Shown in pieces: positions 1 through 64,000 of a stretch of DNA of 64,000 nucleotides. Under the pieces are notes generated by a model. That model ran no database searches and was not told where the DNA came from. It was given only the letters and a program-made list of their open reading frames with translations. The DNA is taken from positions 248,001 to 312,000 of the forward strand of contig JAPZUD010000004.1 of NCBI GenBank assembly GCA_027533425.1, read 5' to 3'. A program made the translations under genes and the position numbers. Numbering within the stretch: the stretch's first letter is position 1; every line of letters starts with the position of its first letter. This DNA is from Beijerinckiaceae bacterium. Lineage in GTDB: Bacteria > Pseudomonadota > Alphaproteobacteria > Rhizobiales > Beijerinckiaceae.

Positions 1-636
1 AAGCAATGCATCGCCGTCTGTCCGACGGGGATCGACATCCGCGAGGGCACCCAGCTCGGCTGTATCCAGTGTGGCCTTTGCATCGATGCCTGCGATGACG
101 TCATGGGCAAGCTCGGCCGCCCGACCGGCCTGATCGGCTATGACACGCTGAAGGCCGTCGAGGCCCGCGCCTGCAGCACCACGCCGCCCGCGCTCCGCCT
201 CGTCCGCCCGCGCACGATCCTTTATGCGGCGATCATCGCTTTTGTCGGCGGCGCCATGCTGTACCAACTCGCCACCCGCGCCTTTCTTGGCATGTCGGTT
301 GTGCATGAGCGGACCCCGCTTTTCACCACGCTGAAGGATGGCTCGATCCGCAACGCCTACACGCTCCGGATTGCCAACAAGCGCTCGGAGGAACGGCCCG
401 TCGCCATCACCCTCGATGCGCCGATGGGCACGACCTGGGAGGTCGTCGGCGCGCAGCAGACGGCAGACTGGCGCCCGATCGTCGTCATCCCGCCGGATTC
501 GACCCTGGATGTCAGGCTGTTCGTCACCATGCCGCAGCCACAGGCCAAGGGCCCCTCGCAGATGATCCAGATCAAGGCGGCGGATCTCTCCTTCGGCGAG
601 AATGCAACCGTGAAAGACAATTTCTTCGCTCCATGA
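1..636 (+). CDS. ccoG: Cytochrome c oxidase accessory protein CcoG (FixG/RdxA), 5' end missing
   Basis: The gene runs in from the left edge; the last 211 residues are present. The visible start carries a ferredoxin-like cluster (CIAVCP, then CIQCGLCIDAC), which in this family binds [4Fe-4S] centres. It is followed by a membrane segment (around ILYAAIIAFVGGAMLYQL) and the C-terminal immunoglobulin-like domain typical of CcoG. Known family role: membrane iron-sulfur protein needed to assemble the cbb3-type cytochrome c oxidase, probably through copper handling. ccoH follows after 12 bases, ccoI one base later. The N-terminal membrane helices and any ccoNOQP genes would lie upstream of the window. 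Confidence 0.95.
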   Translation, partial: KQCIAVCPTGIDIREGTQLGCIQCGLCIDACDDVMGKLGRPTGLIGYDTLKAVEARACSTTPPALRLVRPRTILYAAIIAFVGGAMLYQLATRAFLGMSVVHERTPLFTTLKDGSIRNAYTLRIANKRSEERPVAITLDAPMGTTWEVVGAQQTADWRPIVVIPPDSTLDVRLFVTMPQPQAKGPSQMIQIKAADLSFGENATVKDNFFAP

Positions 637-648
637 CAGGGAGGCCGC

Positions 649-1203
649 ATGTGCTGCTGCGGTTGTATGGCGATGCCCGTTGAGATTCCCGACCCAGCAA
701 GCGCCCCGGCCCGTGAGCCCTTCCGGCTGACGGGCCGTCATGTTCTCGTGATCTTCATTGCCTTCTTCGGCATCGTGGCCGCCGTCAACGGCTACATGAT
801 GCGGCAGGCGCTGCAGACGATGCCGGGGCTGGATGCCCGCAATGGCTATGACGTCAGCCAGCGCTACAATGCCGAGCTGGCTGCGGCCGCCGAGCAGGAT
901 CGCCGCGGCTGGAAGACGGAGATCCGGCTCGACCGCAAGGGCAATGCCCTGGAACTCGCCCTCTCGCTGAGTGACCGCGATCTCCGCCCCGTTTCCGGCC
1001 AGCGCGTCAAGGTTCGCTTTGCCCATCCGGCCAGCCGCCATCTCGACCGCGAGGCGACACTCAGCGAAACCGGTCGCGGGCGGTATTCCGGCAACCTGCC
1101 TGGCATTGCCGCAGGCCAGTGGTCCTTGATCCTGACCATCGAGGATCCGGCCGACAATCTCCCGCTCTACACCTCGCGCAACCGCATCGAGCTGGGTTCC
1201 TGA
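649..1203 (+). CDS. ccoH: FixH/CcoH family protein
   Basis: 184 residues. A hydrophobic segment (HVLVIFIAFFGIVAAVNGYM, about residues 27-46) anchors the protein and is followed by a periplasmic domain with the FixH signature region (NGYDVSQRYN). FixH/CcoH is required for stable assembly of cbb3 oxidase, but its exact chemistry is not established. The ATG at 649 follows GGGAGG at a good distance. A second ATG at 667 would drop the cysteine-rich leader MCCCGC, so the true start is not fully certain. The gene sits between ccoG and ccoI as in the usual fixGHIS order. Confidence 0.93.
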   Translation: MCCCGCMAMPVEIPDPASAPAREPFRLTGRHVLVIFIAFFGIVAAVNGYMMRQALQTMPGLDARNGYDVSQRYNAELAAAAEQDRRGWKTEIRLDRKGNALELALSLSDRDLRPVSGQRVKVRFAHPASRHLDREATLSETGRGRYSGNLPGIAAGQWSLILTIEDPADNLPLYTSRNRIELGS

Positions 1204-1204
1204 C

Positions 1205-3415
1205 ATGGCGGCCGAGCTTGCCACCCCGCCGGCCGATCTGCGCCAGTTCCTGCGCGTCTCGCCGGACGAGGCCTTTGTCAGCCTCGATCTTGCCGTCGAT
1301 GGCATCAAATGCGCCGCCTGCATGGCCACGATCGAACGCGCCATGTCCCGCGAGCCGGGCGTGGTCGGTGCCCGTGTCAATCTCGGTGCAAAGCGCCTGC
1401 ACGTGACCTTCGAGCGCCGCGAGGCCGATCCGGCCCGTATCCTCCGGCGGCTCGACGAGCTGGGGTTCAAGGCCTACCCGTTCTCGCCGCGCCAGGTCGA
1501 GGACAGCAAGGCGCAGGAAATGCGCCGCCTGCTCCGCTGTCTCGGTGTGGCGGCTTTTGCCTCGATGAATGTGATGCTGCTCTCGGTGGCCGTCTGGTCC
1601 GGCCACGAGACCGGGCTCGACCCGACCACGCGTGATCTGTTCCACTGGCTCTCGGCGCTGATCGCCCTGCCGACCGCCGCCTATTCCGGCCGGCCGTTCT
1701 ATGAAAGCGCCATCGGCGCCCTGAAACGTCGCCGCGTGAACATGGATGTGCCGATCACGCTCGGCATCTGCCTCGCACTGGTCATGTCGGTCTTCGAGGT
1801 GCTGCGTCATGGCGAGCACGCCTATTTCGACGGCGTGGTCATGCTGCTCTTCTTCCTGCTGATCGGCCGGACTCTGGACCAGGTCATGCAGCGCCGCACC
1901 CAGCTCGTCGCGGCCAATCTCGCGGCCTTGCGCGCGGAATTCGCAACCAAGCGCCTGCCCGACGGCACCTGGCGCGATGTGCCGATCGACATGGTCGAGC
2001 CGGGCGATGTCATCCTCGTGCGGATCGGGGATCGCGTGGCCGCTGATGGCCGTATCGAGGAAGGCCGCTCCGATATCGACCAGAGCCTTGTCACGGGCGA
2101 GACGGCCCATCGGGCTGTCCGCCCCGGCGACGAGGTCTATGCCGGGACGCAGAATCTCGGCGGGGCTCTCGTTGTCCGGGTACTCAAGTCGCAGGAGGGC
2201 ACCCTTCTGGCCGGTGTCGAACGCCTTCTCGCGCAGGCAGCCCAGACCAAGGGCGCCTATATCCGGCTGGCCGACCGCGCGGCCCGGCTCTATCCGCCCT
2301 TCGTCCATACTGTCGCCCTGCTCACATTCCTCGGCTGGATGATGATGGGGATCGGCTGGCATGACGCGCTGATGATCGCCATTACCGTGCTGATCATCAC
2401 CTGCCCCTGTGCCCTTGGCCTCGCGGTTCCGGCGGTGCAGGTCGTCGCGGCGGGGGCCATGTTCCGCAACGGCATCCTCATCCAGTCCGGTGATGCGATC
2501 GAGCGGCTGGCCGAGATCGACCGCGTCGTGTTTGACAAGACCGGAACGCTCACCCTGCCGGCGGCGGATATCGCCAACCGCGAGGAAATCCCGGCCGAGG
2601 ATGTCATGCTGGCTGCCCGGCTCGCGCTGACGAGCCGGCACCCGCTGGCGGCCGCCATCGCCGCGCAGGACAAGGCTGCAAAACCGCTTGCCACCGCGCG
2701 GGAAGTCCCGGGTGAGGGCGTCAAGGCCTGCCATGCCGGCCAGGTCGTCCGGCTCGGCAGCCCGGCCTTCTGCGAGGCCATGCCGGAAGCCGAGGCCCTG
2801 GCCACACGCTTCCCCGGCGCCTCCATTGTCGCCTTCCGCCATGGCGAGCGTCTCGCGCTCTTTGCCATCCGCCAGCCCTACCGCGAGGACGCGGAAGCCA
2901 CTGTGGCGGCCCTCGGCACCATGAAGCTGCCGACGGAGATCATCTCCGGCGACAGGCCCCGCGCCGTTGCCGAGGCAGCGCGTGATCTCGGCATCGCGAA
3001 CTGGCGCGGCGGGGCCTTGCCGGGCGACAAGGTCACCTGGCTCGAACAGATGAAACGCTTCGGCGCCCGACCGCTCATGGTCGGTGACGGGCTGAACGAT
3101 GCGCCTGCACTGGCTGCCGGCCACGCCTCGATCGCCCCGGCTTCCGCGAGCCAGCTTGCCCAGACCCAGGCCGATTTCCTGCTGGTCGGGCAGCGTCTCG
3201 GCGCGATTGTCCCGGCCATCCGTATCGCCCGCAAGGCGCGGTGGTTGATGCTCGAGAATCTCTGGATCTCGGTACTCTATAACCTGATTGCCGTCCCCGT
3301 TGCCATTCTCGGCCATGCCACGCCGCTGGTGGCCGCCCTCGCGATGTCGGGTTCGTCGATCATCGTCACGCTGAACGCGCTCCGCGCCGGGCGTGGCGCG
3401 GGAGAAAAGTCATGA
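1205..3415 (+). CDS. ccoI: Copper-translocating P1B-type ATPase CcoI (FixI)
   Basis: 736 residues. An N-terminal heavy-metal domain has the binding motif CAAC (GIKCAACMA, near residue 37). The membrane CPC motif (TCPCALGLAVP, near 400), phosphorylation site DKTGTLT (near 444), TGE actuator loop, HP motif (SRHPLAAAI) and GDGLND hinge (near 627) are all present, so the pump looks intact. In cbb3 maturation this ATPase exports copper for the CuB site of CcoN. The start codon lies one base after the ccoH stop, and the stop overlaps the ccoS start as ATGA, suggesting coupled translation. Confidence 0.97.
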   Translation: MAAELATPPADLRQFLRVSPDEAFVSLDLAVDGIKCAACMATIERAMSREPGVVGARVNLGAKRLHVTFERREADPARILRRLDELGFKAYPFSPRQVEDSKAQEMRRLLRCLGVAAFASMNVMLLSVAVWSGHETGLDPTTRDLFHWLSALIALPTAAYSGRPFYESAIGALKRRRVNMDVPITLGICLALVMSVFEVLRHGEHAYFDGVVMLLFFLLIGRTLDQVMQRRTQLVAANLAALRAEFATKRLPDGTWRDVPIDMVEPGDVILVRIGDRVAADGRIEEGRSDIDQSLVTGETAHRAVRPGDEVYAGTQNLGGALVVRVLKSQEGTLLAGVERLLAQAAQTKGAYIRLADRAARLYPPFVHTVALLTFLGWMMMGIGWHDALMIAITVLIITCPCALGLAVPAVQVVAAGAMFRNGILIQSGDAIERLAEIDRVVFDKTGTLTLPAADIANREEIPAEDVMLAARLALTSRHPLAAAIAAQDKAAKPLATAREVPGEGVKACHAGQVVRLGSPAFCEAMPEAEALATRFPGASIVAFRHGERLALFAIRQPYREDAEATVAALGTMKLPTEIISGDRPRAVAEAARDLGIANWRGGALPGDKVTWLEQMKRFGARPLMVGDGLNDAPALAAGHASIAPASASQLAQTQADFLLVGQRLGAIVPAIRIARKARWLMLENLWISVLYNLIAVPVAILGHATPLVAALAMSGSSIIVTLNALRAGRGAGEKS

Positions 3416-3585
3416 ACATCCTGCTGATCCTGATTCCTCTTGCCCTCGCGCTTGGCGGCCTCGGGCTGGCGGCGTTTCTCTGGTCGCTGTCGAATCGCCA
3501 GTACGAGGATCTTGACGGTGCCGCCTGGCGCGCGCTGATGGATGATGACACCTCACCCCTCCCGCGTCCGGAGGATGGCCGATGA
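3412..3585 (+). CDS. ccoS: Cbb3-type oxidase assembly protein CcoS
   Basis: 57 residues. One N-terminal membrane helix (LLILIPLALALGGLGLAAFLW) is followed by the family hallmark WSLSNRQYEDLDGAAWR. CcoS proteins are needed to insert haem and copper cofactors into cbb3 oxidase. The ATG overlaps the ccoI stop (ATGA) and the stop overlaps the hemN start (ATGA), so it is translationally locked on both sides. It is short enough to be missed by automated calling. Confidence 0.93.
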   Translation: MNILLILIPLALALGGLGLAAFLWSLSNRQYEDLDGAAWRALMDDDTSPLPRPEDGR

Positions 3586-4940
3586 CCCTCTCCCCCGATA
3601 CGGTGATGCGCCATGCCTCCCGGGCGGTGCCGCGCTATACGAGCTACCCCACTGCGCCGCATTTCACGACGGACGTGACGGGCCGGACCTACCAGCGCTG
3701 GCTGCTGGATGTGCCGGAAAACGCGACGCTCTCGCTTTACCTGCACATCCCCTTTTGCGACACGCTCTGCTGGTTCTGCGGCTGCCACACCAAGATCACC
3801 CGGCAATATGCGCCGATCGAGGCCTATCTCGTTGCGCTCCGCCGCGAGATCGATCTCGTCACCCAGATCCTGCCGGCCAGCACGCGGGTTACGCATATCC
3901 ACTGGGGCGGCGGCTCGCCGACCATCCTCGCCCCGGATGACATCCGCCGGCTGGCCGATCATATCGCTGACCGCTTCTCGTTGGTTGCGGGATGCGATTT
4001 CGCCGTCGAGGTCGATCCGCGTGGCATGGATGCCGGTCGGATCGAGGCCTTCCTTGAACGGGGCCTCAGCCGGGTCAGCATCGGCGTGCAGGATTTCGAT
4101 CCGGCGGTGCAGGCGGCGATCAACCGGTTCCAGTCCGTCGAGGAGACCCGCACGGTGATCGACCGGTTCCGCGCCGGCGGCATCCGGTCGCTGAATATCG
4201 ATGCCGTCTATGGCCTGCCGAAACAGGGCATCGCCCAGCTTGAATCCACCCTCGATTCGGTGATGGATTTCCGCCCGGACCGGCTGGCTCTGTTCGGCTA
4301 TGCCCATGTGCCCTGGGTCAAGCGCCATCAGGCGATGATCCTCGAATCCGACCTGCCGGGCGTCGTCGACCGCCATGCCCATGCTTTCGCGGCGGGGCAG
4401 CGTATCCAGGCGGCCGGCTACCAGGCGATCGGCATCGACCATTTCGCCCTGCCGGGCGATTCGCTCGCCGTGGCGCAGCGTGCCGGCTGTCTCCGCCGCA
4501 ATTTCCAGGGCTATACGGATGATCCGGCCGATGTGCTGATCGGCCTCGGCGCGTCCGCCATTTCGGCCCTGCCGCAGGGCTATGTCCAGAACGAGCCTGC
4601 CATGGCGCGCTACCAGCGCGAGATCGAGACCGGCCATCTTGCCGCAATCCGCGGCCGCGAACTGACCGACGAGGACCGGCGCCGTGCCCGCATCATCGAA
4701 CGGCTGATGTGCGACCTGCGCTTCTCGGCCGCGCATTGCCTCGGGGATGACGCGCGGGAGGCCGAGGCGCTCATTGCCGTGGCGGACCGGATTGTCCGGG
4801 AGGACCGCGATGGCTTCGTCGAGGCTACGGCAGACGGGTTTGCGATCACGGAAGACGGGCGCCCGTTCACCCGCCTCCTCGCTGCGGAATTCGATGCCTA
4901 TCTGGCCCGGAGACCGGGTGGCCACTCGCTTGCCGTGTAG
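3582..4940 (+). CDS. hemN: Oxygen-independent coproporphyrinogen III oxidase HemN
   Basis: 452 residues, normal length for HemN. The radical-SAM cluster motif is PFCDTLCWFCGC (CxxxCxxC, about residues 59-70), followed by HIHWGGGSPTIL, the glycine-rich SAM-binding strand. The N-terminal RYTSYPTAPHF block is typical of true HemN rather than the HemW-like paralogues. It decarboxylates coproporphyrinogen III to protoporphyrinogen IX without oxygen, feeding haem and bacteriochlorophyll synthesis under low oxygen. It is the last gene of the cco operon. Placing it with cbb3 assembly genes is common in bacteria that switch between microaerobic and anaerobic life. Confidence 0.96.
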   Translation: MTLSPDTVMRHASRAVPRYTSYPTAPHFTTDVTGRTYQRWLLDVPENATLSLYLHIPFCDTLCWFCGCHTKITRQYAPIEAYLVALRREIDLVTQILPASTRVTHIHWGGGSPTILAPDDIRRLADHIADRFSLVAGCDFAVEVDPRGMDAGRIEAFLERGLSRVSIGVQDFDPAVQAAINRFQSVEETRTVIDRFRAGGIRSLNIDAVYGLPKQGIAQLESTLDSVMDFRPDRLALFGYAHVPWVKRHQAMILESDLPGVVDRHAHAFAAGQRIQAAGYQAIGIDHFALPGDSLAVAQRAGCLRRNFQGYTDDPADVLIGLGASAISALPQGYVQNEPAMARYQREIETGHLAAIRGRELTDEDRRRARIIERLMCDLRFSAAHCLGDDAREAEALIAVADRIVREDRDGFVEATADGFAITEDGRPFTRLLAAEFDAYLARRPGGHSLAV

Positions 4941-4944
4941 AAAG

Positions 4945-4978
4945 CCGTAATTTCCCGTTATCAGGGAAACGGATTTTC
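4945..4978 (+). terminator. Hairpin terminator after hemN
   Basis: TTTCCC and GGGAAA pair around a 7-base loop, with a further outer CCG/CGG pair, and the stem is followed by ATTTTC. It lies directly after the hemN stop and would end the cco-hemN transcript. The T-run is short, so strength is uncertain. Confidence 0.55.
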
Positions 4979-5162
4979 AACGCTGATGCGGACAATTTTC
5001 CGCATATACGGTTTCGTCCACGATTTCTTTTCCTTGGCCGCTCTAGATCGTCGCATGGCGGAACGTCCGCCGGCAGGCGAGGTGAGGGATGGAACGGATG
5101 ACCGATCGACCGTCAGGTGGGGTGAACCCCATCGGCAGCCGGCCGGCCAGATGGGTGGTGTC

Positions 5163-6002
5163 ATGCTGACGCCGATCACGCCCGCGCGTGCCCCCGAAGC
5201 CGTTTCCCTTCTTGTTGAAGGCTTTCCCGAACGGGGAGCGGCCTTCTGGCAGCGCAGCCTGCAGCAGATCCTCGACTGGCCCGGCAATGCGCTTGCCGGC
5301 TATCCGCCGGGCTTTTTCTGGCTCGAGAAGGAACAACCGGTCGGCATCCTCCTGACGCCCGCCTCCCCGCGTGGGGGGCCTGGCGGACGGGTCGTTGTCA
5401 ATGTGTCGAGCTGGTATCTCCGTGCAGATTTCCGCTGGAAGGCACCGCTCATGTTGCGCGCCGTGTTCCGTGATCCGGGGCCGGTCTTCACCGACCTGAC
5501 GCCGACGCCGGAAGTCCAGGCCATGCTTCCGGCCTTCGGCTTCCGCCCGGTCAATCCGGGCATCGGCCTGCAACTGACCCCCCTGCTCGCCCTTCGGCCC
5601 GGCGGGGATGTGCGGGTGCGCGCCTGGCAGCCGGATGACCGCCTCGACGGGGCCGCGCCACCGCCGGAACTCATCGCCCGCAACCGGGATCGCGGCTTCG
5701 CCACCCTCGTGGTCGAACAGGGTCCGGACCGCCATCTCTGTGTCTTCCGGCCGTTCCGTTACCGCGCCCTCCCGGCCGCTTTTTCGATCTTCATCGGCAG
5801 CCATGCTGCCCTGCCGGCCGCCTGGCCGGCCATCGCCCGCCATCTTCTTGCCCGGGGCATTCTCGTCGTCCAGTGCGATGTCCGGGCAGATGTCCCTCAT
5901 CCCCTTGCGCTCCGTCGGCGTGGCCTCTGGTTTGCCAAGGGAGAGTCCTTCGACGACCGGACCGATCATCTCGGGTCCGAATTGTGCCTTCTTGATCTCT
6001 AG
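5163..6002 (+). CDS. Acyltransferase-like protein of a polysaccharide-modification operon
   Basis: 279 residues from the ATG at 5163. An open frame extends back to 4986, but the upstream 59 codons are arginine-rich and do not look like protein; the conserved-looking sequence starts at MLTPITPARAPEAV. The first part (ending around GFRPVNPGIG) resembles a GNAT-type acyltransferase fold, but I cannot name an exact family. There is no signal peptide or membrane segment. The acyl carrier protein gene follows after 12 bases, so transfer of a carrier-bound acyl or aminoacyl group is a reasonable inference. The ribosome-binding site is weak. Confidence 0.6.
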   Translation: MLTPITPARAPEAVSLLVEGFPERGAAFWQRSLQQILDWPGNALAGYPPGFFWLEKEQPVGILLTPASPRGGPGGRVVVNVSSWYLRADFRWKAPLMLRAVFRDPGPVFTDLTPTPEVQAMLPAFGFRPVNPGIGLQLTPLLALRPGGDVRVRAWQPDDRLDGAAPPPELIARNRDRGFATLVVEQGPDRHLCVFRPFRYRALPAAFSIFIGSHAALPAAWPAIARHLLARGILVVQCDVRADVPHPLALRRRGLWFAKGESFDDRTDHLGSELCLLDL

Positions 6003-6014
6003 GGAGACGATTTG

Positions 6015-6308
6015 ATGCTTGCAGCTTCCCAGATTGACACACCGGCCGTCCCGGCCGAGTCCATGGATGCAGACCTTGCCCTGCTGGGCGGATTTCTCCG
6101 GCAATTGTCTCCGGCCGCCAAGGCGCTGGACCTGAAGGACGATACGCCGCTCCTCTCCTCGGGGATCCTCGATTCCCTGGGCATCCTGCAACTGATGTCC
6201 TTCCTCGGTGAGGAGCTGGGTATCGAGATCGCGGATGACGATTTCACCCTCGACAATTTCGAGACGGTCGGTGCGCTCATGGCGTTCATCCGCCGGCGAA
6301 AGGGCTGA
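6015..6308 (+). CDS. Acyl carrier protein
   Basis: 97 residues. The phosphopantetheine attachment site is the serine in GILDSLGILQ (about residue 51), followed by the expected acidic helix region (EELGIEIADDDF). The ATG at 6015 is preceded by AGGGAG; a TTG one codon earlier is less likely. It lies between the acyltransferase-like gene and an AMP-forming ligase, so it probably carries the unit that the ligase activates. It differs from the housekeeping AcpP in sequence and context. Confidence 0.88.
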   Translation: MLAASQIDTPAVPAESMDADLALLGGFLRQLSPAAKALDLKDDTPLLSSGILDSLGILQLMSFLGEELGIEIADDDFTLDNFETVGALMAFIRRRKG

Positions 6309-6314
6309 CCGACC

Positions 6315-7829
6315 ATGACCGCACTCCTCCTGCACCAGCTTCTGGATCTGCCAAAGCCCGATGCCGGACGCCCGGCCATCATCGATGGTGATCGGCACTG
6401 GTCGTTCCGGCAATTTGCCGCCGAGGTCGAACGGCTGGCGGCGGCGATCCGCGCAGCAGGGGCCGGGCGCGGCGATCGCGTGGCGATCCTGCTGCCCAAA
6501 TGCCTGGAGGAATGCGCGGCCATCTTTGCCGCAAGCCGGGCCGACACGGTTTTCGTCCCGATCAACCCTGTGCTCAAGCCGCAGCAGATCCGGCATATCC
6601 TGATCGATAGCGGCGCGCGGGTACTGATCGCCGGGTCGAAGCAGCGAGAGACGCTGGCCGAGGCCTTCGAGGGGATCCCGGATCTTGCCGTGCTCGATCC
6701 AGCTTCCGAAGCGCCGGCGCAGGTGTCGCTGCCCGCCGCCCGCAATATCGGCCAGGATCTTGCGGCCATTCTGTATACATCCGGTTCGACCGGCGCGCCC
6801 AAGGGCGTCATGCTGAGCCATTCGAACCTGATCGCCGGCACCCGGATCGTCCGGACCTACCTGTCGATCACGCCAGAGGACCGGATCCTCTCGATCCTGC
6901 CCTTCAGCTTCGATTACGGCCTCAACCAGCTGCTCACAGTCGTGGAGCAGGGGGCCACAATCGTGCTCTTCACCTTCCAGATGGGCGACCAGATTGTCCG
7001 CGAACTGGCCCGGCACGAGATTACCGGTCTGGCGGGCGTTCCCACGATCTGGGCGATCCTGACCAAGGCTGCGCCGAGCCTCGCCCGGACCAGCCTGCCG
7101 CATCTGCGCTACATCACGAATTCCGGCGGTGCTGTTCCGGAAGCGACCGTGCGCCGGCTGCGGGAAATCCTCCCCGAAACGCGTATCTTCCTGATGTACG
7201 GTCTGACGGAGGCTTTCCGCTCGACCTATCTGCCTCCCTCCGAGGTGGATCGCCGGCCGACCTCGATCGGGCGGGCGATCCCCGAATGCGAGGTTTTCCC
7301 GCTGACGGCGGATGGCCGTCGCGCGCGTCCCGGAGAACCCGGTATCCTGGTCCATCGTGGTCCCACCGTTTCGCTCGGCTACTGGCGCCGGCCGGACGAG
7401 ACTGCACGCGTGCTCCGGCCGAACCCGCTGCGTGAGCCCGTCGAGGGCGGCGAGATCGTCTGCTGGTCCGGCGACCTTGTTTATGAGGACGAGGACGGGT
7501 TTCTCTATTTCGTGGGCCGGCAGGACGCGATGATCAAATCCGCCGGGTATCGGATCAGCCCGACCGAGGTCGAGGATGCGCTGATGCTTTCGGGCGCGTT
7601 CCGTCAGGTGGCCGCAATCGGCGTGCCGGATGAATGGCTCGGCCAGCGCCTCCATGCTGTTGCTGTGGGCCAGCAGGATGGGGTCGATACCGATGCGGTC
7701 CTGAAGCAGGTCGCCGAACGGCTGCCTCCGCACATGGTTCCGGCGAGGATCGAGCTTGTCCCCGAATTGCCGGTCACGCCGAATGGCAAGGTTGATTACA
7801 AGCGACTGGTTGCGGAGCGGGCGGCATGA
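6315..7829 (+). CDS. AMP-forming acyl ligase, exosortase-A-associated type
   Basis: 504 residues. The ANL-superfamily P-loop YTSGSTGAPKGVMLSH is at about residues 154-169, with MYGLTEAFRS as the adenylate-binding strand, SGDLVYEDEDGFLYFVGR as the hinge region and PNGKVDYKRL with the C-terminal catalytic lysine. Overall sequence, including the opening LLHQLLDLPKPDAGRPAI, matches the acyl-CoA ligase family found beside exosortase A. It would adenylate a carboxylic or amino acid and load it on the adjacent carrier protein. Its stop overlaps the next gene as ATGA. No exosortase gene or PEP-CTERM protein is visible in this window. Confidence 0.88.
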   Translation: MTALLLHQLLDLPKPDAGRPAIIDGDRHWSFRQFAAEVERLAAAIRAAGAGRGDRVAILLPKCLEECAAIFAASRADTVFVPINPVLKPQQIRHILIDSGARVLIAGSKQRETLAEAFEGIPDLAVLDPASEAPAQVSLPAARNIGQDLAAILYTSGSTGAPKGVMLSHSNLIAGTRIVRTYLSITPEDRILSILPFSFDYGLNQLLTVVEQGATIVLFTFQMGDQIVRELARHEITGLAGVPTIWAILTKAAPSLARTSLPHLRYITNSGGAVPEATVRRLREILPETRIFLMYGLTEAFRSTYLPPSEVDRRPTSIGRAIPECEVFPLTADGRRARPGEPGILVHRGPTVSLGYWRRPDETARVLRPNPLREPVEGGEIVCWSGDLVYEDEDGFLYFVGRQDAMIKSAGYRISPTEVEDALMLSGAFRQVAAIGVPDEWLGQRLHAVAVGQQDGVDTDAVLKQVAERLPPHMVPARIELVPELPVTPNGKVDYKRLVAERAA

Positions 7830-9187
7830 GCGATCTCCCTCTCACGGTTCCGCCCCTCGCGGCGGCGCTCATCGCCGAGAATTTCAGGGCGGGAACCCAC
7901 GGTCTGGAGATTGGCGGGCTGCCGGTCCGGACGCTTGTCGCGCGGCATGGATCACCTCTGTATCTTTATGATGCGGGGCTTCTCCGCCGCCGCTACCGGG
8001 CGCTGGCCGCGACGCTCGAAGGATTTGCCTCGGTCTATTTCTCGATCAAGGCCAACCCGAATCCCGGCATTGCCCGCGTCCTCGTCGAGGAAGGGGCTGG
8101 CCTTGAAATCGCGTCCGGCGCCGAGTTCCTTCTCGCCCGTCAGGCCGGCTGTGCCCCGGAGCATGTCCTTTTCGCCGGACCGGGCAAGGGGCGCGAGGAG
8201 ATCGATCTCGTTCTCGCCGCCGGCATTGGCGAGGTGCATCTCGAAGGTTTCGACGACATTGCCCTTGTCGGCGCTCGGGCGGCCGCGCTCGGGCGCATCC
8301 AGCCCGTTTCGCTCCGCATCAATCCCGGCGCGCAGGCGCAGGGCGGGGCCATGCGCATGGGCGGCAAGCCCTCTGCCTTCGGGATCGACGAGGAGCAGAT
8401 GGCCGAGGCCGTCGCCGCGCTGAAGCAACAGCCGGCACTGAAACTTACCGGCATCCATCTTTTCGCCGGAACGCAGATCCTCGATGCCGGAATCCTGCTC
8501 GATCAATGGCGATACGGGCTCGAACTGGCGAGCCGGCTGGCCGGGTTGGCCGGCCATGCCTTGACCTCGATCGATCTCGGCGGTGGCCTCGGTATTCCCT
8601 ATCATGCGGGCGATGCCACGTTGGATCTCGCCGCGATCCGGTCCGGCCTGCCGGCTTTGCGCGCTGTTCTTGAAGCCGACCCGCGTCTTCGGGAAGCCAG
8701 ATTGCTGGTTGAACCCGGGCGCTGGCTGGCCGGCCCCGCCGGGCTTTATGTCGGCGCCCTCCGGGCGGTGAAGCAATCCCGCGGGCAGCGCTTCCTGATC
8801 AGCGATGGCGGCATGCATCACCATCTCGCGGCATCCGGCAATCTCGGGCAGGTGATCAAGCGGGATTATCCGATCGTCGCGCCGGACAGGCTGACGGCGC
8901 CGTTGCTGGCTGACACGCAGCTGGTCGGGCCGCTCTGTACGCCGCTGGATACGCTCGGCCGTCAGACCGCGCTGCCGGAACTCGCGGCGGGCGATCTCGT
9001 GGCGATCCTGCAGTCGGGCGCCTATGGCCTCTCGGCCAGTCCGGTCGGGTTTCTCTCGCATCCGATGCCGGCGGAGGTGCTTGTCGAGAACGGCAAGGCC
9101 GAGGTGATCCGGCCTGCCGGCACGTTCCAGGCGCCACTGGTCAATGCCCGGGGGGAAGAATCGTTCTGGGCGGCCGCGGCGGAATGA
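7826..9187 (+). CDS. PLP-dependent decarboxylase, exosortase-A-associated type
   Basis: 453 residues of the fold-type III (alanine-racemase-like) decarboxylases related to diaminopimelate decarboxylase. The PLP lysine is in YFSIKANPNPG (about residue 74), a glycine loop is at SIDLGGGLGIPY, and the C-terminal active-site block is QSGAYGLSASPVGFLSHPMP. The phrase ISDGGMHHHLAASG is typical of the exosortase-A-associated subgroup. It would decarboxylate an amino acid, possibly one tethered to the carrier protein. Start and stop context place it last in the 5163-9187 operon, which converges on the flippase gene 24 bases away. Confidence 0.87.
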   Translation: MSDLPLTVPPLAAALIAENFRAGTHGLEIGGLPVRTLVARHGSPLYLYDAGLLRRRYRALAATLEGFASVYFSIKANPNPGIARVLVEEGAGLEIASGAEFLLARQAGCAPEHVLFAGPGKGREEIDLVLAAGIGEVHLEGFDDIALVGARAAALGRIQPVSLRINPGAQAQGGAMRMGGKPSAFGIDEEQMAEAVAALKQQPALKLTGIHLFAGTQILDAGILLDQWRYGLELASRLAGLAGHALTSIDLGGGLGIPYHAGDATLDLAAIRSGLPALRAVLEADPRLREARLLVEPGRWLAGPAGLYVGALRAVKQSRGQRFLISDGGMHHHLAASGNLGQVIKRDYPIVAPDRLTAPLLADTQLVGPLCTPLDTLGRQTALPELAAGDLVAILQSGAYGLSASPVGFLSHPMPAEVLVENGKAEVIRPAGTFQAPLVNARGEESFWAAAAE

Positions 9188-9211
9188 AGCCCGTCCGGCA
9201 TGCGGGCAGGC

Positions 9212-10660
9212 TCAGGCCCGGCTCAGCCGCCAGGCCCGCACCGCCCGGACAAGCGCCCCGCCGAACAGGATGAGGATGGCCAGCCCGTAAACCGCCATGC
9301 CGAAGGTCACGGCGGCAAGGATATGCCACCAATCCGCGTCCATCGTGAGCCCGAGCCCCGGCAGTGCCTTGAGTGCGATCCACATGATGGCGGTGGCGAG
9401 GGCGATCCTCGCGTAGAAGGCCAGCGGCGCATGCAGGCCGAAACGCCGGTTGAGATAGGCATAATCGGCCAGCGCGATGACGAGGGCCGCGACAGCGGCG
9501 CCGATGACCGCGCCCGTCAGGCCGCCGAAAAACAAGCCGATCGCCGAACCGAGGATGGTCAGCACCGCTTCGATCCCCTCGAGAACCACCATCGGCCGCG
9601 GGGCTTCGAACAGCAGATACATCTGGTCCCAGCCATGCATGCGCAGGTTGCGAATGGCCGCGCAGATCAGGGCCCAGGGCAGCAGGTCGATCGTCGCGGC
9701 GCGGTAATCCGGCGCGACAAGAAGCGTCACGAACGGATCGGCAATCGCGATCACGCCGGCCGTCGAGGGGGCGATCAGCCCGAGCAGCAATGCCGAATTG
9801 GTCGAGAGCTGGCGGCGGGCCGCATCGGGATCGCCGCGATCCATCTCACGGACCGCGAGAGGATAGGCGGCGGCCGTAACAACCATCGCCGCCATGGCCG
9901 CCAGCCGGATGGCCAGCCCCCACCCGACCGAGAGCAGCCCGAGCGCGGTCGGTCCGGCCCCGTATTGCACGACGAACCGAATCCCATGCGCCGCGAACCA
10001 GCCGAACAGGTTCGATACGACAACGGGCACGCCGAAGGACAGGGCCGCCTTCAGGATGCCGTGATCAATCCGCCCCGGCCGCGTGAGCACCCCCATCCTG
10101 AGGGCGACGAGAAGTGCGATCACGCCGTGCATCAGCGCGAAATCGAGGAGAACCCGGGCCGGATTGGCACCAAGCCACCCCATCATCAGCAGGGTCAGGA
10201 GGAGGCTGGCCAGGGGTGCGCCGATCTGGAGGAGCGAATAGTCGAGGATGCGCGCATCGCGGCGTGCCTTCTCGCTCAGGAAGGTGAGGTAACTCCGGCT
10301 GACCACGTAAAGGCAGGCCCCGGCGATGAAGGCCGGCGAAGGTTTTGCCGCGCTTGCCGCGACGAGGATCAGGGTGGCGACAACCTGCAGCCCGGCCGTG
10401 ACGAGGATGATCGCCGATTCGGTGCCGGCAAGGTCCCGCCGGTCTCCATCGGCGCCGAACTGGCCAGCATAGCGCAGGAAATAGGTCGTCCACCATGACA
10501 GGCAGATCTGGAAGATCAGCTCCTGGCTGGCGAAGATCAGCATTGTCAGCCCGTAATCGGCTGCCGCGAGGTAATGCGTCAGGATGATCGCCGTCGCGAA
10601 CTGCGTCAGCGGGCTGAGGATCTGCGCCGGGAAATAGGCCAGGGTCTGGCGGATCAGCAT
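9212..10660 (-). CDS. Polysaccharide flippase (Wzx/MATE-type oligosaccharide transporter)
   Basis: 482 residues from the ATG at 10660; longer frames upstream overlap the polymerase gene and look non-coding. The protein is almost entirely hydrophobic helices, beginning MLIRQTLAYFPAQILSPL, a typical opening for Wzx-like flippases. It would turn lipid-linked sugar units across the inner membrane. The start overlaps the end of the upstream polymerase gene by 7 bases. It is the last gene of the 14126-to-9212 operon. Confidence 0.85.
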   Translation of the reverse strand: MLIRQTLAYFPAQILSPLTQFATAIILTHYLAAADYGLTMLIFASQELIFQICLSWWTTYFLRYAGQFGADGDRRDLAGTESAIILVTAGLQVVATLILVAASAAKPSPAFIAGACLYVVSRSYLTFLSEKARRDARILDYSLLQIGAPLASLLLTLLMMGWLGANPARVLLDFALMHGVIALLVALRMGVLTRPGRIDHGILKAALSFGVPVVVSNLFGWFAAHGIRFVVQYGAGPTALGLLSVGWGLAIRLAAMAAMVVTAAAYPLAVREMDRGDPDAARRQLSTNSALLLGLIAPSTAGVIAIADPFVTLLVAPDYRAATIDLLPWALICAAIRNLRMHGWDQMYLLFEAPRPMVVLEGIEAVLTILGSAIGLFFGGLTGAVIGAAVAALVIALADYAYLNRRFGLHAPLAFYARIALATAIMWIALKALPGLGLTMDADWWHILAAVTFGMAVYGLAILILFGGALVRAVRAWRLSRA

Positions 10661-11967
10661 GCCGGGCGTGCCTCGCGGGGGTAGGAGAGGGCCTGTCTCG
10701 GAGCCCGTTCCCGGTACGAGCCCTGCCTCGGAACCAGCAGCAGCAGCATCAGGCACAGGATCGAGACCCCGAGCGACTTGCCGGCAATGCCCAGGAACGT
10801 CGTGTTGACGAGGAAAAAATACCCCACCACCACCCAGCCCCGCTTCTGGCAATGGCTCATCACCGACGTCATGAACAGGAAGAAGCCGGTGAAGAACAGC
10901 ACCATGGGCAGGAAACCGTAATAGAGCGTAAAGGCAACCCAGACGCTCTCGATGCCGAATTCCAGCCGATAGACCCGCACGAGATAGCCGAGATGGTCCT
11001 GCTGCGGCCCGAACAGGACCTCTTCCAGTGTGAAGCCATGGAACAGCTCGAACATCTTCACGCGGGCATTCGCGCTGTCATTGTCATCGACAAAGCGCAG
11101 GATCAGCCGGTCGAAGACGCCCAGTTCGAAAGCGAAGCCCAGGCCAGCGATCCCGACTGGCAGCAGGACGGCAAGGATCGTCAGGAATCGGAGATCGACG
11201 CGGGCGCCGGCAAGGAACCGCACGAATTTCAATCCGAGCGCGGCAAGGAGGAACAGCAATAGCAGGACCAGCGAGGCCCGGCCGCCAAAGGCCACCATGG
11301 CGGCACATTGCAGGGCGAGAGTCGCCTTGCGCCAGCGCCCCTGCACCTCCTGCCCACCGCCCATCACCAGGAACATGACATAGCAGCCGGTCATCAGTGC
11401 ATTGCCGAGCGGGTGGCCAAGCAGGGCGGTGGCGCGCCAGTCATCGGTGATCAGGATGCCACCGGCAACATAGGGCGTCAGCCGCAGGCCACTGACCACC
11501 TCGCCGATGCCCAGCAGGGCATTGGCTGCGAATACCCCGTGGATCACCATCACCATCCGGGCCTTTGTCTCGTTCTCGAGCCGGCGGAAGATCAACAGGA
11601 CCAGCATCGGCATCAGGTAGGTGTCGATCAGGCCCGCAGCCGGCAGCCCCTGATTGGCGACGCCATGCCAGAAGACGAGAATCCAGATCAGCAGGAACAG
11701 CGTGATCCGGGCATCCCGGGCGAAGGTGGAGAGCACGCTGGCAAGCGGGTTCCCGTCGCGCAGGGCGATCACGATGAAGGTGATCAGCGTCAGGTACATG
11801 GACGGGTGGAACCGGGTCGGCCCGGCGCCGCCGAGCCCGTCATAGTTCCACCCGATGCCATTCAGTGCCATCGGCGAGAGCAGCATCAGGAGCGCGATGA
11901 TTCCGATCGCGAGGCCGTGGATCAGCCGGTCGGTCCGGGGTGTCTGCGAGGCTGGCCGGGCGCGCAT
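10654..11967 (-). CDS. O-antigen ligase / Wzy-type polymerase family protein
   Basis: About 437 residues with around ten membrane helices and a large periplasmic loop (roughly VFDRLILRFVDDNDSANARVKM), the pattern of the O-antigen ligase/polymerase superfamily. It would polymerise or ligate lipid-linked repeat units delivered by the flippase. The ATG at 11967 overlaps the upstream stop as TGATG; a GTG one codon earlier is also possible. Without a sequence search, polymerase and ligase cannot be separated. Confidence 0.82.
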   Translation of the reverse strand: MRARPASQTPRTDRLIHGLAIGIIALLMLLSPMALNGIGWNYDGLGGAGPTRFHPSMYLTLITFIVIALRDGNPLASVLSTFARDARITLFLLIWILVFWHGVANQGLPAAGLIDTYLMPMLVLLIFRRLENETKARMVMVIHGVFAANALLGIGEVVSGLRLTPYVAGGILITDDWRATALLGHPLGNALMTGCYVMFLVMGGGQEVQGRWRKATLALQCAAMVAFGGRASLVLLLLFLLAALGLKFVRFLAGARVDLRFLTILAVLLPVGIAGLGFAFELGVFDRLILRFVDDNDSANARVKMFELFHGFTLEEVLFGPQQDHLGYLVRVYRLEFGIESVWVAFTLYYGFLPMVLFFTGFFLFMTSVMSHCQKRGWVVVGYFFLVNTTFLGIAGKSLGVSILCLMLLLLVPRQGSYRERAPRQALSYPREARPAC

Positions 11968-14126
11968 CACGCCGCCTGCCCGACCACGCCGATCAGCGAC
12001 GGCCCGAAAGCCCGGTCACAGGTTGCCGCCGTGCCGGCATCCGGCTGCTGGCCGGCCGGGAGCACGGCGATCACGCCATCGACATGGCGCGCAAGATCGA
12101 TCCGCGACAGGGCCCGCGAGCCTGCCGGAGGTCCGTCGATGATCACGATGCCATGGGCATCGACAGCGTTTCGGGGAGGCTGAGCAGCGCCGGAATCGCC
12201 GAAGGGCAGGACATGGACGGGGAGATGCTCCAGCCCTGCAATCGGGAAGGCGGTGCGCGTCTGCCCATGCAGGTGGGCCGGCACGCCGCGTCGGGCAAGG
12301 GTAAGCCGGGCGACAAGGCCGTCGGCGCTGCCGCGCCCGTCGACGAGAAGAACGGTCTCGCCCCGCTCGGCGAGGGCAACGGCGAGGTTCACGGCCAGCA
12401 CCGGAGAGGCGTTGCCGCGTCCGATCCCGGAGACCATGAGGGTCGTGACAGGCTGCCGGTCGAGTCGCGCGAGAATATCCTCGGCGAGGAGGCCCATTTC
12501 CTCGGCATAGGCCGATCCGGGCGCGGCGATCGGCGACTGGCCCCGCCCGCGCCCGGGATGACGCAGGCTCCGCCCGCTCTGTCCCGCAGGCTCGCGCTGG
12601 GGAAGCATCGCCATCAGCGGCGCGTCGGGATCATCAGGCATCGGATTGGCTGTCGGGGCCCGTGATCCGGGCGCCACTGGGGGAGACCGCCGCTTCTGGC
12701 CGCCCTGCGAGAGGGTTTCCAGCACCAGAGCGAGGCCGATGCCGGTAAAAAGCCCCGCGACCATGGCCAGGGCAAGGATCAGCGCCTTGTTCGGCGATGA
12801 CGGGCGCTGTGGTGCCAGAGCGGGCGCGATGATGCGCCCGGCCGGCGTATCCACCGAGAGCCGCGCGATCTGTTCCTTGTCGCGCAGGAATTTCTCGTAG
12901 ACGGCCTTCTGCGCCTCGACCGCGCGTTCAAGCTCGCGCAGGCGCAGCAGCGTCTTGTTGGTGTTGGTCGCGTCGCGTTTGAGGGCGTCGAGCTGGCGCT
13001 CGAGGGCGGTGACATTGGATTGCGCCACCGTATAGGCCGAGCGCGCACCATCCGCGATCCGCCCGAGTTCCTCGTTGATCTGCCGGCGCGTCTCGACCAC
13101 CTGCTCGCGGATTTCCGCGAAGGCGGGGTGCCGCGGGCCGAGGGTCGAGCGGGCATTGGCCTCCAGCCTGAGGATTTCGGAGAGCTGGCCCCGCAGCCGC
13201 TCGATCACGCCGGAACGTAAGGCGTCATTCGTCGTGTCGGGCAGGCGGCCGGAACGACGGATCGCCTCCACCTGGTCAAGGCCTGCCTTGGCTTCTGCCG
13301 CCTTGCGCTGTGCATCGACAATGCCGCGATTGAGCTCGCTGAGCTGCTGTTCCCCGACAAGCCGACCCTCGACGCCGAGGATCCGGTTCTCGACCTTGTA
13401 GGCCTCGACGCGGGCTTCGGCTTCCTTCAGCCGGCCCTGCAACTCCAGGAGATGCGTATCGAGCCAGTTCTCCTCACGCTGGGCGGTCTCGTTCTTCGAA
13501 TCCCGGCCGTCATTCACATAGGCCCTGGCGATGGCATTCGCGATCCGCGCGGCCTTCTCGCCGCTCCTCGCCCGCACCTGGACCTCGACGACATAGGTGC
13601 GGTCCGGCCGCTTGACCTTCACCGCTTCCTTCAGATTGCGCAGGGTGTTGAACTGCACGTCTCCGGGCCCGCGCGAGAAATCAGGATCCTCGGCGAGCTT
13701 CTCGGCGCTGATCACGCGCTGCAACACGGTATCCGATTCGATCAGGACGATCTGGCTGTCGACGAGGTTGGGGTCGAAGGACCCGCCGACACCCGTCCCC
13801 TCGATCTGGAAGCTGGCCCGGTTCCGGGGGTCGACGAAAATCATCGTCGAGGCGGTGAATTGCGGCTTGGCCACCATGAGATAGGCGAGGCCAAGGCCGG
13901 TCATCAACGCCGTCGAAGCGGCGATCGTCATCCAGCGGCGGCGCAGGATCGCGCCGAATTCGGCAATGCCGACAGGAATTTCGTCTGTATCGGCCCGTGT
14001 CGGCGCGGGGGCGGGCCGGCTCAGCCAGCCCGGACGCATGGACCGGGCAGGCCGGGGCGCAAGGCCCGCCGGCTGGGCTGGTGCGGCGCTCGTCTTCCGC
14101 GCGTCAGCTCCCAGTTTCCGCAACAT
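11967..14126 (-). CDS. Polysaccharide co-polymerase (GumC/Wzz) with degenerate tyrosine-kinase domain
   Basis: 719 residues. After a proline/arginine-rich leader, a Wzz domain begins near EFGAILRRRWMTIAA (first membrane helix), with a long periplasmic coiled-coil stretch (ARVEAYKVENRIL onward) and the GNVR-like end at PSSPNKALILALAMVAGLF (second helix). The C-terminal 200 residues have the fold of a BY-type tyrosine kinase: VLLVDGRG and IVIIDGPP mark the Walker A' and B strands. The P-loop, however, reads SGIGRGNASPV where GEGKS/T is expected, and no tyrosine cluster ends the protein, so kinase activity is doubtful. It sets chain length during export. An in-frame GTG at 14156 lacks a ribosome site, so the ATG at 14126 is preferred. 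Confidence 0.85.
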   Translation of the reverse strand: MLRKLGADARKTSAAPAQPAGLAPRPARSMRPGWLSRPAPAPTRADTDEIPVGIAEFGAILRRRWMTIAASTALMTGLGLAYLMVAKPQFTASTMIFVDPRNRASFQIEGTGVGGSFDPNLVDSQIVLIESDTVLQRVISAEKLAEDPDFSRGPGDVQFNTLRNLKEAVKVKRPDRTYVVEVQVRARSGEKAARIANAIARAYVNDGRDSKNETAQREENWLDTHLLELQGRLKEAEARVEAYKVENRILGVEGRLVGEQQLSELNRGIVDAQRKAAEAKAGLDQVEAIRRSGRLPDTTNDALRSGVIERLRGQLSEILRLEANARSTLGPRHPAFAEIREQVVETRRQINEELGRIADGARSAYTVAQSNVTALERQLDALKRDATNTNKTLLRLRELERAVEAQKAVYEKFLRDKEQIARLSVDTPAGRIIAPALAPQRPSSPNKALILALAMVAGLFTGIGLALVLETLSQGGQKRRSPPVAPGSRAPTANPMPDDPDAPLMAMLPQREPAGQSGRSLRHPGRGRGQSPIAAPGSAYAEEMGLLAEDILARLDRQPVTTLMVSGIGRGNASPVLAVNLAVALAERGETVLLVDGRGSADGLVARLTLARRGVPAHLHGQTRTAFPIAGLEHLPVHVLPFGDSGAAQPPRNAVDAHGIVIIDGPPAGSRALSRIDLARHVDGVIAVLPAGQQPDAGTAATCDRAFGPSLIGVVGQAA

Positions 14127-14262
14127 CCACCCGATCCTCGAGACACGACTTGGCACCGGTCGCGCAGCTGGTCACAGCGCGAATCCGCGTTCGACCTTGC
14201 CAGACGATCCTTTACGAAGCGTTCACCATGTTCGGGAAATCGCGGCCTTGGGCGAGAGCCCG

Positions 14263-14655
14263 TCAGCGCAGCCATGCCTGCATCCGCGGGCGGAGTCGGA
14301 GGAAGCGCAGATAGGCCTTTTCCAGGAGCCAGAGAACCGCAGGGATCCGGGCCAGCAGGCCGAGGGGCCGGAGGAGCGGGATGGCGCGCCACATCGCCGC
14401 GAAGGCCGCCGCGCCGGAAACCGGTTCGCGCCCGCGTTCCTGCGCATGGAAGCGGGCCAGCAGCGCCGCCCGGTCGAGCGGGCAAGCAACCTCCGGATCG
14501 GCAAGATCGACAAAGCGGATGGCCTGCCGGCTGTCCAGCCGGCGCATGGCTGCGATTTCCCGCCGGCAGAGCGGGCAGGCACCGTCATACCAGACCGTCA
14601 GGTCCGGCTCTTCAGCGGCGATGTCGGAGATCGAAGCCATGCCGGCTATACGCAT
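14263..14655 (-). CDS. DCC-family thiol-disulfide oxidoreductase (DUF393)
   Basis: 130 residues. The family motif DxxCxxC appears as YDGACPLCRREIAAM (about residues 23-37). The protein is small, with no export signal. DUF393 proteins are thioredoxin-like in fold and of uncertain substrate. An in-frame ATG at 14640 is an alternative start. It lies downstream of the ferredoxin reductase gene on the same strand with a 34-base gap, so co-transcription is possible. Confidence 0.85.
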   Translation of the reverse strand: MRIAGMASISDIAAEEPDLTVWYDGACPLCRREIAAMRRLDSRQAIRFVDLADPEVACPLDRAALLARFHAQERGREPVSGAAAFAAMWRAIPLLRPLGLLARIPAVLWLLEKAYLRFLRLRPRMQAWLR

Positions 14656-14689
14656 GGCCGCCCCGGCCGGATCGGCGGCGGGGACGCGC

Positions 14690-15463
14690 CTATTTCTCGA
14701 CGAAGGCCTTCTCGATCACGTAGGAACCGGGCTTCGAGCTGTTGCCCTCGGAAAAGCCGCCCTTCTCGAGCAGGGCGACCATGTCGGCCAGCATCTGCGG
14801 GCTGCCGCACAGCATCACGCGGTCCAGCTCGGGGTCCCAGGCCGGCAGCCCGATATCCGCGAAAATCCGGCCGGTTTCGACGAGGTCCGTGATGCGGCCA
14901 CGGTTGCGGAACGGCTCCCGCGTGACAGTGGGGTAGTAGATCAGCTGGCCTGCAATCTGTTCGCCGATCAATTCGTGGTTCGGCAGGGCGCGCTCGATTT
15001 CCTCGGCATAGGCCAGTTCGGCCACTTCGCGCACGCCATGGACGAGCACGACCTTCGCGAAGCGCTCATAGACATCCGGGTCGCGGATCAGGCTCATGAA
15101 CGGAGCGAGCCCGGTGCCGGTACCGATAAGATAGAGGTTGCGCCCCGGAAGGAGGTTGTTGGCGAGCAGGGTGCCCGTCGCCTTGCGGCCGACGATGATC
15201 TCCTCGCCGACCTTGATATGTTGAAGCCTCGAAGTCAGCGGGCCATCCGGCACCTTGATCGACAGGAATTCCAGCTCTTCCTCGTAATTCGGGCTGACAA
15301 CACTGTAGGCTCGGAGCAGCGGCTTGCCGTTCACCGGCAGGCCGATCATCACGAACTGGCCGTTCTCGTAGCGGAAGGCCGGGTTGCGCGTGGTGCGGAA
15401 GGAGAAGAGCCGGTCTGTCCAGTGATGGACATGCGTCACGGTTTCGGTGTTGAAGGCACTCAT
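14690..15463 (-). CDS. fpr: Ferredoxin-NADP(+) reductase, bacterial type
   Basis: 257 residues from the ATG at 15463. The FAD-binding motif RAYSVVSP and NADP-binding region GTGTGLAPFMSLIRDP are clear, as are the CGSPQM strand and the C-terminal AFVEK typical of subclass I bacterial FPRs. It exchanges electrons between NADPH and ferredoxin or flavodoxin in the cytosol, often as part of the oxidative stress response. A longer frame from 15544 adds a low-complexity leader that is unlikely to be translated. Confidence 0.93.
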   Translation of the reverse strand: MSAFNTETVTHVHHWTDRLFSFRTTRNPAFRYENGQFVMIGLPVNGKPLLRAYSVVSPNYEEELEFLSIKVPDGPLTSRLQHIKVGEEIIVGRKATGTLLANNLLPGRNLYLIGTGTGLAPFMSLIRDPDVYERFAKVVLVHGVREVAELAYAEEIERALPNHELIGEQIAGQLIYYPTVTREPFRNRGRITDLVETGRIFADIGLPAWDPELDRVMLCGSPQMLADMVALLEKGGFSEGNSSKPGSYVIEKAFVEK

Positions 15464-15809
15464 CGGCGTCTCGGGCCCTCGATCTGGCAATGGCCGGCTG
15501 TTCCCTGGCATAGGATGCGCGGGCGTGGCTTTGGCCTGGATCAATCCTGTCGGCCTGCCAATACCCGGACAGGCAGCCTCTTGTCAGCCCTCCCGGACAA
15601 AAAAGACGGATTCCCGCGCCGGTGGATCGCTTGAGAAAAGGCCACCTTCGCGCGCGCCCGGATCGGGAGAATGAATTGTCTGCCGCCGAGGCCGGCTGCT
15701 GCCCGGCCATGATGTTACGCCCTCTGGCCAAGTCGGGTGCGCGCTCCAGAATCCGGGCATTCGCGCCGTCGGAGCGGGGCTGGCGGGAAAGCAGAGGAGG
15801 GGAACCGGA
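15464..15809. other. Divergent intergenic region, no gene seen
   Basis: 346 bases between fpr (minus) and the DUF3429 gene (plus). Frames crossing it are short and unlike known proteins. A partial inverted repeat (GCCTG ... CAGGC, about 15556-15577) and an A-rich run (ACAAAAAAGACGG, near 15597) could belong to the two divergent promoters, but I see no site I can name. Confidence 0.6.
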
Positions 15810-16301
15810 ATGGACAGGACATTTCTCGCGTCGCATCCGCAAGGCATGCGTGCTCCGCTCTGGGCCGAGAGGCTGGGCCTTGCCGGTCTTATCCCCTTTT
15901 TCGGTCTGGCGGCCCTCGGCTGGTTCGGGCCGGCAGCGAGCCAGGCTCCCGCGCTCCTCGCGCTGCTGGCGTATGGTGCGACGATCCTGTCCTTCCTCGG
16001 CGGCATCGTCTGGGGTTTCGCTATCGCCGATACACGCAACGAGGCCGATCTCGGCCGTCATGCCCCCCTCTTCATCCTCGGCGTCCTGCCGCAGTTGCTC
16101 GGCTGGGGCGCCCTGCTGGTCGGGGGTCGTGCGGGGCATCTGGCAGTCGCCGCGGGCCTCGTCGCCATGCTCTGGCTCGACCGCCGCATCGTGGCCGAGG
16201 GCCGCGCGCCCGGCTGGTACGGCGCCCTGCGGCTCCGGCTTTCCCTCCTCGCCGCCCTCGCCATGCTGGCGGGTGCGCTGCAAGGCGGTGTCGCGCCATG
16301 A
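15810..16301 (+). CDS. DUF3429 membrane protein
   Basis: 163 residues, mostly hydrophobic with about five helices. The family signature is ATILSFLGGIVWGFAIAD. A strong ribosome site (GAGGAGGGG) precedes the ATG at 15810. DUF3429 has no assigned function. The stop overlaps the start of the next gene as ATGA, so the two proteins are probably made together. Confidence 0.8.
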   Translation: MDRTFLASHPQGMRAPLWAERLGLAGLIPFFGLAALGWFGPAASQAPALLALLAYGATILSFLGGIVWGFAIADTRNEADLGRHAPLFILGVLPQLLGWGALLVGGRAGHLAVAAGLVAMLWLDRRIVAEGRAPGWYGALRLRLSLLAALAMLAGALQGGVAP

Positions 16302-16981
16302 TCCGCTCCGCTGCCATTCTCGCACTGTTCCTCGTCGGCTCGCTCCCGGCGGGTGCAGAAGCGCCCGCCCGCATCCGGATCGACGCCTTCGAGATTGACC
16401 GCACGGAAGTGACGGTCGGTGCCTTCCGGGCCTATCTCGCCCGGCGGGGTGGCCAGACCATCGCCGAGCGCGAGGGCGGCAGCTTTGAATATGCCGGCGG
16501 CTGGGTCCGGCGGCCGGGCTGGGTCTGGTCGAATCCGCAAGGGCAACCGGCCGCTGAGGCCGAGCCGGTCACGCATGTTTCGTGGGACGAGGCCCGCGCC
16601 TTCTGCGCCGATCGCGGGGGCCGCCTGCCAACGCTTGCCGAATGGCGCCGCGCCGCCTTCACCGAAACGCGGGCCGCCCCGACCGACGGGTTCGAGACTG
16701 GCCGGACGTACCGCTATGCCGTGGGGGATTCCCCCGAGGGGATGAACAACAATCGCCGCCATCACGTGCCGGTTGGCACCACGAAGCGCGGCGTCAACGG
16801 CCTCCACGATATGGGCGCGAATGTCTGGGAATGGCTGGCGGATCGCCGTGGCGACGAGGCGCTCACCGCCGGCGGTTCCTGGTGGTACGGGCCCGAGCAA
16901 TCGCGCGCCGAGGGCACGCAATGGAAGGCGGCCAGCTTTACCGTACTCTATATCGGCTTTCGGTGCGCCTATGGCGGCTAG
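16298..16981 (+). CDS. Exported SUMF1 / formylglycine-generating-enzyme-fold protein
   Basis: 227 residues. A signal peptide (MIRSAAILALFLVGSLPAGAEA) leads into the SUMF1 fold: FEIDRTEVTVGAFRAYL, VTHVSWDEARAFCADRGGRLPTLAEWRRAA, GLHDMGANVWEWLADR and GGSWWYGPEQ...GFRCAYGG. The paired active-site cysteines that true formylglycine-generating enzymes carry shortly after GGS are absent, so oxidation of sulfatase cysteines is unlikely. Many proteins with this fold are structural or bind other ligands. It overlaps DUF3429 upstream and the histidine phosphatase downstream. Confidence 0.83.
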   Translation: MIRSAAILALFLVGSLPAGAEAPARIRIDAFEIDRTEVTVGAFRAYLARRGGQTIAEREGGSFEYAGGWVRRPGWVWSNPQGQPAAEAEPVTHVSWDEARAFCADRGGRLPTLAEWRRAAFTETRAAPTDGFETGRTYRYAVGDSPEGMNNNRRHHVPVGTTKRGVNGLHDMGANVWEWLADRRGDEALTAGGSWWYGPEQSRAEGTQWKAASFTVLYIGFRCAYGG

Positions 16982-17540
16982 GACCGGGATACTCGCCGTC
17001 CTCTTGATAATCGCCGGTGCCATGCTCGGCCACCAGCCGGCGCGCGCTGCGGAAGGCCCGGCCTGGCAGGCATTGGCCGGCGGAGCGATCGTCCTGTTCC
17101 GCCATGCGAATGCGCCGGGAACCGGCGATCCGGCGGGGTTCCGTCTCGGCGATTGTGCCACCCAGCGCAACCTCGATGACGCTGGCCGTGAGCAGGCGAG
17201 GCGGATCGGCGAAGCCTTCCGGAGCCGCGGCATTGCCGTGGGCCGCGTCCTTGCCTCCCGCTGGTGCCGGGCGCAGGAGACGGCCTCGCTCGCCTTTCCC
17301 GGCCGGGCTGAGGGCGAACCGGCCTTTGACTCGTTCTTCGACGCGCGCGAACGCCGCGATTCGGCCACTGCTGCAGCCCGAAAGATTCTGGAGGGCTGGC
17401 AGGGGCCGGGCGCATTGGTCGTGGCAACGCATCAGGTCAACATCACCGCACTGACCGGCATCGTGCCCCGGTCCGGGGAGGGCGTTGTACTCCGGATCGA
17501 GAACGGGGAGATCCGCATCATCGGCCGCATCCAGCCCTGA
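16971..17540 (+). CDS. Exported histidine phosphatase family protein
   Basis: 189 residues. The leader ILAVLLIIAGAMLGHQPARA looks like a signal peptide. The catalytic block is IVLFRHANAPG (RHA variant of RHG), with SRWCRAQETA supplying the second arginine and VVATHQVN the second histidine. This fits periplasmic members of the SixA/Ais-like histidine phosphatase group acting on a small or lipid-linked phosphate. The ATG lies inside the preceding gene (11-base overlap), so all three genes from 15810 appear to be one unit. Confidence 0.82.
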   Translation: MAARTGILAVLLIIAGAMLGHQPARAAEGPAWQALAGGAIVLFRHANAPGTGDPAGFRLGDCATQRNLDDAGREQARRIGEAFRSRGIAVGRVLASRWCRAQETASLAFPGRAEGEPAFDSFFDARERRDSATAAARKILEGWQGPGALVVATHQVNITALTGIVPRSGEGVVLRIENGEIRIIGRIQP

Positions 17541-17546
17541 CAAGGG

Positions 17547-17560
17547 TTGATGTGTGTCAA
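17547..17560 (+). promoter_or_regulatory. FNR/FixK-type box upstream of bchE
   Basis: The site TTGAT-GTGT-GTCAA matches the FNR/FixK consensus TTGAT-N4-ATCAA except for one G. It is centred about 64 bases before the bchE start. If it acts as a class II site centred near -41.5, the transcript would begin near 17595, with TAGCCT at 17583-17588 as a weak -10. That spacing supports oxygen-responsive activation of bchEJ. Confidence 0.72.
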
Positions 17561-17617
17561 AGACGCCTGACACTTGTCTTCCTAGCCTGAAAGGCAGATG
17601 TCAGGGAGGCTGGACAC

Positions 17618-19267
17618 ATGCGGGTGATGCTCATCCATCCGAATTATCATTCCGGCGGTGCGGAAATCGCCGGGAACTGGCCGCCCGCCTGGGTTGCCTA
17701 TCTGGCCGGATCCCTGCGAGCGGCGGGCTTCCAGGACATTGTCTTCGTCGATGCGATGACCAATCATCTCGATGACGAGACCCTCGCGACGCGGATGCGC
17801 GAGTTTCGCCCCGATGTCATCGGCGTCACCTCGATCACCCCGTCGATCTACATGGCCGAACGCGTGCTGGAAATCGCCCGGGATGTCTGCCCTTCGGCGC
17901 TGCGCGTGCTCGGCGGTGTCCACGCCACTTTCATGTACAAGCAGGTCCTGTCGGAAGCGCCATGGATCGATGTGATCGTCCGCGGCGAGGGCGAGGAGAT
18001 CTTCCGCAATCTCGTGCAGGCTGTGGCCGAAGGGCGCTGGCTGGAGAGCCGGGCGCAAATCGCCGGCCTCGCCTTCAACGATGGTGACAAGATCGTCGCC
18101 ACGCCGGCCGCGCCGACGGTGAAGGATCTCGAGGCGATCAATCCGGACTGGTCGCTGCTCGAATGGGAGAAATACATCTATGTCCCGCTGGGCGTCCGGG
18201 TCGCGATCCCGAACATGGCGCGGGGCTGCCCCTTCACCTGCTCCTTCTGTTCGCAATGGAAGTTCTGGCGCGATTACCGCATCCGCGAGCCGAAAGCCGT
18301 GGTCGACGAGATCGAGCGGCTGGTGAACGACCATCAGGTCGGCTTCTTCATCCTCGCGGACGAGGAACCGACCATCAACAAGAAGAAATTCACCGAATTC
18401 TGCGAGGAGCTGATCGCGCGCGGCCTGCCTGACAGGGTGAAATGGGGCATCAATACCCGCGTCACCGATATCATGCGCGACAAGGATCTCCTTCCGCTCT
18501 GGCGCGAGGCAGGGCTTGTCCATGTCAGCCTCGGCACGGAGGCGGCGGCGCAGCTCAAGCTGGACCGTTTCAACAAGGAAACCAAGGTCAATCAGAACAA
18601 GGAGGCGATCCGCCTCCTGCGCGAGGCCGATATTTTCACCGAGGCCCAGTTCATCGTCGGCCTCGACAACGAGACGGCGGAAACGCTGGAAGAGACTTAC
18701 CAGATGGCCTGGGACTGGCAGCCCGACCTCGCCAACTGGTCGATGTACACCCCCTGGCCCTTCACGCCGCTCTTCCAGGAATTGGGCGACAAGGTCGAGG
18801 TTTTCGATTTCTCGAAATACAATTTTGTCACGCCGATCATGAAGCCGGATGCGATGGAGCGCGGCGAATTACTCGATGGCGTCATGAAGAATTACCGCCG
18901 CTTCTACATGAAGAAGGCCCTGTTCCATTATCCCTGGCGCGGCACAGGCTTCCGGCGGAAATACCTGCTCGGCTGCCTGAAGGCCTTCCTCCGCGCCGGC
19001 GTGCAGCGCACCTTCTACGATCTCGGCAAGGTCGGCTATTGGGGCCCGCAGACCAAGAAGACAGTCGATTTCCATTTCGACGACAGCCGCCAGATCGCGC
19101 CGGCGCAGATGGAAGACTGGGTCGCGGTCCAGGATCGTCGCCAGCGCGCGCAGGAACGCAAGAAGGCCGTCAAGGCCCAGCTTGATGCTGAACGCGAGCC
19201 GGTTCTCGCCTGTGGCGGCGGTTCGCGCCAGATGGAGGAATCGGCTCCTCATGGCCCACCCCATTGA
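17618..19267 (+). CDS. bchE: Anaerobic magnesium-protoporphyrin IX monomethyl ester cyclase BchE
   Basis: 549 residues. The N-terminal cobalamin-binding-type domain opens [19 protein letters not shown], highly characteristic of BchE, and continues [14 protein letters not shown]. The radical-SAM cluster motif is CPFTCSFC (about residues 204-211). BchE makes the fifth ring of bacteriochlorophyll with water-derived oxygen, using SAM and a cobalamin, under low oxygen. The ribosome site is AGGGAGG. It overlaps bchJ by 17 bases. No other photosynthesis gene occurs in the window, so this pair is separate from any main photosynthesis cluster. Confidence 0.95.
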
Positions 19268-19862
19268 TCCCGGCCGGATCGGCCCCAATGCCGTGATCCA
19301 GCTCCGCGACGTGCTCGCGGAGGCGATCGGGGCCACGCGCGGCCGGGCCCTGTTCGAGGCGGCTGGCCAGGCCGGCTGGTGGGACGAGCCCCCTTCGGCC
19401 ATGGTGCCGGAAGCGGCCGTGCGGGACGTCCATTCCGCGGTGGTTCACATCTTGCCGCCCCGTCAGGCCGCAGCCCTGCTGGAAGAGGCCGGCTACCGGA
19501 CCGGCGCCTATATCCTCGCCTATCGCATCCCCGCCTTTGCCCGCTGGCTGCTGCCACGCCTGCCGGCCCGGCTCGCGGCGCGGCTCCTCGTCCGGGCTAT
19601 TGCGCACCATGCCTGGACCTTCTGCGGCACGGGCGCCTTCCGCTACCGGCTGGACGGGCGGCTTGATCTGGCGGTCATGGGCAACCCGCTGGCGGTGGCG
19701 CCGGGGGATCCCTGGCACCGGGCCGTGTTCGAGACGCTGTTCCGCCATCTCGTCAGCCCGTCCTGCCGCGTCGTCGGCCAGGATCAGGCAGATCCAATTC
19801 CGGCGGGGCATGCCCCTGTCGGCACGGCCTTTTCCGTGCTCGGACCCGGCTTCGGCCTCTGA
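19251..19862 (+). CDS. bchJ: Bacteriochlorophyll biosynthesis V4R-domain protein BchJ
   Basis: 203 residues from the ATG at 19251, preceded by GGAGGAA. Sequence such as [13 protein letters not shown] and [14 protein letters not shown] fits BchJ, a V4R-domain protein historically called 4-vinyl reductase. In later work BchJ appears to act as an accessory factor, perhaps handing the substrate to an enzyme, rather than being the main reductase. The overlap with bchE repeats the bchEJ order known in purple bacteria. It converges on the DUF294 gene 9 bases away. Confidence 0.9.
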
Positions 19863-19871
19863 GGCCGGCAA

Positions 19872-21962
19872 TCACGAGAACAGCAGGTCATGCGCGAGGG
19901 CGGGGGCGATTTTCAGCCCGGCCAGCAGGTCGCGCAATTCGCCCTGTTCGGCCTTGGAAAACCGCCGCAATTCCACCGATGTGCTTGGTGGCAGCCCTTC
20001 TGCGATATCCGTCAGTTGCTGGCGGAGGATGAAACCGGCGAGAGTGGCCTGGGCCGCCTCGAGCTTGGCCAGGTCGTGATCGGCGCCGATCTTCATCTCC
20101 CGCAGCGCCCGGAGCCGATCCGCCGTGTTTCGATGGGCGATGCCATGGCTGAGAGCCAGGCACCGCGCCAGCGCAACGATGGGGAACAGCCCGCCGCGCT
20201 TGAGATCGACGCGCCCGTCCTCGGCCTGGATCCGCCCGAGGAACCCGACCGGCGGCGACCAGCTGCCGATCTGGTTGGCGAGCAGCTTGATCATCGGCCG
20301 GGCCTCCTGCGCGGCGGCCAGCGCTTCCCGCCGGAGTGTCGCGGCAAGGCTCGCATCCCCCTCCACGAATCGAAAATCGAAGAAGATGTCGACGGCCAGC
20401 AGGTCCTGCGGGTCGACCGTTTCCGTCCAGCCGCGGATCCGTTGCCGCCATGCATCCAGCGTCCCGTTCCAGTCCGGGCGGCCCGCCATCACGCCGCCCT
20501 TGCAGAGGGGAATGCCGATATCGTCGAGGATCGCATTCATCCGGGTGCCGTGGTCGAGGAACCACGCGGTATCCGCCGCGCTGCCGGCATGGACGACCGC
20601 GTTGTCCTGATCGGGGATAAGCAGCGATTCGCCGCGCCCGCCCGAGCCCAGAACCAGCACGGCATAGGGCGCCGGGGCCTTGCCGCGCCCGGCCTCGACC
20701 ATGCCCCTTTCGGCCTCGCGTGCTGCACGGCGGGTCAGCGCGCCGATCTCGCGGCTGATAATCGCGGCGATCTCGCGCGCATTCACCCCCTCGCTGCCGA
20801 GCCGCCGCGCGACCAGCGGCAACCGCCCCCAGGCGGCGGCGAGGTCGCCGACGCTCTGTGACTGGTCGATCGCATCCCCGAGGGCCAGCGCATCCGAGGA
20901 CCGGAGGCGCAGCAGGTCGCGCGCGGAGATCGCGCCGATCATCGCGCCATCCTCGTCCACCACCCCGAGATGGCGGATATGCTTGAGTTCCATCCGCCCG
21001 ATCGCGCGGTAGATGAAGGCCTCGGCCGGCACGGTCTCCAGCGGCCGGTTGGCGAGGAGTCCGGCCTGGCGGCCCAGCGAGGATGGCCCCTCAAGCCCGA
21101 CAAGTCGGATCACGTCACGCTCGGTGAGGATGCCGATCGGCTCGGCGAGGCAGCCGGCCTCCGCCGAAACGAAGACCGAGGAGATGCCCTTTTCCGCCAT
21201 GAGCCGCACGGCCTCGCCCAATGTCACCTCCGGCCCGATCCAGACCGGCGGCTGGCTGGCAATGTCGCGGACGCGATGGCGGAAGGGGAAGGCATCGATG
21301 CGCGAGAGCACGCTGTCCGGCGCGGCCTTGGGCCGGACCGGTTCTGCCCAGCCGGCGCGATGATAGGTGTCCAGCGCCTCGGTCAGCCGCCGGCAGGCGG
21401 TTTCCGCCTCGCCGAGCGTCCGGATGTTGCGCTGTTTCAGGATCGGCACGAGCGCGAGGAAGATCGCCGCCGTCAGCCGGGCATCGCCGAGCGCATCGTG
21501 GCGGTCGGTGATGGCAAGCCCGAGATGGCTGGCGAACTTGTCGAGCGTGAAGCCGCCGAGGCGCGGGAAGCACAATTCGCCCAGAAGCCGCGTATCAAGG
21601 ATATGCGTCCAGAAGACCGGCTTGCCGGCCATGGCGCATTCCCGCTCGAGAACCGCGAGATCGAAGCCGATATTGTGTCCGATCATCACGCGCGCCCCGG
21701 CAAAGGTGGCGAGCTCGGCATGGATATCGCCGAAGGCCGCCGCATCCACGAGCATCTCGGCCGTCAGCCCGTGCACCTTTGTCGTTTCCGGCGGAATGAC
21801 CACGCCCGGATTGACCTTCCGCTCGAAGCTCTCGGTGATCCGCCCGCGTGACAGATGCACTGCACCGACCTGCAGGATCCGCACCGTGCCGGGGTCAAGG
21901 CCGGTCGTTTCCGTATCGAGAACCACAGCCTCCAGGGCAATCAGCGGGATGGCATCGGGCAT
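19872..21962 (-). CDS. DEDDh exonuclease - CBS - DUF294 nucleotidyltransferase fusion protein
   Basis: 696 residues, start at 21962 after AAGGAG. Domain order: a DnaQ-like 3'-5' exonuclease (VLDTETTGLDPG, IGHNIGFDLAVLE, HDALGDARLT, about residues 10-165), a CBS pair (roughly 220-360; LTERDVIRL, GVVDEDGAMIGAISARDLL), a DUF294 nucleotidyltransferase-like domain (GSGGRGESLLIPDQDNAVV) and its helical C-terminal partner. CBS-DUF294 proteins are thought to sense nucleotides and may modify proteins as GlnD-like enzymes. All three exonuclease acidic motifs are intact. The physiological role is unknown. Confidence 0.85.
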   Translation of the reverse strand: MPDAIPLIALEAVVLDTETTGLDPGTVRILQVGAVHLSRGRITESFERKVNPGVVIPPETTKVHGLTAEMLVDAAAFGDIHAELATFAGARVMIGHNIGFDLAVLERECAMAGKPVFWTHILDTRLLGELCFPRLGGFTLDKFASHLGLAITDRHDALGDARLTAAIFLALVPILKQRNIRTLGEAETACRRLTEALDTYHRAGWAEPVRPKAAPDSVLSRIDAFPFRHRVRDIASQPPVWIGPEVTLGEAVRLMAEKGISSVFVSAEAGCLAEPIGILTERDVIRLVGLEGPSSLGRQAGLLANRPLETVPAEAFIYRAIGRMELKHIRHLGVVDEDGAMIGAISARDLLRLRSSDALALGDAIDQSQSVGDLAAAWGRLPLVARRLGSEGVNAREIAAIISREIGALTRRAAREAERGMVEAGRGKAPAPYAVLVLGSGGRGESLLIPDQDNAVVHAGSAADTAWFLDHGTRMNAILDDIGIPLCKGGVMAGRPDWNGTLDAWRQRIRGWTETVDPQDLLAVDIFFDFRFVEGDASLAATLRREALAAAQEARPMIKLLANQIGSWSPPVGFLGRIQAEDGRVDLKRGGLFPIVALARCLALSHGIAHRNTADRLRALREMKIGADHDLAKLEAAQATLAGFILRQQLTDIAEGLPPSTSVELRRFSKAEQGELRDLLAGLKIAPALAHDLLFS

Positions 21963-22090
21963 GGCGATCTCCTTGCCGGAAAGGTAGGCCATTCCGCATC
22001 GGTCCGCTATCTGCATTGCAGCGAAACAGGGTGGCAACCGGTTGAAATCGCGATAGTCTTTGGTCGGATAGGCGGCCGGGAGGGCAAGGC

Positions 22091-22582
22091 ATGACGCATG
22101 ACGCGACCCGCGAGGGCGAGATCGAGACGACGCTCCCGGCGGCTCCGGATGCCGGGCTCTATTTCATCGGCGTGATCCGGACCCCCTTTGCCAGCCGCGA
22201 CCAATGCCCGCGCCAGGGCAAGGCGGACGGCCCCGTCTGCACGATCGAACTCGATCCGCACTGGGCCCCGGCGCTGAAGGGGCTGGAGGCTTTCGAGCGG
22301 ATCGAGGTGCTCTACTGGATGCACCGCGCCCGGCGCGACCTGCTGCTTCAATCGCCGAAATCGGATGGCGGGACGCGCGGCACCTTCGCCCTGCGATCCC
22401 CTGTCCGGCCAAACCCGATCGCGACCTCGCTCGTCACGCTGCTTGGTATAGATGGGCCCCGTCTCCGGGTGCGCGGCCTGGACTGTCTCGACGGCACCCC
22501 GCTGATCGATCTCAAGCCCGATCGCTGTGCCTATACGCCGCTCTCGCCGCCAAGCCCCAGCGAGTGGCGCAGCCTGGCCTGA
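22091..22582 (+). CDS. trmO: tRNA (N6-threonylcarbamoyladenosine(37)-N6)-methyltransferase TrmO (TsaA family)
   Basis: 163 residues covering the whole TsaA/YaeB beta-barrel domain. Signatures include YFIGVIRTPF near the N terminus and RSPVRPNPIATSLVTLL, the SAM-binding core, then LDGTPLIDLKPD. TrmO methylates t6A37 in tRNA-Thr using SAM. GGGAGG precedes the start. Some TsaA-family members in metabolic clusters may act on other substrates, but nothing nearby points to one. Confidence 0.9.
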   Translation: MTHDATREGEIETTLPAAPDAGLYFIGVIRTPFASRDQCPRQGKADGPVCTIELDPHWAPALKGLEAFERIEVLYWMHRARRDLLLQSPKSDGGTRGTFALRSPVRPNPIATSLVTLLGIDGPRLRVRGLDCLDGTPLIDLKPDRCAYTPLSPPSPSEWRSLA

Positions 22583-22799
22583 ACCGCTGCACAGGGTTGC
22601 CCGTGCCCCGACGAAGGCCTGCTGCGGGAAGCGCTCCCGCCAAAGTCGGCCCCCTGCATCTCCATGCTCTTGCCAAGGTCAGGCACGCGCATTGCCGGCC
22701 TTTCAACAGCGGCTTCCTTGCCGGCGCCGCCCTCACCAGAGCCGGCCCTTGTCAATCCAGGCCCGTATGGCAGGATGCGGCCGGGAGCAGGAAATCTGC

Positions 22800-22833
22800 T
22801 TGACCATAAATTTTATACAATCTACATTATAAA
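22800..22833 (+). promoter_or_regulatory. Promoter and inverted repeat of the TRAP operon
   Basis: TTGACC at 22800 lies 17 bases before TACATT at 22823, a reasonable sigma70-like pair. A perfect inverted repeat TTTATA-N10-TATAAA (22812-22833) covers the -10. The region is far richer in A and T than its surroundings. If the pair is used, transcription would start at or just before the ATG at 22835, giving a nearly leaderless message. The 217 bases before it (22583-22799) show nothing I can name. Confidence 0.4.
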
Positions 22834-22834
22834 T

Positions 22835-23479
22835 ATGAGCGATGCGCTGATGACCCAAACCGAGATGTCATGGCCAGGGATCCAGCAGGGGCCGCTGGTC
22901 CGCTTCTGGATCCGCCTCTCCGAGGGCCTGCTGGCCATCGAGCGCCTCGCGATCATGGGCCTGATGGGGCTTCTCGTCTTTCTCGTCCTGCTCAATGTCA
23001 CGACCCGTTATATGGGCCGCTCGATCTACTGGGTTGATGAATCCGCTGTCTATTCCGTGGTCTGGCTCACGTTCATCGGCGCTTCCGCCATGACGCGGCT
23101 CCGGCTGGACTTCGCGGTCACCATGCTCACCGAGCGGCTCCCGCCGGTCTGGCAGCGCCGCGCCCGCATCATTGCCACCTGCGGCGTGATCGCCTTCGCC
23201 CTCGCCCTCGTGGTCATGTGCTGGCTCTGGCTCGACCCGGTGGGCATTGCCCGCGCCGGGTTCGATGCCCGCGAGTTTTCCGGCCGGACCTTCAACTTTG
23301 TCTATACCGAGCGCACCCAGACGCTGAACTGGCCGACCTGGAGCCTCTACCTGATCATGCCGCTCTTCGCCGTTTCGATGGTGATCCATGGTGTCGCCAA
23401 CCTGCTGGAGGATCTCGGCCGCGCGCCGAAGGCGGTCATGCGCGGCTTCAGCGCCGGCGATGTGGACGGGGTGAACTGA
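22835..23479 (+). CDS. TRAP transporter small permease (DctQ family)
   Basis: 214 residues with four membrane helices, the first at LAIMGLMGLLVFLVLLNVTTRY, followed by the family block YWVDESAVYSVVWLTFIGAS. It partners the large permease encoded one base downstream. The ATG at 22835 has no clear ribosome site, and ATG codons at 22850 and 22865 are alternatives. The neighbouring deaminase and dehydrogenase suggest the system imports a hydroxyproline-type compound, by inference only. Confidence 0.87.
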   Translation: MSDALMTQTEMSWPGIQQGPLVRFWIRLSEGLLAIERLAIMGLMGLLVFLVLLNVTTRYMGRSIYWVDESAVYSVVWLTFIGASAMTRLRLDFAVTMLTERLPPVWQRRARIIATCGVIAFALALVVMCWLWLDPVGIARAGFDAREFSGRTFNFVYTERTQTLNWPTWSLYLIMPLFAVSMVIHGVANLLEDLGRAPKAVMRGFSAGDVDGVN

Positions 23480-23480
23480 G

Positions 23481-24746
23481 ATGATCGCCTCCGCCGGGTT
23501 CCTGCTGATGATGCTGGTCGGGGTGCCCATCGGGCTCTGCCTGTGCCTCGGCGCCGTGATCTACATTGCGGCCTCCGGCAACCCGATCCTCTACCAGAAT
23601 TATCCGCTCCAGCTGTTCGGCGGTGTCGATTCCTACGGCCTCATCGCCATCCCGCTCTTCATCCTGATCGGCGAGATCATGAATGGCGGCGGCATCACGA
23701 AGAAGATCGTCGAGCTCGCGATGGCCTTTGTCGGCTCGCTCCGGGGCGGGCTGGCCTATGTGAATTTGCTCGCCAACATGTTCGTCGCCTCCATTCTTGG
23801 CTCTGCTACGGCCCAGGTCGCGATCATGTCGCAGGTCATGGTCCCCGAGATGGAGAAGGCAGGTTACGACAAGACCTTCGCTGCCGGCATTACGGCCTAT
23901 GGCGGCATGCTCGGCCCGATCATTCCGCCCTCGGTGATGTTCGTTGTCTACAGCGTCATCGCTCAGGTCGCCGTGGGGGACATGCTGGCCGCAGGGTTGA
24001 TCCCCGGACTGATCCTTGTGGTGCTGTTCTGCGCGGTGATCGCCGCCATGGGCTTCGTCTACAATTATCCGGCCTCCGAAAAGCGGACTCTGGCCGAACG
24101 CGGCCGTGCCATTCTCGCGGCCCTGCCGACGCTCTCGATCCCGGTCGTGATTGTCGGCTCCATTCTGACAGGGCTCGCAAACCCGACCGAAGCCGCAGCG
24201 GTCGGCTCGATCGTGGCGGCACTTGTCGGTCGCTACTGGATCGGCAAGTTCCGCTTCGACCAATTGCCGCACATGATGCTCAGGGCCGGTGTCTTTTCAG
24301 CGATTGTGCTGTTTCTGGTTGCCGCTGCAGCTGTCTTCTCCTGGGTCCTGATCTACGGAAAGGTCCCGCAGGCAGCCGCGGCCTGGATCCAGACGGTCGC
24401 CAAGGATCCCGTGACCTTCATGCTGCTCACGAATGTGATCCTCCTTCTAATCGGAACGGTCATTGACGGCATTCCGGGGCTGATCATGACCGTGCCGATC
24501 CTGCTGCCGATCGCAACGGAGGTCTACAACATCGATCCTCGTCATTTCGGGGTGGTCGTCGTGGTCAACCTCGTGCTGGGCCTGCTGTCCCCACCGGTCG
24601 GACTCTGCTTCTTCGTCGCGGCCGCAGTAACCGGGGCAAGTCCCGGGCGTATGTTCCTCGTGACGCTGCCGTTCTTCTTTGTAGCCTGCGTGCTGCTCGT
24701 TCTTCTCTCAATATATCCCTGGTTGTCATTGGCGCTCGTGAAGTAG
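23481..24746 (+). CDS. TRAP transporter large permease (DctM family)
   Basis: 421 residues, about twelve membrane helices. Typical DctM blocks are present: IPLFILIGEIMNGGGITKKIV, GSATAQVAIMSQVMVPEM, YGGMLGPIIPPSVMF and the C-terminal GLLSPPVGLCFFVAAAV. It forms the sodium-driven transport channel with the small permease. It lies one base after that gene and 25 bases before the binding-protein gene. Confidence 0.94.
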   Translation: MIASAGFLLMMLVGVPIGLCLCLGAVIYIAASGNPILYQNYPLQLFGGVDSYGLIAIPLFILIGEIMNGGGITKKIVELAMAFVGSLRGGLAYVNLLANMFVASILGSATAQVAIMSQVMVPEMEKAGYDKTFAAGITAYGGMLGPIIPPSVMFVVYSVIAQVAVGDMLAAGLIPGLILVVLFCAVIAAMGFVYNYPASEKRTLAERGRAILAALPTLSIPVVIVGSILTGLANPTEAAAVGSIVAALVGRYWIGKFRFDQLPHMMLRAGVFSAIVLFLVAAAAVFSWVLIYGKVPQAAAAWIQTVAKDPVTFMLLTNVILLLIGTVIDGIPGLIMTVPILLPIATEVYNIDPRHFGVVVVVNLVLGLLSPPVGLCFFVAAAVTGASPGRMFLVTLPFFFVACVLLVLLSIYPWLSLALVK

Positions 24747-24771
24747 CGTCAAGTTTTGGAGGAAACCGAAC

Positions 24772-25752
24772 ATGAAACTGACACGTCGTTCTGTTCTTGC
24801 GGGCACGGCTGCAACCCTTGCGGCGCCATCCGTCGTCATCGCGCAGGCCCGGGAGTTGCGCTGTGGCATTCTCACCCCGAGTGGCCACCCCTGGAACCAG
24901 GCGGCCCTGCGTGTCGCCGACAAGCTCAAGGCCGAAACCAATGGCCGCCTGACGATGACCGTTTTCCATGCGGGTCAGCTCGGCAACGAGCCGGCGATGC
25001 TGCAGCAGATGCAGTCCGGCGCGCTCGACATGGGGTGGATCATGGCCGGCGAAATGGGCACGCGTGTCCCCGCCATCGCCTCGGTGAACTCACCCTATGT
25101 CGTCGATTCCACGGCCAAGATCGCCAAGCTGATCCGCCACCCGCTGGTGGTCGGGCTGTTTGATCTTCTGCCGCGCGAGACCGGCACCGTGGGCCTTGCC
25201 TGGGGCATCACGGGCATGCGGGCGATCTTCGCCGCGCGTGACATCTCGAAGCTTGCCGATATCAAGGGCATGAAGCTGCGGATCAACACGACGCCGGCCT
25301 ATCGCGACTTCTACCAGTTGCTGGGCGCCGCACCGACGCCAATCCCCGCGCCGCAGGTTTTCGATGCGATGACGAACGGCCAGGTCGACGGTCTCGAATC
25401 CGATCTCGAATTCTCCTGGCTCCAGCGCTTCGACAAGGTCGCGAAAACGCTTCTGCAGATGAACGCAATCCACATGCCGGTCATCGCGCAGGCTTCAGGG
25501 CGGGTCTGGCAGGGTCTCTCGGCCTCCGACCGGGAGCTGATCCAGCGTACGACCAAGGCCGAGCTTGACCGGCAGATCGACGAACTCGCCGGCAATGAGC
25601 CGAAGATGGTCGAGAATTTCCGGGGCACGTCGATCACGATGCGCACGGCGGATCCGGCCGAGGCCGAGGCCGTCGTGGCCGAATTCGACAAGATCTGGGT
25701 GCCGAAGGCGCCGGTCCTTGCCGAGCTTCGCAAGGTCGGCAAGACGCTCTGA
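24772..25752 (+). CDS. TRAP transporter substrate-binding protein (DctP family)
   Basis: 326 residues with an export leader (LTRRSVLAGTAATLAAPSVVIAQA) that includes a twin-arginine-like RRSVLAG. Family markers include VFHAGQLGNEPAMLQQMQSGALDMGW and ADIKGMKLRINTTPAYRDFY, where the arginine in LRIN normally binds the substrate carboxylate. It captures ligand in the periplasm for the two permeases upstream. GGAGG precedes the start. Confidence 0.93.
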   Translation: MKLTRRSVLAGTAATLAAPSVVIAQARELRCGILTPSGHPWNQAALRVADKLKAETNGRLTMTVFHAGQLGNEPAMLQQMQSGALDMGWIMAGEMGTRVPAIASVNSPYVVDSTAKIAKLIRHPLVVGLFDLLPRETGTVGLAWGITGMRAIFAARDISKLADIKGMKLRINTTPAYRDFYQLLGAAPTPIPAPQVFDAMTNGQVDGLESDLEFSWLQRFDKVAKTLLQMNAIHMPVIAQASGRVWQGLSASDRELIQRTTKAELDRQIDELAGNEPKMVENFRGTSITMRTADPAEAEAVVAEFDKIWVPKAPVLAELRKVGKTL

Positions 25753-25785
25753 ACCCGGGCGCATCGCGCCGCCGGATATCGGTGG

Positions 25786-25805
25786 ACCGGCCCTGCGGGG
25801 CCGGT
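25786..25805 (+). terminator. Intergenic hairpin after the TRAP binding-protein gene
   Basis: ACCGGCCC pairs perfectly with GGGCCGGT around the loop TGCG. Only TT follows, so it is a partial terminator or an mRNA-stabilising stem rather than a full stop, consistent with the next gene being in the same operon. Confidence 0.4.
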
Positions 25806-25857
25806 TTCGCCGGATCCCTTTTCCGCCAATTGCCTGCTTTCAAGAGGAGCCGGGCCC

Positions 25858-26826
25858 ATGCCTGCCAAAACTGTCCCGCCTGCCAATATCTTTCAAGGAA
25901 CCATCCCGGCGCTGATGACGCCCTGCACCCCGGATCGCCAGCCGGATTTCGACGCCCTCGTTCGGACCGGCAAGAGCCTGATCGCCGCGGGCATGTCGGC
26001 CGTGGTCTATTGCGGCTCGATGGGGGACTGGCCCCTGCTGACCGACGAACAGCGCATGGAAGGCGTCCAGCGCCTCGTTGCCGCCGGCGTGCCGGTGATT
26101 GTCGGCACCGGCGCGCAGAGCCCGGCCCGCGCCGCCGCTCTGGCGGCCCATGCGAAGAAGGTCGGCGCACATGGCCTCATGATCATCCCGCGCGTCCTCT
26201 CGCGTGGCTCGTCGGTCGCGGCGCAGCAGGCGCATTTTGCCGGCATCCTCGAAGCGGCGGTCGATCTGCCCTCGGTGATCTACAACAGCCCCTATTATGG
26301 CTACGAGACCAAGGCGGAGCTCTTCTTCGCCCTGCGGGCCCGCTACCCCCATCTTGTCGGCTTCAAGGAATTCGGTGGTGGCGCTTCGCTGCGCTACGCG
26401 GCCGAGCACATCACCAGCCGCGATGCTGCCCTCACTCTGATGGTCGGCGTCGACACCCAGGTCTTCCACGGTTTCGTCAATTGCGGCGCCGCCGGTGCGA
26501 TCACCGGCATCGGCAATGCCCTCCCGCATGAAGTGCTGCATCTCGTCTCGCTCTGCCAGGCGGCGGCGCGCGGCGATGCCCGCGCGCGGCGCGAGGCGCA
26601 GGAACTCGAGCAGGCGCTCGCCGTTCTCTCGTCCTTCGACGAGGGTGTCGATCTTGTTCTCTACTACAAGTATTTGATGGTCCTCGAAGGGCATCCCGAA
26701 TATGCTCTCCACTTCAACGAGAGCGACAGCCTTTCCGACAGCCAGCGGCATTATGTCGAAGCGCAGCACCGGCTCTTCAAGAGCTGGTATGCCGATTGGG
26801 CGCCCAAGGCCCGGAAAGCCGCCTGA
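25858..26826 (+). CDS. Dihydrodipicolinate-synthase-family lyase, probable pyrroline-4-hydroxy-2-carboxylate deaminase
   Basis: 322 residues of the DapA superfamily (TIM barrel). Schiff-base lysine in LVGFKEFGGG (about residue 174), the tyrosine in YNSPYYG, and the GSMGDWPLLT loop in place of GTTGE. The protein resembles enzymes that deaminate 1-pyrroline-4-hydroxy-2-carboxylate to 2-oxoglutarate semialdehyde in bacterial hydroxyproline breakdown. The next gene, an aldehyde dehydrogenase, would oxidise that product. Other members act on deoxy-sugar acids giving the same semialdehyde, so the exact substrate is inferred. GAGGAG precedes the start. Confidence 0.8.
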   Translation: MPAKTVPPANIFQGTIPALMTPCTPDRQPDFDALVRTGKSLIAAGMSAVVYCGSMGDWPLLTDEQRMEGVQRLVAAGVPVIVGTGAQSPARAAALAAHAKKVGAHGLMIIPRVLSRGSSVAAQQAHFAGILEAAVDLPSVIYNSPYYGYETKAELFFALRARYPHLVGFKEFGGGASLRYAAEHITSRDAALTLMVGVDTQVFHGFVNCGAAGAITGIGNALPHEVLHLVSLCQAAARGDARARREAQELEQALAVLSSFDEGVDLVLYYKYLMVLEGHPEYALHFNESDSLSDSQRHYVEAQHRLFKSWYADWAPKARKAA

Positions 26827-26853
26827 CGCCGCTCGTCACGGCCAGAACCAGAG

Positions 26854-26873
26854 GGGCCGCCCCTGTGCGGCCC
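26854..26873 (+). terminator. Intergenic hairpin between deaminase and dehydrogenase genes
   Basis: GGGCCGC and GCGGCCC pair around a 6-base loop, followed by TTCGCTT. As with the hairpin at 25786 it lies inside the operon and may tune the ratio of the flanking messages. Confidence 0.35.
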
Positions 26874-26900
26874 TTCGCTTATCTCCAGGGTGGATCTCCC

Positions 26901-28349
26901 ATGACCATGCAGTTCAAGAACCTGATCGGCGGCGAAGCCGTGTCGGCCTCGGCCTTCTCGGCCAATCTCAATCCCTCGAATACCGGCGACGTGATCGGCG
27001 AATTCGCGGCTGGCACCAAAGCCGATGTCGATCAGGCCGTGGCCGCCGCAAAGGCGGCCTTCCCGGCCTGGAGCCGCTCGACCCCGCAGGAGCGCTATGA
27101 GGTGCTGAAGAAGGCCTCCGATGAAGTGCTCGCCCGCAAGGACGAACTGGGCCGCATCCTGAGCCGCGAGGAGGGCAAGACCCTGCCGGAAGGCATTGGC
27201 GAGGCGACCCGCGCCGGCCAGATCCTGGCGTTCTTTGCCGGCGAAGCATTGCGCCTCAACGGCGAGGCGGTGCCCTCCATCCGTCCCGGCGTCGGGATCG
27301 AGGTCACCCGTGAGCCGGTCGGTGTCATCGGCATGATCACGCCGTGGAATTTCCCGATCGCCATCCCCGCCTGGAAGCTCGCGCCTGCGCTGGCCTACGG
27401 CAATACCGTGGTGATCAAGCCGGCCGATCTCGTGCCGCATTCGGCCTGGGCCCTGGTGGATATCCTCCAGCGCGCCGGTCTGCCCAAGGGCGTGCTCAAC
27501 CTCGTCATGGGCCGCGGCTCCGTGGTCGGCCAGGCGATCATCGAGCACCGGGATGTCGCAGCGATTTCCTTCACAGGCTCGGTCGGCACCGGCCGCGCCA
27601 TCGCGGCGGCCTGCGTCGCTGCCAGCCCCATGAAGAAAGTCCAGCTCGAAATGGGCGGCAAGAACCCGCTTGTCGTGCTGGATGATGCCGATCTGAAGAC
27701 GGCCGTCGAATGCGCCGCCAACGGCGCCTATTTCTCGACCGGCCAGCGCTGCACCGCCTCCTCGCGCCTCATCGTCACCGAGGGCATCCATGACCGCTTC
27801 GTCGCAGCCCTGACCGAACGGCTGCAGGGCCTGGTGGTCGATGATGCCCTGAAGGCCGGCACGCATATCGGCCCGGTGGTCGATGCGAAGCAGCTGGAGA
27901 CCGACGAGAACTACATCGCCATCGGCCGCAAGGAAGGCGCGAAGCTCCATTGGGGCGGCGAGCGGCTGAACCGCGAGACTCCGGGCTTCTATCTCCAGCC
28001 CGCGCTCTTCACCGAATGCACCAACCAGATGCGCATTTCGCGCGAGGAAATCTTTGGCCCCGTTGCCAGCGTGATCCGTGTGAAGGATTACGAGGAGGCT
28101 CTGGCCGTGGCGAATGACACTGATTTCGGCCTCTCCGCCGGCATCTGCACCGGCAGCCTGAAACATGCCACGCATTTCCGCCGCAACAGCGAAGCGGGAA
28201 TGGTGATGGTCAACCTGCCGACGGCGGGCGTGGATTATCACGTGCCGTTCGGCGGCCGGAAAGGCTCGTCCTACGGCCCGCGCGAGCAGGGCGCCTATGC
28301 GCGCGAATTCTACACCACGGTGAAGACGGCCTATACCTTCGCGGGGTGA
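26901..28349 (+). CDS. Aldehyde dehydrogenase, probable 2-oxoglutarate semialdehyde dehydrogenase
   Basis: 482 residues, standard ALDH length. Catalytic cysteine in STGQRCTASS (about residue 285), glutamate in VQLEMGGKNP, and NAD-binding FTGSVGTG. With the upstream deaminase it would complete conversion of 4-hydroxyproline-derived pyrroline to 2-oxoglutarate. The ATG at 26901 follows GGGTGG; an open frame reaching back to 26796 overlaps the deaminase gene and is not protein-like. Confidence 0.88.
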   Translation: MTMQFKNLIGGEAVSASAFSANLNPSNTGDVIGEFAAGTKADVDQAVAAAKAAFPAWSRSTPQERYEVLKKASDEVLARKDELGRILSREEGKTLPEGIGEATRAGQILAFFAGEALRLNGEAVPSIRPGVGIEVTREPVGVIGMITPWNFPIAIPAWKLAPALAYGNTVVIKPADLVPHSAWALVDILQRAGLPKGVLNLVMGRGSVVGQAIIEHRDVAAISFTGSVGTGRAIAAACVAASPMKKVQLEMGGKNPLVVLDDADLKTAVECAANGAYFSTGQRCTASSRLIVTEGIHDRFVAALTERLQGLVVDDALKAGTHIGPVVDAKQLETDENYIAIGRKEGAKLHWGGERLNRETPGFYLQPALFTECTNQMRISREEIFGPVASVIRVKDYEEALAVANDTDFGLSAGICTGSLKHATHFRRNSEAGMVMVNLPTAGVDYHVPFGGRKGSSYGPREQGAYAREFYTTVKTAYTFAG

Positions 28350-28392
28350 AGGCTGGGCCCTGATGGGCTCGTCAACCGGGTGCCACCCGGCC

Positions 28393-28419
28393 GAAATCAG
28401 GGCTCAGAGCCCTGATTTC
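28393..28419 (+). terminator. Strong hairpin closing the TRAP-deaminase-dehydrogenase operon
   Basis: GAAATCAGGGCT and AGCCCTGATTTC form a perfect 12-base-pair stem around CAG. It lies 44 bases after the dehydrogenase stop. The right arm ends in a short T-run. It is the strongest of the three hairpins in this operon, consistent with the end of the transcript. Confidence 0.6.
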
Positions 28420-28495
28420 TGACCGGAATGATGCAGAAACCGCTCCCTGCAGGCAAGACCTCGCTAACGACAACGCCAAGTCCTGCTGGCTCTAA

Positions 28496-28507
28496 TGGAT
28501 ATATCCA
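28496..28507. repeat. 12-base perfect palindrome before the TadG-like gene
   Basis: TGGATATATCCA is self-complementary and sits about 60 bases before the chosen start at 28568, in an AT-richer stretch. It may be an operator; no regulator gene is adjacent. Confidence 0.35.
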
Positions 28508-28567
28508 GTAACAATTAACCGAGTTGGGCCACGCTTTCCGGACGTGTTTGTTCGGATGGAGTTGTCG

Positions 28568-29932
28568 ATGCGCGGCGGCTTGAACAGGATCAAGCAGTTC
28601 GGGGCCCACAGGGGAGGAACCTCTGCGGCGGTGTTTGCCTTGTCGCTTCCAGCATTACTGGCTGTGGGCGCGGGCTCAGCCGAGTTCATGATGGCCACGC
28701 AGAAGCAGGTCGCCCTTCAGGGACTGACAGATTCCGCCGCGCTCGCCATTGCCCGTCAGATGACGGTCGCCAATCCCTCGCTCGCCGAAATGCAGGCCAT
28801 CGCCCGGGGCTTTGCAGGACCGTTCGAGGCCCAGCATGGCCCGGTCGCGCTGCAATCAGCGCCGGGTTCGGAGGCTGGCACAGTCCGCGTGGAGGCGAAA
28901 TTCCGTCTGAACCAGGGGTACGGCTTTCTGGCCAGCATCGGCGGTGTCGACAGCGTTTCCGCAAGTTCGATCGCCAAGACCGGCGGGACCAGCAAGCTTT
29001 GTCTGCTGTCGATCGACGAGGCCCGGGCGGAAGAGCGCTATGCCGGCGCGAAGCGGTTCCTGTCGAAGGATGCCAACGGACTGCATCTGGGCGAGGGCGC
29101 GCGCATCACGGCGCCGGGGTGCACGCTCCATACCAATTTCAAGACACGCGATGCCTTCATCATCGAGGCGCAGGCGAAGGTCACGGCCGACCTCCTCTGT
29201 GCCGCAGGCGGTATCCGCAATCTCGGCGGGTCCCTTGATGCAGAGCTCGTCACGGACTGCCCCCGTTTGCCCAACCCGCTCGAGACCCGGAAGCCGACGA
29301 ACATCAACCGGAAATGCGGGCTTGCAGATTACCGGGTGTGGGAATTCCGTGAGGGAACCCATACGCTTCAGCCCGGGCGCTATTGCGGCGACATCATCAT
29401 CGGCGGCTCGGCAAAGGTCCGCCTCAATGCCGGGGAATATGCCATCCAGGGCAAGTTCGTGGCCGGCGGGGATTCGGAAGTGGTCGGAGAGGGCGTTGCC
29501 CTTTACTTCTACGGCGGGATTGACGGCCATCTGAAGCCGTCCTTCTTTCGCTTTACCGGGAACGCGCTGATCGATCTCACCGCGCCGGAGAAGGGCGCAA
29601 TGGCCGGCATCCTGATCTGGGAGGGCGTCAACGGCGCCGTCAGCGATCTGGCCAACAGCACCCTTGAGCCAGAGGGCGCGAATTACCATCGCATCTCGTC
29701 GGCCCGCGCCCGGCGTCTGACCGGAACGATCTACCTTCCGGCCGGCCAGTTGCGGATCGATGCCCCTGTCGTTGTGGCTGACCGCAGCGACTACACGCTG
29801 CTGGTCGTCAACCGCCTCGAACTGGCGCGGGGGCCGAACCTCGTCCTGAACTCGAACTATGCCCGGTCCCGCGTGCCGGTACCGCCGGGCCTTGGCCCGA
29901 TCGGTGCGAAGGAAGTCCGCCTGGTCAAGTAA
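28568..29932 (+). CDS. TadG-like pilus-assembly / surface protein
   Basis: 454 residues from the ATG at 28568, which has GGAG six bases upstream; ATG 28556 and GTG 28544 are in frame but worse placed. The N-terminal hydrophobic segment (GGTSAAVFALSLPALLAVGAG) and following ATQKQVALQGLTDSAALAIAR are typical of the TadE/TadG-type N-terminal region. The remainder looks beta-rich, with several cysteines (LCLLS, GCTLH, LLCAAGG, DCPRL, KCGLAD, YCGD) that could form disulfides. It stands alone; no other tad gene is in the window. It is probably exported or membrane-anchored. Confidence 0.7.
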   Translation: MRGGLNRIKQFGAHRGGTSAAVFALSLPALLAVGAGSAEFMMATQKQVALQGLTDSAALAIARQMTVANPSLAEMQAIARGFAGPFEAQHGPVALQSAPGSEAGTVRVEAKFRLNQGYGFLASIGGVDSVSASSIAKTGGTSKLCLLSIDEARAEERYAGAKRFLSKDANGLHLGEGARITAPGCTLHTNFKTRDAFIIEAQAKVTADLLCAAGGIRNLGGSLDAELVTDCPRLPNPLETRKPTNINRKCGLADYRVWEFREGTHTLQPGRYCGDIIIGGSAKVRLNAGEYAIQGKFVAGGDSEVVGEGVALYFYGGIDGHLKPSFFRFTGNALIDLTAPEKGAMAGILIWEGVNGAVSDLANSTLEPEGANYHRISSARARRLTGTIYLPAGQLRIDAPVVVADRSDYTLLVVNRLELARGPNLVLNSNYARSRVPVPPGLGPIGAKEVRLVK

Positions 29933-29963
29933 GCCGGAGCGCCCGGTTCAGGGGAACGGCCGC

Positions 29964-30860
29964 TCAGCCCTTCTTGATGCCATTCTGCTCGGCGACGAAA
30001 TCGGCCAGCATCGGCACGAATTTCTGGCCCATTCCGGCCCCGATCGCCTGGCCGAGCAGGTTTTTCGCCGCGCTGCCGATCGGGTTCGGCACCTGTGCCG
30101 CATTGGCCATGGCATCGACATAGCGCAGGTCCTTGAAGGCATTGGCCAGCGTGAACTTGTGCGATTCCGGGTTCCCTTCCAGCGCATAACCCATGAAGGT
30201 CTCGTAGAAGCCGCAGGACATGCGCCCGCCGCGGATGACACTGTCGAAGGTGGCGATCGAAATACCCACCTTCTGGCCAAGCGCCAGCGCCTCGGCATAG
30301 ATCGCGGCATAGCCCATCGAGACGAAATTGTTCAGCAGCTTCATCTTGTGGCCGGCGCCGACGGGGCCGAGATGGACGATCTTCGCCGCCCAGGTCTCGA
30401 TCACCGGCCTGACCCGGTTGAAGACCGCCTCTTCTCCGCCGCACATCGCCACAAGCTGGCCCGCTTCCGCCTGGACCGGCGTGCCGCCGAGCGGCGCATC
30501 GACGAAATCGACGCCCATCGTCTTGAGCTCTGCCGCCAGTGCCTCGGTCGAGACCGGGTTGGCCGTCGAGGTATCGACGATGACAAGGCCCTTGTGGGCT
30601 CCGGCCATGATGCCGTCCGGTGCGCGCATGATCTTCTCGATCAGTGGCGAGTCGCTGAGGCAGAGATGGAGGATATCGGAATTCCGGGCCACCTCGGCGG
30701 CAGTCTTCACCTCGACCGCGCCCATGGCGACGAGGCTTTCCACCGGAGCCCGGTTACGGTTGCCGACAATGGTCAGCGGATACCCCTTGGTGACGATGTT
30801 CTTGGCCATCCCGTGGCCCATGAACCCGACGCCGATGAATCCCACCCGTTCCTTTGCCAT
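29964..30860 (-). CDS. 3-hydroxyisobutyrate-dehydrogenase-family oxidoreductase (distal copy)
   Basis: 298 residues. NAD(P)-binding GFIGVGFMGHGMAKNI at the N terminus, substrate-loop DAPLGGTPVQAE and catalytic lysine region GAGHKMKLLNN. Family members reduce or oxidise beta-hydroxyacids such as hydroxyisobutyrate, tartronate semialdehyde or threonate. AGGAG lies before the ATG at 30860; a GTG at 30869 is too close to it. It is the last gene of the sugar-type ABC operon, 5 bases after the related gene at 30866. Confidence 0.85.
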   Translation of the reverse strand: MAKERVGFIGVGFMGHGMAKNIVTKGYPLTIVGNRNRAPVESLVAMGAVEVKTAAEVARNSDILHLCLSDSPLIEKIMRAPDGIMAGAHKGLVIVDTSTANPVSTEALAAELKTMGVDFVDAPLGGTPVQAEAGQLVAMCGGEEAVFNRVRPVIETWAAKIVHLGPVGAGHKMKLLNNFVSMGYAAIYAEALALGQKVGISIATFDSVIRGGRMSCGFYETFMGYALEGNPESHKFTLANAFKDLRYVDAMANAAQVPNPIGSAAKNLLGQAIGAGMGQKFVPMLADFVAEQNGIKKG

Positions 30861-30865
30861 GCCCG

Positions 30866-31759
30866 TCACTCCTGCTTTGTCCCGTTGAGCGCCCGGTAGG
30901 CGCGGATCACCTGGCTGTCATCGGCGCGGCCATGGCCGGCGCCCGATGCGGCAAGGAACATCTGATGGGCCTGTGCGGCCAGCGGCAGGGCCACCTTGCC
31001 GGCCCGGCCGGCATCGAGCACCAGCGAGAGGTCCTTGACGAAAATGTCGACCGCGCTGGTCACCTCCGGTTCCGCCTGCACCATGCGCGGCCCGCGATTG
31101 TTGAGCATCCAGCTTCCCGCAGCGGACTGGCCGAGGATCTTCAGCAGCATTCCCGTGTCGAGCCCGGCTTTCTCGGCCATGGCGAAGGCCTCGGCAATGA
31201 CTGCGATATGCACCCCGCAGAGCAGCTGGTTGATGGTCTTCACCATCGCGCCGTCGCCGGCCTTCTTGCCGACATGGTAGAGCTTGTCGCCCATCGGCTC
31301 GAGGATGGGCCGGGCCATTTCGAGCACGGCGTCCGGCCCGCTGGCCATCAGCGTCAGCGTGCCCGCCTCGGCCCCGACCACGCCGCCGGAAACCGGGCAA
31401 TCGAGGAAGGCCTTGCCGGCCGTTTCGGCCATCTGACCGATCGCGACCGCATCGCCGGGGGCACAGGTCGCCATCAGAATGACGACAGCGCCCGGCGCCA
31501 GCGCGTCGAGCGCGCCGCTTTCCACCAAAGCGGCCCGGGCCTGCTGGGCATTGACCACCATCAGGACGAGCGCGCCGGCTCCCTGAGCCGCCTCGCGCGC
31601 CGAGCCGGCGGCGATGCCGCCATTCTGCTCATGCGCCGCGAGGGCGGCAGGGTTCAGGTCGAAGCCGCGGACACGGAACTGCTTTTCGACCAGCCGCCTG
31701 GCCATGGGCAGGCCCATGGCGCCGAGGCCAATGAAGGCGATATCGCGCGGAGCCGGCAC
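30866..31759 (-). CDS. 3-hydroxyisobutyrate-dehydrogenase-family oxidoreductase (proximal copy)
   Basis: 297 residues, GTG start with GGAG overlapping the end of the permease gene. Coenzyme loop FIGLGAMGLPMARRLV, substrate block DCPVSGGVVGAEAG and lysine region GDGAMVKTINQLL match the beta-hydroxyacid dehydrogenases. It is related to, but clearly diverged from, the distal copy, so the two may act on successive or stereoisomeric substrates brought in by the ABC transporter. The true substrate cannot be read from sequence. Confidence 0.86.
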   Translation of the reverse strand: MPAPRDIAFIGLGAMGLPMARRLVEKQFRVRGFDLNPAALAAHEQNGGIAAGSAREAAQGAGALVLMVVNAQQARAALVESGALDALAPGAVVILMATCAPGDAVAIGQMAETAGKAFLDCPVSGGVVGAEAGTLTLMASGPDAVLEMARPILEPMGDKLYHVGKKAGDGAMVKTINQLLCGVHIAVIAEAFAMAEKAGLDTGMLLKILGQSAAGSWMLNNRGPRMVQAEPEVTSAVDIFVKDLSLVLDAGRAGKVALPLAAQAHQMFLAASGAGHGRADDSQVIRAYRALNGTKQE

Positions 31760-31763
31760 GGGC

Positions 31764-32657
31764 TTACTCCTTCACGGCGCCTGTCATCGCGGAGACGTAG
31801 TATTCCACGAAGAACGAGTAGAGGATCACCAGCGGCAGCGAGCCCACCAGCGCACCCGCCATCAGCGAGCCCCAGCGATACTGGTCGCCGTCAGTGAAGG
31901 CCGTCACGATGGCCACCGGCACCGTCTTGTTCGCATGCGTGTTGATGAAGGTCAGCGCATAGATGAACTCGTTCCAGCACAGGGTCAGGCAGAAGATCCC
32001 GGCCGAGATCAGCCCCGGCACGGCCAGCGGCAGCACGATCTTCATCAGGATCTGGAAACGGCTGGCGCCGTCGATCAGCGCGCATTCCTCCAGCTCGAAC
32101 GGGATCGTCTTGAAATACCCCATCAGCAGCCAGGTCGAGAACGGGATGAGGATGGTCGGGTAGGTCAGGATCAGCGCGAAAGGCGTATCAAACAGCCCGT
32201 ACTGATACACAACCGTCGAGAGCGGGATGAAGAGAATCGAGGGCGGGACGAGATAGGACAGGAAGATCAGCCCGCCCACCGTGCTCGCGCCCTTGTAGCG
32301 CACGCGGACGATGGCATAGGCCGCGAACACGGAAGCGATCAGCGCCAGGATGGTCGAGACGACCGAGATGAACATCGTGTTCCAGAGCCAGCGCGGATAC
32401 TCGGTCTTGAAGATGAGATCGTAGATATGTTCGAAGGTCGGCGCCCAGGTCCAGAACGGGTTGGCGCGCTCGAAATCGATCAGCTCTTCCTTCGGTTTCA
32501 CGGCCGTCAGCCCCATCCAGTAGAACGGGAAAAGCAGCACGAACATGATCAGGAAAAGCGGGATATAGACCGTCACGACCCGTCGGGGCAGCGTGTCGAG
32601 ATACGACATGCCCTCGCGGTTATCGGTGATGTCGGCTCGGGTTTCGGCGGCGCTCAT
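31764..32657 (-). CDS. Carbohydrate ABC transporter permease (MalG type)
   Basis: 297 residues, six membrane helices. The EAA loop that docks to the ATPase reads EECALIDGASRFQILMKIVLPLAVPGL. It pairs with the MalF-type permease encoded upstream, with a 20-codon open frame filling the gap between them. GGAG precedes the start. Confidence 0.92.
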   Translation of the reverse strand: MSAAETRADITDNREGMSYLDTLPRRVVTVYIPLFLIMFVLLFPFYWMGLTAVKPKEELIDFERANPFWTWAPTFEHIYDLIFKTEYPRWLWNTMFISVVSTILALIASVFAAYAIVRVRYKGASTVGGLIFLSYLVPPSILFIPLSTVVYQYGLFDTPFALILTYPTILIPFSTWLLMGYFKTIPFELEECALIDGASRFQILMKIVLPLAVPGLISAGIFCLTLCWNEFIYALTFINTHANKTVPVAIVTAFTDGDQYRWGSLMAGALVGSLPLVILYSFFVEYYVSAMTGAVKE

Positions 32658-32716
32658 GACAGGCTCCGGGCGGTGAGGGAAACAAGGATGGGGAGAAGCA
32701 TCAGGCGTTCGGCCAT
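32654..32716 (-). CDS. Possible 20-residue small protein between the two permease genes
   Basis: An ATG overlaps the MalF-type stop as TGATG, and the stop overlaps the MalG-type start as ATGA, so the frame fills the gap exactly. The peptide (MAERLMLLPILVSLTARSLS) is short and hydrophobic in the middle. It may be a real small membrane peptide, a coupling device carrying ribosomes between genes, or chance. It has no recognised family. Confidence 0.25.
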   Translation of the reverse strand: MAERLMLLPILVSLTARSLS

Positions 32717-33666
32717 CAATCCTCTCCCTGCTGCCACTTGCGGCGCTGCAACCCGAACCACGAGATCATGATCGCGCCGAGCAGGAAGGGGATCATGGCC
32801 GTGGAAATGGCCGCGCCCTCGCCGATCTTCCCGCCGAGAATGGCGGTGTTGTAGCTCATCGTGGCCATGAGTTCGGTTGCCCCGGCCGGGCCGCCATTGG
32901 TCAGCACCTTGATGAGCTGGAAATCGGTGAAGGTGAAGAGCACCGAGAAGGTCATCACCACGGCGATGATCGGCGTCAGCAACGGGTAGGTGATGTAACG
33001 GAACATCTGCCAGCGCGTGGCGCCGTCGAGCGTCGCGGCCTCGTAGAGCGAGGGCGGCACGGTCTGCAGGCCGGCGAGCAGCGTGATGGCGATGAACGGC
33101 ACGCCGCGCCAGACATTGGCGAAGATCACGCTCCAGCGCGCATTCCAGGCATCGCCGAGGAAGTTGATGTTGGTTGTCCGCCAGCCCATCTCCTTCAGCG
33201 TCCAGGAGATGATCGAGAAGGTCGGGTCGAAGATCCACCAGAAGGCGATGGCGGAAAGCACGGTCGGCACGATGAAGGGGATCAGCACAATGGCGCGGAT
33301 CATCGCCTTGAACGGCAGATGGTGGTTCAGCAGGATGGCGAGATACAGCCCGATCGCGAATTTCGCGATGCTGGCGATCGTCGTGTAGAACAGAGTGTTG
33401 AACACGGAATCGAGGAATTTGCTGTCGCCCAGCACCCATTCGTAATTCTCGATGCCGACGAAGACACCCGGCCGGCCGATCCGCGTATCCGTGAAGGACA
33501 GCCAGATGCCGAGGCCGAGGGGGTAGGCGAGGAACAGGATCAGGAAGGCCGCTGCCGGCACCATGAACCAGAAGCCGAGCCAGTTGCGGTTGGTCTTGAG
33601 GCGATCCCAGGCTGTCACCTCGCGCATCGGGGCGCGGCGGGACTGGGGCAGGGCGGCATCGGTCAT
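32716..33666 (-). CDS. Carbohydrate ABC transporter permease (MalF type)
   Basis: 316 residues. A cytosolic N-terminus leads into membrane helices starting at NWLGFWFMVPAAAFLILFLAYPLG. The EAA loop reads YEAATLDGATRWQMFRYITYPLL. The ATG at 33666 follows GGAGGA; an open frame starting at 33699 lacks support. It is translated just after the solute-binding protein gene and forms the channel with the MalG-type partner. Confidence 0.92.
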   Translation of the reverse strand: MTDAALPQSRRAPMREVTAWDRLKTNRNWLGFWFMVPAAAFLILFLAYPLGLGIWLSFTDTRIGRPGVFVGIENYEWVLGDSKFLDSVFNTLFYTTIASIAKFAIGLYLAILLNHHLPFKAMIRAIVLIPFIVPTVLSAIAFWWIFDPTFSIISWTLKEMGWRTTNINFLGDAWNARWSVIFANVWRGVPFIAITLLAGLQTVPPSLYEAATLDGATRWQMFRYITYPLLTPIIAVVMTFSVLFTFTDFQLIKVLTNGGPAGATELMATMSYNTAILGGKIGEGAAISTAMIPFLLGAIMISWFGLQRRKWQQGED

Positions 33667-33769
33667 CACGGATCCTCCGGCGAAAATTCCGGTTCGCACG
33701 CCCGGCGGGGCCAGGGCGCGTCACAGGCGGGAGCCCTCCCCGGCGGACCGGGGAGGGCTGACCTTGGTG

Positions 33770-35113
33770 TCAGCGGTAGATGCGCTTCAACTGGCGGTCG
33801 GCGACAGCCATCGCGCCCTGCACGGTTTCGCGCCCGGTGCAGACCGAGGCGAACATGTCGAGCACCACGAAGTCGGCGAGGGCCGAGGCGGCGCGTTCGC
33901 CCACCGAACCCTGGCCGCCGGCGGTCAGCGTATCCCAGGCCGCGGTCTTGGCCACGCCGAGCTTCGGATCCGAGGTCCAGACCGGGTTGGCATCATAGGC
34001 CTTGAGCGGATGCGAGAGATAGGCAACGGCGCTTTCGAGCCACTTGTTGTAGTTCTCGGCTTCCATCATGAAGGCCATGAAGGCCTTGCAGGCATTCGGA
34101 ACCTTCGAATACTTCATGATCAGCATCGGATAGGCGATGTGGAATTCCGTCGGCTTGCCCGCCGGCCCGACAGGCCAGGTCGAGTGGTTCATGTCGTCGC
34201 GGATTTCCTTCATCTTCGGATCCTTGTCCGCGCCGGCCTTGGCCGCGGCATAGATCGAGACGCCGTTATTGCTCAGCGAGATTTCGCCCGCGAGGAACGC
34301 CTTGTTGTTGAACGAGTCGTTCCAGGACGCTGTGCCCGGCACGAAGACATCCGACAATGCCTTGGCATATTCGAGCGCCTTGGCGGTTTCCGGCGAGTTG
34401 ATGACGACCTTGTCGTTCTTGTCGACAGTGTTGCCGCCATGGCTCCACAGCGCCCAGTGCACCCAGGCATTGCCGTCACCCGAGGCACGGCCCAGCGCGA
34501 AACCGCCCGGAACCGACTTGGCCTTCAGTGCCTTCATCAGTTCGAGGAAGCCGGCCGTATCCTTCGGGATCGACTTGAACCCGGCCTTCTCGATCATCGA
34601 CTGGCGATAGTTGATGAGGTTGGCGTTGTAGGCCACCGGCAGCGCGATCCACTTGCCCTGGCTCTTGCCATAGGTTTCCGCGGTCGGGGCCCAGCCGCCG
34701 TATTTCTTGCCGAGATAATTGCAGACATCCGACACGTCGGTGCACTTGGCCGGGAAGAGATGCGGCAGCGAATAGAGACCCCAGAACATGTCCGGGCCCT
34801 GGTTCGTGTTGGCCGCGACCGACGCCTTCGGCTGCACGTCGTCGAGCGATTCATTGATCACGTTGACCTTCACGCCGGTGGCCTTGGTGAAGGCCGCGAC
34901 GAGGGCCATGAAGCCGTCTTCTTCCGACTGGATGAAGCGCTTCCAGCGCAGGATCTGGATCGAGGCATTGGCTTCCGGCTTGAACGGGGCCGCCTGCGCC
35001 CAGGCGCGCGCGAAATCGGTGAGGCCGCTGCCGGCCAGCATCGCGCCGGCGCCAAGCGTGGCGGTGCCGGACAGGAATCTGCGCCGGTCGAAAGAGGGGG
35101 TCTTGATCGTCAT
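33770..35113 (-). CDS. ABC transporter solute-binding protein (family 1, sugar type)
   Basis: 447 residues with a twin-arginine signal (SFDRRRFLSGTATLGAG), so it is probably exported folded. The mature region resembles family 1 extracellular binding proteins (VNVINESLDDVQPKASVAANTNQGPDM is in the expected place, shown by its short parts NESLDD and NQGPDM). It captures a sugar or polyol-like ligand for the two permeases. GGAGG precedes the start. Confidence 0.9.
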   Translation of the reverse strand: MTIKTPSFDRRRFLSGTATLGAGAMLAGSGLTDFARAWAQAAPFKPEANASIQILRWKRFIQSEEDGFMALVAAFTKATGVKVNVINESLDDVQPKASVAANTNQGPDMFWGLYSLPHLFPAKCTDVSDVCNYLGKKYGGWAPTAETYGKSQGKWIALPVAYNANLINYRQSMIEKAGFKSIPKDTAGFLELMKALKAKSVPGGFALGRASGDGNAWVHWALWSHGGNTVDKNDKVVINSPETAKALEYAKALSDVFVPGTASWNDSFNNKAFLAGEISLSNNGVSIYAAAKAGADKDPKMKEIRDDMNHSTWPVGPAGKPTEFHIAYPMLIMKYSKVPNACKAFMAFMMEAENYNKWLESAVAYLSHPLKAYDANPVWTSDPKLGVAKTAAWDTLTAGGQGSVGERAASALADFVVLDMFASVCTGRETVQGAMAVADRQLKRIYR

Positions 35114-35219
35114 GCGGTTTCCTCCGTATGGCCCGGTCGTCGAGCGCCGGGTCCGTTTGATGCGCCCATCCGGGCCGGTCGGTCCTCCGCCGGCCTCCCG
35201 CCAGCGAGGAAAAGTCGGA

Positions 35220-35239
35220 CCGCCGGCCCCGGCCGGCGG
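35220..35239 (-). terminator. Hairpin between the ABC ATPase and binding-protein genes
   Basis: On the minus strand CCGCCGGCC and GGCCGGCGG pair with almost no loop, followed by TCCGACTTTTCC. It lies in the 134-base gap between the two genes. It may reduce read-through or protect message ends, raising binding-protein output relative to the ATPase. Confidence 0.35.
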
Positions 35240-35247
35240 GGAAAGCG

Positions 35248-36306
35248 TCAGGCCACCAGCCTCTTGCCGGTCTCGGCATCGAAGAGATGCGCGATCGGCA
35301 GGCTGGGAGCGATCGGGATCATCTCGCCCGGCTTGGCGGTAAGGCGCTCGCGGAACACGGCGATGATATCCTGCCCGCCGGCCCGCAGCACGACCTGCGT
35401 TTCCGAGCCGGTCGGTTCGAGCACAACCACTTCCGCCGGCACGCCGGCCGAGTCGATCCGGATATGTTCCGGCCGGAGGCCATAGACCACAGGCTTTCCA
35501 TCCGAACCGGCCGGCGCCGCGCCGACAGGCAGGTGGAAGCCGCCATCGGCCATGAAACCGCCCGAACCCAGCTTGCCGCGGATGAAATTCATCGCCGGCG
35601 AGCCGATGAAGCCGGCCACGAAAAGATTTTCCGGCCGGTCATAGAGCTCGAGCGGCGCGCCCATCTGCTCGACGATGCCGTCATGCATCACGACGATCTT
35701 GTCGGCCATGGTCATGGCTTCGATCTGGTCATGCGTCACATAGACCGTTGTCGTGCGCAGGCGCTGGTGCAGCTCCTTGATCTCGGTGCGCATCTGCACG
35801 CGCAGCTTGGCATCGAGGTTCGAGAGCGGTTCGTCGAACAGGAAGACCTGCGGATCGCGCACGATGGCGCGGCCCATGGCAACGCGCTGGCGCTGCCCGC
35901 CGGAAAGCTGCTTGGGATAGCGCTCGAGCAGCTTCTCGAGGCCGAGGATCTTGGCGGCCTTGTCGACGCGCTCCTTGATCTCGGCCTTCGGGGCATTCCG
36001 GAGGCTCATCGAGAAGGCCATGTTGTCGGCCACCGTCATATGCGGATAGAGCGCATAGTTCTGGAACACCATCGCGATGTCGCGTTCCTTCGGCGGCACG
36101 TGGTTCACCACCCGGTCCCCGATCAGGATCTCGCCCGCGGAAATGTTCTCCAGCCCCGCCAGCATCCTGAGCAGGGTCGACTTGCCGCAGCCCGAAGGCC
36201 CGACGAGCACGACAAACTCGCCATCGGCGATGTCGATATTGACCCCGTGGATGATCTGAACGTTGCCAAACGCCTTCCGCACGTCGCGGATCGTTACAGA
36301 CGCCAT
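35248..36306 (-). CDS. Sugar ABC transporter ATPase (MalK/UgpC type)
   Basis: 352 residues. Walker A GPSGCGKST (about residues 37-45), Q-loop VFQNYALYPHMTV, signature LSGGQRQRVAMGRA, Walker B VFLFDEPLSNLDA, H-loop YVTHDQIEA. The C-terminal third is the regulatory OB-fold domain (VYGLRPEHIRI) found in MalK/UgpC proteins that serve sugar importers. GGAGGAG precedes the ATG at 36306. It is the first gene of the operon, opposite the GntR gene. Confidence 0.95.
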   Translation of the reverse strand: MASVTIRDVRKAFGNVQIIHGVNIDIADGEFVVLVGPSGCGKSTLLRMLAGLENISAGEILIGDRVVNHVPPKERDIAMVFQNYALYPHMTVADNMAFSMSLRNAPKAEIKERVDKAAKILGLEKLLERYPKQLSGGQRQRVAMGRAIVRDPQVFLFDEPLSNLDAKLRVQMRTEIKELHQRLRTTTVYVTHDQIEAMTMADKIVVMHDGIVEQMGAPLELYDRPENLFVAGFIGSPAMNFIRGKLGSGGFMADGGFHLPVGAAPAGSDGKPVVYGLRPEHIRIDSAGVPAEVVVLEPTGSETQVVLRAGGQDIIAVFRERLTAKPGEMIPIAPSLPIAHLFDAETGKRLVA

Positions 36307-36404
36307 CAACTCCTCCCGCTATCGCCCCGTTCCGGAGCGCCTTCGATTGAGCGCGGCGTGCCTGGCAAGCTCTCGCGCCTTGTCCGGCTCTTGCGGCCGG
36401 TTCT

Positions 36405-36424
36405 AAAAAGTCATACTAGTTTTT
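36405..36424. promoter_or_regulatory. Likely GntR/FadR-family operator between the ABC operon and its regulator
   Basis: An AT-rich patch flanked by A5 and T5 contains AAGTCATACTA, which fits the FadR-subfamily consensus TNGTNNNACNA at all fixed positions but the first. It lies in the 218-base region between the divergent ATPase and GntR genes, where an auto-regulated operator is expected. Confidence 0.5.
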
Positions 36425-36524
36425 CCGTGCTGTCAAGCGGGTCTCTGGCCAATCGGAACGAAGAGTTGCGGCGCCAGGCGGAGAGGGCCCGCGCGGCAAG
36501 GCGCCAACGGGGAAGGAGGCGGGC

Positions 36525-37286
36525 ATGCTGAAGCGGGTTGCGGGCCGGGCCGTGGCGCGGCCGGGCATGGAAGGTCCCTTCACCCAGATGACCGAACGGC
36601 TCGCTGTGGCGATCCTCTCCGGCGCGCTGCCCGTCGGGGCGCTGGTGCCGAACGAGGAAGGCCCGGATGGCGAGGGTGCGGCCTCGCGCACCGCCTATCG
36701 GGAGGCGATGCGCTTCCTGGCCGGCAAGGGGCTGATCGAGGCGCGGCAGCGCGCCGGCACCCGGGTCGCCCCGCGGGAATCCTGGCACATGCTCGATCCG
36801 GACGTGCTGCGCTGGTCGCTGGCCGTCAAGCCGGACGAGGCCTTCATCCGCGATCTATTCGAGCTCCGCTTCATGATCGAGCCCGGCGCGTCGCGGCAGG
36901 CGGCCATGCGCCACCGGCCCGAGCAACTGGCCGCGATCCGCCGCGCGCTCGAGGGCATGGAGCGCGAAACGCCCTATACCGATGCGAATTTTGCCTTCGA
37001 TCTCGCCTTCCACGAGGCGATTTTCCACGCCTCGGGCAATGAGGCGCTCAAGGCGCTGGTTGGTGTGGTCTCGACGACGCTGCATTGGTCGCTCCGTACC
37101 CAGAGCGCGCGCAAGCCCGAGGATTTCGACCAGCCTCTCGCCGATCACCGTCGGCTTCTCGACGCGATCGAGCGGCGCGACGCCGATGGCGCGGCAACGC
37201 TGACGCGCATTCTTGTCGCCGATGCTCTCCGTGCCACGCTCGCCGCCTTGCGCGGTCTGGACGGCAATTCGACGCAATTGGCCTGA
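36525..37286 (+). CDS. GntR-family transcriptional regulator, FadR/FCD subgroup
   Basis: 253 residues. N-terminal winged helix (MTERLAVAILSGALPVGALVPNE ... SRTAYREAMRFLAGKGLIEARQRAGTRV; the classical serine-rich recognition helix reads ASRTAYREAMRFLA). The C-terminal FCD ligand domain has the metal-binding pattern with ELRFMIEPGASRQAA, DLAFHEAIFHASGNE and DHRRLLDAI. AAGGAGG precedes the start. It is divergent from the sugar-type ABC operon and most likely controls it. Confidence 0.9.
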   Translation: MLKRVAGRAVARPGMEGPFTQMTERLAVAILSGALPVGALVPNEEGPDGEGAASRTAYREAMRFLAGKGLIEARQRAGTRVAPRESWHMLDPDVLRWSLAVKPDEAFIRDLFELRFMIEPGASRQAAMRHRPEQLAAIRRALEGMERETPYTDANFAFDLAFHEAIFHASGNEALKALVGVVSTTLHWSLRTQSARKPEDFDQPLADHRRLLDAIERRDADGAATLTRILVADALRATLAALRGLDGNSTQLA

Positions 37287-37294
37287 CCAATTGC
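37274..37294. terminator. Hairpin at the convergent GntR/LysR ends
   Basis: GCAATTGG and CCAATTGC pair perfectly around CCTGA, which contains the TGA stop of the GntR gene. Being symmetrical it could act for both convergent genes. No strong T-run follows on either side. Confidence 0.4.
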
Positions 37295-37316
37295 TGCATT
37301 GCCGCAAAGCTGGCGC

Positions 37317-38315
37317 TCAATTAATAATACTAATTCGCGGTCCTTTGCCCTGACGCGGGGCGGGGCTGGCCGGTTGGGCCGGGCCGGAGCCGGCTTTGTC
37401 CTGCCCTGGCGGGCTCGCGGGGGGATTTACTCCCCGCGCGAGTTCAGCCACCAGCCAGTCGCGGAAAGCCGCGATCTTTTTCGGCATCACAGCCCGTTTC
37501 CGCCAGACGAGGCGATGCCCGCTCGCCGTGATGTCGCGCGGGCCGAACGGCATCACCAGCCGCCCGGATGCGAGTTCGGCCTCGGCAATCAGCGTTGATT
37601 CGAGGCAGATGCCCAGCCCGTCGGTCGCGGCGGCGATCGCCATGAACGAGCGGTCGAAATGCATATGCCGCGCCGGCACCGCCTTGCCGGGCGCATGCAC
37701 ATCGAGCCAGTTCTGCCATTGCACGACATTGCGCACCGAGTGGAGCAGCGTCATCGTCTCGAACGAGGTCGTCCGCGGGTTCCATGGGCCGGGCCTGAGG
37801 TAATCCGGGGCTGAGAGCGGCACGATGCTTTCCTCGGCCACCAGCAGGGAATCGCAGCCCTCCGGCACCGGCCGGGCATATTGCAGGTCGATATCATACA
37901 CATCGTCGCGGAAGGGCCCGGCATCCGGCGTCGAGGACAGCCGGACCACGATGTCGGGATGCATGGCGATGAACCGCTTCAGCCGCGGCATCAGCCATTG
38001 TGCGGCGAAGCTCGGCGAACAATGCAGCGCCAGGATCTGCGCATTGGCCGGCTGCGAGACGATGCGCGTCGCGGCCTCGAGCCGCTGGAATCCTTCCTGC
38101 AAGGCCTCGTGATAGCGATGGGCGGCGTCCGTCGCGAACACGCTCCGGTTGCGGCGTTCGAATAGCGGCGCGCCGAGCACGCGCTCCAGTTCCCGGATCC
38201 GGTGCGAGATCGCCGCCGTCGTCAGGCCAAGCGACTCCGCCGCCTGGGTGAAACTGCCCTGCCGCATGACGGCGCGGAAGGCTTCGAGCGACCGGAGGGG
38301 AGGCAGGTCGGACAT
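37317..38315 (-). CDS. LysR-family transcriptional regulator (GcvA-like)
   Basis: 332 residues. The helix-turn-helix is at about residues 20-40 (GSFTQAAESLGLTTAAISHRIRELE) and the ligand domain follows. The short phrases LPPLRSLEAF and QPANAQILALH are like the GcvA branch. AGGAG precedes the start. It is divergent from a short-chain dehydrogenase gene and is the natural candidate to control it. The C-terminal tail is proline- and glycine-rich and may be disordered. Confidence 0.9.
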   Translation of the reverse strand: MSDLPPLRSLEAFRAVMRQGSFTQAAESLGLTTAAISHRIRELERVLGAPLFERRNRSVFATDAAHRYHEALQEGFQRLEAATRIVSQPANAQILALHCSPSFAAQWLMPRLKRFIAMHPDIVVRLSSTPDAGPFRDDVYDIDLQYARPVPEGCDSLLVAEESIVPLSAPDYLRPGPWNPRTTSFETMTLLHSVRNVVQWQNWLDVHAPGKAVPARHMHFDRSFMAIAAATDGLGICLESTLIAEAELASGRLVMPFGPRDITASGHRLVWRKRAVMPKKIAAFRDWLVAELARGVNPPASPPGQDKAGSGPAQPASPAPRQGKGPRISIIN

Positions 38316-38445
38316 GCGGAACTCCTGATGAACGCGAGGGCAAGATCGTCAAAAAAAATTTGTCAATCGACATATATTATTTGATTTTCTTTGTCCAAAA
38401 CCCTGCGCAAAATAGTGCCAAAACAGGTCATTCGGGGAGGCTTTC
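38316..38445. promoter_or_regulatory. AT-rich divergent promoter region of the LysR and dehydrogenase genes
   Basis: 130 bases containing an A8 run and TGTCAATCGACATATATTAT, much richer in A and T than the neighbouring coding DNA. Two TTGTC copies lie about 30 bases apart. LysR proteins often bind such regions through T-N11-A sites; no single site stands out. Confidence 0.4.
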
Positions 38446-39198
38446 ATGCTGCTCAAGGGGCAAGTCGCGGTCATTACCGGCGGGGCGTCGAAGCGCGGAC
38501 TGGGGCTGGCGACGGCGCGGCTTTTCGCCGAACACGGAGCCCGCGTGGCCATTCTTGACCTCGATCTGAACGCCGCGAAGGAGGCCGTCGCCACCCTGAA
38601 GGGCCGCGGCCACATGGCGATCCGGTGCGATGTCACGAAGCGCAGGGAATGTGAACGGGCGGTCGAGCGCGTGATCCGGCGGTATAACCGTCTGGATATC
38701 CTTCTGAATTACGCCGGCATCACCTCGCCGCAGCGGGTGATGCAGGTGGATGACGCCACCTATGACCGTATCTTCGACATCAACATGCGCGGCACCTTGC
38801 ACATGACGCAGGCGGTTGTGCCGCAGATGCGGGTGCAGCGTTCAGGATCGATCGTGAACATGTCCTCGGTCTCCGCGCAGCGCGGCGGCGGGGTGTTCGG
38901 CGGTTCTCACTACTCCGCCGCCAAGGGCGCAATCCTTGGATATACAAAGGCTTGCGCCCGTGAGCTCGGTCCGGACAACATTCGCGTCAATGCGATCTGC
39001 CCCTCGATGATCGATACCGATATTACCGGCGGGATGCTGACGGATGAACGGCGCGAGGAGATCAAGAAATCGATTCCGATGGGCCGGATCGGCACCGCCG
39101 ACGAGGTTGCCGGCTGTGGTCTGTTCCTCGCCTCCTCGCTCTCCAGCTATGTCACGGGCTCGGAGATCGACATCAATGGCGGCAGTCATATCCATTGA
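38446..39198 (+). CDS. Short-chain dehydrogenase/reductase
   Basis: 250 residues. Coenzyme loop TGGASKRGLG, structural block LLNYAG (NYAG where NNAG is usual), catalytic serine in NMSSVSAQ and YSAAK. The C-terminal GSEIDINGG is the usual SDR end. GGGGAGG precedes the start. The substrate is unknown; the divergent LysR regulator suggests an inducible catabolic step. Confidence 0.88.
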   Translation: MLLKGQVAVITGGASKRGLGLATARLFAEHGARVAILDLDLNAAKEAVATLKGRGHMAIRCDVTKRRECERAVERVIRRYNRLDILLNYAGITSPQRVMQVDDATYDRIFDINMRGTLHMTQAVVPQMRVQRSGSIVNMSSVSAQRGGGVFGGSHYSAAKGAILGYTKACARELGPDNIRVNAICPSMIDTDITGGMLTDERREEIKKSIPMGRIGTADEVAGCGLFLASSLSSYVTGSEIDINGGSHIH

Positions 39199-39243
39199 TC
39201 AACCAAAGGGTTAGGCCAGAGATGAACCGGCCCTTCCACGTGT

Positions 39244-39819
39244 TCACCCGGCTGCTTCAGCCTCGTCCAGAAAGGCCCGGGCCGCCGGCCCTGCCCAGTC
39301 CATCGCCCCGGCGACATAGCCGAAATTCCGCCCGCCCGGTGTGAGCACATAACTCAATGGCAGGCCGAACAGCCGGAACGGATCCTGCGGTGTCGCCTCG
39401 TCAGCCCGCCTTGCGACCCGGAATTCCGGGTCGATGAACGCCGGCAGCCGCTTCAGGTTGAGTGCCGCGAGGTAGGGCCGGACGATGCGTGCCCCCTCCC
39501 GATCGACCGAGATCGCCACCGCCCGCAGGCCCGGGTCGCGCTGAAGCAACACATCGAGTGCCGGCAGTTCCTGCCGGCAGGGCGGGCACCAGGTTGCGAA
39601 GAAATTCACAATCAGAACAACACCCTGGTAGCGTTCGAGCGGCGTGGTCCGCCCGTCGAGCCCGGTCAGGACCGGCCTCCCGACAGGAGCTGGATCGGCG
39701 AATCGCACGGCCTGCCCGCGCGCATTCCGCAAGGTCGGCAGCGTTTCCTGCGCATGGGCAGGGGCCACGAAAAAACCCGTGCTTATCAGGCTCAGGAGGG
39801 TGCGTCGGGTGGTATCCAT
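39244..39819 (-). CDS. TlpA-like exported thioredoxin-fold protein
   Basis: 191 residues. The leader RRTLLSLISTGFFVAPAHA looks like a signal peptide. The active site is FFATWCPPCRQELPAL (CPPC, about residues 72-75). TlpA/ResA-type proteins act as periplasmic thiol reductases, for example in cytochrome or oxidase maturation. It is divergent from the TAXI-type transporter genes; whether the two are related in function is not clear. Confidence 0.87.
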   Translation of the reverse strand: MDTTRRTLLSLISTGFFVAPAHAQETLPTLRNARGQAVRFADPAPVGRPVLTGLDGRTTPLERYQGVVLIVNFFATWCPPCRQELPALDVLLQRDPGLRAVAISVDREGARIVRPYLAALNLKRLPAFIDPEFRVARRADEATPQDPFRLFGLPLSYVLTPGGRNFGYVAGAMDWAGPAARAFLDEAEAAG

Positions 39820-39860
39820 GCGGTCTTCCGGGGCATTCAGCCTATAAAATAACCAACAAA

Positions 39861-39877
39861 AACAATTGTTTGCAAAC
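39861..39877. promoter_or_regulatory. Two overlapping palindromes between tlpA-like and TAXI genes
   Basis: AACAATTGTT (39861-39870) and GTTTGCAAAC (39868-39877) are both perfect palindromes and share three bases. They stand in an AT-rich patch 42 bases before the tlpA-like start and 105 before the TAXI gene, so a single regulator could act on both. The centre TGCAAA recalls LacI-type operators, but no such regulator is in the window. Confidence 0.45.
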
Positions 39878-39981
39878 AAACCCCGGGGAAGCCCCCATTG
39901 CAACCGCGTTCCGCCTGTGGCATTCAGGAACGATGCGCTACCGCGTGAGAATGGCGCAAGAATGATGGGTGGAGAAACGGC

Positions 39982-40947
39982 ATGACATTTCCGATGCGCA
40001 AGACGATCCTCGCGGCCATGGCCGCAGCCGCCATGATGGCACCGGGCATCGCCCGGGCGGACTTCATCAACGTTCTGACCGGAGGCACATCCGGCGTCTA
40101 TTATCCGATGGGCGTCGGCATGTCGAAGCTGTTCGGCGAGAAGATCGCCGGCGCCCGCCCGAGCGTTCAGGCGACCAAGGCTTCGGTCGAGAACCTGAAC
40201 CTGCTCCAGCAGGGCAAGGGCGAGATTGCGTTCACCCTGGGGGATTCGGTCATTTCCGCCTGGAAGGGCGAGGCCGAGGCCGGTTTCCCGGCGCCGTTGA
40301 AGAAGCTGCGCGGCATCGCCGCGATCTATCCGAACTACATCCAGATCGTGGCCTCCAAGGAATCCGGGATCAAGACGCTGGCGGACCTGAAGGGCAAGCG
40401 CCTGTCGGTGGGCGCGCCGAAATCCGGCACCGAGCTGAACGCCCGCGCCATCCTCGCCGCGGCAGGCCTGTCCTACAAGGATCTCGGCAAGGTCGAATAT
40501 CTGCCCTTCGCCGAATCCGTCGAGCTGATGAAGAACCGCCAGCTCGATGCAACGCTGCAATCCGCCGGTCTCGGCGTGGCCTCGATCCGCGACCTCTCGA
40601 CCTCGGTCGAGATCGTGATGGTGGAAGTCCCGCCGTCGATCGTTGACAAGGCCGGCCTGCCGTTCATCCAGGGCGCGATCCCGCCGAACACCTATACCGG
40701 TCAGACCAGCCCGGTCAGCACGGCGGCGGTGATGAACTATCTCGTGACGCATGACGGCGTGTCGGAAAAGTTGGTCTACGAGATGACCAAGTCGATCTTC
40801 GAGAACCTGCCGGCCATCGCCGCGGCCCATGCGGCCGGCCGGGCCATCAAGCTGGAAAATGCGGTGAACGGCATGGCCATCCCGTTGCATCCGGGCGCGG
40901 CCAAGTACTTCACGGAAAAGGGCATCAAACTGCCGGCTACCAATTGA
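39982..40947 (+). CDS. TAXI-family TRAP transporter solute-binding protein
   Basis: 321 residues with a signal peptide (ILAAMAAAAMMAPGIARA). The family marker is NVLTGGTSGVYYPMGVGMSKLF, followed by VENLNLLQQGKGEIAFTLGD. TAXI proteins feed ligands such as dicarboxylates or aromatic acids to fused TRAP permeases. GGTGGAG precedes the ATG; a second ATG at 39994 is possible. Confidence 0.94.
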   Translation: MTFPMRKTILAAMAAAAMMAPGIARADFINVLTGGTSGVYYPMGVGMSKLFGEKIAGARPSVQATKASVENLNLLQQGKGEIAFTLGDSVISAWKGEAEAGFPAPLKKLRGIAAIYPNYIQIVASKESGIKTLADLKGKRLSVGAPKSGTELNARAILAAAGLSYKDLGKVEYLPFAESVELMKNRQLDATLQSAGLGVASIRDLSTSVEIVMVEVPPSIVDKAGLPFIQGAIPPNTYTGQTSPVSTAAVMNYLVTHDGVSEKLVYEMTKSIFENLPAIAAAHAAGRAIKLENAVNGMAIPLHPGAAKYFTEKGIKLPATN

Positions 40948-41041
40948 GGCCAATGCCTGACTTGTGTTGAATGACCGGCCGGGCTCGCTCCCGGCCGGTC
41001 ATGTCGTTCCGGACAACCTCACCGGCTCCATAGGTGTGTTC

Positions 41042-43339
41042 ATGTCGACTGCTCTTCCCCAGAACCATGTGACTGCCGATGCCTCCCAGCTGGCCCCGGC
41101 GCCGGGTGTCGATCCTGAGCACGGGCTCCCGTCCGGGTTCGGCCCGGGCAGAATCGGCCATCTGCTGTTCTGGACAGCCTTTGCCTTCTCTGTGTTCCAG
41201 CTGGCCACGGCCTTCAACCTGCCGCTGGACCGGAAACTCGGCGGGTTGGTTTCCTACATTGTTGTGCTGCGCGGCCTGATGCTGGGATGGCTGGCCTGGA
41301 TCCTCTTCGGGAAGGTGCAGGGCAAGCCGGCCTTGCCCGGCCTGCTGGCCTGGCTGCCGCTCGCCATCGTGATCGAGTTGCTGGCACGGTTCGACGGGTC
41401 GATCCCCAATCAGGTTCTCCGGGCCCTGCATGTCGGCTTCCTGATGGTTGTCGCCGGCGGGCTGCTTCTCGTTCATCGGTCGGTGACGCTGCCCCAGAAG
41501 GCGGTCAGCCTCGGCATCATCCTCGTCGGTGCCGTCGTTGCGCTGTACCAATGGTACTTCTACGCCGATCTGCTGCTGCGCACCGGTTCCCTGAACGAGA
41601 TGGATGTCGCCTTGGGCATCATCGTGCTGGCAGCGCTTTTCGCGCTTGCCTGGCGGTTCATGGGTCCGGCCCTGCCGATCGTCTCCGGCCTTTTCCTCGC
41701 CTATGCCCTGTTCGGCAATTTTCTGCCCGCACCGCTTGATCATCGCGGCTACAGCCTCGAGCAGGTAATCGACCAGATGTCCTATGGAACGGAAGGCATC
41801 TATTCGACGCCGACCGGCGTCTCGGCGACCTTCATCTTCCTGTTCATCCTGTTCGGGGCCTTTCTCGAAAGGGCCGGGATGATCCAGCTTTTCACCGATG
41901 TCGCGATGGGCCTGTTCGGCGCGGCGCGCGGCGGCCCGGCCAAGGTGGCGGTGTTTTCCTCCGCCTTGATGGGCACCATTTCCGGCTCGGGTGTCGCCAA
42001 CGTGGTCTCGACCGGCCAGTTCACGATCCCGCTGATGAAGCGCTTCGGCTATCGCGCGGCCTTTGCCGGCGGCGTCGAGGCGACGGCCTCGATGGGCGGG
42101 CAGATCATGCCGCCGGTCATGGGCGCGGTGGCATTCATCATGGCGGAAACGATCGATGTTCCCTATGCGGAGATCGTCAAGGCGGCCATCATTCCAGCCC
42201 TGCTCTATTATTTCGCGGCCTTCCTCGCCGTTCATCTCGAGGCCGGCAAGCGCGGCCTTGTTGGCATGGCACGGGATGAACTGCCGAGCCCTGCCAAGGC
42301 CCTCAAGGCGAAATGGTATCTCATCCTGCCGCTGGCGGTGCTGGTCTATCTGCTTTTCGCCGGCTTCACGCCGCTTTTCTCCGGCTCGATCGGCCTTGCC
42401 CTGACCGTGCTGCTGATCCTCGGCGCCTCGGCCACGCTTGGCATCACGCAGCCGACAATCCGGATCCTGTTCTGGGTCGGCCTCGGCCTGCTCTGCGCCA
42501 CCTTCTTCTGGTACGGCATCATGGTGATCGTCAGCCTCGTGGTGGTGTTGATCCTGTGGAACCTGGTCAGCCATGGCGGTCGCGAGGCGCTGGCCATCTG
42601 CCGCGATTCCCTTGCGGATGGTGCCCGTCAGGCCATTCCGGTCGGCGTCGCCTGCGCGGTTGTCGGCATGGTCATCGGCACGATGACGCTGACCGGTGTG
42701 GGCACCATTCTCGGCACCGCGGTGGTTTCCGTTGGCCAGAAGAGCCTTTTCGCCGCCCTGGTCCTGACCATGATCGTCAGCCTGGTGCTCGGCATGGGCA
42801 TTCCGACAATCCCGAATTACATCATCACCTCATCGATTGCCGCCCCGATCCTGCTCGAACTCGGTGTCCCGCTGATCGTCAGCCACATGTTCGTCTTCTA
42901 TTTCGGCATCATGGCGGATCTCACCCCGCCCGTGGCGCTTGCCGCCTTCGCGGCGGCGCCGATCGCCCGCGAGAGCGGGATGCGGATCGGCGTCGAGGCG
43001 GTCAAGATCGCCATTGCCGGGTTTATCATCCCGTATATGGCCGTTTATGATCCGGCCCTGATGCTCCAGCCCGTCAAGGGGCTGGCCGGCTCCGCCTATC
43101 TCGTCGCGGTTGCCTGGATTGTCTTCAAGGCCACCTTGGCGATCATCCTCTGGGGGGCGGCCTTTACCGGCTATCTCCAGCGCGAAATGGCGGCCTGGGA
43201 ACGCGTCCTCGCCGTGATTGCGGCCGCTTTGCTGGTGGTTGCACTGCCGATTACCGATGAACTCGGTGTCGGGCTGGCCGCACTCGTGATCGGCCATCAT
43301 CTCTGGCGGACGCGGCAAGATCGTGCCCGTCTGGCCTGA
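41042..43339 (+). CDS. TRAP transporter fused permease (DctQ-DctM), TAXI type
   Basis: 765 residues, about sixteen to eighteen membrane helices, with the small and large permease parts joined in one chain as is usual for TAXI systems. Marker blocks are GSGVANVVSTGQFTIPLMKRF, represented by SGSGVANV and GQFTIPLMK, then ATASMGGQIMPPVMG and LTPPVALAAFAAAPIA. It uses the binding protein encoded just upstream. The frame is open further back to 40964 but the ATG at 41042 starts the recognisable protein. Confidence 0.94.
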   Translation: MSTALPQNHVTADASQLAPAPGVDPEHGLPSGFGPGRIGHLLFWTAFAFSVFQLATAFNLPLDRKLGGLVSYIVVLRGLMLGWLAWILFGKVQGKPALPGLLAWLPLAIVIELLARFDGSIPNQVLRALHVGFLMVVAGGLLLVHRSVTLPQKAVSLGIILVGAVVALYQWYFYADLLLRTGSLNEMDVALGIIVLAALFALAWRFMGPALPIVSGLFLAYALFGNFLPAPLDHRGYSLEQVIDQMSYGTEGIYSTPTGVSATFIFLFILFGAFLERAGMIQLFTDVAMGLFGAARGGPAKVAVFSSALMGTISGSGVANVVSTGQFTIPLMKRFGYRAAFAGGVEATASMGGQIMPPVMGAVAFIMAETIDVPYAEIVKAAIIPALLYYFAAFLAVHLEAGKRGLVGMARDELPSPAKALKAKWYLILPLAVLVYLLFAGFTPLFSGSIGLALTVLLILGASATLGITQPTIRILFWVGLGLLCATFFWYGIMVIVSLVVVLILWNLVSHGGREALAICRDSLADGARQAIPVGVACAVVGMVIGTMTLTGVGTILGTAVVSVGQKSLFAALVLTMIVSLVLGMGIPTIPNYIITSSIAAPILLELGVPLIVSHMFVFYFGIMADLTPPVALAAFAAAPIARESGMRIGVEAVKIAIAGFIIPYMAVYDPALMLQPVKGLAGSAYLVAVAWIVFKATLAIILWGAAFTGYLQREMAAWERVLAVIAAALLVVALPITDELGVGLAALVIGHHLWRTRQDRARLA

Positions 43340-43344
43340 CAGGA

Positions 43345-43716
43345 ATGGGCGCCTGCCTGCTCGTCTCGGGAAAGGCCCTTGCGCTTGCGGCGCCGCTCTT
43401 CACCCTCGGCTGGACGCATTCGGTCGAGAAGGTTGAATGGGAGGAGACCTGGCGCATCGATGGGCCGCGCCTCGTCCTTGAACAGGCCCGCGTGAAGGGC
43501 TCGGGCGCCGGCATGGAACCGCCGCCGGAGGCGCGGTTGCTGGACGGCTGGTATGTCTGGCAGCCGGGGCGGAGCGAAAGCCGCATCGTGCTTGCTGCCT
43601 CGGGCACGACCGGATCGGGCTGGCGGCTGTGTTCCGGCGGGCAATGCCAAATGCTGGGCGAGAACGCAGCCAGCCCCGTTCATCTCGAACCCTGTCCGGC
43701 GCTCACCCGCCCCTGA
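43345..43716 (+). CDS. DUF1850 protein associated with TAXI-type TRAP systems
   Basis: 123 residues. Conserved blocks FTLGWTHSVEKVEWEE and ARVKGSGAGMEPP define DUF1850. These proteins are often encoded beside TAXI permeases; their role is unknown. The hydrophobic start may be a short leader. Its end overlaps the end of the convergent amidohydrolase gene by 14 bases. Confidence 0.85.
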   Translation: MGACLLVSGKALALAAPLFTLGWTHSVEKVEWEETWRIDGPRLVLEQARVKGSGAGMEPPPEARLLDGWYVWQPGRSESRIVLAASGTTGSGWRLCSGGQCQMLGENAASPVHLEPCPALTRP

Positions 43717-45076
43717 GGCGCCGCGCGCTGACCGGACGGCCGACGCCCGGCGACGCGACGATCCGCCCATCCCGGGCAACCAATTGCCCGCGAAGGAAGG
43801 TCATGACCGGCAATCCGCGTGTCCGGAACCCCTCGAACGGCGTCACATTCCCGAGTGAATGCAGCGCCTCGCCGCGGATCATGCCCTCGCGGTTCATGTC
43901 GATCACGACAAGATCGGCATCGCCCCCCGGCAGGAGCGTCCCCTTCAGCGGGAACAGGCCGAAGGCGCGGGCCGGCGCCTCGCAGGCCATTCGCACATAA
44001 TCCGGCAGGGTGATCCGGCCGTCATTCACCGCCGTCAGCATCAGCCGCATCGAGGTCTCGACGCCCGGGAAACCCGGCGCCACCTCCCAGATCGAAGCGC
44101 GCGCTTTCTCCGCCGGCGCATGGGGGGCATGATCGGTCGAGATCATGTCGATCACTCCGCTTGCCAGCGCATCCCAGAGCGGGCCGGCATGGCCGGCCTC
44201 GCGCACCGGCGGCTTGACCCGCAAGGCGAGGTCGCCGACGCGCGGGGCATCGTCCATGCTGAGATAGAGATAATGCGGGCAGGTCTCGGCGGTGATGTCG
44301 ATGCCGCGTCGCTTGGCGGCCGCAATCAGCGGCAGGGAATCCCGGCAATTCTCATGCGCGATATGGATCGGGCAGCCCGTCCATTCGGAGAACAGCGTGA
44401 TCCGCGATACGGCCTCCACGGTCGCGAGATCGGCATGCTGTTCGAGATGGGCGGCGAGGTCATGCCGCCCGGCGGCTTTCAGCTTCGCGCCGCGCCAGGC
44501 GAGAATCGGCGTGTTTTCCGCATGAACGGTACAGCGGATGCCAAGTTCGGCGAGGATGCCCAGCGCATCGTGCACCGCGCCGTCATTCGGGCAGGGTACG
44601 AGCGGGTTGTCGCTGCCGAGATAGAGCTTGAACGCCACCGCGCCGGCTTCGGCCATCGGCGCAAGCTGGTCGAGATTGGCCTCGCCGATATAGCCATAGA
44701 CGCCGAAATCGACGCAAGCCTGCGCCGAGGCGAGGGCCAGTTTGGCGCGGACGGCGCCGGCATCGGCGGTCGGCGGATTGGTGTTCGGCATGTCGAACAC
44801 GGTGGTCACCCCGCCGATCGCGGCCGCCTGCGTGGCCGTGGTCCAGGTCTCCTTGTAGGAAAAGCCCGGTTCGCGGAAATGGACATGAACGTCGATTGCG
44901 CCGGGAAGGACATGGCGCCCCGCGACATCGACAACCTCGCGGGCTGGCGGCATGGCTGCATCGCTGCCGATGGCGACAATCCGCCCGTCCTTCACCGCCA
45001 CGGCGCCGGGCTTCACCCCCTCTGGCGTGACGAGAATGCCCCCGGCCAGGACGAGATCGACAAGGCCGCGCGTCAC
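43703..45076 (-). CDS. Dihydroorotase/hydantoinase-family amidohydrolase (distal copy)
   Basis: 457 residues with a complete two-metal site: HVHFREPG (about residues 64-71), the lysine to be carboxylated in AVAFKLYLG (about 150), histidines in VHAEN and HIAHENC, and aspartate in STDHAPH. It would open a cyclic amide ring such as a hydantoin, dihydropyrimidine or related compound. GTG start overlapping the upstream stop as GTGA. It is the last gene of the ten-gene operon and is a paralogue of the gene at 51727. Confidence 0.88.
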   Translation of the reverse strand: MTRGLVDLVLAGGILVTPEGVKPGAVAVKDGRIVAIGSDAAMPPAREVVDVAGRHVLPGAIDVHVHFREPGFSYKETWTTATQAAAIGGVTTVFDMPNTNPPTADAGAVRAKLALASAQACVDFGVYGYIGEANLDQLAPMAEAGAVAFKLYLGSDNPLVPCPNDGAVHDALGILAELGIRCTVHAENTPILAWRGAKLKAAGRHDLAAHLEQHADLATVEAVSRITLFSEWTGCPIHIAHENCRDSLPLIAAAKRRGIDITAETCPHYLYLSMDDAPRVGDLALRVKPPVREAGHAGPLWDALASGVIDMISTDHAPHAPAEKARASIWEVAPGFPGVETSMRLMLTAVNDGRITLPDYVRMACEAPARAFGLFPLKGTLLPGGDADLVVIDMNREGMIRGEALHSLGNVTPFEGFRTRGLPVMTFLRGQLVARDGRIVASPGVGRPVSARRLRGG

Positions 45077-46527
45077 GGGATCGCCCTCGCAATCGCTTCG
45101 GCCGCAGCGAAGAGGTCGGCATTGCGCCGCTTCAGGCTGCCGATCCGGTCCCGCATCTCGGCCAAGGCTTCGGCGGCGCCGAAGGTAAGGATGCGCCCAT
45201 CCTCGACAACGAGGCAGCCATCGACCAGCACATGCGAGACGGCCGCACCGGTTTCGGCGAAGACCAGCTGCGCAACCGGGTCATTCACCGGCACCCACCA
45301 TGGCCGGTCGAGCCGGTAAAGCGCCAGATCGGCCCGGAACCCCGGCGCCAGCCGGCCGATCCGGCCTTCGAGCCGAAGCGCCTTCGCGCCGCCCTCCGTC
45401 GCCATGCGCAACGCGTCCCGCGCACTGACCCAGCGCGTCCGGTCGGGCAGATCGGCCCGATGCAGCAGGGCGGCGGCGCGCATGGCTTCCTGCAGGATCA
45501 GGTTGTCATTGGCGCCGGAGCCATCCGTCCCGAGCGCGATCGGCACGCCGGCGGCCAGCATGTCGGGCGTGCGCATCCGGCCGGCCCCGATCCTGGCATT
45601 GCTCTCCGGATTATGGACGGCGACCACGCCATGCCCGGCCATGCGTGCGATATCGGCATCCGTCAGCCAGAGGCAATGCGCGCAGGACCAGCGGCCGGAC
45701 AGCACGCCCAGCCGGTCGAGATGCTCCACCGTCGTGGTGCCGTAACGCCGTGCGGCAATCTCGGCCTGCGCCCGGGTTTCCAGAAGATGGGTATGGATGC
45801 CGAGATCGTGCTGCTCGGCCAGTTCGGCGCAGAAGACCAGCGCCGCATCGCTGCATCGGTCCGGGTTGGACGGCGCAGGAAAGACGCCGATCCGGCCTGC
45901 ATGGCCGTGCCAGTTCCGGATGATCTCCGGCATCTCCTCGCGCAGGGCTTCGAGGGGATGCGGCTTGAGGATATCGACCGAGGCCGCGGCCGCGGCGAGT
46001 TCGGGCGGAAGCCCCGCCCCGGCCGGCACGATATCGCCGAAATCCCCGTCGAAGAACCGCATGCCGAGTGTCGCCCGCATGCCTGTTTCCGCCCAGGCGG
46101 CGAGCACAGCATCCATTTCCGCCATCGTGAAGCGCTGGCCGGGGAAATGATCGATCGCGGCGGTCGTGCCGCTCTGCAGCATCTGCGTGGCACAGAGCAG
46201 CACGGCGAGGCGGATTTCGTCCGGTGTCCGGCGCGAGGTATGGGCCTGTGTCAGCCACATGAAGGCCGGATGGCTGAGCCGGTCGGCGAACCCGGCCATC
46301 GTGCCCGATTGGGAATGCATATGCGCATTCACCAGCCCGGGCACGGCCAGCAGCCCGCGGGCCTCGATCACGCGATCTGCCGTCGCGGCCGCGTCGGCGG
46401 GCACCATGCCGACGGCCTCGATCACCCCGTCGCGGATCAGGATGTCGCCGCTCTCGAGGATCCGCTCCGCCTCATCCAGCGCCAGGATCATCGCCTGCCG
46501 GACCAGCACCGTGCCGCCGTTCATCAT
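45073..46527 (-). CDS. Amidohydrolase of the chlorohydrolase/deaminase (TRZ/ATZ) group
   Basis: 484 residues. The mononuclear metal site is NAHMHSQSG (HxH, about residue 68), with histidines at HTHLLETR and AHCLW, and aspartate in LGTDGSGAN. Relatives deaminate guanine, S-adenosylhomocysteine, melamine-type triazines or other N-heterocycles. A cytosolic protein. The ATG is preceded by GGAGGAG and overlaps the upstream stop as ATGA. The substrate is probably an intermediate of the same pathway as its operon partners. Confidence 0.85.
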   Translation of the reverse strand: MMNGGTVLVRQAMILALDEAERILESGDILIRDGVIEAVGMVPADAAATADRVIEARGLLAVPGLVNAHMHSQSGTMAGFADRLSHPAFMWLTQAHTSRRTPDEIRLAVLLCATQMLQSGTTAAIDHFPGQRFTMAEMDAVLAAWAETGMRATLGMRFFDGDFGDIVPAGAGLPPELAAAAASVDILKPHPLEALREEMPEIIRNWHGHAGRIGVFPAPSNPDRCSDAALVFCAELAEQHDLGIHTHLLETRAQAEIAARRYGTTTVEHLDRLGVLSGRWSCAHCLWLTDADIARMAGHGVVAVHNPESNARIGAGRMRTPDMLAAGVPIALGTDGSGANDNLILQEAMRAAALLHRADLPDRTRWVSARDALRMATEGGAKALRLEGRIGRLAPGFRADLALYRLDRPWWVPVNDPVAQLVFAETGAAVSHVLVDGCLVVEDGRILTFGAAEALAEMRDRIGSLKRRNADLFAAAEAIARAIP

Positions 46528-47528
46528 GGCAGGGCTCCTCCGCCCGCGAGATCAAGCCGCAGGCCGCGCCCCTGCGCCTCGGCCCGGGCCACGATATGCT
46601 CGGCCAGAACCACATCCTGAATGGCGAGACCCATCGACTTGAACACACGGAGATCGCATCCCGCCGAGAGCGGCAGCCCACCCGCCGGCACGGCGCCGAT
46701 CTCGGCCCGGATCCGCTCCGGAACCAGCGCGCCGCTTTCCAGAGCCAGCCGGATGTCGCCGGCCTTTTCCGTCGCGCCCTTCCGCGCATCGAGATAGAGA
46801 TCGGCCCGGCGCATCAGCGTGTCATCTGCCTCGCGGGCATCGGGGCGGTTGGCACCCCCCAGGATGATGCAGGCTCCGGGCATGACCGCCCCGCCGGGAA
46901 AGACCGGCTGATCCGATGTTGTCACCGTCGCAACAAGATCGGCATCCGCCACGGCGGCTTCCGGCGAGGCGGCGCAGACGATCCGGGTATCGGCAAGATC
47001 GGGCCAGAGCGCCGCTTGCCGCGCCAGCGCCTCGACGCGCCCGGGCGAACGGCCGGCCAGCCGGATCTCGCGCAAGGTTGGCCGCACGGCTTTCAGATAG
47101 CGCAGGGTCAGCGGCGCGCTCTTGCCGGCACCGAACAGGGCGAGGATCCCGGCATCGGGCGCGGCGAGCCTGTCCGCGCCCACGGCGAAGCCTGCGGCCG
47201 TGCGGTGATCGTTGAAAGCCCGCGTCGCCAGCAGTGCGCGCGGCTCCGCCCGGCGCCAGTCCCACAGGGTCAGCAGGCTGCCCCAGAGGCGTGGGGCGTC
47301 CGGCCCGTCCGGATAGGCATGGACATTGCTCTTGATCGACAGCGCTTCGGCGCCGCGCGCGCCGCCCAGGATCAGGCAGCCGGCCTTCGGATCACCATGG
47401 CGGAGATCGCCGCGGACAGGGGGTGCCGCGGCGCCTTCGGCATGGAGCCGGAAGGCCCGCTCGGCACAGGCCAGGGCATCGGGCAGGGTGATCAGCGCCT
47501 CGATATCGGCCTCGCCCAGGAACAGCAT
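46524..47528 (-). CDS. Ornithine cyclodeaminase / mu-crystallin family protein
   Basis: 334 residues from the ATG at 47528. The block LFGAGKSAPLTLRYL is the Rossmann loop, and GACIILGGANRPDAREADD is the family substrate strand. The family includes ornithine cyclodeaminases and imine/ketimine reductases using NAD(P)H. In this operon a cyclic imine or amino acid released by the hydrolases is a possible substrate. It lies four bases after the upstream amidohydrolase stop. Confidence 0.83.
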   Translation of the reverse strand: MLFLGEADIEALITLPDALACAERAFRLHAEGAAAPPVRGDLRHGDPKAGCLILGGARGAEALSIKSNVHAYPDGPDAPRLWGSLLTLWDWRRAEPRALLATRAFNDHRTAAGFAVGADRLAAPDAGILALFGAGKSAPLTLRYLKAVRPTLREIRLAGRSPGRVEALARQAALWPDLADTRIVCAASPEAAVADADLVATVTTSDQPVFPGGAVMPGACIILGGANRPDAREADDTLMRRADLYLDARKGATEKAGDIRLALESGALVPERIRAEIGAVPAGGLPLSAGCDLRVFKSMGLAIQDVVLAEHIVARAEAQGRGLRLDLAGGGALP

Positions 47529-47532
47529 CGGC

Positions 47533-48972
47533 TCAGCAGCAACCGAGGCGTTGCAGGTAATGCCCGCGCACGGCGGCTTCGAAGGCGGGCAGGGCTGCGG
47601 CAAATTCCGTCCGGCTGGCCATTCCGGCGCGATAGGCGGCACGGAGTTCCCGATGCGCGGCTTCGAGATCAACGCCCACCACGCGGCCACGGCTGACGAT
47701 GGTGCGCCCGGCCACGATGACCTCGCGGATATGGCTGCGATTGGCCCGGGCAAACATCAGGTCGAGCGGATCGACCGGCATCAGCGCATCCTCATCCAGC
47801 GCGGCCCGGTCGACCAGCACGAGATCGGCGGCGGCGCCCTCGCTCAGCACGCCACCTTCCGGCGCGCCGATGGCGAGGCGACCGGTCTCGAGCGCCATGC
47901 GCAGGATATCGACCGGGGCCAGTTCCGTGTCGAAGCCCCAGCCGGCATGGAGCGACCAGAGCAGCCGCATCTCGCGCAGGGCGTCATCATCCTCGTCGAA
48001 AGCCTGCCCGTCTATGCCAAGGGCCACGCGGCAGCCGCGCCGCAGCATCTCGGCAACCGGAGCAATGCCCGAGCGCAGCGCGAGGTTCGACGAGGCGTTG
48101 GTGGCAATGACGCAACCGGCCTCGGCGATCATCTCCAGCTCGTCCGGCCGCGCCCAGACGCAATGCGCCAAGGTGAGGCGTGGCGAGAGGAGGCCAATCT
48201 CCTTCCAGCGCCGGACCAGCCCGCCGGGATAGGTCCGGTCAGCCCAGTCCCGCTGGTATTTTGTCTCGAAGAGATGGGTGGTCACGCGCCGGCCGGTGCG
48301 GGCCGAGGCCTCGGCAATGGCTTCCCACATCGGCTCGGAACACCATTGCGGCCCGTTTGGCCCATATTGCACATCGACCATCGGCCCGCCGACCGCCTCG
48401 GCCACCGCATCGACAAGGGCAAGCTGTTCACGGATCGGCGGCACCGGTCCGAGGAAGCGCTGCCCGATCGCGGCCTGTTCCGCGGGGCCAAGGGCCGCCA
48501 GCACGCCGGCATGATCGCCATAGACCAGCGGATTCTGGTCGCGCAGGCCGATTCCATAGGCGATCCGCACGCCGACATCCAGGGCGGCGCGGGCAATCTC
48601 GCGCGCTTCCGTCGGCAGGTCCGTCAGCCCCATCGCCCGCGTGGCATGGACCATGACGCTGCCCTGGCCGCCCAGGGCGGCCCGGGCCAGCGGCGCCACG
48701 GCGGCCAGGTAGGGTTCCACCGGCACCATCAGCGCCAGCCGGTGCAGCCAGATTTCAAGCGGCTTGCCGAAGCCGCCGATCGAGCTGGTCCGGATTGGCC
48801 GTGCATGGTCATGCGCATTGGCCAGCGCCGGGAGGACAACGACGTCCTCCGCTCCTTCCGCCATGGCCTCGACGGCGCAGATCCGACCATCCTCGAGAAC
48901 CAGCTGGCGGTCGGTGAAGCCGCCTCGCGCATCGACCCCGTGGCGGGCGGTAAGTTCGCGCAAGGCGGACAT
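47533..48972 (-). CDS. Second TRZ/ATZ-type amidohydrolase
   Basis: 479 residues. The first metal motif is NAHDHARP (HxH; aspartate between the histidines), followed by TTHLFET, LAHCVW and GIDGQAFDEDDD as the remaining metal and acid positions. It is a cytosolic member of the deaminase/hydrolase branch, clearly diverged from the neighbour at 45073. GAGGG precedes the start. The substrate is unknown. Confidence 0.83.
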   Translation of the reverse strand: MSALRELTARHGVDARGGFTDRQLVLEDGRICAVEAMAEGAEDVVVLPALANAHDHARPIRTSSIGGFGKPLEIWLHRLALMVPVEPYLAAVAPLARAALGGQGSVMVHATRAMGLTDLPTEAREIARAALDVGVRIAYGIGLRDQNPLVYGDHAGVLAALGPAEQAAIGQRFLGPVPPIREQLALVDAVAEAVGGPMVDVQYGPNGPQWCSEPMWEAIAEASARTGRRVTTHLFETKYQRDWADRTYPGGLVRRWKEIGLLSPRLTLAHCVWARPDELEMIAEAGCVIATNASSNLALRSGIAPVAEMLRRGCRVALGIDGQAFDEDDDALREMRLLWSLHAGWGFDTELAPVDILRMALETGRLAIGAPEGGVLSEGAAADLVLVDRAALDEDALMPVDPLDLMFARANRSHIREVIVAGRTIVSRGRVVGVDLEAAHRELRAAYRAGMASRTEFAAALPAFEAAVRGHYLQRLGCC

Positions 48973-48981
48973 CGCCGGCCC

Positions 48982-50025
48982 TCAGCTCTTCGGCGCGGCG
49001 AGCTTGCGCTCGGCCAATGGCGGCAGGAAGGAGCGGTTGAACACTTCCGCCATGGTCGGCGCCTTGGGCAGGCCGAACGCCTCGACGATCTGTGCAATCG
49101 CCTTGCCCATCCGCTCGTCCGAGACATCGCCGGCGCCGATCTTGTCGGTTTCCGGCGTGAACATATGGGCACGATAGGTGAACTCGACGCGCTTGGCCTC
49201 GATCTCCGGATTCACCGTCGGCTCGACCCGGGCCATCACCTTGCCGGCTTCGGCGGGGTTCGCGGTCAGCTCCAGCATCGCGCGGTTGACGGCGCGCACC
49301 AGCCCGGCCACGGCCTTCGGGTTCTCGCGGATCAGCTTCTGCGAGACCATCACGCCGTTGGAATAGGCCTCGATGCCATGATCGGAATACATGATGAAAT
49401 TGTAGTCCTTGTCCGGGTTCAGCCGCATCCCGATCAGGTTCATGTAGGAGGTCACGGTGAAGACGAAGCCGCCATCGACCTGCCCCTGAACCATCATCAT
49501 TTCCTGGACCGAGGGGGCGATATTCACCACCTCGACCTTGCTGGCATCGAGCCCGTTCAGCTTGGCGAAGATCGGGAAGAGCCGGTGCGTGGCCGAGCCG
49601 GCCGGCGAGGTCAGCTTGCGACCCTCGAGGTCCTTCAGCGTCTTGATCGGGCTGTCCGCCTTGTGGATGATCGCGAAGGGCGCCTTGTTGTAGATCATGT
49701 AGACCATGACCGGCGCCTCGCCCGGCTTGTTCACCGCCTGCTGGATGATGGCGTTCATGTCGCCGAACCCGGCATCATAGGCGCCGGACATGACGCGCGT
49801 GACGGTGGCGGCCGAGCCTTCGCCCTGATCAATGGTCACATCGAGGCCCTCGGCGGCGAAATAGCCTTTCTCCTTGGCGTAGAAATACCAGGCATGGACG
49901 CCCTGGTATTTCCAGTCGAGCGTGAAGCGGATCTTGGTCGGGCTCTGGGCCGAGGCCGGTGCCGAGAGGCCGAACGTGGCAGCGGCGAGGGTGGCAAGGG
50001 CGGTCTTGAGGAAAAGGCGACGCAT
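48982..50025 (-). CDS. NMT1/THI5-like ABC substrate-binding protein (copy 2)
   Basis: 347 residues with a signal peptide ([23 protein letters not shown]). The start of the mature protein, [15 protein letters not shown], and [15 protein letters not shown] place it in the NMT1/THI5-like group, whose members bind pyrimidine precursors, sulfonates or other small organic acids and amines. It is encoded next to its permease. Its paralogue lies at the start of the operon (53999). AGGAG precedes the ATG. Confidence 0.9.
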
Positions 50026-50064
50026 GGAAGTCTCCTGGGTTAGGGGGAGAGAGAGCGAGGTCTT

Positions 50065-50847
50065 TCAGGGCGAGGCGAGATCGGTCTTCCGGTGGGCCCA
50101 GCCGGTGACCCGGTGCTCGATCAGCGAGAACAGGACGTAGAGCGTGACGCCCAGCCCCGCGAGAACGAACAGGCCGGCAAAGACCAGCGGCACGTTGAAG
50201 CTCGAGGAGGCGATCATCATCATGTTGCCGATGCCCCGGTTGGAGGCGACGGTTTCGGCGACGACCGAGCCGACAAAGGCGAGCGTGATCGCCACTTTCA
50301 GCGCGGCGAAGAAATAGGGCATCGAGCGCGGCAGGCTGACATTCCAGAGAATGTCGAGCTTCGATGCCTTGAGCGTCTTCATCACATCCTCGAGCTCGGG
50401 CTCGACCGTGGCGATCCCGGTGGCGACATTCACCACGATCGGGAAGATGCAGATGATCATCGCCGTCAGGATGGCCGGAACCGTGCCCGCGCCGTACCAG
50501 AGCACGAAGATCGGCACGACCGCGACCTTGGGGATCGAGGAAAAGCCGACCAGCAGCGGATAGGCCGTGTCATAGGCGAGCCGCGACGAGCCGATCAGCA
50601 CGCCGAGGAACAGCCCGATCACCACGCCGATGCTGAACCCGACCAGCGTCGTGTAGAGCGTCTGGTAGGTATGCGGCCAGATGGCCGGCCAGAACTTCAC
50701 CAGCGCGGCAACGATCTGGGTCGGGCGCGGCAGCAGGATGTCGGAGATATTGGCGACGAGGCAGAACAGCTCCCAGGCGACGAAGAAGCCGAGGATCAGC
50801 GCCGTCGAGGCGCCTTTCTCCCGCATGGTGTCGAGAATGCGTTCCAT
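50065..50847 (-). CDS. ABC transporter permease (SsuC/TauC/ThiX type)
   Basis: 260 residues, six membrane helices starting GASTALILGFFVAWELF. The EAA loop near PELEDVMKTLKASKLDILW, with NVSLPRSMPYFFAAL, docks to the ATPase. The ATG at 50847 follows GAGGAGG; an upstream frame from 50886 adds a charged leader overlapping the ATPase gene and is not preferred. Confidence 0.92.
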   Translation of the reverse strand: MERILDTMREKGASTALILGFFVAWELFCLVANISDILLPRPTQIVAALVKFWPAIWPHTYQTLYTTLVGFSIGVVIGLFLGVLIGSSRLAYDTAYPLLVGFSSIPKVAVVPIFVLWYGAGTVPAILTAMIICIFPIVVNVATGIATVEPELEDVMKTLKASKLDILWNVSLPRSMPYFFAALKVAITLAFVGSVVAETVASNRGIGNMMMIASSSFNVPLVFAGLFVLAGLGVTLYVLFSLIEHRVTGWAHRKTDLASP

Positions 50848-50857
50848 CGGTCCCTCC

Positions 50858-51730
50858 TCAGGCCGCGCCGGGCGGATGGCTGACAATGCCGGTACCGCCC
50901 CGCGCGCCGACGATCATCGCGCGCAGCTTCTGGTTCAGTTCGACAAAATCCGGCTGGAAGGTCATGTCGATCGTGCGCGGGCGCGGCAGCTCGACGATCT
51001 GGTCGTCGAGGATGCGGCCCGGCCGCGCGCTCATCACGCAGATCCGGCTGGCGAGATAGGCCGCCTCGCGCAGGTCATGCGTGACGAGGATGACCGTGAG
51101 CTTCTTCGACAGCCAGAGATCCTGCATGACGGCCCACAATTCCTCGCGGGTGAACTGGTCGAGCGCGCCGAAGGGTTCGTCGAGCAGCAGCAGGTCCGGG
51201 TCATGCACCAGAGCGCGGCAGAGATTGGCGCGCTGCATCATCCCGCCGGAGAGCTGGAACGGAAATTTCTCGGCAAAGCCGGCCAGGCCGACCTGCTTCA
51301 GCAGGGTCTCGACACGGTCCCGGAACTCGCTGTTCCGCTTGGCGCGGAAAGCCTGCCGGAAGGGCGGCACGATCTTCAGCGGCAACATCACGTTGTCGCG
51401 GATATTCAGCCAGGGCAGCAGGGTCGGGTTCTGGTAGGCCATGCCGATGCGGATGGGATTGGCGCCGATCTCGCGGCCGGCCACGAAGACGAAGCCTGTG
51501 CTCGGCTTCAGCAATTCGCCGACCATTTTCAGGATCGTCGACTTGCCGCAGCCGGAAGGCCCGACAAGGGCAACGAACTCGCCCTCGGCGATCTTGAGCG
51601 AGGTCGGCGCCAGCGCCTGCACGGCGCGCGCCCCCTTGCCATAGGTGATCGAGGCATTCTCGAATTCGATGAACGGGGCGGACGGGGCCGCCGTACTGCC
51701 GGGATCGGCCGGTCGGACCTGCGCATTCAC
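50858..51730 (-). CDS. ABC transporter ATPase (SsuB/TauB/ThiZ type)
   Basis: 290 residues, GTG start with AAGGAGG six bases upstream. Walker A GPSGCGKST, signature LSGGMMQRANLCRAL, Walker B LLLLDEPFGALDQ, H-loop LVTHDLREA. It powers the permease downstream. The GTG overlaps the hydrolase stop as GTGA. The only ATPase-permease set in the operon serves two binding proteins. Confidence 0.93.
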   Translation of the reverse strand: MNAQVRPADPGSTAAPSAPFIEFENASITYGKGARAVQALAPTSLKIAEGEFVALVGPSGCGKSTILKMVGELLKPSTGFVFVAGREIGANPIRIGMAYQNPTLLPWLNIRDNVMLPLKIVPPFRQAFRAKRNSEFRDRVETLLKQVGLAGFAEKFPFQLSGGMMQRANLCRALVHDPDLLLLDEPFGALDQFTREELWAVMQDLWLSKKLTVILVTHDLREAAYLASRICVMSARPGRILDDQIVELPRPRTIDMTFQPDFVELNQKLRAMIVGARGGTGIVSHPPGAA

Positions 51731-53181
51731 GATGAGCCTCCTTGGCTGGGCAGGGATGGTCCTCGCAAGACTGCGGCCAATGTCTGGTCGGTATTGCACG
51801 GCCGGGCCGCCGGCATCTGCTGGATCGCCGTAACCTGCTTGCCCCAGCCACTGGTCTCCTCGACGAGGCGGCGGTCGCGCTGGACGAAACGCCCGCGCAC
51901 CAGCGTGTGGATCGGCACACCGGTAACAGTGACGCCCTCGAACGGCGTGATCTTGCCGCGCGAATGCAGCGCGGACGCCGTGATTGTCTCGGTCCGGTCG
52001 AGATCGACCACCGCGATATCGGCCTGCGCCCCGGCCTCGATCCGCCCCTTGGCCGGCCAGAGGCCGAAGGCACGGGCCGGGTTCTCGGCCGAGATTTTCA
52101 CATAATGCTCAAGCGTGATGCGCCCCTTTGCCACTTCGTTCAGCATCAGGGGCATCTGCGTCTCGACGCCCGGGAAGCCGCAATCGGCCTCCCAGATGAT
52201 GCTCCTGGTCTTTTCCTCCGGCGTATGCGGCGCATGGTCGGTGGCGATCATGTCGACAACGCCGCTCTGGAGCGCCTGCCAGATCGCGGCGGAATCGCTT
52301 GCCTCGCGGACCGGCGGGTTGACGCGGATGACCGAGCCAAGCCGTTCATAGTCCCGGCTGTCCAGCAGGAGGTAGCAGGGACAGGTCTCGCCGGTGATCT
52401 CGACACCGCGCGCCTTGGCATCGGCCAGCGGACGCAGTTCCGCCGCCGAGGAGATATGCAGCACATGGATTCGCGCGCCGGTCCATTCGGCGAGTTCGGC
52501 CGCGCGGCTCACCGCCTCCGCCGCCACGATGGCCGGCCGGGCGGCAATATGGGCAAGCGGATCGTTCCGCCCGGATTCCATCAGCCGCTTCTGCCGCCAG
52601 GCCATGATCGAGGCAGTTTCGGCATGGAGCGAAATCCGCAGCCCGGACGGCGCGATGATCTCGAACCCTTCGAGCATCGCCCCGGTCGAGGGCGAGGGCA
52701 GGTTGCCGAAGGTGTTGCCCATGAAGCATTTGAAGGCGTTCACGCCGCCATCGATCAGCCCCTGCAGCTCGTCGATATTGTCCTCGGCAAGCAGGCCATA
52801 GATGCCGAAATCGACATGCGATTTCTCGGCCGCCTGCTGCTTCTGGCGCAATTCCCTGACCGAGCGCGTCGGCGGATGCGTGTTCGGCATCTCGAAAACC
52901 GTCGTCGTCCCGCCCATCGCCGCGGCAGCGCTGCCAGTCCGCCAGTCTTCCTTGTGGGTGTAGCCCGGCTCGCGGAAATGCACATGCACATCGATCGCGC
53001 CGGGCAGCAGGAACATGCCGCTGACATCGACCGTCTCGCGCGCGGCCGGCATGGCGGAAGGGTCGCCGACCAGCGCGATCAGGCCGTCCTTGATGGCAAT
53101 GTCGGCGCGGTAACGCGTCATGCCGGTGACGACGGTGCCGCCAGTCAGGACCAGGTCGGCCAGGAAGGGTTCCGGACTCAT
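51727..53181 (-). CDS. Dihydroorotase/hydantoinase-family amidohydrolase (proximal copy)
   Basis: 484 residues. Complete two-metal site: HVHFREPGYTHKED, lysine in NAFKCFMGNTFG, SLHAET, HVLHISSA and ATDHAPH. It shares the FREPG...MPNT.PPT and DHAPH blocks with the distal copy at 43703 but differs around the substrate loops, so the two may act on different rings. About 28 extra residues after the barrel (from GKQVTAIQQMPAAR) are poorly conserved. GAGGG precedes the ATG. Confidence 0.88.
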   Translation of the reverse strand: MSPEPFLADLVLTGGTVVTGMTRYRADIAIKDGLIALVGDPSAMPAARETVDVSGMFLLPGAIDVHVHFREPGYTHKEDWRTGSAAAAMGGTTTVFEMPNTHPPTRSVRELRQKQQAAEKSHVDFGIYGLLAEDNIDELQGLIDGGVNAFKCFMGNTFGNLPSPSTGAMLEGFEIIAPSGLRISLHAETASIMAWRQKRLMESGRNDPLAHIAARPAIVAAEAVSRAAELAEWTGARIHVLHISSAAELRPLADAKARGVEITGETCPCYLLLDSRDYERLGSVIRVNPPVREASDSAAIWQALQSGVVDMIATDHAPHTPEEKTRSIIWEADCGFPGVETQMPLMLNEVAKGRITLEHYVKISAENPARAFGLWPAKGRIEAGAQADIAVVDLDRTETITASALHSRGKITPFEGVTVTGVPIHTLVRGRFVQRDRRLVEETSGWGKQVTAIQQMPAARPCNTDQTLAAVLRGPSLPSQGGSS

Positions 53182-53188
53182 CGCGCCC

Positions 53189-53983
53189 TCACAGCATGGC
53201 CCAGCCGCCATCGACCGGCAGGTCGACGCCGCTGATCTGGCGGGACACCTCGGAGGCGAGGAACAGGCAGGCATGGGCCACGTCCTCGTCGGTCGAGACG
53301 CGGCGCAGCGCGTAATCGGCCGCGTGTTTCTGGACGGCTTGCTCCTCCGTGATCCCCAGCCGCGCCGCCATTTCCGGCACGACCTTGCCGCGGAAGCGCG
53401 GGCCATCGACCATGCCGGGCGCCACGCAATTCACGTTGATATTGTAGGGTCCGGCCTCAAGCGCGAAGCTCTTGGTAATGCCGCGCAGGCCCCATTTCGA
53501 GGCGGAATAGGCCATGCGGCCGGCGCGGCCACGCATCCCGAAGGTCCCGCCGACATTGACGATCTTGCCGTCGCGCTGGGCGATCATGGTCGGCAGGCAG
53601 GCCCGCATCGTGTTGAAGCAGCCACGCATATTGAGATCGACGATCTCGTCAAACTCGGCCTCGGTTGTCTCCCAGCCCGTCTTGCCGATCGGGCCGGATC
53701 CCCCCGCCACATTGACCAGCACGTCGACGCGCCCGCCGAACGCGGCCTTCGTCTCCGCAACTGCCGCATTGCAGGCTTCGCCCCGGGTAATGTCGCAGGC
53801 GATGACGATCGCCTCCGCGCCGCCCGCCCGTACCTCGGCCGCGACCGGCTCGATGGCGGCGACATCCCGCCCGAGCAGGGCCAGCCGGCTGCCCTCCGCC
53901 GCGAAGGCGCGGGTGATTGCCGCGCCCATGCCCTTGGCGGGGCCGGTGATCACCACCACCCGGTCTTTCAGTTTCAGATCCAT
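53189..53983 (-). CDS. Short-chain dehydrogenase/reductase of the amidohydrolase operon
   Basis: 264 residues. Coenzyme loop TGPAKGMGAAI, structural block VNVAGG and YSASK are intact. The usual catalytic serine, expected 13 residues before the tyrosine, is a glycine followed by threonine (NVGGTFG), so activity may be altered or the threonine may substitute. It oxidises or reduces an alcohol/ketone intermediate, by inference from context. The adjacent genes are in the same operon, gaps of 7 and 15 bases. Confidence 0.83.
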   Translation of the reverse strand: MDLKLKDRVVVITGPAKGMGAAITRAFAAEGSRLALLGRDVAAIEPVAAEVRAGGAEAIVIACDITRGEACNAAVAETKAAFGGRVDVLVNVAGGSGPIGKTGWETTEAEFDEIVDLNMRGCFNTMRACLPTMIAQRDGKIVNVGGTFGMRGRAGRMAYSASKWGLRGITKSFALEAGPYNINVNCVAPGMVDGPRFRGKVVPEMAARLGITEEQAVQKHAADYALRRVSTDEDVAHACLFLASEVSRQISGVDLPVDGGWAML

Positions 53984-53998
53984 GATCGTGCTTCCGGC

Positions 53999-55072
53999 TC
54001 AGATCAGCTTGGTAATGCGATCAGCAATCGGCGGCAGATAGGCGCGGCTGAAGATCTCGCCCGGTGCCGGGCTGCGCGGCAGGCCATCCGCCTCCACGAC
54101 AATGCCGATCGACTTCGCAAACCGGGCATCGTCGATCTCGCCGAGGCCGAGTTTCGCGAGTTCGGGATGGCTCATCTCGTCGGCCAAGGTCGCGAGCAGG
54201 CGCTCCTTCTCGACAACCTTGTTGATCAACGGTTCGCGCTTGGCCACGGCTTCGACCGCGGCATCCGGGTCCTTCAGCGTGTCCTTCAGGCCCTTGTTGA
54301 TGGCCGCGAGCAGGCCCTTCAGCGCCCCCGGATTCTCGGTGACCAGCTTGCGCGAGGCGATCACCGCGTTGGAATAGAGATCCATGCCGAAATCGCCGTA
54401 ATTGATGAACCGGAAGTCCTTGTCCGGATTGATCCCGACCAGCTTGGCCGAGAAGCGGATCGTGTTGACGAAGCCGAACACGCCATCCACCTGCCCGCGC
54501 TGGAGCATCTGCTCGCGCAGGTTCGGCTGCATGTTCGTGATCTGCACTTTCGACAGGTCCACTCCGACCTGCTTGGCGAAAGCCGGGAACAGCTTGAGCG
54601 CGCCGTCATTGGCCGGCCCGCCGAGCGTGCGACCCTCGAAATCCTTCGGCGTCTTGATCGGCCCATCCGCCTTCACCGCGATGGTGAAGGGCGGGCGATT
54701 GTAAAGCGCGGAAATCGCCAGCGGCGTGTTGCCGCCCGCCGGGCCCTTGGCCACCAGCTGGATCAGCGCGTTGATATCGCCGAAGCCGAGATCATAGGAG
54801 CCCGAGGCGACCGCGCCGACCGCGGCCCCCGAGCCATTGCCCTGGTCCATCGTGATCTCGAGCCCGGCCTCGCGGAAATAGCCGCGATCCTCGGCGAGGA
54901 AGAACCAGCCCTGTGGCCCCTGGTAGCGCCAGTTCAGCACCATCTTCAGCCGGGTCAGGGATTGGGCCAGGGCCGGGCGCGGCAGGCTGGCGGCCAGTGC
55001 CGTCCCGCCAAGGCCGAGGCCGAAAGCCCGTCGTGAAATGCCTCCTGAAGTGTCCGATGCCATGTCAACCAT
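53999..55072 (-). CDS. NMT1/THI5-like ABC substrate-binding protein (copy 1), twin-arginine signal
   Basis: 357 residues. A twin-arginine signal (SRRAFGLGLGGTALAASL) indicates export after folding, unlike copy 2 which has an ordinary signal. The mature start LNWRYQGPQGWFF and GYFREAGLEITMDQG are plainly related to copy 2 ([13 protein letters not shown]). It is the first gene of the operon, facing the divergent LysR gene. The ATG at 55063 is an alternative start. Confidence 0.9.
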   Translation of the reverse strand: MVDMASDTSGGISRRAFGLGLGGTALAASLPRPALAQSLTRLKMVLNWRYQGPQGWFFLAEDRGYFREAGLEITMDQGNGSGAAVGAVASGSYDLGFGDINALIQLVAKGPAGGNTPLAISALYNRPPFTIAVKADGPIKTPKDFEGRTLGGPANDGALKLFPAFAKQVGVDLSKVQITNMQPNLREQMLQRGQVDGVFGFVNTIRFSAKLVGINPDKDFRFINYGDFGMDLYSNAVIASRKLVTENPGALKGLLAAINKGLKDTLKDPDAAVEAVAKREPLINKVVEKERLLATLADEMSHPELAKLGLGEIDDARFAKSIGIVVEADGLPRSPAPGEIFSRAYLPPIADRITKLI

Positions 55073-55178
55073 CCCCGTATCCAGATCGGAATGGACGCTA
55101 GGGGAGTTGACCGATGCCGTCTTCTGCTTATTTCTTGCCAGACCTGTTCGAAAAAAGCACCGCTGGGAGAGGCCGGTC
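55073..55178. promoter_or_regulatory. Divergent promoter region of the amidohydrolase operon and LysR gene
   Basis: 106 bases between the two starts. TTGACC near 55107 followed by an AT-rich stretch (TTATTTCTT) could be the LysR-side promoter. A GAAAAAAG run lies near 55150. No clear palindrome was found. Confidence 0.35.
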
Positions 55179-56102
55179 GTGAAACATCTGCGCCTCCTGA
55201 ACTATGTCGACGAAGTCGCGCGGGTCGGCTCGATCCGCCGCGCGGCCGAGCGGCTCAACCTCACCGCCTCGGCGCTCAATCGCCGGATCCAGGATATCGA
55301 GGAGGAACTGGGCACGCCGATCTTCGAGCGCCTTCCGCGCGGTGTACGGCTCAATGCGGCCGGCGAATTGCTGATCCGGCATATCCGGACGCAGCTTGCC
55401 GATATGAGCCGCGTCCGCTCGCAGATCGAGGATCTCTCCGGGTTCCGGCGCGGCACTGTCTCGATCGCCTGCAGCCAGGCTTTGGCCTATGAGCTGCTGC
55501 CGAGCGTCATTGCGGCCTACCGGCATGAATTCCCGCTGGTCGAATTCGAGGTGAAGGTCCGAGACCATTCCGATGCCCTGCGGGCGCTGGCGGAGTTCGA
55601 GGTCGATCTCGCCATGGTGTTCCGGCCCTCGCTGATGGCCGATTTCCAGGTCCTCGCCTCGGTCGAGCAGCGGGTCGTCGCGATCATGGCGGCCGATCAT
55701 CCGCTGGCCGGCCGGCCCAGCCTTCGCCTGCGCGATTGTGCCGCCTATCCGCTGGCCTTGCCCGATCCGAGCTATGGCGGGCGTCAGCTGCTCGACGAGG
55801 CCACGGCGCGGAGTTCCTTCCGCTTCCAGGCGGTGGTCGAGTCCAACTCCTTCGAGTTCCTGCGCAATTATGTGCGCTTCGAGCAGGCGATCACGTTCCA
55901 GATCGAGGTGGGTGCGCCGGCCACGCTGAAGGAACGGCATGGCCTCGTCTCGCGCCCGGTCGACCTGCGCGACATGCAGCCCGCCCGGCTGGCCATGGGT
56001 CAGCTCCGCGGCCGCGCCCTGCCGGTGGCGGCGGCCAAGTTCGCCGAGCAGCTCGGCCGGCGCTTCACCGGCCCCCCGGTCACATCCATTTCGGAACCGT
56101 GA
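55179..56102 (+). CDS. LysR-family transcriptional regulator
   Basis: 307 residues from the GTG at 55179, preceded by GGGAGAGG. The helix-turn-helix is GSIRRAAERLNLTASALNRRI (key residues: the AAERLN and SALNRR helices), followed by the co-inducer domain. A frame open from 55038 adds 47 residues of unlikely leader. It is divergent from the ten-gene operon and probably controls it. Its 3' end overlaps the LOG-family gene by 23 bases on the opposite strand. Confidence 0.9.
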   Translation: MKHLRLLNYVDEVARVGSIRRAAERLNLTASALNRRIQDIEEELGTPIFERLPRGVRLNAAGELLIRHIRTQLADMSRVRSQIEDLSGFRRGTVSIACSQALAYELLPSVIAAYRHEFPLVEFEVKVRDHSDALRALAEFEVDLAMVFRPSLMADFQVLASVEQRVVAIMAADHPLAGRPSLRLRDCAAYPLALPDPSYGGRQLLDEATARSSFRFQAVVESNSFEFLRNYVRFEQAITFQIEVGAPATLKERHGLVSRPVDLRDMQPARLAMGQLRGRALPVAAAKFAEQLGRRFTGPPVTSISEP

Positions 56103-56670
56103 CCTTGCGGAAGGTCATCAGCCCGTCGATCAGCCGGCCGGGTTCGGGCTCCACCACGATGCCGTTCCGGTGTTCCGGCGGCAGGAACCTTTGGCCGATC
56201 ATGTGGTCGATAAAGGCGAGGAAGGGCTGGTAATAGCCCGCCACATCGAGCAGCCCTGCCGGCTTGTCGATCTCGCCGAGCTGGTTCAGCGTCCAGATCT
56301 CCATGAATTCCTCCAGCGTCCCGATCCCGCCGGGCAGGGCGATGAAGGCATCCGCCAGTTCCGCCATGCGCGCCTTGCGGGCCCGCATGGAACCCACGAT
56401 CTCGCTGGCATCGAGGTCCGGATGCAGATGCCCCCGATCGGCGAGGCGCTGCGTGATCACGCCATGCGCCGTGCCGCCCGCCGCACGCGCGGCATCGGCC
56501 AGCAGGCCCATCAGCCCCTTGTTCGTTCCGCCATAGACCAACGTCATCCCCCGGCTGCCGATGGCCTGGCCGAGCGCCTTCGCGGCCTCGATATAAGTCT
56601 CGCCGAGCCCGGTATTCGATCCGCAGAAGACGGCGATGGACCGGATGGGGCGGGGAGCTTCTGGCGACAT
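56080..56670 (-). CDS. LOG-family (TIGR00730) nucleoside 5'-monophosphate phosphoribohydrolase
   Basis: 196 residues. The family motif PGGIGTLEE (about residue 110) and GGTNKGLMGLLA are present. LOG-family enzymes release the base from cytokinin-type or other nucleotides; in bacteria they are often housekeeping. It runs convergent with the LysR gene, overlapping it by 23 bases. Confidence 0.92.
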   Translation of the reverse strand: MSPEAPRPIRSIAVFCGSNTGLGETYIEAAKALGQAIGSRGMTLVYGGTNKGLMGLLADAARAAGGTAHGVITQRLADRGHLHPDLDASEIVGSMRARKARMAELADAFIALPGGIGTLEEFMEIWTLNQLGEIDKPAGLLDVAGYYQPFLAFIDHMIGQRFLPPEHRNGIVVEPEPGRLIDGLMTFRKVTVPKWM

Positions 56671-56767
56671 GGGCTGGACTCGCAGGCTGGGGAGACAATC
56701 CGTACTTGCCGGGAGCCCCGGGCATTTGCAACATCGGGCTGTGATTCCGCGCGGGAAAGGACCGTTG

Positions 56768-57712
56768 ATGATGTTCGAGCTGAAGGCCTCTCCCGAAACC
56801 GCGCATTGGGGTTATTTCGATGCGGGTCTGGCGCCGGCCCTGCGCGTGCCCAGCGGCGCGACGGTGCGGATCAGCAGTGTGTCCGGCACGCGCGAGGTCC
56901 TGCCGCCCGCCGGTTTCCATGTGCCGCCGGAACTTCACGCCATCCATGCGGCGCAGGTCGGCCTGCCGTTCGGCCCGCATATCCTGACCGGCCCCGTCCA
57001 TGTCGAGGGGGCCAGCCCGGGCGATGTGCTCGAGGTGCGCATCCGCGAGGTCGGGCTGCACCAGGATTGGGGCTTCAATTTCAACCGCCCGCTGGCCGGC
57101 ACCCTGCCGGATGATTTCCCGACCTATCACCTCATGCATATCCCCCTCGATGCGAAGCGGATGATCGGCACCCTGCCCTGGGGCCTCGAAGTGCCGCTGG
57201 CGCCGTTCTTCGGGGTGATGGGCGTCGCCCCGCCGCCGGCCTGGGGGCGCTGTACCTCGATCATTCCCCGGGCTTTCGGGGGCAATATCGACAACAAGGA
57301 GCTGGTGGCGGGCACCACGCTCTACCTGCCGGTCTTTGTCGAGGGTGCGTTGTTCTCCTGCGGCGATGGCCATGCCCTGCAGGGCGATGGCGAGGTCAAC
57401 GTCACGGCGATCGAGACCGCGCTTGTGGGCACGTTCGAACTGGTCGTCCGCAAGGACCTGCACTTCACCTATCCGCGCGCCGAAACGCCGACCCATGTCA
57501 TCACCTGCGGCATGGATCCCGATCTCGACAGATGCGCCGAGAAGGCCCTGCGTGACATGATTGCGCTGGTTGTCGAGCGGACAGGCCTGACGCGCGAACA
57601 GGCCTACGGGCTCTGCTCCATCACCGCGGATCTCCGGATCACGCAGACGGTCAACCAGCACAAGGGCGTGCATTGCATGCTGCGGAAGGACTATCTGGTC
57701 GGCCCGCGCTGA
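56768..57712 (+). CDS. Acetamidase/formamidase family protein
   Basis: 314 residues. The family blocks are GPHILTGPVHVEGASPGDVLEV, represented by GPVHVEGASPGD, then FGGNIDNKEL and GDGHALQGDGEV. These enzymes hydrolyse short amides such as formamide to ammonia and acid. That fits the amide-opening operon nearby, where a small amide could be released, but they are separately transcribed. AAAGGA precedes the ATG; the next codon is also ATG. Confidence 0.88.
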   Translation: MMFELKASPETAHWGYFDAGLAPALRVPSGATVRISSVSGTREVLPPAGFHVPPELHAIHAAQVGLPFGPHILTGPVHVEGASPGDVLEVRIREVGLHQDWGFNFNRPLAGTLPDDFPTYHLMHIPLDAKRMIGTLPWGLEVPLAPFFGVMGVAPPPAWGRCTSIIPRAFGGNIDNKELVAGTTLYLPVFVEGALFSCGDGHALQGDGEVNVTAIETALVGTFELVVRKDLHFTYPRAETPTHVITCGMDPDLDRCAEKALRDMIALVVERTGLTREQAYGLCSITADLRITQTVNQHKGVHCMLRKDYLVGPR

Positions 57713-57737
57713 AGCGGGGCGCAAGCCGGGCGGCGCG

Positions 57738-59621
57738 CTATTGCCAGCCCCTCATTCCCAGCCGTTGCGCCAGCTCGGCCAGGGCGGCATCTGCCATCGC
57801 GGCATGGCCCTCGGCCGTGGGGTGGATCGCCCCGCCATAAACCGCGCTGGTCGCGCCCCAGATCGGGTCATGCAGGTCGCCGGCCAGCCGCCGGAACTCG
57901 TCCGGATAGGTCATGGCTGCAAAGTAGCTGTCATTGGCGGTCCTGATCCAGCGTTGCCGCGAGGCATAGGGCCGGAACTCGCCCTCGCGCCCCGCGCAGG
58001 CGCCGGCCAGCGCACTGGTTTCTGGCGGTGGAGCGGTTGCGAAGGACCGTCCATCCGTCCGGAAGCACTGGCGGTCGAATTCCGGATCGTCGCTGCCGGT
58101 CGCGCAGAAGCCATGCTCCGCGAAGGCGCCCTGATGCTGGTCGACGAAGGTCATGGCTCGCTTGTCCGGGCTGGTGCAGCCCGTCGCCGGTGCGCAGCGG
58201 GCAAGGTCCTTGAGGGCCGGAAAGAACGTCGTGTCGACGAAGCGCACGGCATCCGCCGCTTTCGCACCGTCGACGCCGAATCCGGGATGGACGTCGAAGC
58301 CGTGCCGTGAAGCCGGGCAGGCCCGGGCGGCATCGCGGCGGGCCGGATTGCCATAGATCGTGTAGATCACATTGCCGAGATCGCGCCCTGCGATCACCGG
58401 GGCGAGCCGCCGGCGCAAGGTTTCGAAATTCGGCCGGAGCACCCGCGTGATCGCCCGCTCGGCCTCGCTGACGCTGCTCACAAGACCCGCGGCCTCGAAA
58501 ATCTCGCGCTCCTTGCCGGGCTGCAGCATGATATCCGCGACCAGGCCGGAAAACCCGATATCATTCGCGCCGATCGTGAGCAGGATGGCGTCGAAGGGGC
58601 GGCCTGCATCAAGGATGTAGCGGTCGAGCAGCGAGACCTGTGACTGGACAATCGTCTGCCCGTTATAGAATTCGCGGGCCTTGCGCGATTTCAGGAGGCC
58701 ATCCTCGATTGTCGCGCCCGAGCAGCCGAGCGGCACGAAGGTGACGGCACTGTCGGGATTCCGGATCGCCAGGGCCAGCGCGGCGCGCATCTGGTAACTG
58801 TAGAGCGAGCGATGACAGGCAGGGCTTGTCCAGCGTGCCGCCCGCGCGCCCCAGGCACGCCGCTCCTCGTCCGTGGAGGCTTCGCCGGGATTGGCCGGGC
58901 AGGCGGTGCGAAGGGCATAGCCATCCCGGCTGGGTCGCCAGTATTCGCGATTGGAGAAAAACCGGTCGAAGCACATGGCCCGAGCCGACGAGAGCCGGAC
59001 CGGCCGATCCGGATTGCCCTCGCCCGAGGCGATCGAATCCCCGAGGCCGGCCATCAGTACATGTCGCACCGCGATATCGGTCGTGGCGAGGAGCTGGCGT
59101 GGCGCCGTGGCTTCCGCCACGCTGACCGCAAGACGCCGGCCCGCGGCGATGCGCCGCTCGAGGCCCTTGCAGGGACCCTCCACCTCCTCCCGCCTGCCCG
59201 TCGCAAGATCGCGGAAGATCCAGCGGCAGGTGGTTCCTGCCGGGCCTCCAGGGAGGAACGTGAGGCGGATCGGAAAGCTGGCAGGGGCGAGATAGGATTC
59301 CTGCACGCCGTCGCGCCGGCATGTCCCGGCAATCTCATTGCCGCCCGCCTTAAGGCAGGTCCGGCCGAGCATCGCGGCAGCCCAGCCCTCGCGGGATCCC
59401 GCCGAGAGCGCGCGTTCCGCTTCGAGAATCGAGGATCGGCCTTTGGCGGCCAGTTCGTGCCGCTCGAAATCAGACCGCTCGGTGAAGAGCCGGAACCGGT
59501 TGATGACATGCCATTCGATGGTCTGGGCGGCAGACGGCAGCCCTGTGCCGAGGAGGGCGAGCAGCGCGATGCCGACAAGACGGGCGCTCCGTTGCGTGGC
59601 TGACCTGCGAGGCGTGATCAT
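57738..59621 (-). CDS. Exported SGNH/GDSL-type hydrolase
   Basis: 627 residues, longer than typical small esterases. A signal peptide (SARLVGIALLALLGTGLPSAAQ) follows the ATG at 59621, which has GGAGGAGG. Block I with the catalytic serine is GLGDSIASGEGNP (about residue 195), block III is IGANDIGFS, and the histidine block is IHPTAEGHAAM. The usual aspartate three residues before the histidine is not present, so the acid may come from elsewhere. Several cysteine pairs suit an exported protein. The substrate is unknown. An open frame to 59783 is unlikely to be used. Confidence 0.83.
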   Translation of the reverse strand: MITPRRSATQRSARLVGIALLALLGTGLPSAAQTIEWHVINRFRLFTERSDFERHELAAKGRSSILEAERALSAGSREGWAAAMLGRTCLKAGGNEIAGTCRRDGVQESYLAPASFPIRLTFLPGGPAGTTCRWIFRDLATGRREEVEGPCKGLERRIAAGRRLAVSVAEATAPRQLLATTDIAVRHVLMAGLGDSIASGEGNPDRPVRLSSARAMCFDRFFSNREYWRPSRDGYALRTACPANPGEASTDEERRAWGARAARWTSPACHRSLYSYQMRAALALAIRNPDSAVTFVPLGCSGATIEDGLLKSRKAREFYNGQTIVQSQVSLLDRYILDAGRPFDAILLTIGANDIGFSGLVADIMLQPGKEREIFEAAGLVSSVSEAERAITRVLRPNFETLRRRLAPVIAGRDLGNVIYTIYGNPARRDAARACPASRHGFDVHPGFGVDGAKAADAVRFVDTTFFPALKDLARCAPATGCTSPDKRAMTFVDQHQGAFAEHGFCATGSDDPEFDRQCFRTDGRSFATAPPPETSALAGACAGREGEFRPYASRQRWIRTANDSYFAAMTYPDEFRRLAGDLHDPIWGATSAVYGGAIHPTAEGHAAMADAALAELAQRLGMRGWQ

Positions 59622-59667
59622 GGCTTCCTCCTCCAGTCCGGGCCTGCCAGACGGCCACCGCATGCCC

Positions 59668-59704
59668 GCAGGGCGGCATGCCGGGGAGAAGGCTGCCGCC
59701 CTGC
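59668..59704. terminator. Hairpin between the TRAP binding-protein and SGNH hydrolase genes
   Basis: GCAGGGCGGCA and TGCCGCCCTGC form a perfect 11-base-pair stem with a 15-base loop in the 228-base gap (59622-59849). There is no T-run. It may end or dampen transcripts of the TRAP gene. The rest of the gap shows no gene. Confidence 0.35.
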
Positions 59705-59849
59705 CGCATGGGCCGGGCAGGCAGCCCATCCCATGGCTGTCATGCTGCGCCGAACCCGCGCCGGGTGCTGTGGTCTTTGTCACTCAGGGCAGAAATCCGG
59801 CCGCATGGCGCGGTCGGAATACAGGTGGATGCGCCCGGAACTCGGCCGC

Positions 59850-60974
59850 TCAGCGCGTCTTCCGATTGTAGATGTAATTGTCGTAGCTCGCGTCGCCCAC
59901 GCGGGCATAGAGCTCGTTCTCCTCGAGGAACTTCTTCCAGTGCGGATAGATCTTCGCGAAATCGGGGCTCTTGGCGCGGAGTTCCTCGAAGGTCTTGAAA
60001 GAGGCGTCATAGGCCGCATCGAGGATCTGTTGGGAGAAGAAGCGGATCTTGGCACCGGCCGCGGCAAGCTGGCGAAGGCCACCGGAATTGATCGTGTCGT
60101 AATGCGCGACATGGCCCGTCCAGGTCGCGGTGGCGGCCGCCTCGAGGATCGCCTTGTAATGCTTGGGCAACTCGTCCCATTTGGCCTTGTTGATGAAAGC
60201 CATGATGGTAGCCTGCGGCTCCCACCAGCCCGGCGCATAGTAATAGGGCGCGACCTTGTGCAGCCCGAATTTGAAATCATCATAGGGGCCGGCCCATTCG
60301 GCGGCATCGATCGTGCCGCGCTCGAGCGCCGGGTAGATATCGCCCGGCGGCAATTGCTGGGGCACCACGCCCAGCTTGGACATGACCGTGCCGCCCAGGC
60401 CGGGAATTCGCATCTTCAAGCCCTTGAGGTCGTCCAGAGTGTTGATTTCCTTGCGGAAAAACCCTCCCATCTGAGCCGTCGAATTGCCGACCGGCAGCCC
60501 GTGCGTACCCCGCGCATTGAAGAACTCGTTCAGCAGCGCCAGGCCGCCGCCCTTGAACAGCCAGGCCGCCTGGCCACGGGTATTGAAGCCAAACGGCAGC
60601 GTCGAGCCGAAGGCATAGGCAGGGTCCTTGCCGAACGAGTAATAGGACAGCGTGAAGGCGCATTCGACCGTTCCGGCCTCCGCCGCATCGAGGACGGCCG
60701 GCCCGCCGGGCACGATCTCGCCGGCGCTGAAACGCTGGATCTGGAATTTCCCGTCCGTTGAATCCGCAACACGCCGGGCAAAGTCATTCGCGGCCTCGAC
60801 GACGGAATCCACCGTCCGCGGCACGAACATCGGCATGCGCCATGTCAGGGCCGGATTGCTCTGTGCAATGGCCGGCGCCGCGATCGCCGTGCCGGCGGCC
60901 GCCGCCCCGCCCACCAGCATGTGCCGCCGCGAAGTCCCGGGCGCGGTCGTGCCGGCCCCCTTGGTGTCCGTCAT
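59850..60974 (-). CDS. TRAP transporter substrate-binding protein (DctP, monocarboxylate/aromatic type)
   Basis: 374 residues with a twin-arginine signal (TSRRHMLVGGAAAAGTAI). Blocks WRMPMFVPRTVDSVV, GLKMRIPGLGGTVMSKLG and AAEWAGPYDDFKFGLHK are like TRAP proteins for 2-oxo acids or aromatic monocarboxylates. No TRAP permease genes are in the window near it, so it must share permeases encoded elsewhere. Its promoter carries the same operator arms as the crotonase promoter. AGGGAGG precedes the start. Confidence 0.92.
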   Translation of the reverse strand: MTDTKGAGTTAPGTSRRHMLVGGAAAAGTAIAAPAIAQSNPALTWRMPMFVPRTVDSVVEAANDFARRVADSTDGKFQIQRFSAGEIVPGGPAVLDAAEAGTVECAFTLSYYSFGKDPAYAFGSTLPFGFNTRGQAAWLFKGGGLALLNEFFNARGTHGLPVGNSTAQMGGFFRKEINTLDDLKGLKMRIPGLGGTVMSKLGVVPQQLPPGDIYPALERGTIDAAEWAGPYDDFKFGLHKVAPYYYAPGWWEPQATIMAFINKAKWDELPKHYKAILEAAATATWTGHVAHYDTINSGGLRQLAAAGAKIRFFSQQILDAAYDASFKTFEELRAKSPDFAKIYPHWKKFLEENELYARVGDASYDNYIYNRKTR

Positions 60975-61012
60975 GGTCGTCCTCCCTTCGAATGCGGCTT
61001 ATGCCGGCTATT

Positions 61013-61047
61013 TCGTTATAGGATATGACGACCTTTGGATTTGTCAA
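61013..61047 (-). promoter_or_regulatory. Promoter and MarR-type operator of the TRAP binding-protein gene
   Basis: On the minus strand TTGACA (61047-61042) and TATCCT (61025-61020) are 16 bases apart, a good sigma70-like promoter for the gene starting at 60974. The inverted repeat TCGTTAT-N5-ATGACGA (61013-61031) covers the -10. The same arms with the same spacing occur at 61671-61689. Confidence 0.68.
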
Positions 61048-61055
61048 TCTGGCGC

Positions 61056-61571
61056 CTATTCCGGTGGCGGTGTCTCGCCGGAATTCACCTTGGCAAGACG
61101 GATCAGCGGCGCGAACAGCTTTTCATAGGCCTCGATGCCGATTGCCTCGCGCAGCTTGGTCTCATGCTCTTCGGACAGCCTGTCCAGCTCGGAATAGGCC
61201 AGCTTGCCGGCAGGTGTCAGGTGCAGGGCGAGCGAGCGCTTGTCACCCGGAATCGCGCGCCGCTCGACGAAGCCCCGCTGCTCGAGTTCCCGCACCAGGG
61301 CAACGAAATTCGCCTTCTTGATCGCCAGCGCCTCGGCAACCCGGGTTTGCGAAAGGCCTGGATTGCGGGCAATGATGACGAGCGCCGAATACTGCGCGGG
61401 GCTGATCTGTGCTGCGCTCATCGTCTGGAAGAAACTCTGGAAGATGGCGATCTGGGCCCGCCGGACAACATAACCGAGGCGCCGCGTGAGCGGGCCGAAA
61501 TCCAGCTCGGAATCGAAGGTTTCCCGGGATGGGTCGGCGGCAGTCGCAGGCGGGTTCGACGTCTTCGGCAT
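61056..61571 (-). CDS. MarR-family regulator of the hydroxycinnamate module
   Basis: 171 residues from the ATG at 61571; an upstream TTG at 61625 is less likely. The winged helix-turn-helix is at about residues 70-115 (LSQTRVAEALAIKKANFVALVRELEQ, key helix AIKKANFVALVREL), with the wing RRAIPGDKRSLALHLT. Closely linked genes for a crotonase and feruloyl-CoA synthase suggest a CouR/FerR-type repressor released by a hydroxycinnamoyl-CoA. Both flanking promoters carry the likely operator. Confidence 0.88.
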   Translation of the reverse strand: MPKTSNPPATAADPSRETFDSELDFGPLTRRLGYVVRRAQIAIFQSFFQTMSAAQISPAQYSALVIIARNPGLSQTRVAEALAIKKANFVALVRELEQRGFVERRAIPGDKRSLALHLTPAGKLAYSELDRLSEEHETKLREAIGIEAYEKLFAPLIRLAKVNSGETPPPE

Positions 61572-61656
61572 GGGTGCTCTCGAAACGGGTGCCGCCTCTT
61601 GTGCCCGATCTGGCCGACGGGTCAACCGCCGGCCTGTCCGGCCCCCGGTCCCTCCC

Positions 61657-61690
61657 TTGACCTCTGTATATCGTTATGCTTTATGACGAT
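61657..61690 (+). promoter_or_regulatory. Promoter and MarR-type operator of the crotonase-ligase operon
   Basis: TTGACC (61657-61662) with TTTATG 17 bases on forms the likely promoter. The repeat TCGTTAT-N5-ATGACGA (61671-61689), flanked by A and T that extend the symmetry, covers the -10. The arms are identical to the site at 61013-61031. Confidence 0.68.
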
Positions 61691-61729
61691 CATGAAGGTC
61701 GCGTCACGAAGCCGGCGCGAGGAGGGCTC

Positions 61730-62515
61730 ATGACGGATCATCTGCCGCCGACGCTGGGGCTCGAACGGGATGGCCTGGTTGCCCTGCTGGCGCTGAACCG
61801 CGCCGAGAAGCGGAATGCTCTCGACGACCGCACGATCCTCGGCCTTGCCGCGTTTTTCCGCAACCTGCCGGACGGCGTGCGTGCGGTGGTGATCCATGGG
61901 TGCGGCGACCATTTCTGCGCCGGCCTCGATCTCGGCGAGGTCACAGGCGAGACCGATCTCTTCAAGGGCATCCTGCATTCGCGCATGTGGCACGAGGCCT
62001 TCCGGGCGATCCAGTTCGCGGCGGTGCCGGTCTTCACGGTGTTGCATGGGGCTGTCGTGGGTGGAGGCTTCGAGCTGGCCGCCGCCTCCCATATCCGCGT
62101 GGCGGAAACCTCGGCTTACTTCGCCCTGCCGGAAGGGCAGCGCGGCATCTTCCTGGGCGGCGGCGGCTCGATGCGCATCCCCCGGCTGATCGGCGTGCCG
62201 ATGGTGCAGGACCTGATGCTCACCGGGCGCACCCTTTCGGCCGAGGAGGGGCACCGCATGGGCGCGGCGCAATATCTGGTCCCCGTTGGCGAAGGCAGGG
62301 CAAAGGCAGTGGAACTCGCCCACAAGGCCGCAGGCAATGCGCGCATGACGAATTACGCTGTGCTCCAGGCGCTGCCGCATATCGCGGAATCGAGCCCCGA
62401 AGCAGGTCTGTTCACGGAATCGCTCATGGCGGCGGTCGCGGAGGCGACGCCGGAAGCCCAGGAGCGCCTCCGCGCCTTTCTGGAGAAGCGGGCGCGGAAG
62501 ATCACGCCTGGCTGA
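61730..62515 (+). CDS. Crotonase-family protein, probable hydroxycinnamoyl-CoA hydratase/lyase
   Basis: 261 residues. The oxyanion-hole blocks are GDHFCAGLDLGEV and HGAVVGGGFELAAAS; the second acid region is FALPEGQRGIFLGGGGS. The gene lies between a MarR regulator and a feruloyl-CoA synthase, which points to hydration, perhaps with chain cleavage, of feruloyl- or p-coumaroyl-CoA. Sequence alone does not separate a simple hydratase from a hydratase-lyase. GAGGAGGG precedes the start. Confidence 0.85.
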   Translation: MTDHLPPTLGLERDGLVALLALNRAEKRNALDDRTILGLAAFFRNLPDGVRAVVIHGCGDHFCAGLDLGEVTGETDLFKGILHSRMWHEAFRAIQFAAVPVFTVLHGAVVGGGFELAAASHIRVAETSAYFALPEGQRGIFLGGGGSMRIPRLIGVPMVQDLMLTGRTLSAEEGHRMGAAQYLVPVGEGRAKAVELAHKAAGNARMTNYAVLQALPHIAESSPEAGLFTESLMAAVAEATPEAQERLRAFLEKRARKITPG

Positions 62516-62589
62516 TCCGTAACAACGGGCCAGCCATTGCAGACAGGGCGCAGCCGGCGACAGAACCGGTCTGGCCCGAGGGAGGGACC

Positions 62590-64000
62590 ATGGCTGCTTT
62601 TCGGGATGTTGCCCTCGGCGTTCTGACACCCCTCCTTGAGGATAGGCCGGCAGGCGTGCAGCTCGTCCGCTCGCGGGAGACGCTGGATGTCCTGCCGGAC
62701 CGCATGACCGATGCGCTCGATCACTGGGCGCTTGCTGCGCCGGACCGGGTGTTCCTCGCCCAGCGCGACCGTGGCGGAGACTGGCGCAAGCTGACTTTTG
62801 CCGAGGCGCATTCGGCTTCGTCCCGCATCGCATCGGCGTTGATCCGACGCCGGGTCTCGGCCGAGCGCCCGGTTGCCATCCTCTCTGGAAACGATATCGA
62901 GCAGGGCCTTCTGGTACTGGCAGCGATGCGGATCGGCGTGCCTGTGGCGCCGGTTTCGCCCGCTTATTCGCTCGTTTCCACCGATTTCGAGAAGCTGCGC
63001 TACATTCTCGGCAAACTGACGCCGGGCATGATCTTCGTCGCGCGGGCGGCCCCGTTCGAGCGGGCCCTGCGGGCGGTTGCGCCGCCGGATTGCGAGATCG
63101 TCTGCACCGAGGGGCGGATCAACGGCCTGCCGACCACGCCGTTCGCGGCCCTTCTCGAAGGTGACGGGACGGATGCCCGCGTCGCGGCCGCGCATGCGGC
63201 GGTCGGGCTGGAGACCATCGCCAAGGTGCTGTTCACCTCGGGCTCGACCGGGCAGCCCAAGGGGGTGATCAACACCCACCGGATGCTCAACGCCAACCAG
63301 GCCATGCTGAAACACTGGCTGCCTTTCGTGAGGGACGAGCCGCCGGTCCTGGTCGACTGGCTGCCCTGGCACCATACTTTTGGCGGCAACCACAATTTCG
63401 GCCTCGCCCTGAGCAACGGCGGTTCGCTCTACATTGACCATGGCAAGCCGCTGCCGGGCGGTATCGAGGAGACCGTGCGCAATCTCAAGGAGATCGCACC
63501 GACCTTCTACCTCAACGTGCCCAAGGGGTTCGAGGAGCTTGTCGCCCGGCTCCGCACCGACAGCGCCCTGCGGGACAGCTATTTCAGCCGGCTGCGGGCC
63601 AATTTCTATGCCGGCGCCGGCCTGCCGCCGCATGTTGCCAAGGCCCTTGACGAGATCGCCGTCGAGACGATCGGCGAGCGCATCCTGATGGTCACCGGCC
63701 TTGGTGCAACCGAGACCGCGCCGGCAGCCCTGGCCTGCACCAAGGAAACCGCCCGGCCGGGCCTTGTCGGCCTGCCGCTGCCGGGGCTGGAGCTGAAGCT
63801 GGTGCCGAATGCCGGCAAGCTGGAAGCAAGGCTCCGCGGTCCGACGATCATGCCCGGCTACTGGCGCGACCCGGTCCAGACAGCGAAGGCCTTTGACGAG
63901 GAAGGCTTCTACTGCCTCGGCGACGCCCTGCGCTATGCCGAGCCCGGCCGGCCGGAAGGCGGCTTCATCTTTGATGGCCGCGTCTCGGAGGATTTCAAGC
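62590..64000 (+). CDS. fcs: Feruloyl-CoA synthase, 3' end missing
   Basis: About 470 residues before the right edge; family members are usually near 600. The ANL P-loop VLFTSGSTGQPKGVINTH is near residue 215, and the substrate region DWLPWHHTFGGNHNFG is typical of feruloyl-CoA synthases, as is YAGAGLPPHVAKAL. MVTGLGATETAP is the adenylate strand. It activates hydroxycinnamates as CoA thioesters for the upstream crotonase. GGAGGG precedes the ATG at 62590. Arms CGGGCCAG (62526-62533) and CTGGCCCG (62571-62578) could fold just before that site. Confidence 0.92.
   Translation, partial: MAAFRDVALGVLTPLLEDRPAGVQLVRSRETLDVLPDRMTDALDHWALAAPDRVFLAQRDRGGDWRKLTFAEAHSASSRIASALIRRRVSAERPVAILSGNDIEQGLLVLAAMRIGVPVAPVSPAYSLVSTDFEKLRYILGKLTPGMIFVARAAPFERALRAVAPPDCEIVCTEGRINGLPTTPFAALLEGDGTDARVAAAHAAVGLETIAKVLFTSGSTGQPKGVINTHRMLNANQAMLKHWLPFVRDEPPVLVDWLPWHHTFGGNHNFGLALSNGGSLYIDHGKPLPGGIEETVRNLKEIAPTFYLNVPKGFEELVARLRTDSALRDSYFSRLRANFYAGAGLPPHVAKALDEIAVETIGERILMVTGLGATETAPAALACTKETARPGLVGLPLPGLELKLVPNAGKLEARLRGPTIMPGYWRDPVQTAKAFDEEGFYCLGDALRYAEPGRPEGGFIFDGRVSEDFK

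Follow-up and report, generated by a model that had tools for sequence, protein, structure and literature searches.

The described systems that come closest to the locus studied here are cyanuric acid mineralisation (AtzD, then BiuH or AtzE/G/H, then AtzF), the triuret/biuret pathway (TrtA, TrtB, BiuH and AtzF, with a BmpA-Nup transporter), hydantoin/allantoin utilisation and the bacterial URC uracil route. According to the available text of PMC4051656, no bacterium, plant or animal was known to make cyanuric acid as a natural product. It can be formed by oxidation of uric acid (PMC7948467, in the portion available) or of guanine (PMC10607741), it is secreted by Paramecium (PMC12342508), and the same portion of PMC7948467 describes biuret metabolism as mostly independent of it.

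A ten-gene operon and its divergent regulator

The window is a stretch of 64,000 nucleotides from a Beijerinckiaceae bacterium. Ten genes (g1 to g10) lie in series on its minus strand from 43703 to 55072, with a divergent LysR gene opposite:

43703..45076, minus strand: g1, dihydroorotase/allantoinase-like cyclic amidohydrolase, 457 aa, tail gene
45073..46527, minus strand: g2, TRZ/ATZ-like aminohydrolase, 484 aa, tail gene
46524..47528, minus strand: g3, OCD/mu-crystallin family protein, 334 aa, tail gene
47533..48972, minus strand: g4, divergent TRZ/ATZ-like amidohydrolase, 479 aa, core
48982..50025, minus strand: g5, NMT1/THI5-type binding protein (PF09084), core
50065..50847, minus strand: g6, ABC permease (PF00528), core
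50858..51730, minus strand: g7, ABC ATPase (PF00005), core
51727..53181, minus strand: g8, dihydroorotase/allantoinase/hydantoinase-like cyclic amidohydrolase, 484 aa, core
53189..53983, minus strand: g9, SDR (PF00106) with Gly146 at the canonical catalytic Ser position, core
53999..55072, minus strand: g10, second NMT1/THI5-type binding protein (PF09084), core; start may be 55063
55107..55156, no strand: conserved block between LysR and g10, probable promoter/operator region
55179..56102, plus strand: LysR-type regulator gene, 307 aa, start re-set from a homologue
56080..56670, minus strand: LOG-type (TIGR00730 family) gene, accessory; TIGR00730 173.4 bits, cut-off 96.35
56768..57712, plus strand: AmdA, acetamidase/formamidase family gene, accessory

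A sequence-only reading of this DNA had described ten minus-strand genes separated by short gaps or overlaps, and this is what we find: from g1 to g10 the successive gaps are -4, -4, +4, +9, +39, +10, -4, +7 and +15 bases (-4 to +39). The families that it named also hold (two PF09084 binding proteins, a permease, an ATPase, two dihydroorotase/allantoinase-like and two TRZ/ATZ-like proteins, a PF02423 protein and an SDR), as does the divergent LysR gene, whose start we have moved. GTG 55179 appears more likely than ATG 55038, because the resulting 307 aa match the length of LysR in a genus relative and ATG 55038 overlaps g10. Between LysR and g10, the motif AGCA(G/C)AAGACGGCA is kept in all 15 stretches aligned, one from the window and 14 from close loci, and the block that holds it is probably the promoter/operator region. 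The operon splits into a core (g4-g10) and a tail (g3-g2-g1), and the tail is a lineage-specific end of the operon.

Both g8 and g1 belong to the dihydroorotase-like family TIGR00857 (pyrC_multi), at 345.7 and 320.4 bits against a cut-off of 279.05, although this is a broad family and not a function. The complete metal sites claimed for them are present: the ligands HxH-K-H-H-D are found in 85/85 aligned rows for g8, window included, and by alignment for g1. The idea that g1 is a recent copy of g8 is rejected, as the two fall in separate clades with 100/100 support. The g4 protein matches PF01979, with H54, H56, H233, E236, H270 and D321 in 47/47 rows and a mean pLDDT of 89.9 for its predicted structure. 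As 8-oxoguanine deaminases, g2 and g4 score 265 bits (NF006055 being the nearest model of g2) and 120.7 bits, both below the NF006055 cut-off of 532, while g3 matches PF02423 at 132.4 bits (cut-off 24). The g9 protein is not a classical SDR: over 85 rows the catalytic Ser before YxxxK is absent, its column (compared with 2et6) holding Gly146 in 84/85 rows and Cys in one, and Thr147, Tyr159 and Lys163 are found in 85/85. NCBIfam ranks the sulfonate-binding family SsuA first for the binding proteins, below its cut-off. Among the best 25 models per protein, none gives a specific name to g4, g8, g9 or the tail proteins. A PF12890 family search gave no match even in the window's own genome and is uninformative, and a literature search for DUF3830 gave no paper.

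The available text of PMC6219798 describes the five-gene operon atzDGEHF without an SDR, a dihydroorotase-like gene or a g4-type gene. The set with BmpA-Nup, BiuH and TrtA described in the available text of PMC12625717 contains, as presented there, a transporter of a different family and lacks every core enzyme. The window's genome does carry a BMP-type binding protein and BiuH beside its cyanuric acid hydrolase (CAH) gene, and also a second isochorismatase closest to 6xix.

Conservation of the core and the company of cyanuric acid hydrolase

From 324 relatives we kept 80 loci, chosen by SDR similarity. Across Alpha- and Betaproteobacteria the core recurs in these loci with its order mostly kept. 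In 73/80 of them g10, g9 and a dihydroorotase-like gene (DHO) are contiguous, and 67/80 have g10-g9-DHO-g7-g6 contiguous when CAH inserts are ignored, with g5-g4 next in 35; the operon is therefore more than a chance assembly, and the core genes are not scattered in relatives. The tail g3-g2-g1 occurs in 9/80 loci. Of 88 loci, 57 are well flanked; all 57 contain g10 and a DHO, 56 contain g7 and g6, 55 LysR, 45 g5, 40 g4 and 32 CAH. These counts are lower bounds, because our simple GC-frame gene caller misses or truncates some genes. The claim that the genes form a single pathway acting on a cyclic amide or N-heterocycle thus gains support for g4-g10 with LysR, whose order is conserved in two classes, and less broadly for the tail.

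A CAH gene lies inside the fetched locus in 38/80 cases, often between core genes, and elsewhere in the genome for 14/32 further loci tested, so that it is somewhere in the genome for 52/70 checked loci and absent for 18/70. In one genome (G271, locus L189) the 353 residues of PDB 4NQ3, the crystallised Azorhizobium caulinodans CAH, are encoded 1 base after g4 of the core with an exact match. The orthologous core of a relative therefore carries a proven CAH, for which the available text of PMC4051656 gives cleavage of cyanuric acid at 11.5 umol/min/mg. As in this locus, CAH follows g4 in five genus genomes. The window differs from this arrangement: none of its operon's ten genes is AtzD, and its CAH gene lies in trans on another contig (G000:C11:265541-266614). 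Since tail and CAH are never found in the same locus (0/9 tail loci), the CAH link of a window-type operon consists of core homology and co-occurrence in trans only.

The association is also seen at the level of genomes. Within the genus, 10 of 17 genomes carry CAH. Nine of these 10 also have the SDR, which all 7 CAH-free genomes lack; in the tenth (G258), a contig carries g6-g5-g4-CAH and breaks off at this point. Gene g2 is present in 5/17. Five genus genomes carry the tail with CAH in trans, and we count them as about one event because they are close relatives (SDR 96-100%). Among 249 genomes of the order, CAH is found in 15/17 with an SDR homologue (E <=1e-90) vs 27/232 without, counts that carry no phylogenetic correction and in which the module surrounds the SDR in at least 6 of the 17. 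CAH is thus present in 42/249 genomes, 27 of these 42 without the SDR.

Genes of the lower pathway accompany the module in some relatives. Full-length AtzF lies 3-10 kb from the SDR in four genus genomes (G250, G251, G252 and G255), and G251 (L177) also has matches to AtzE, AtzH-like and AtzG-like genes. Allophanate hydrolase alone is not module-specific, as it exceeds its cut-off in 12/17 genus genomes, including module-free G082 and G253; full-length matches among the 17 are confined to G258 and the four just named. In Aureimonas (L096, L099, L126) and Variovorax (L106, L125, L145), the SDR has a BiuH relative (76-83% identity) no more than about 10 kb away, and in the window's genome CAH, BiuH (429 bits, cut-off 370), AtzE and AtzG-like genes lie together. 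The sequence-only reading recognised no named pathway. This must be revised for the lower part, because the core in many relatives includes or adjoins CAH and in some BiuH or AtzE, AtzH-like and AtzF genes; for the upper part it stands, as our searches showed no match to a named pathway.

Cyanuric acid is not an obligatory intermediate everywhere: of 27 genomes with a CAH-free module locus, 18 lack CAH altogether, and we reject that stricter view. Eight of these 18 are titled MAG and may be incomplete; the other 10 are not so titled. Nor is CAH in trans general in tail-bearing genomes, which is contradicted by L077, L079, L081, L085 and L091. Three of these (L077, L079, L091) are MAG records, while L081 and L085 are Bosea records that share the window's tail and lack CAH throughout the genome.

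LOG and AmdA genes, recurrent partners that fall outside the frame of the earlier reading, belong to the conserved surroundings of the operon (18/57 and 24/57 well-flanked loci). The solved relatives of AmdA are named acetamidase, and AmdA is below the cut-off for formamidase FmdA.

Possible functions of the operon

We infer transport, a direction of flow and the chemistry of g4, g8, g9 and the tail as follows. At about even chances, we take the operon to be a LysR-controlled unit for scavenging nitrogen, one that imports and hydrolyses a pyrimidine- or triazine-like ring rich in N and usually drains into the route through cyanurate, biuret and allophanate. The ABC importer, with its two THI5-like binding proteins, would take up the ring compound, the SDR (g9) would perform a redox step, and g4 and g8 would take substituents off the ring and open amide bonds. 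Where a relative has CAH, the products would pass to this hydrolase and on through biuret and allophanate to ammonia. In the window's genome CAH belongs to a second operon, located on a different contig, and the present operon ends instead in g3-g2-g1, putatively an imine reductase-like enzyme, an aminohydrolase-like enzyme and a cyclic amidohydrolase that serve as an alternative set.

An unlikely alternative, along the lines of the sequence-only reading, is that the operon serves hydantoin or cyclic-imide utilisation, with cyanuric acid uninvolved and CAH a neighbour for a separate N source under the same nitrogen demand. It shares the cyclic amidohydrolase family of g1 and g8 with the known systems; the best solved relatives of g8 are an allantoinase (3hm7) and a hydantoinase (1gkr), and the allantoinase model TIGR03178 gives high scores, 357.7 bits for g8 (as AllB) and 340.6 for g1, both under the cut-off of 357.85. 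The 18/70 loci in CAH-free genomes fit it as well, and AmdA is commoner without CAH (12/18 vs 15/52 with CAH, Fisher 0.01; in full-flank loci, 6/9 vs 13/42). The presence of CAH in 38/80 loci, often between core genes, argues against it, as do D-hydantoinase scores (TIGR02033) of 333.5 for g8 and 307.7 for g1 against a cut-off of 393.25. A simple hydantoin operon we reject, because the ten genes include no carbamoylase or hydantoin racemase and the specific cut-offs are missed.

We consider it quite unlikely that the operon is a pyrimidine catabolic one (of uracil, barbiturate or thiamine-pyrimidine type) feeding the URC uracil route. Across LysR from the module, 10 loci carry GTP cyclohydrolase II-like and DUF1688 genes, 9/10 also uracil phosphoribosyltransferase, all of which we take to be genes of that route; one such locus has an extra isochorismatase whose nearest relative is RutB, with 6xix at about the same level. 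The solved relatives of g5, which include THI13, THI5 and a formylaminopyrimidine-binding protein, point the same way. Against this, URC-type genes occur in these 10 loci only, with none among the window genes scanned, and Arg188 is kept in 45/45 aligned CAH sequences. Barbiturase has Gln at that position, and barbiturate inhibits cyanuric acid hydrolases and is not cleaved by them (both from the available text of PMC4051656). The CAH here is thus not barbiturase-type, and a barbiturase-type pathway is rejected.

That transport and hydrolase genes of no common pathway came together by chance is hardly credible, given the conserved gene order in relatives, the start-stop overlaps between genes and the intergenic block kept throughout.

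Returning to the preferred reading of N-rich ring uptake and hydrolysis, an unlikely extension of it deserves statement: the core may be a natural upper pathway that imports and breaks down an oxidised purine, or another nitrogen-rich ring found in nature, to give cyanuric acid. The tail would then be a CAH-free alternative end, and the SDR without Ser would have adapted to redox chemistry on C=N bonds of the ring. Oxidation products of uric acid or 8-oxoguanine are candidate rings. If true, it would help to explain how common CAH genes are in the order. The presence of CAH in the gene sets of many relatives may itself help to explain its role in nature, and several uncharacterised enzymes gain a shared context from the conserved module. 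With a conserved upper module around a crystallised CAH, and two binding proteins open to direct screening, the natural role of CAH becomes testable.

Layout of the operon and conservation of its core

The operon consists of ten minus-strand genes that span 55072 to 43703, spaced by -4 to +39 bases, and a LysR gene is divergent from it. In order of transcription:

g10, minus strand, first: binding protein, NMT1/THI5 family (PF09084)
g9, 53189-53983, minus strand, second: SDR
g8, minus strand, third: dihydroorotase-like
g7, minus strand, fourth: ATPase
g6, minus strand, fifth: permease
g5, minus strand, sixth: binding protein, NMT1/THI5 family (PF09084)
g4, minus strand, seventh: TRZ/ATZ-like
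g3, minus strand, eighth: OCD-family
g2, minus strand, ninth: TRZ/ATZ-like
g1, minus strand, tenth: dihydroorotase-like
Beyond LysR: LOG-type gene and acetamidase/formamidase gene (AmdA)

Among the best 25 models per protein, none of the ten reaches a specific-function cut-off; g8 falls just under that of allantoinase (357.7 vs 357.85), and the SsuA family ranks top in NCBIfam for the binding proteins, yet below its cut-off. The top solved relative of g5 is the binding protein 4nmy (E 1e-16), followed by THI13, THI5 and a formylaminopyrimidine-binding protein, with E from 2e-9 to 2e-7, and, more weakly, by taurine and sulfonate binders. Facing the operon from the opposite side is a TAXI-type TRAP binding protein with a fused permease (39982-43339), preceded by an SDR gene (whole stretch 38446-43339).

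The genome that holds the window (G000; 3.75 Mb, 12 contigs) has as its closest named relative by SDR Rhabdaerophilum sp. SD176 (98%), identified by its contig coordinates with G249 of the same genus. We searched 249 genomes of the order with g4 (E up to 1e-40 in 48), collected 35 stretches around the matches together with four plasmid regions, and clustered their genes. Because no other enzyme of the set is as well conserved as the SDR (77-82% identity in six relatives), which nevertheless lacks the canonical catalytic Ser, the SDR served as the query against named genome contigs, and the best 80 of 324 relatives were kept as loci. Eight earlier loci bring these to 88, of which 57 are well flanked (a minimum of 4.5 kb ahead of the SDR start and 8.5 kb beyond it). 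Since the loci were picked by the SDR, its presence in them is uninformative.

The core, g10 to g4, is found in records of Bosea, Aureimonas, Skermanella, Xanthobacter, Bradyrhizobium, Tardiphaga and Azospirillum, and also in Betaproteobacteria, among them Variovorax and Pseudacidovorax. With inserts of cyanuric acid hydrolase (CAH, AtzD family) ignored, g10-g9-DHO (the dihydroorotase-like gene at the g8 position) is contiguous in 73 of the best 80 of 324 loci and g10-g9-DHO-g7-g6 in 67. In 35 this run continues into g5-g4; elsewhere g5-g4 may lie upstream, be uncalled or be lost at a contig end. The well-flanked loci, whose gene counts are lower bounds, hold g10 and a DHO in 57/57, g7 and g6 in 56/57, LysR in 55/57, g5 in 45/57, g4 in 40/57, CAH in 32/57, AmdA in 24/57, LOG in 18/57, and g3, g2 and g1 each in 7/57. 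A DUF3830 gene is present in 25/57 (e.g. L032:13527-13940 and relatives), and we found no paper with this term in the open-licence literature. One intergenic block, AGCA(G/C)AAGACGGCA, is kept in 15/15 aligned stretches.

In genus g23 of the order (L035, L036, L042 and relatives), the core or a short form g7-g6-g5-g4 adjoins potFGHI-like, GlnK-like and AmtB-like genes, fitting a nitrogen role. Across LysR from the module, ten loci (L092, L095, L101, L103, L105, L111, L113, L115, L118, L132) carry GTP cyclohydrolase II-like and DUF1688 genes, nine of them with UPRT as well, a set that we take to be URC-type.

Cyanuric acid hydrolase beside the core

The six AtzD-family copies scanned reach 533-568 bits with the cyanuric acid hydrolase model, whose cut-off is 360. 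The Azorhizobium oxalatiphilum copy is closest to PDB 4NQ3, and a genome of genus Azorhizobium (G271, locus L189) encodes all 353 aligned 4NQ3 residues unchanged, in a gene that begins one base after g4. The order there is LysR, an isochorismatase match (a 96-aa called piece only), g10, g9, DHO, g7, g6, g5, g4, CAH. The 4NQ3 protein is AZC_3892 of A. caulinodans, with a cyanuric acid activity of 11.5 umol/min/mg; such hydrolases are inhibited by barbituric acid and do not cleave it, and barbiturase has Gln at position 188 (PMC4051656). Arg188 and the Ser226-Lys156 pair are kept in 45/45 further aligned CAH sequences, that of G000 included.

Of the 249 genomes searched in the order, 17 have an SDR homologue (E up to 1e-90) and 42 have CAH. 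CAH is present in 15/17 genomes with the SDR vs 27/232 without (Fisher 2e-11, kinship ignored), or, counted by genus, in 7/7 vs 14/104 (kinship ignored); the module was confirmed around the SDR in six of the 17 (G000, G065, G067, G115, G207, G236). The SDR is absent from 27/42 CAH genomes: G010, for example, has a CAH operon (L183) without adjoining core genes, and some others have relatives of g4 or a g7-g4 short form.

CAH occurs in 10 of the 17 genomes of the window's genus, nine of them with the SDR; in the tenth, G258, g6-g5-g4-CAH stands at a contig end. Five of the ten (G250, G251, G252, G255, G258) have CAH directly after g4; they are the only genomes of the genus with full-length allophanate hydrolase matches, which lie 3-10 kb from the SDR in four of them. 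In G251 (L177), LysR is followed by the allophanate hydrolase AtzF, which scores 771 bits (cut-off 511), and by AtzE and an AtzH-like gene (a PF11533 member that NCBIfam names HpxZ), with an AtzG match too. G000, G249, G259, G260 and G262 have g2 in the genome and CAH on another contig, in G000 as follows:

C11:265541-266614: CAH, adjoining genes for a BMP-type binding protein and for a likely permease and ATPase

This region also holds the biuret hydrolase BiuH (429 bits vs cut-off 370), AtzE, an AtzG-like gene and a second isochorismatase whose nearest match is PDB 6xix, in our reading, from the context of PMC7948467, the triuret hydrolase TrtA. The allophanate hydrolase match of G000 (C5:100157-101811) is split into two neighbouring parts (model positions 2-411 and 432-563), with a similar split in G082, G249, G253, G259, G260 and G262.

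The core without cyanuric acid hydrolase, and the tail

Among the best 80 of 324 loci, CAH is in the locus in 38, elsewhere in the genome in 14 (including G236, G249, G259, G260 and G262, known from the genus and order searches) and absent in 18, with the remaining 10 outside the test. The 27 tested genomes with a CAH-free module locus divide into nine with CAH elsewhere and 18 with none; eight of these 18 are titled MAG and ten, including Bosea (L081, L085), are not, so some lineages have the core but no CAH. AmdA is more frequent in the CAH-free genomes (12/18 vs 15/52, Fisher 0.01; 6/9 vs 13/42 in full-flank loci only). This excess hints at substitution, and it may be a lineage effect.

The tail g3-g2-g1 occurs, in unchanged order, in 9 of the best 80 of 324 loci, each of which belongs by its title or lineage to the Hyphomicrobiales (Rhabdaerophilum, Bosea, Beijerinckiaceae, MAGs). 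CAH is found in 0/9 tail loci vs 38/80 overall (P 0.002, kinship ignored). In the tree, g1 and g8 form two distinct clades with full support, so g1 as a recent copy of g8 is ruled out.

A proposed route

The metal ligands of g8 are intact in 85/85 aligned rows and those of g4 in 47/47, where D328, D330 and C478 are likewise invariant. The SDR keeps Tyr159 and Lys163 (85 rows), with Gly146 at the canonical catalytic Ser position in 84/85. We infer that the THI5-like system would import the substrate, that g9 would perform a redox step and g4 and g8 hydrolysis, and that, in genomes with the matching genes, the products would drain into the route of cyanuric acid, biuret and allophanate. In the window's operon the tail is probably a different last section, in which g1 would open a cyclic amide, g2 deaminate and g3 reduce an imine.

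We found no description of the module by title or abstract in the open-licence literature, which is not proof of absence. As far as the accessible parts of the sources go, described atzGEH neighbourhoods differ in composition from this module (PMC6219798), and a report of atzD and atzF in one cluster holds nothing on such a context around them (PMC9456165). Because cyanuric acid can arise through oxidation of uric acid, together with triuret (PMC7948467), or of guanine and 8-oxoguanine (PMC10607741), and is secreted by Paramecium (PMC12342508), an oxidised purine is a fair, though unproven, candidate for the starting compound. We rate the operon, whose upper part we found described nowhere in the open-licence literature, as a catabolic operon for cyclic nitrogen compounds.
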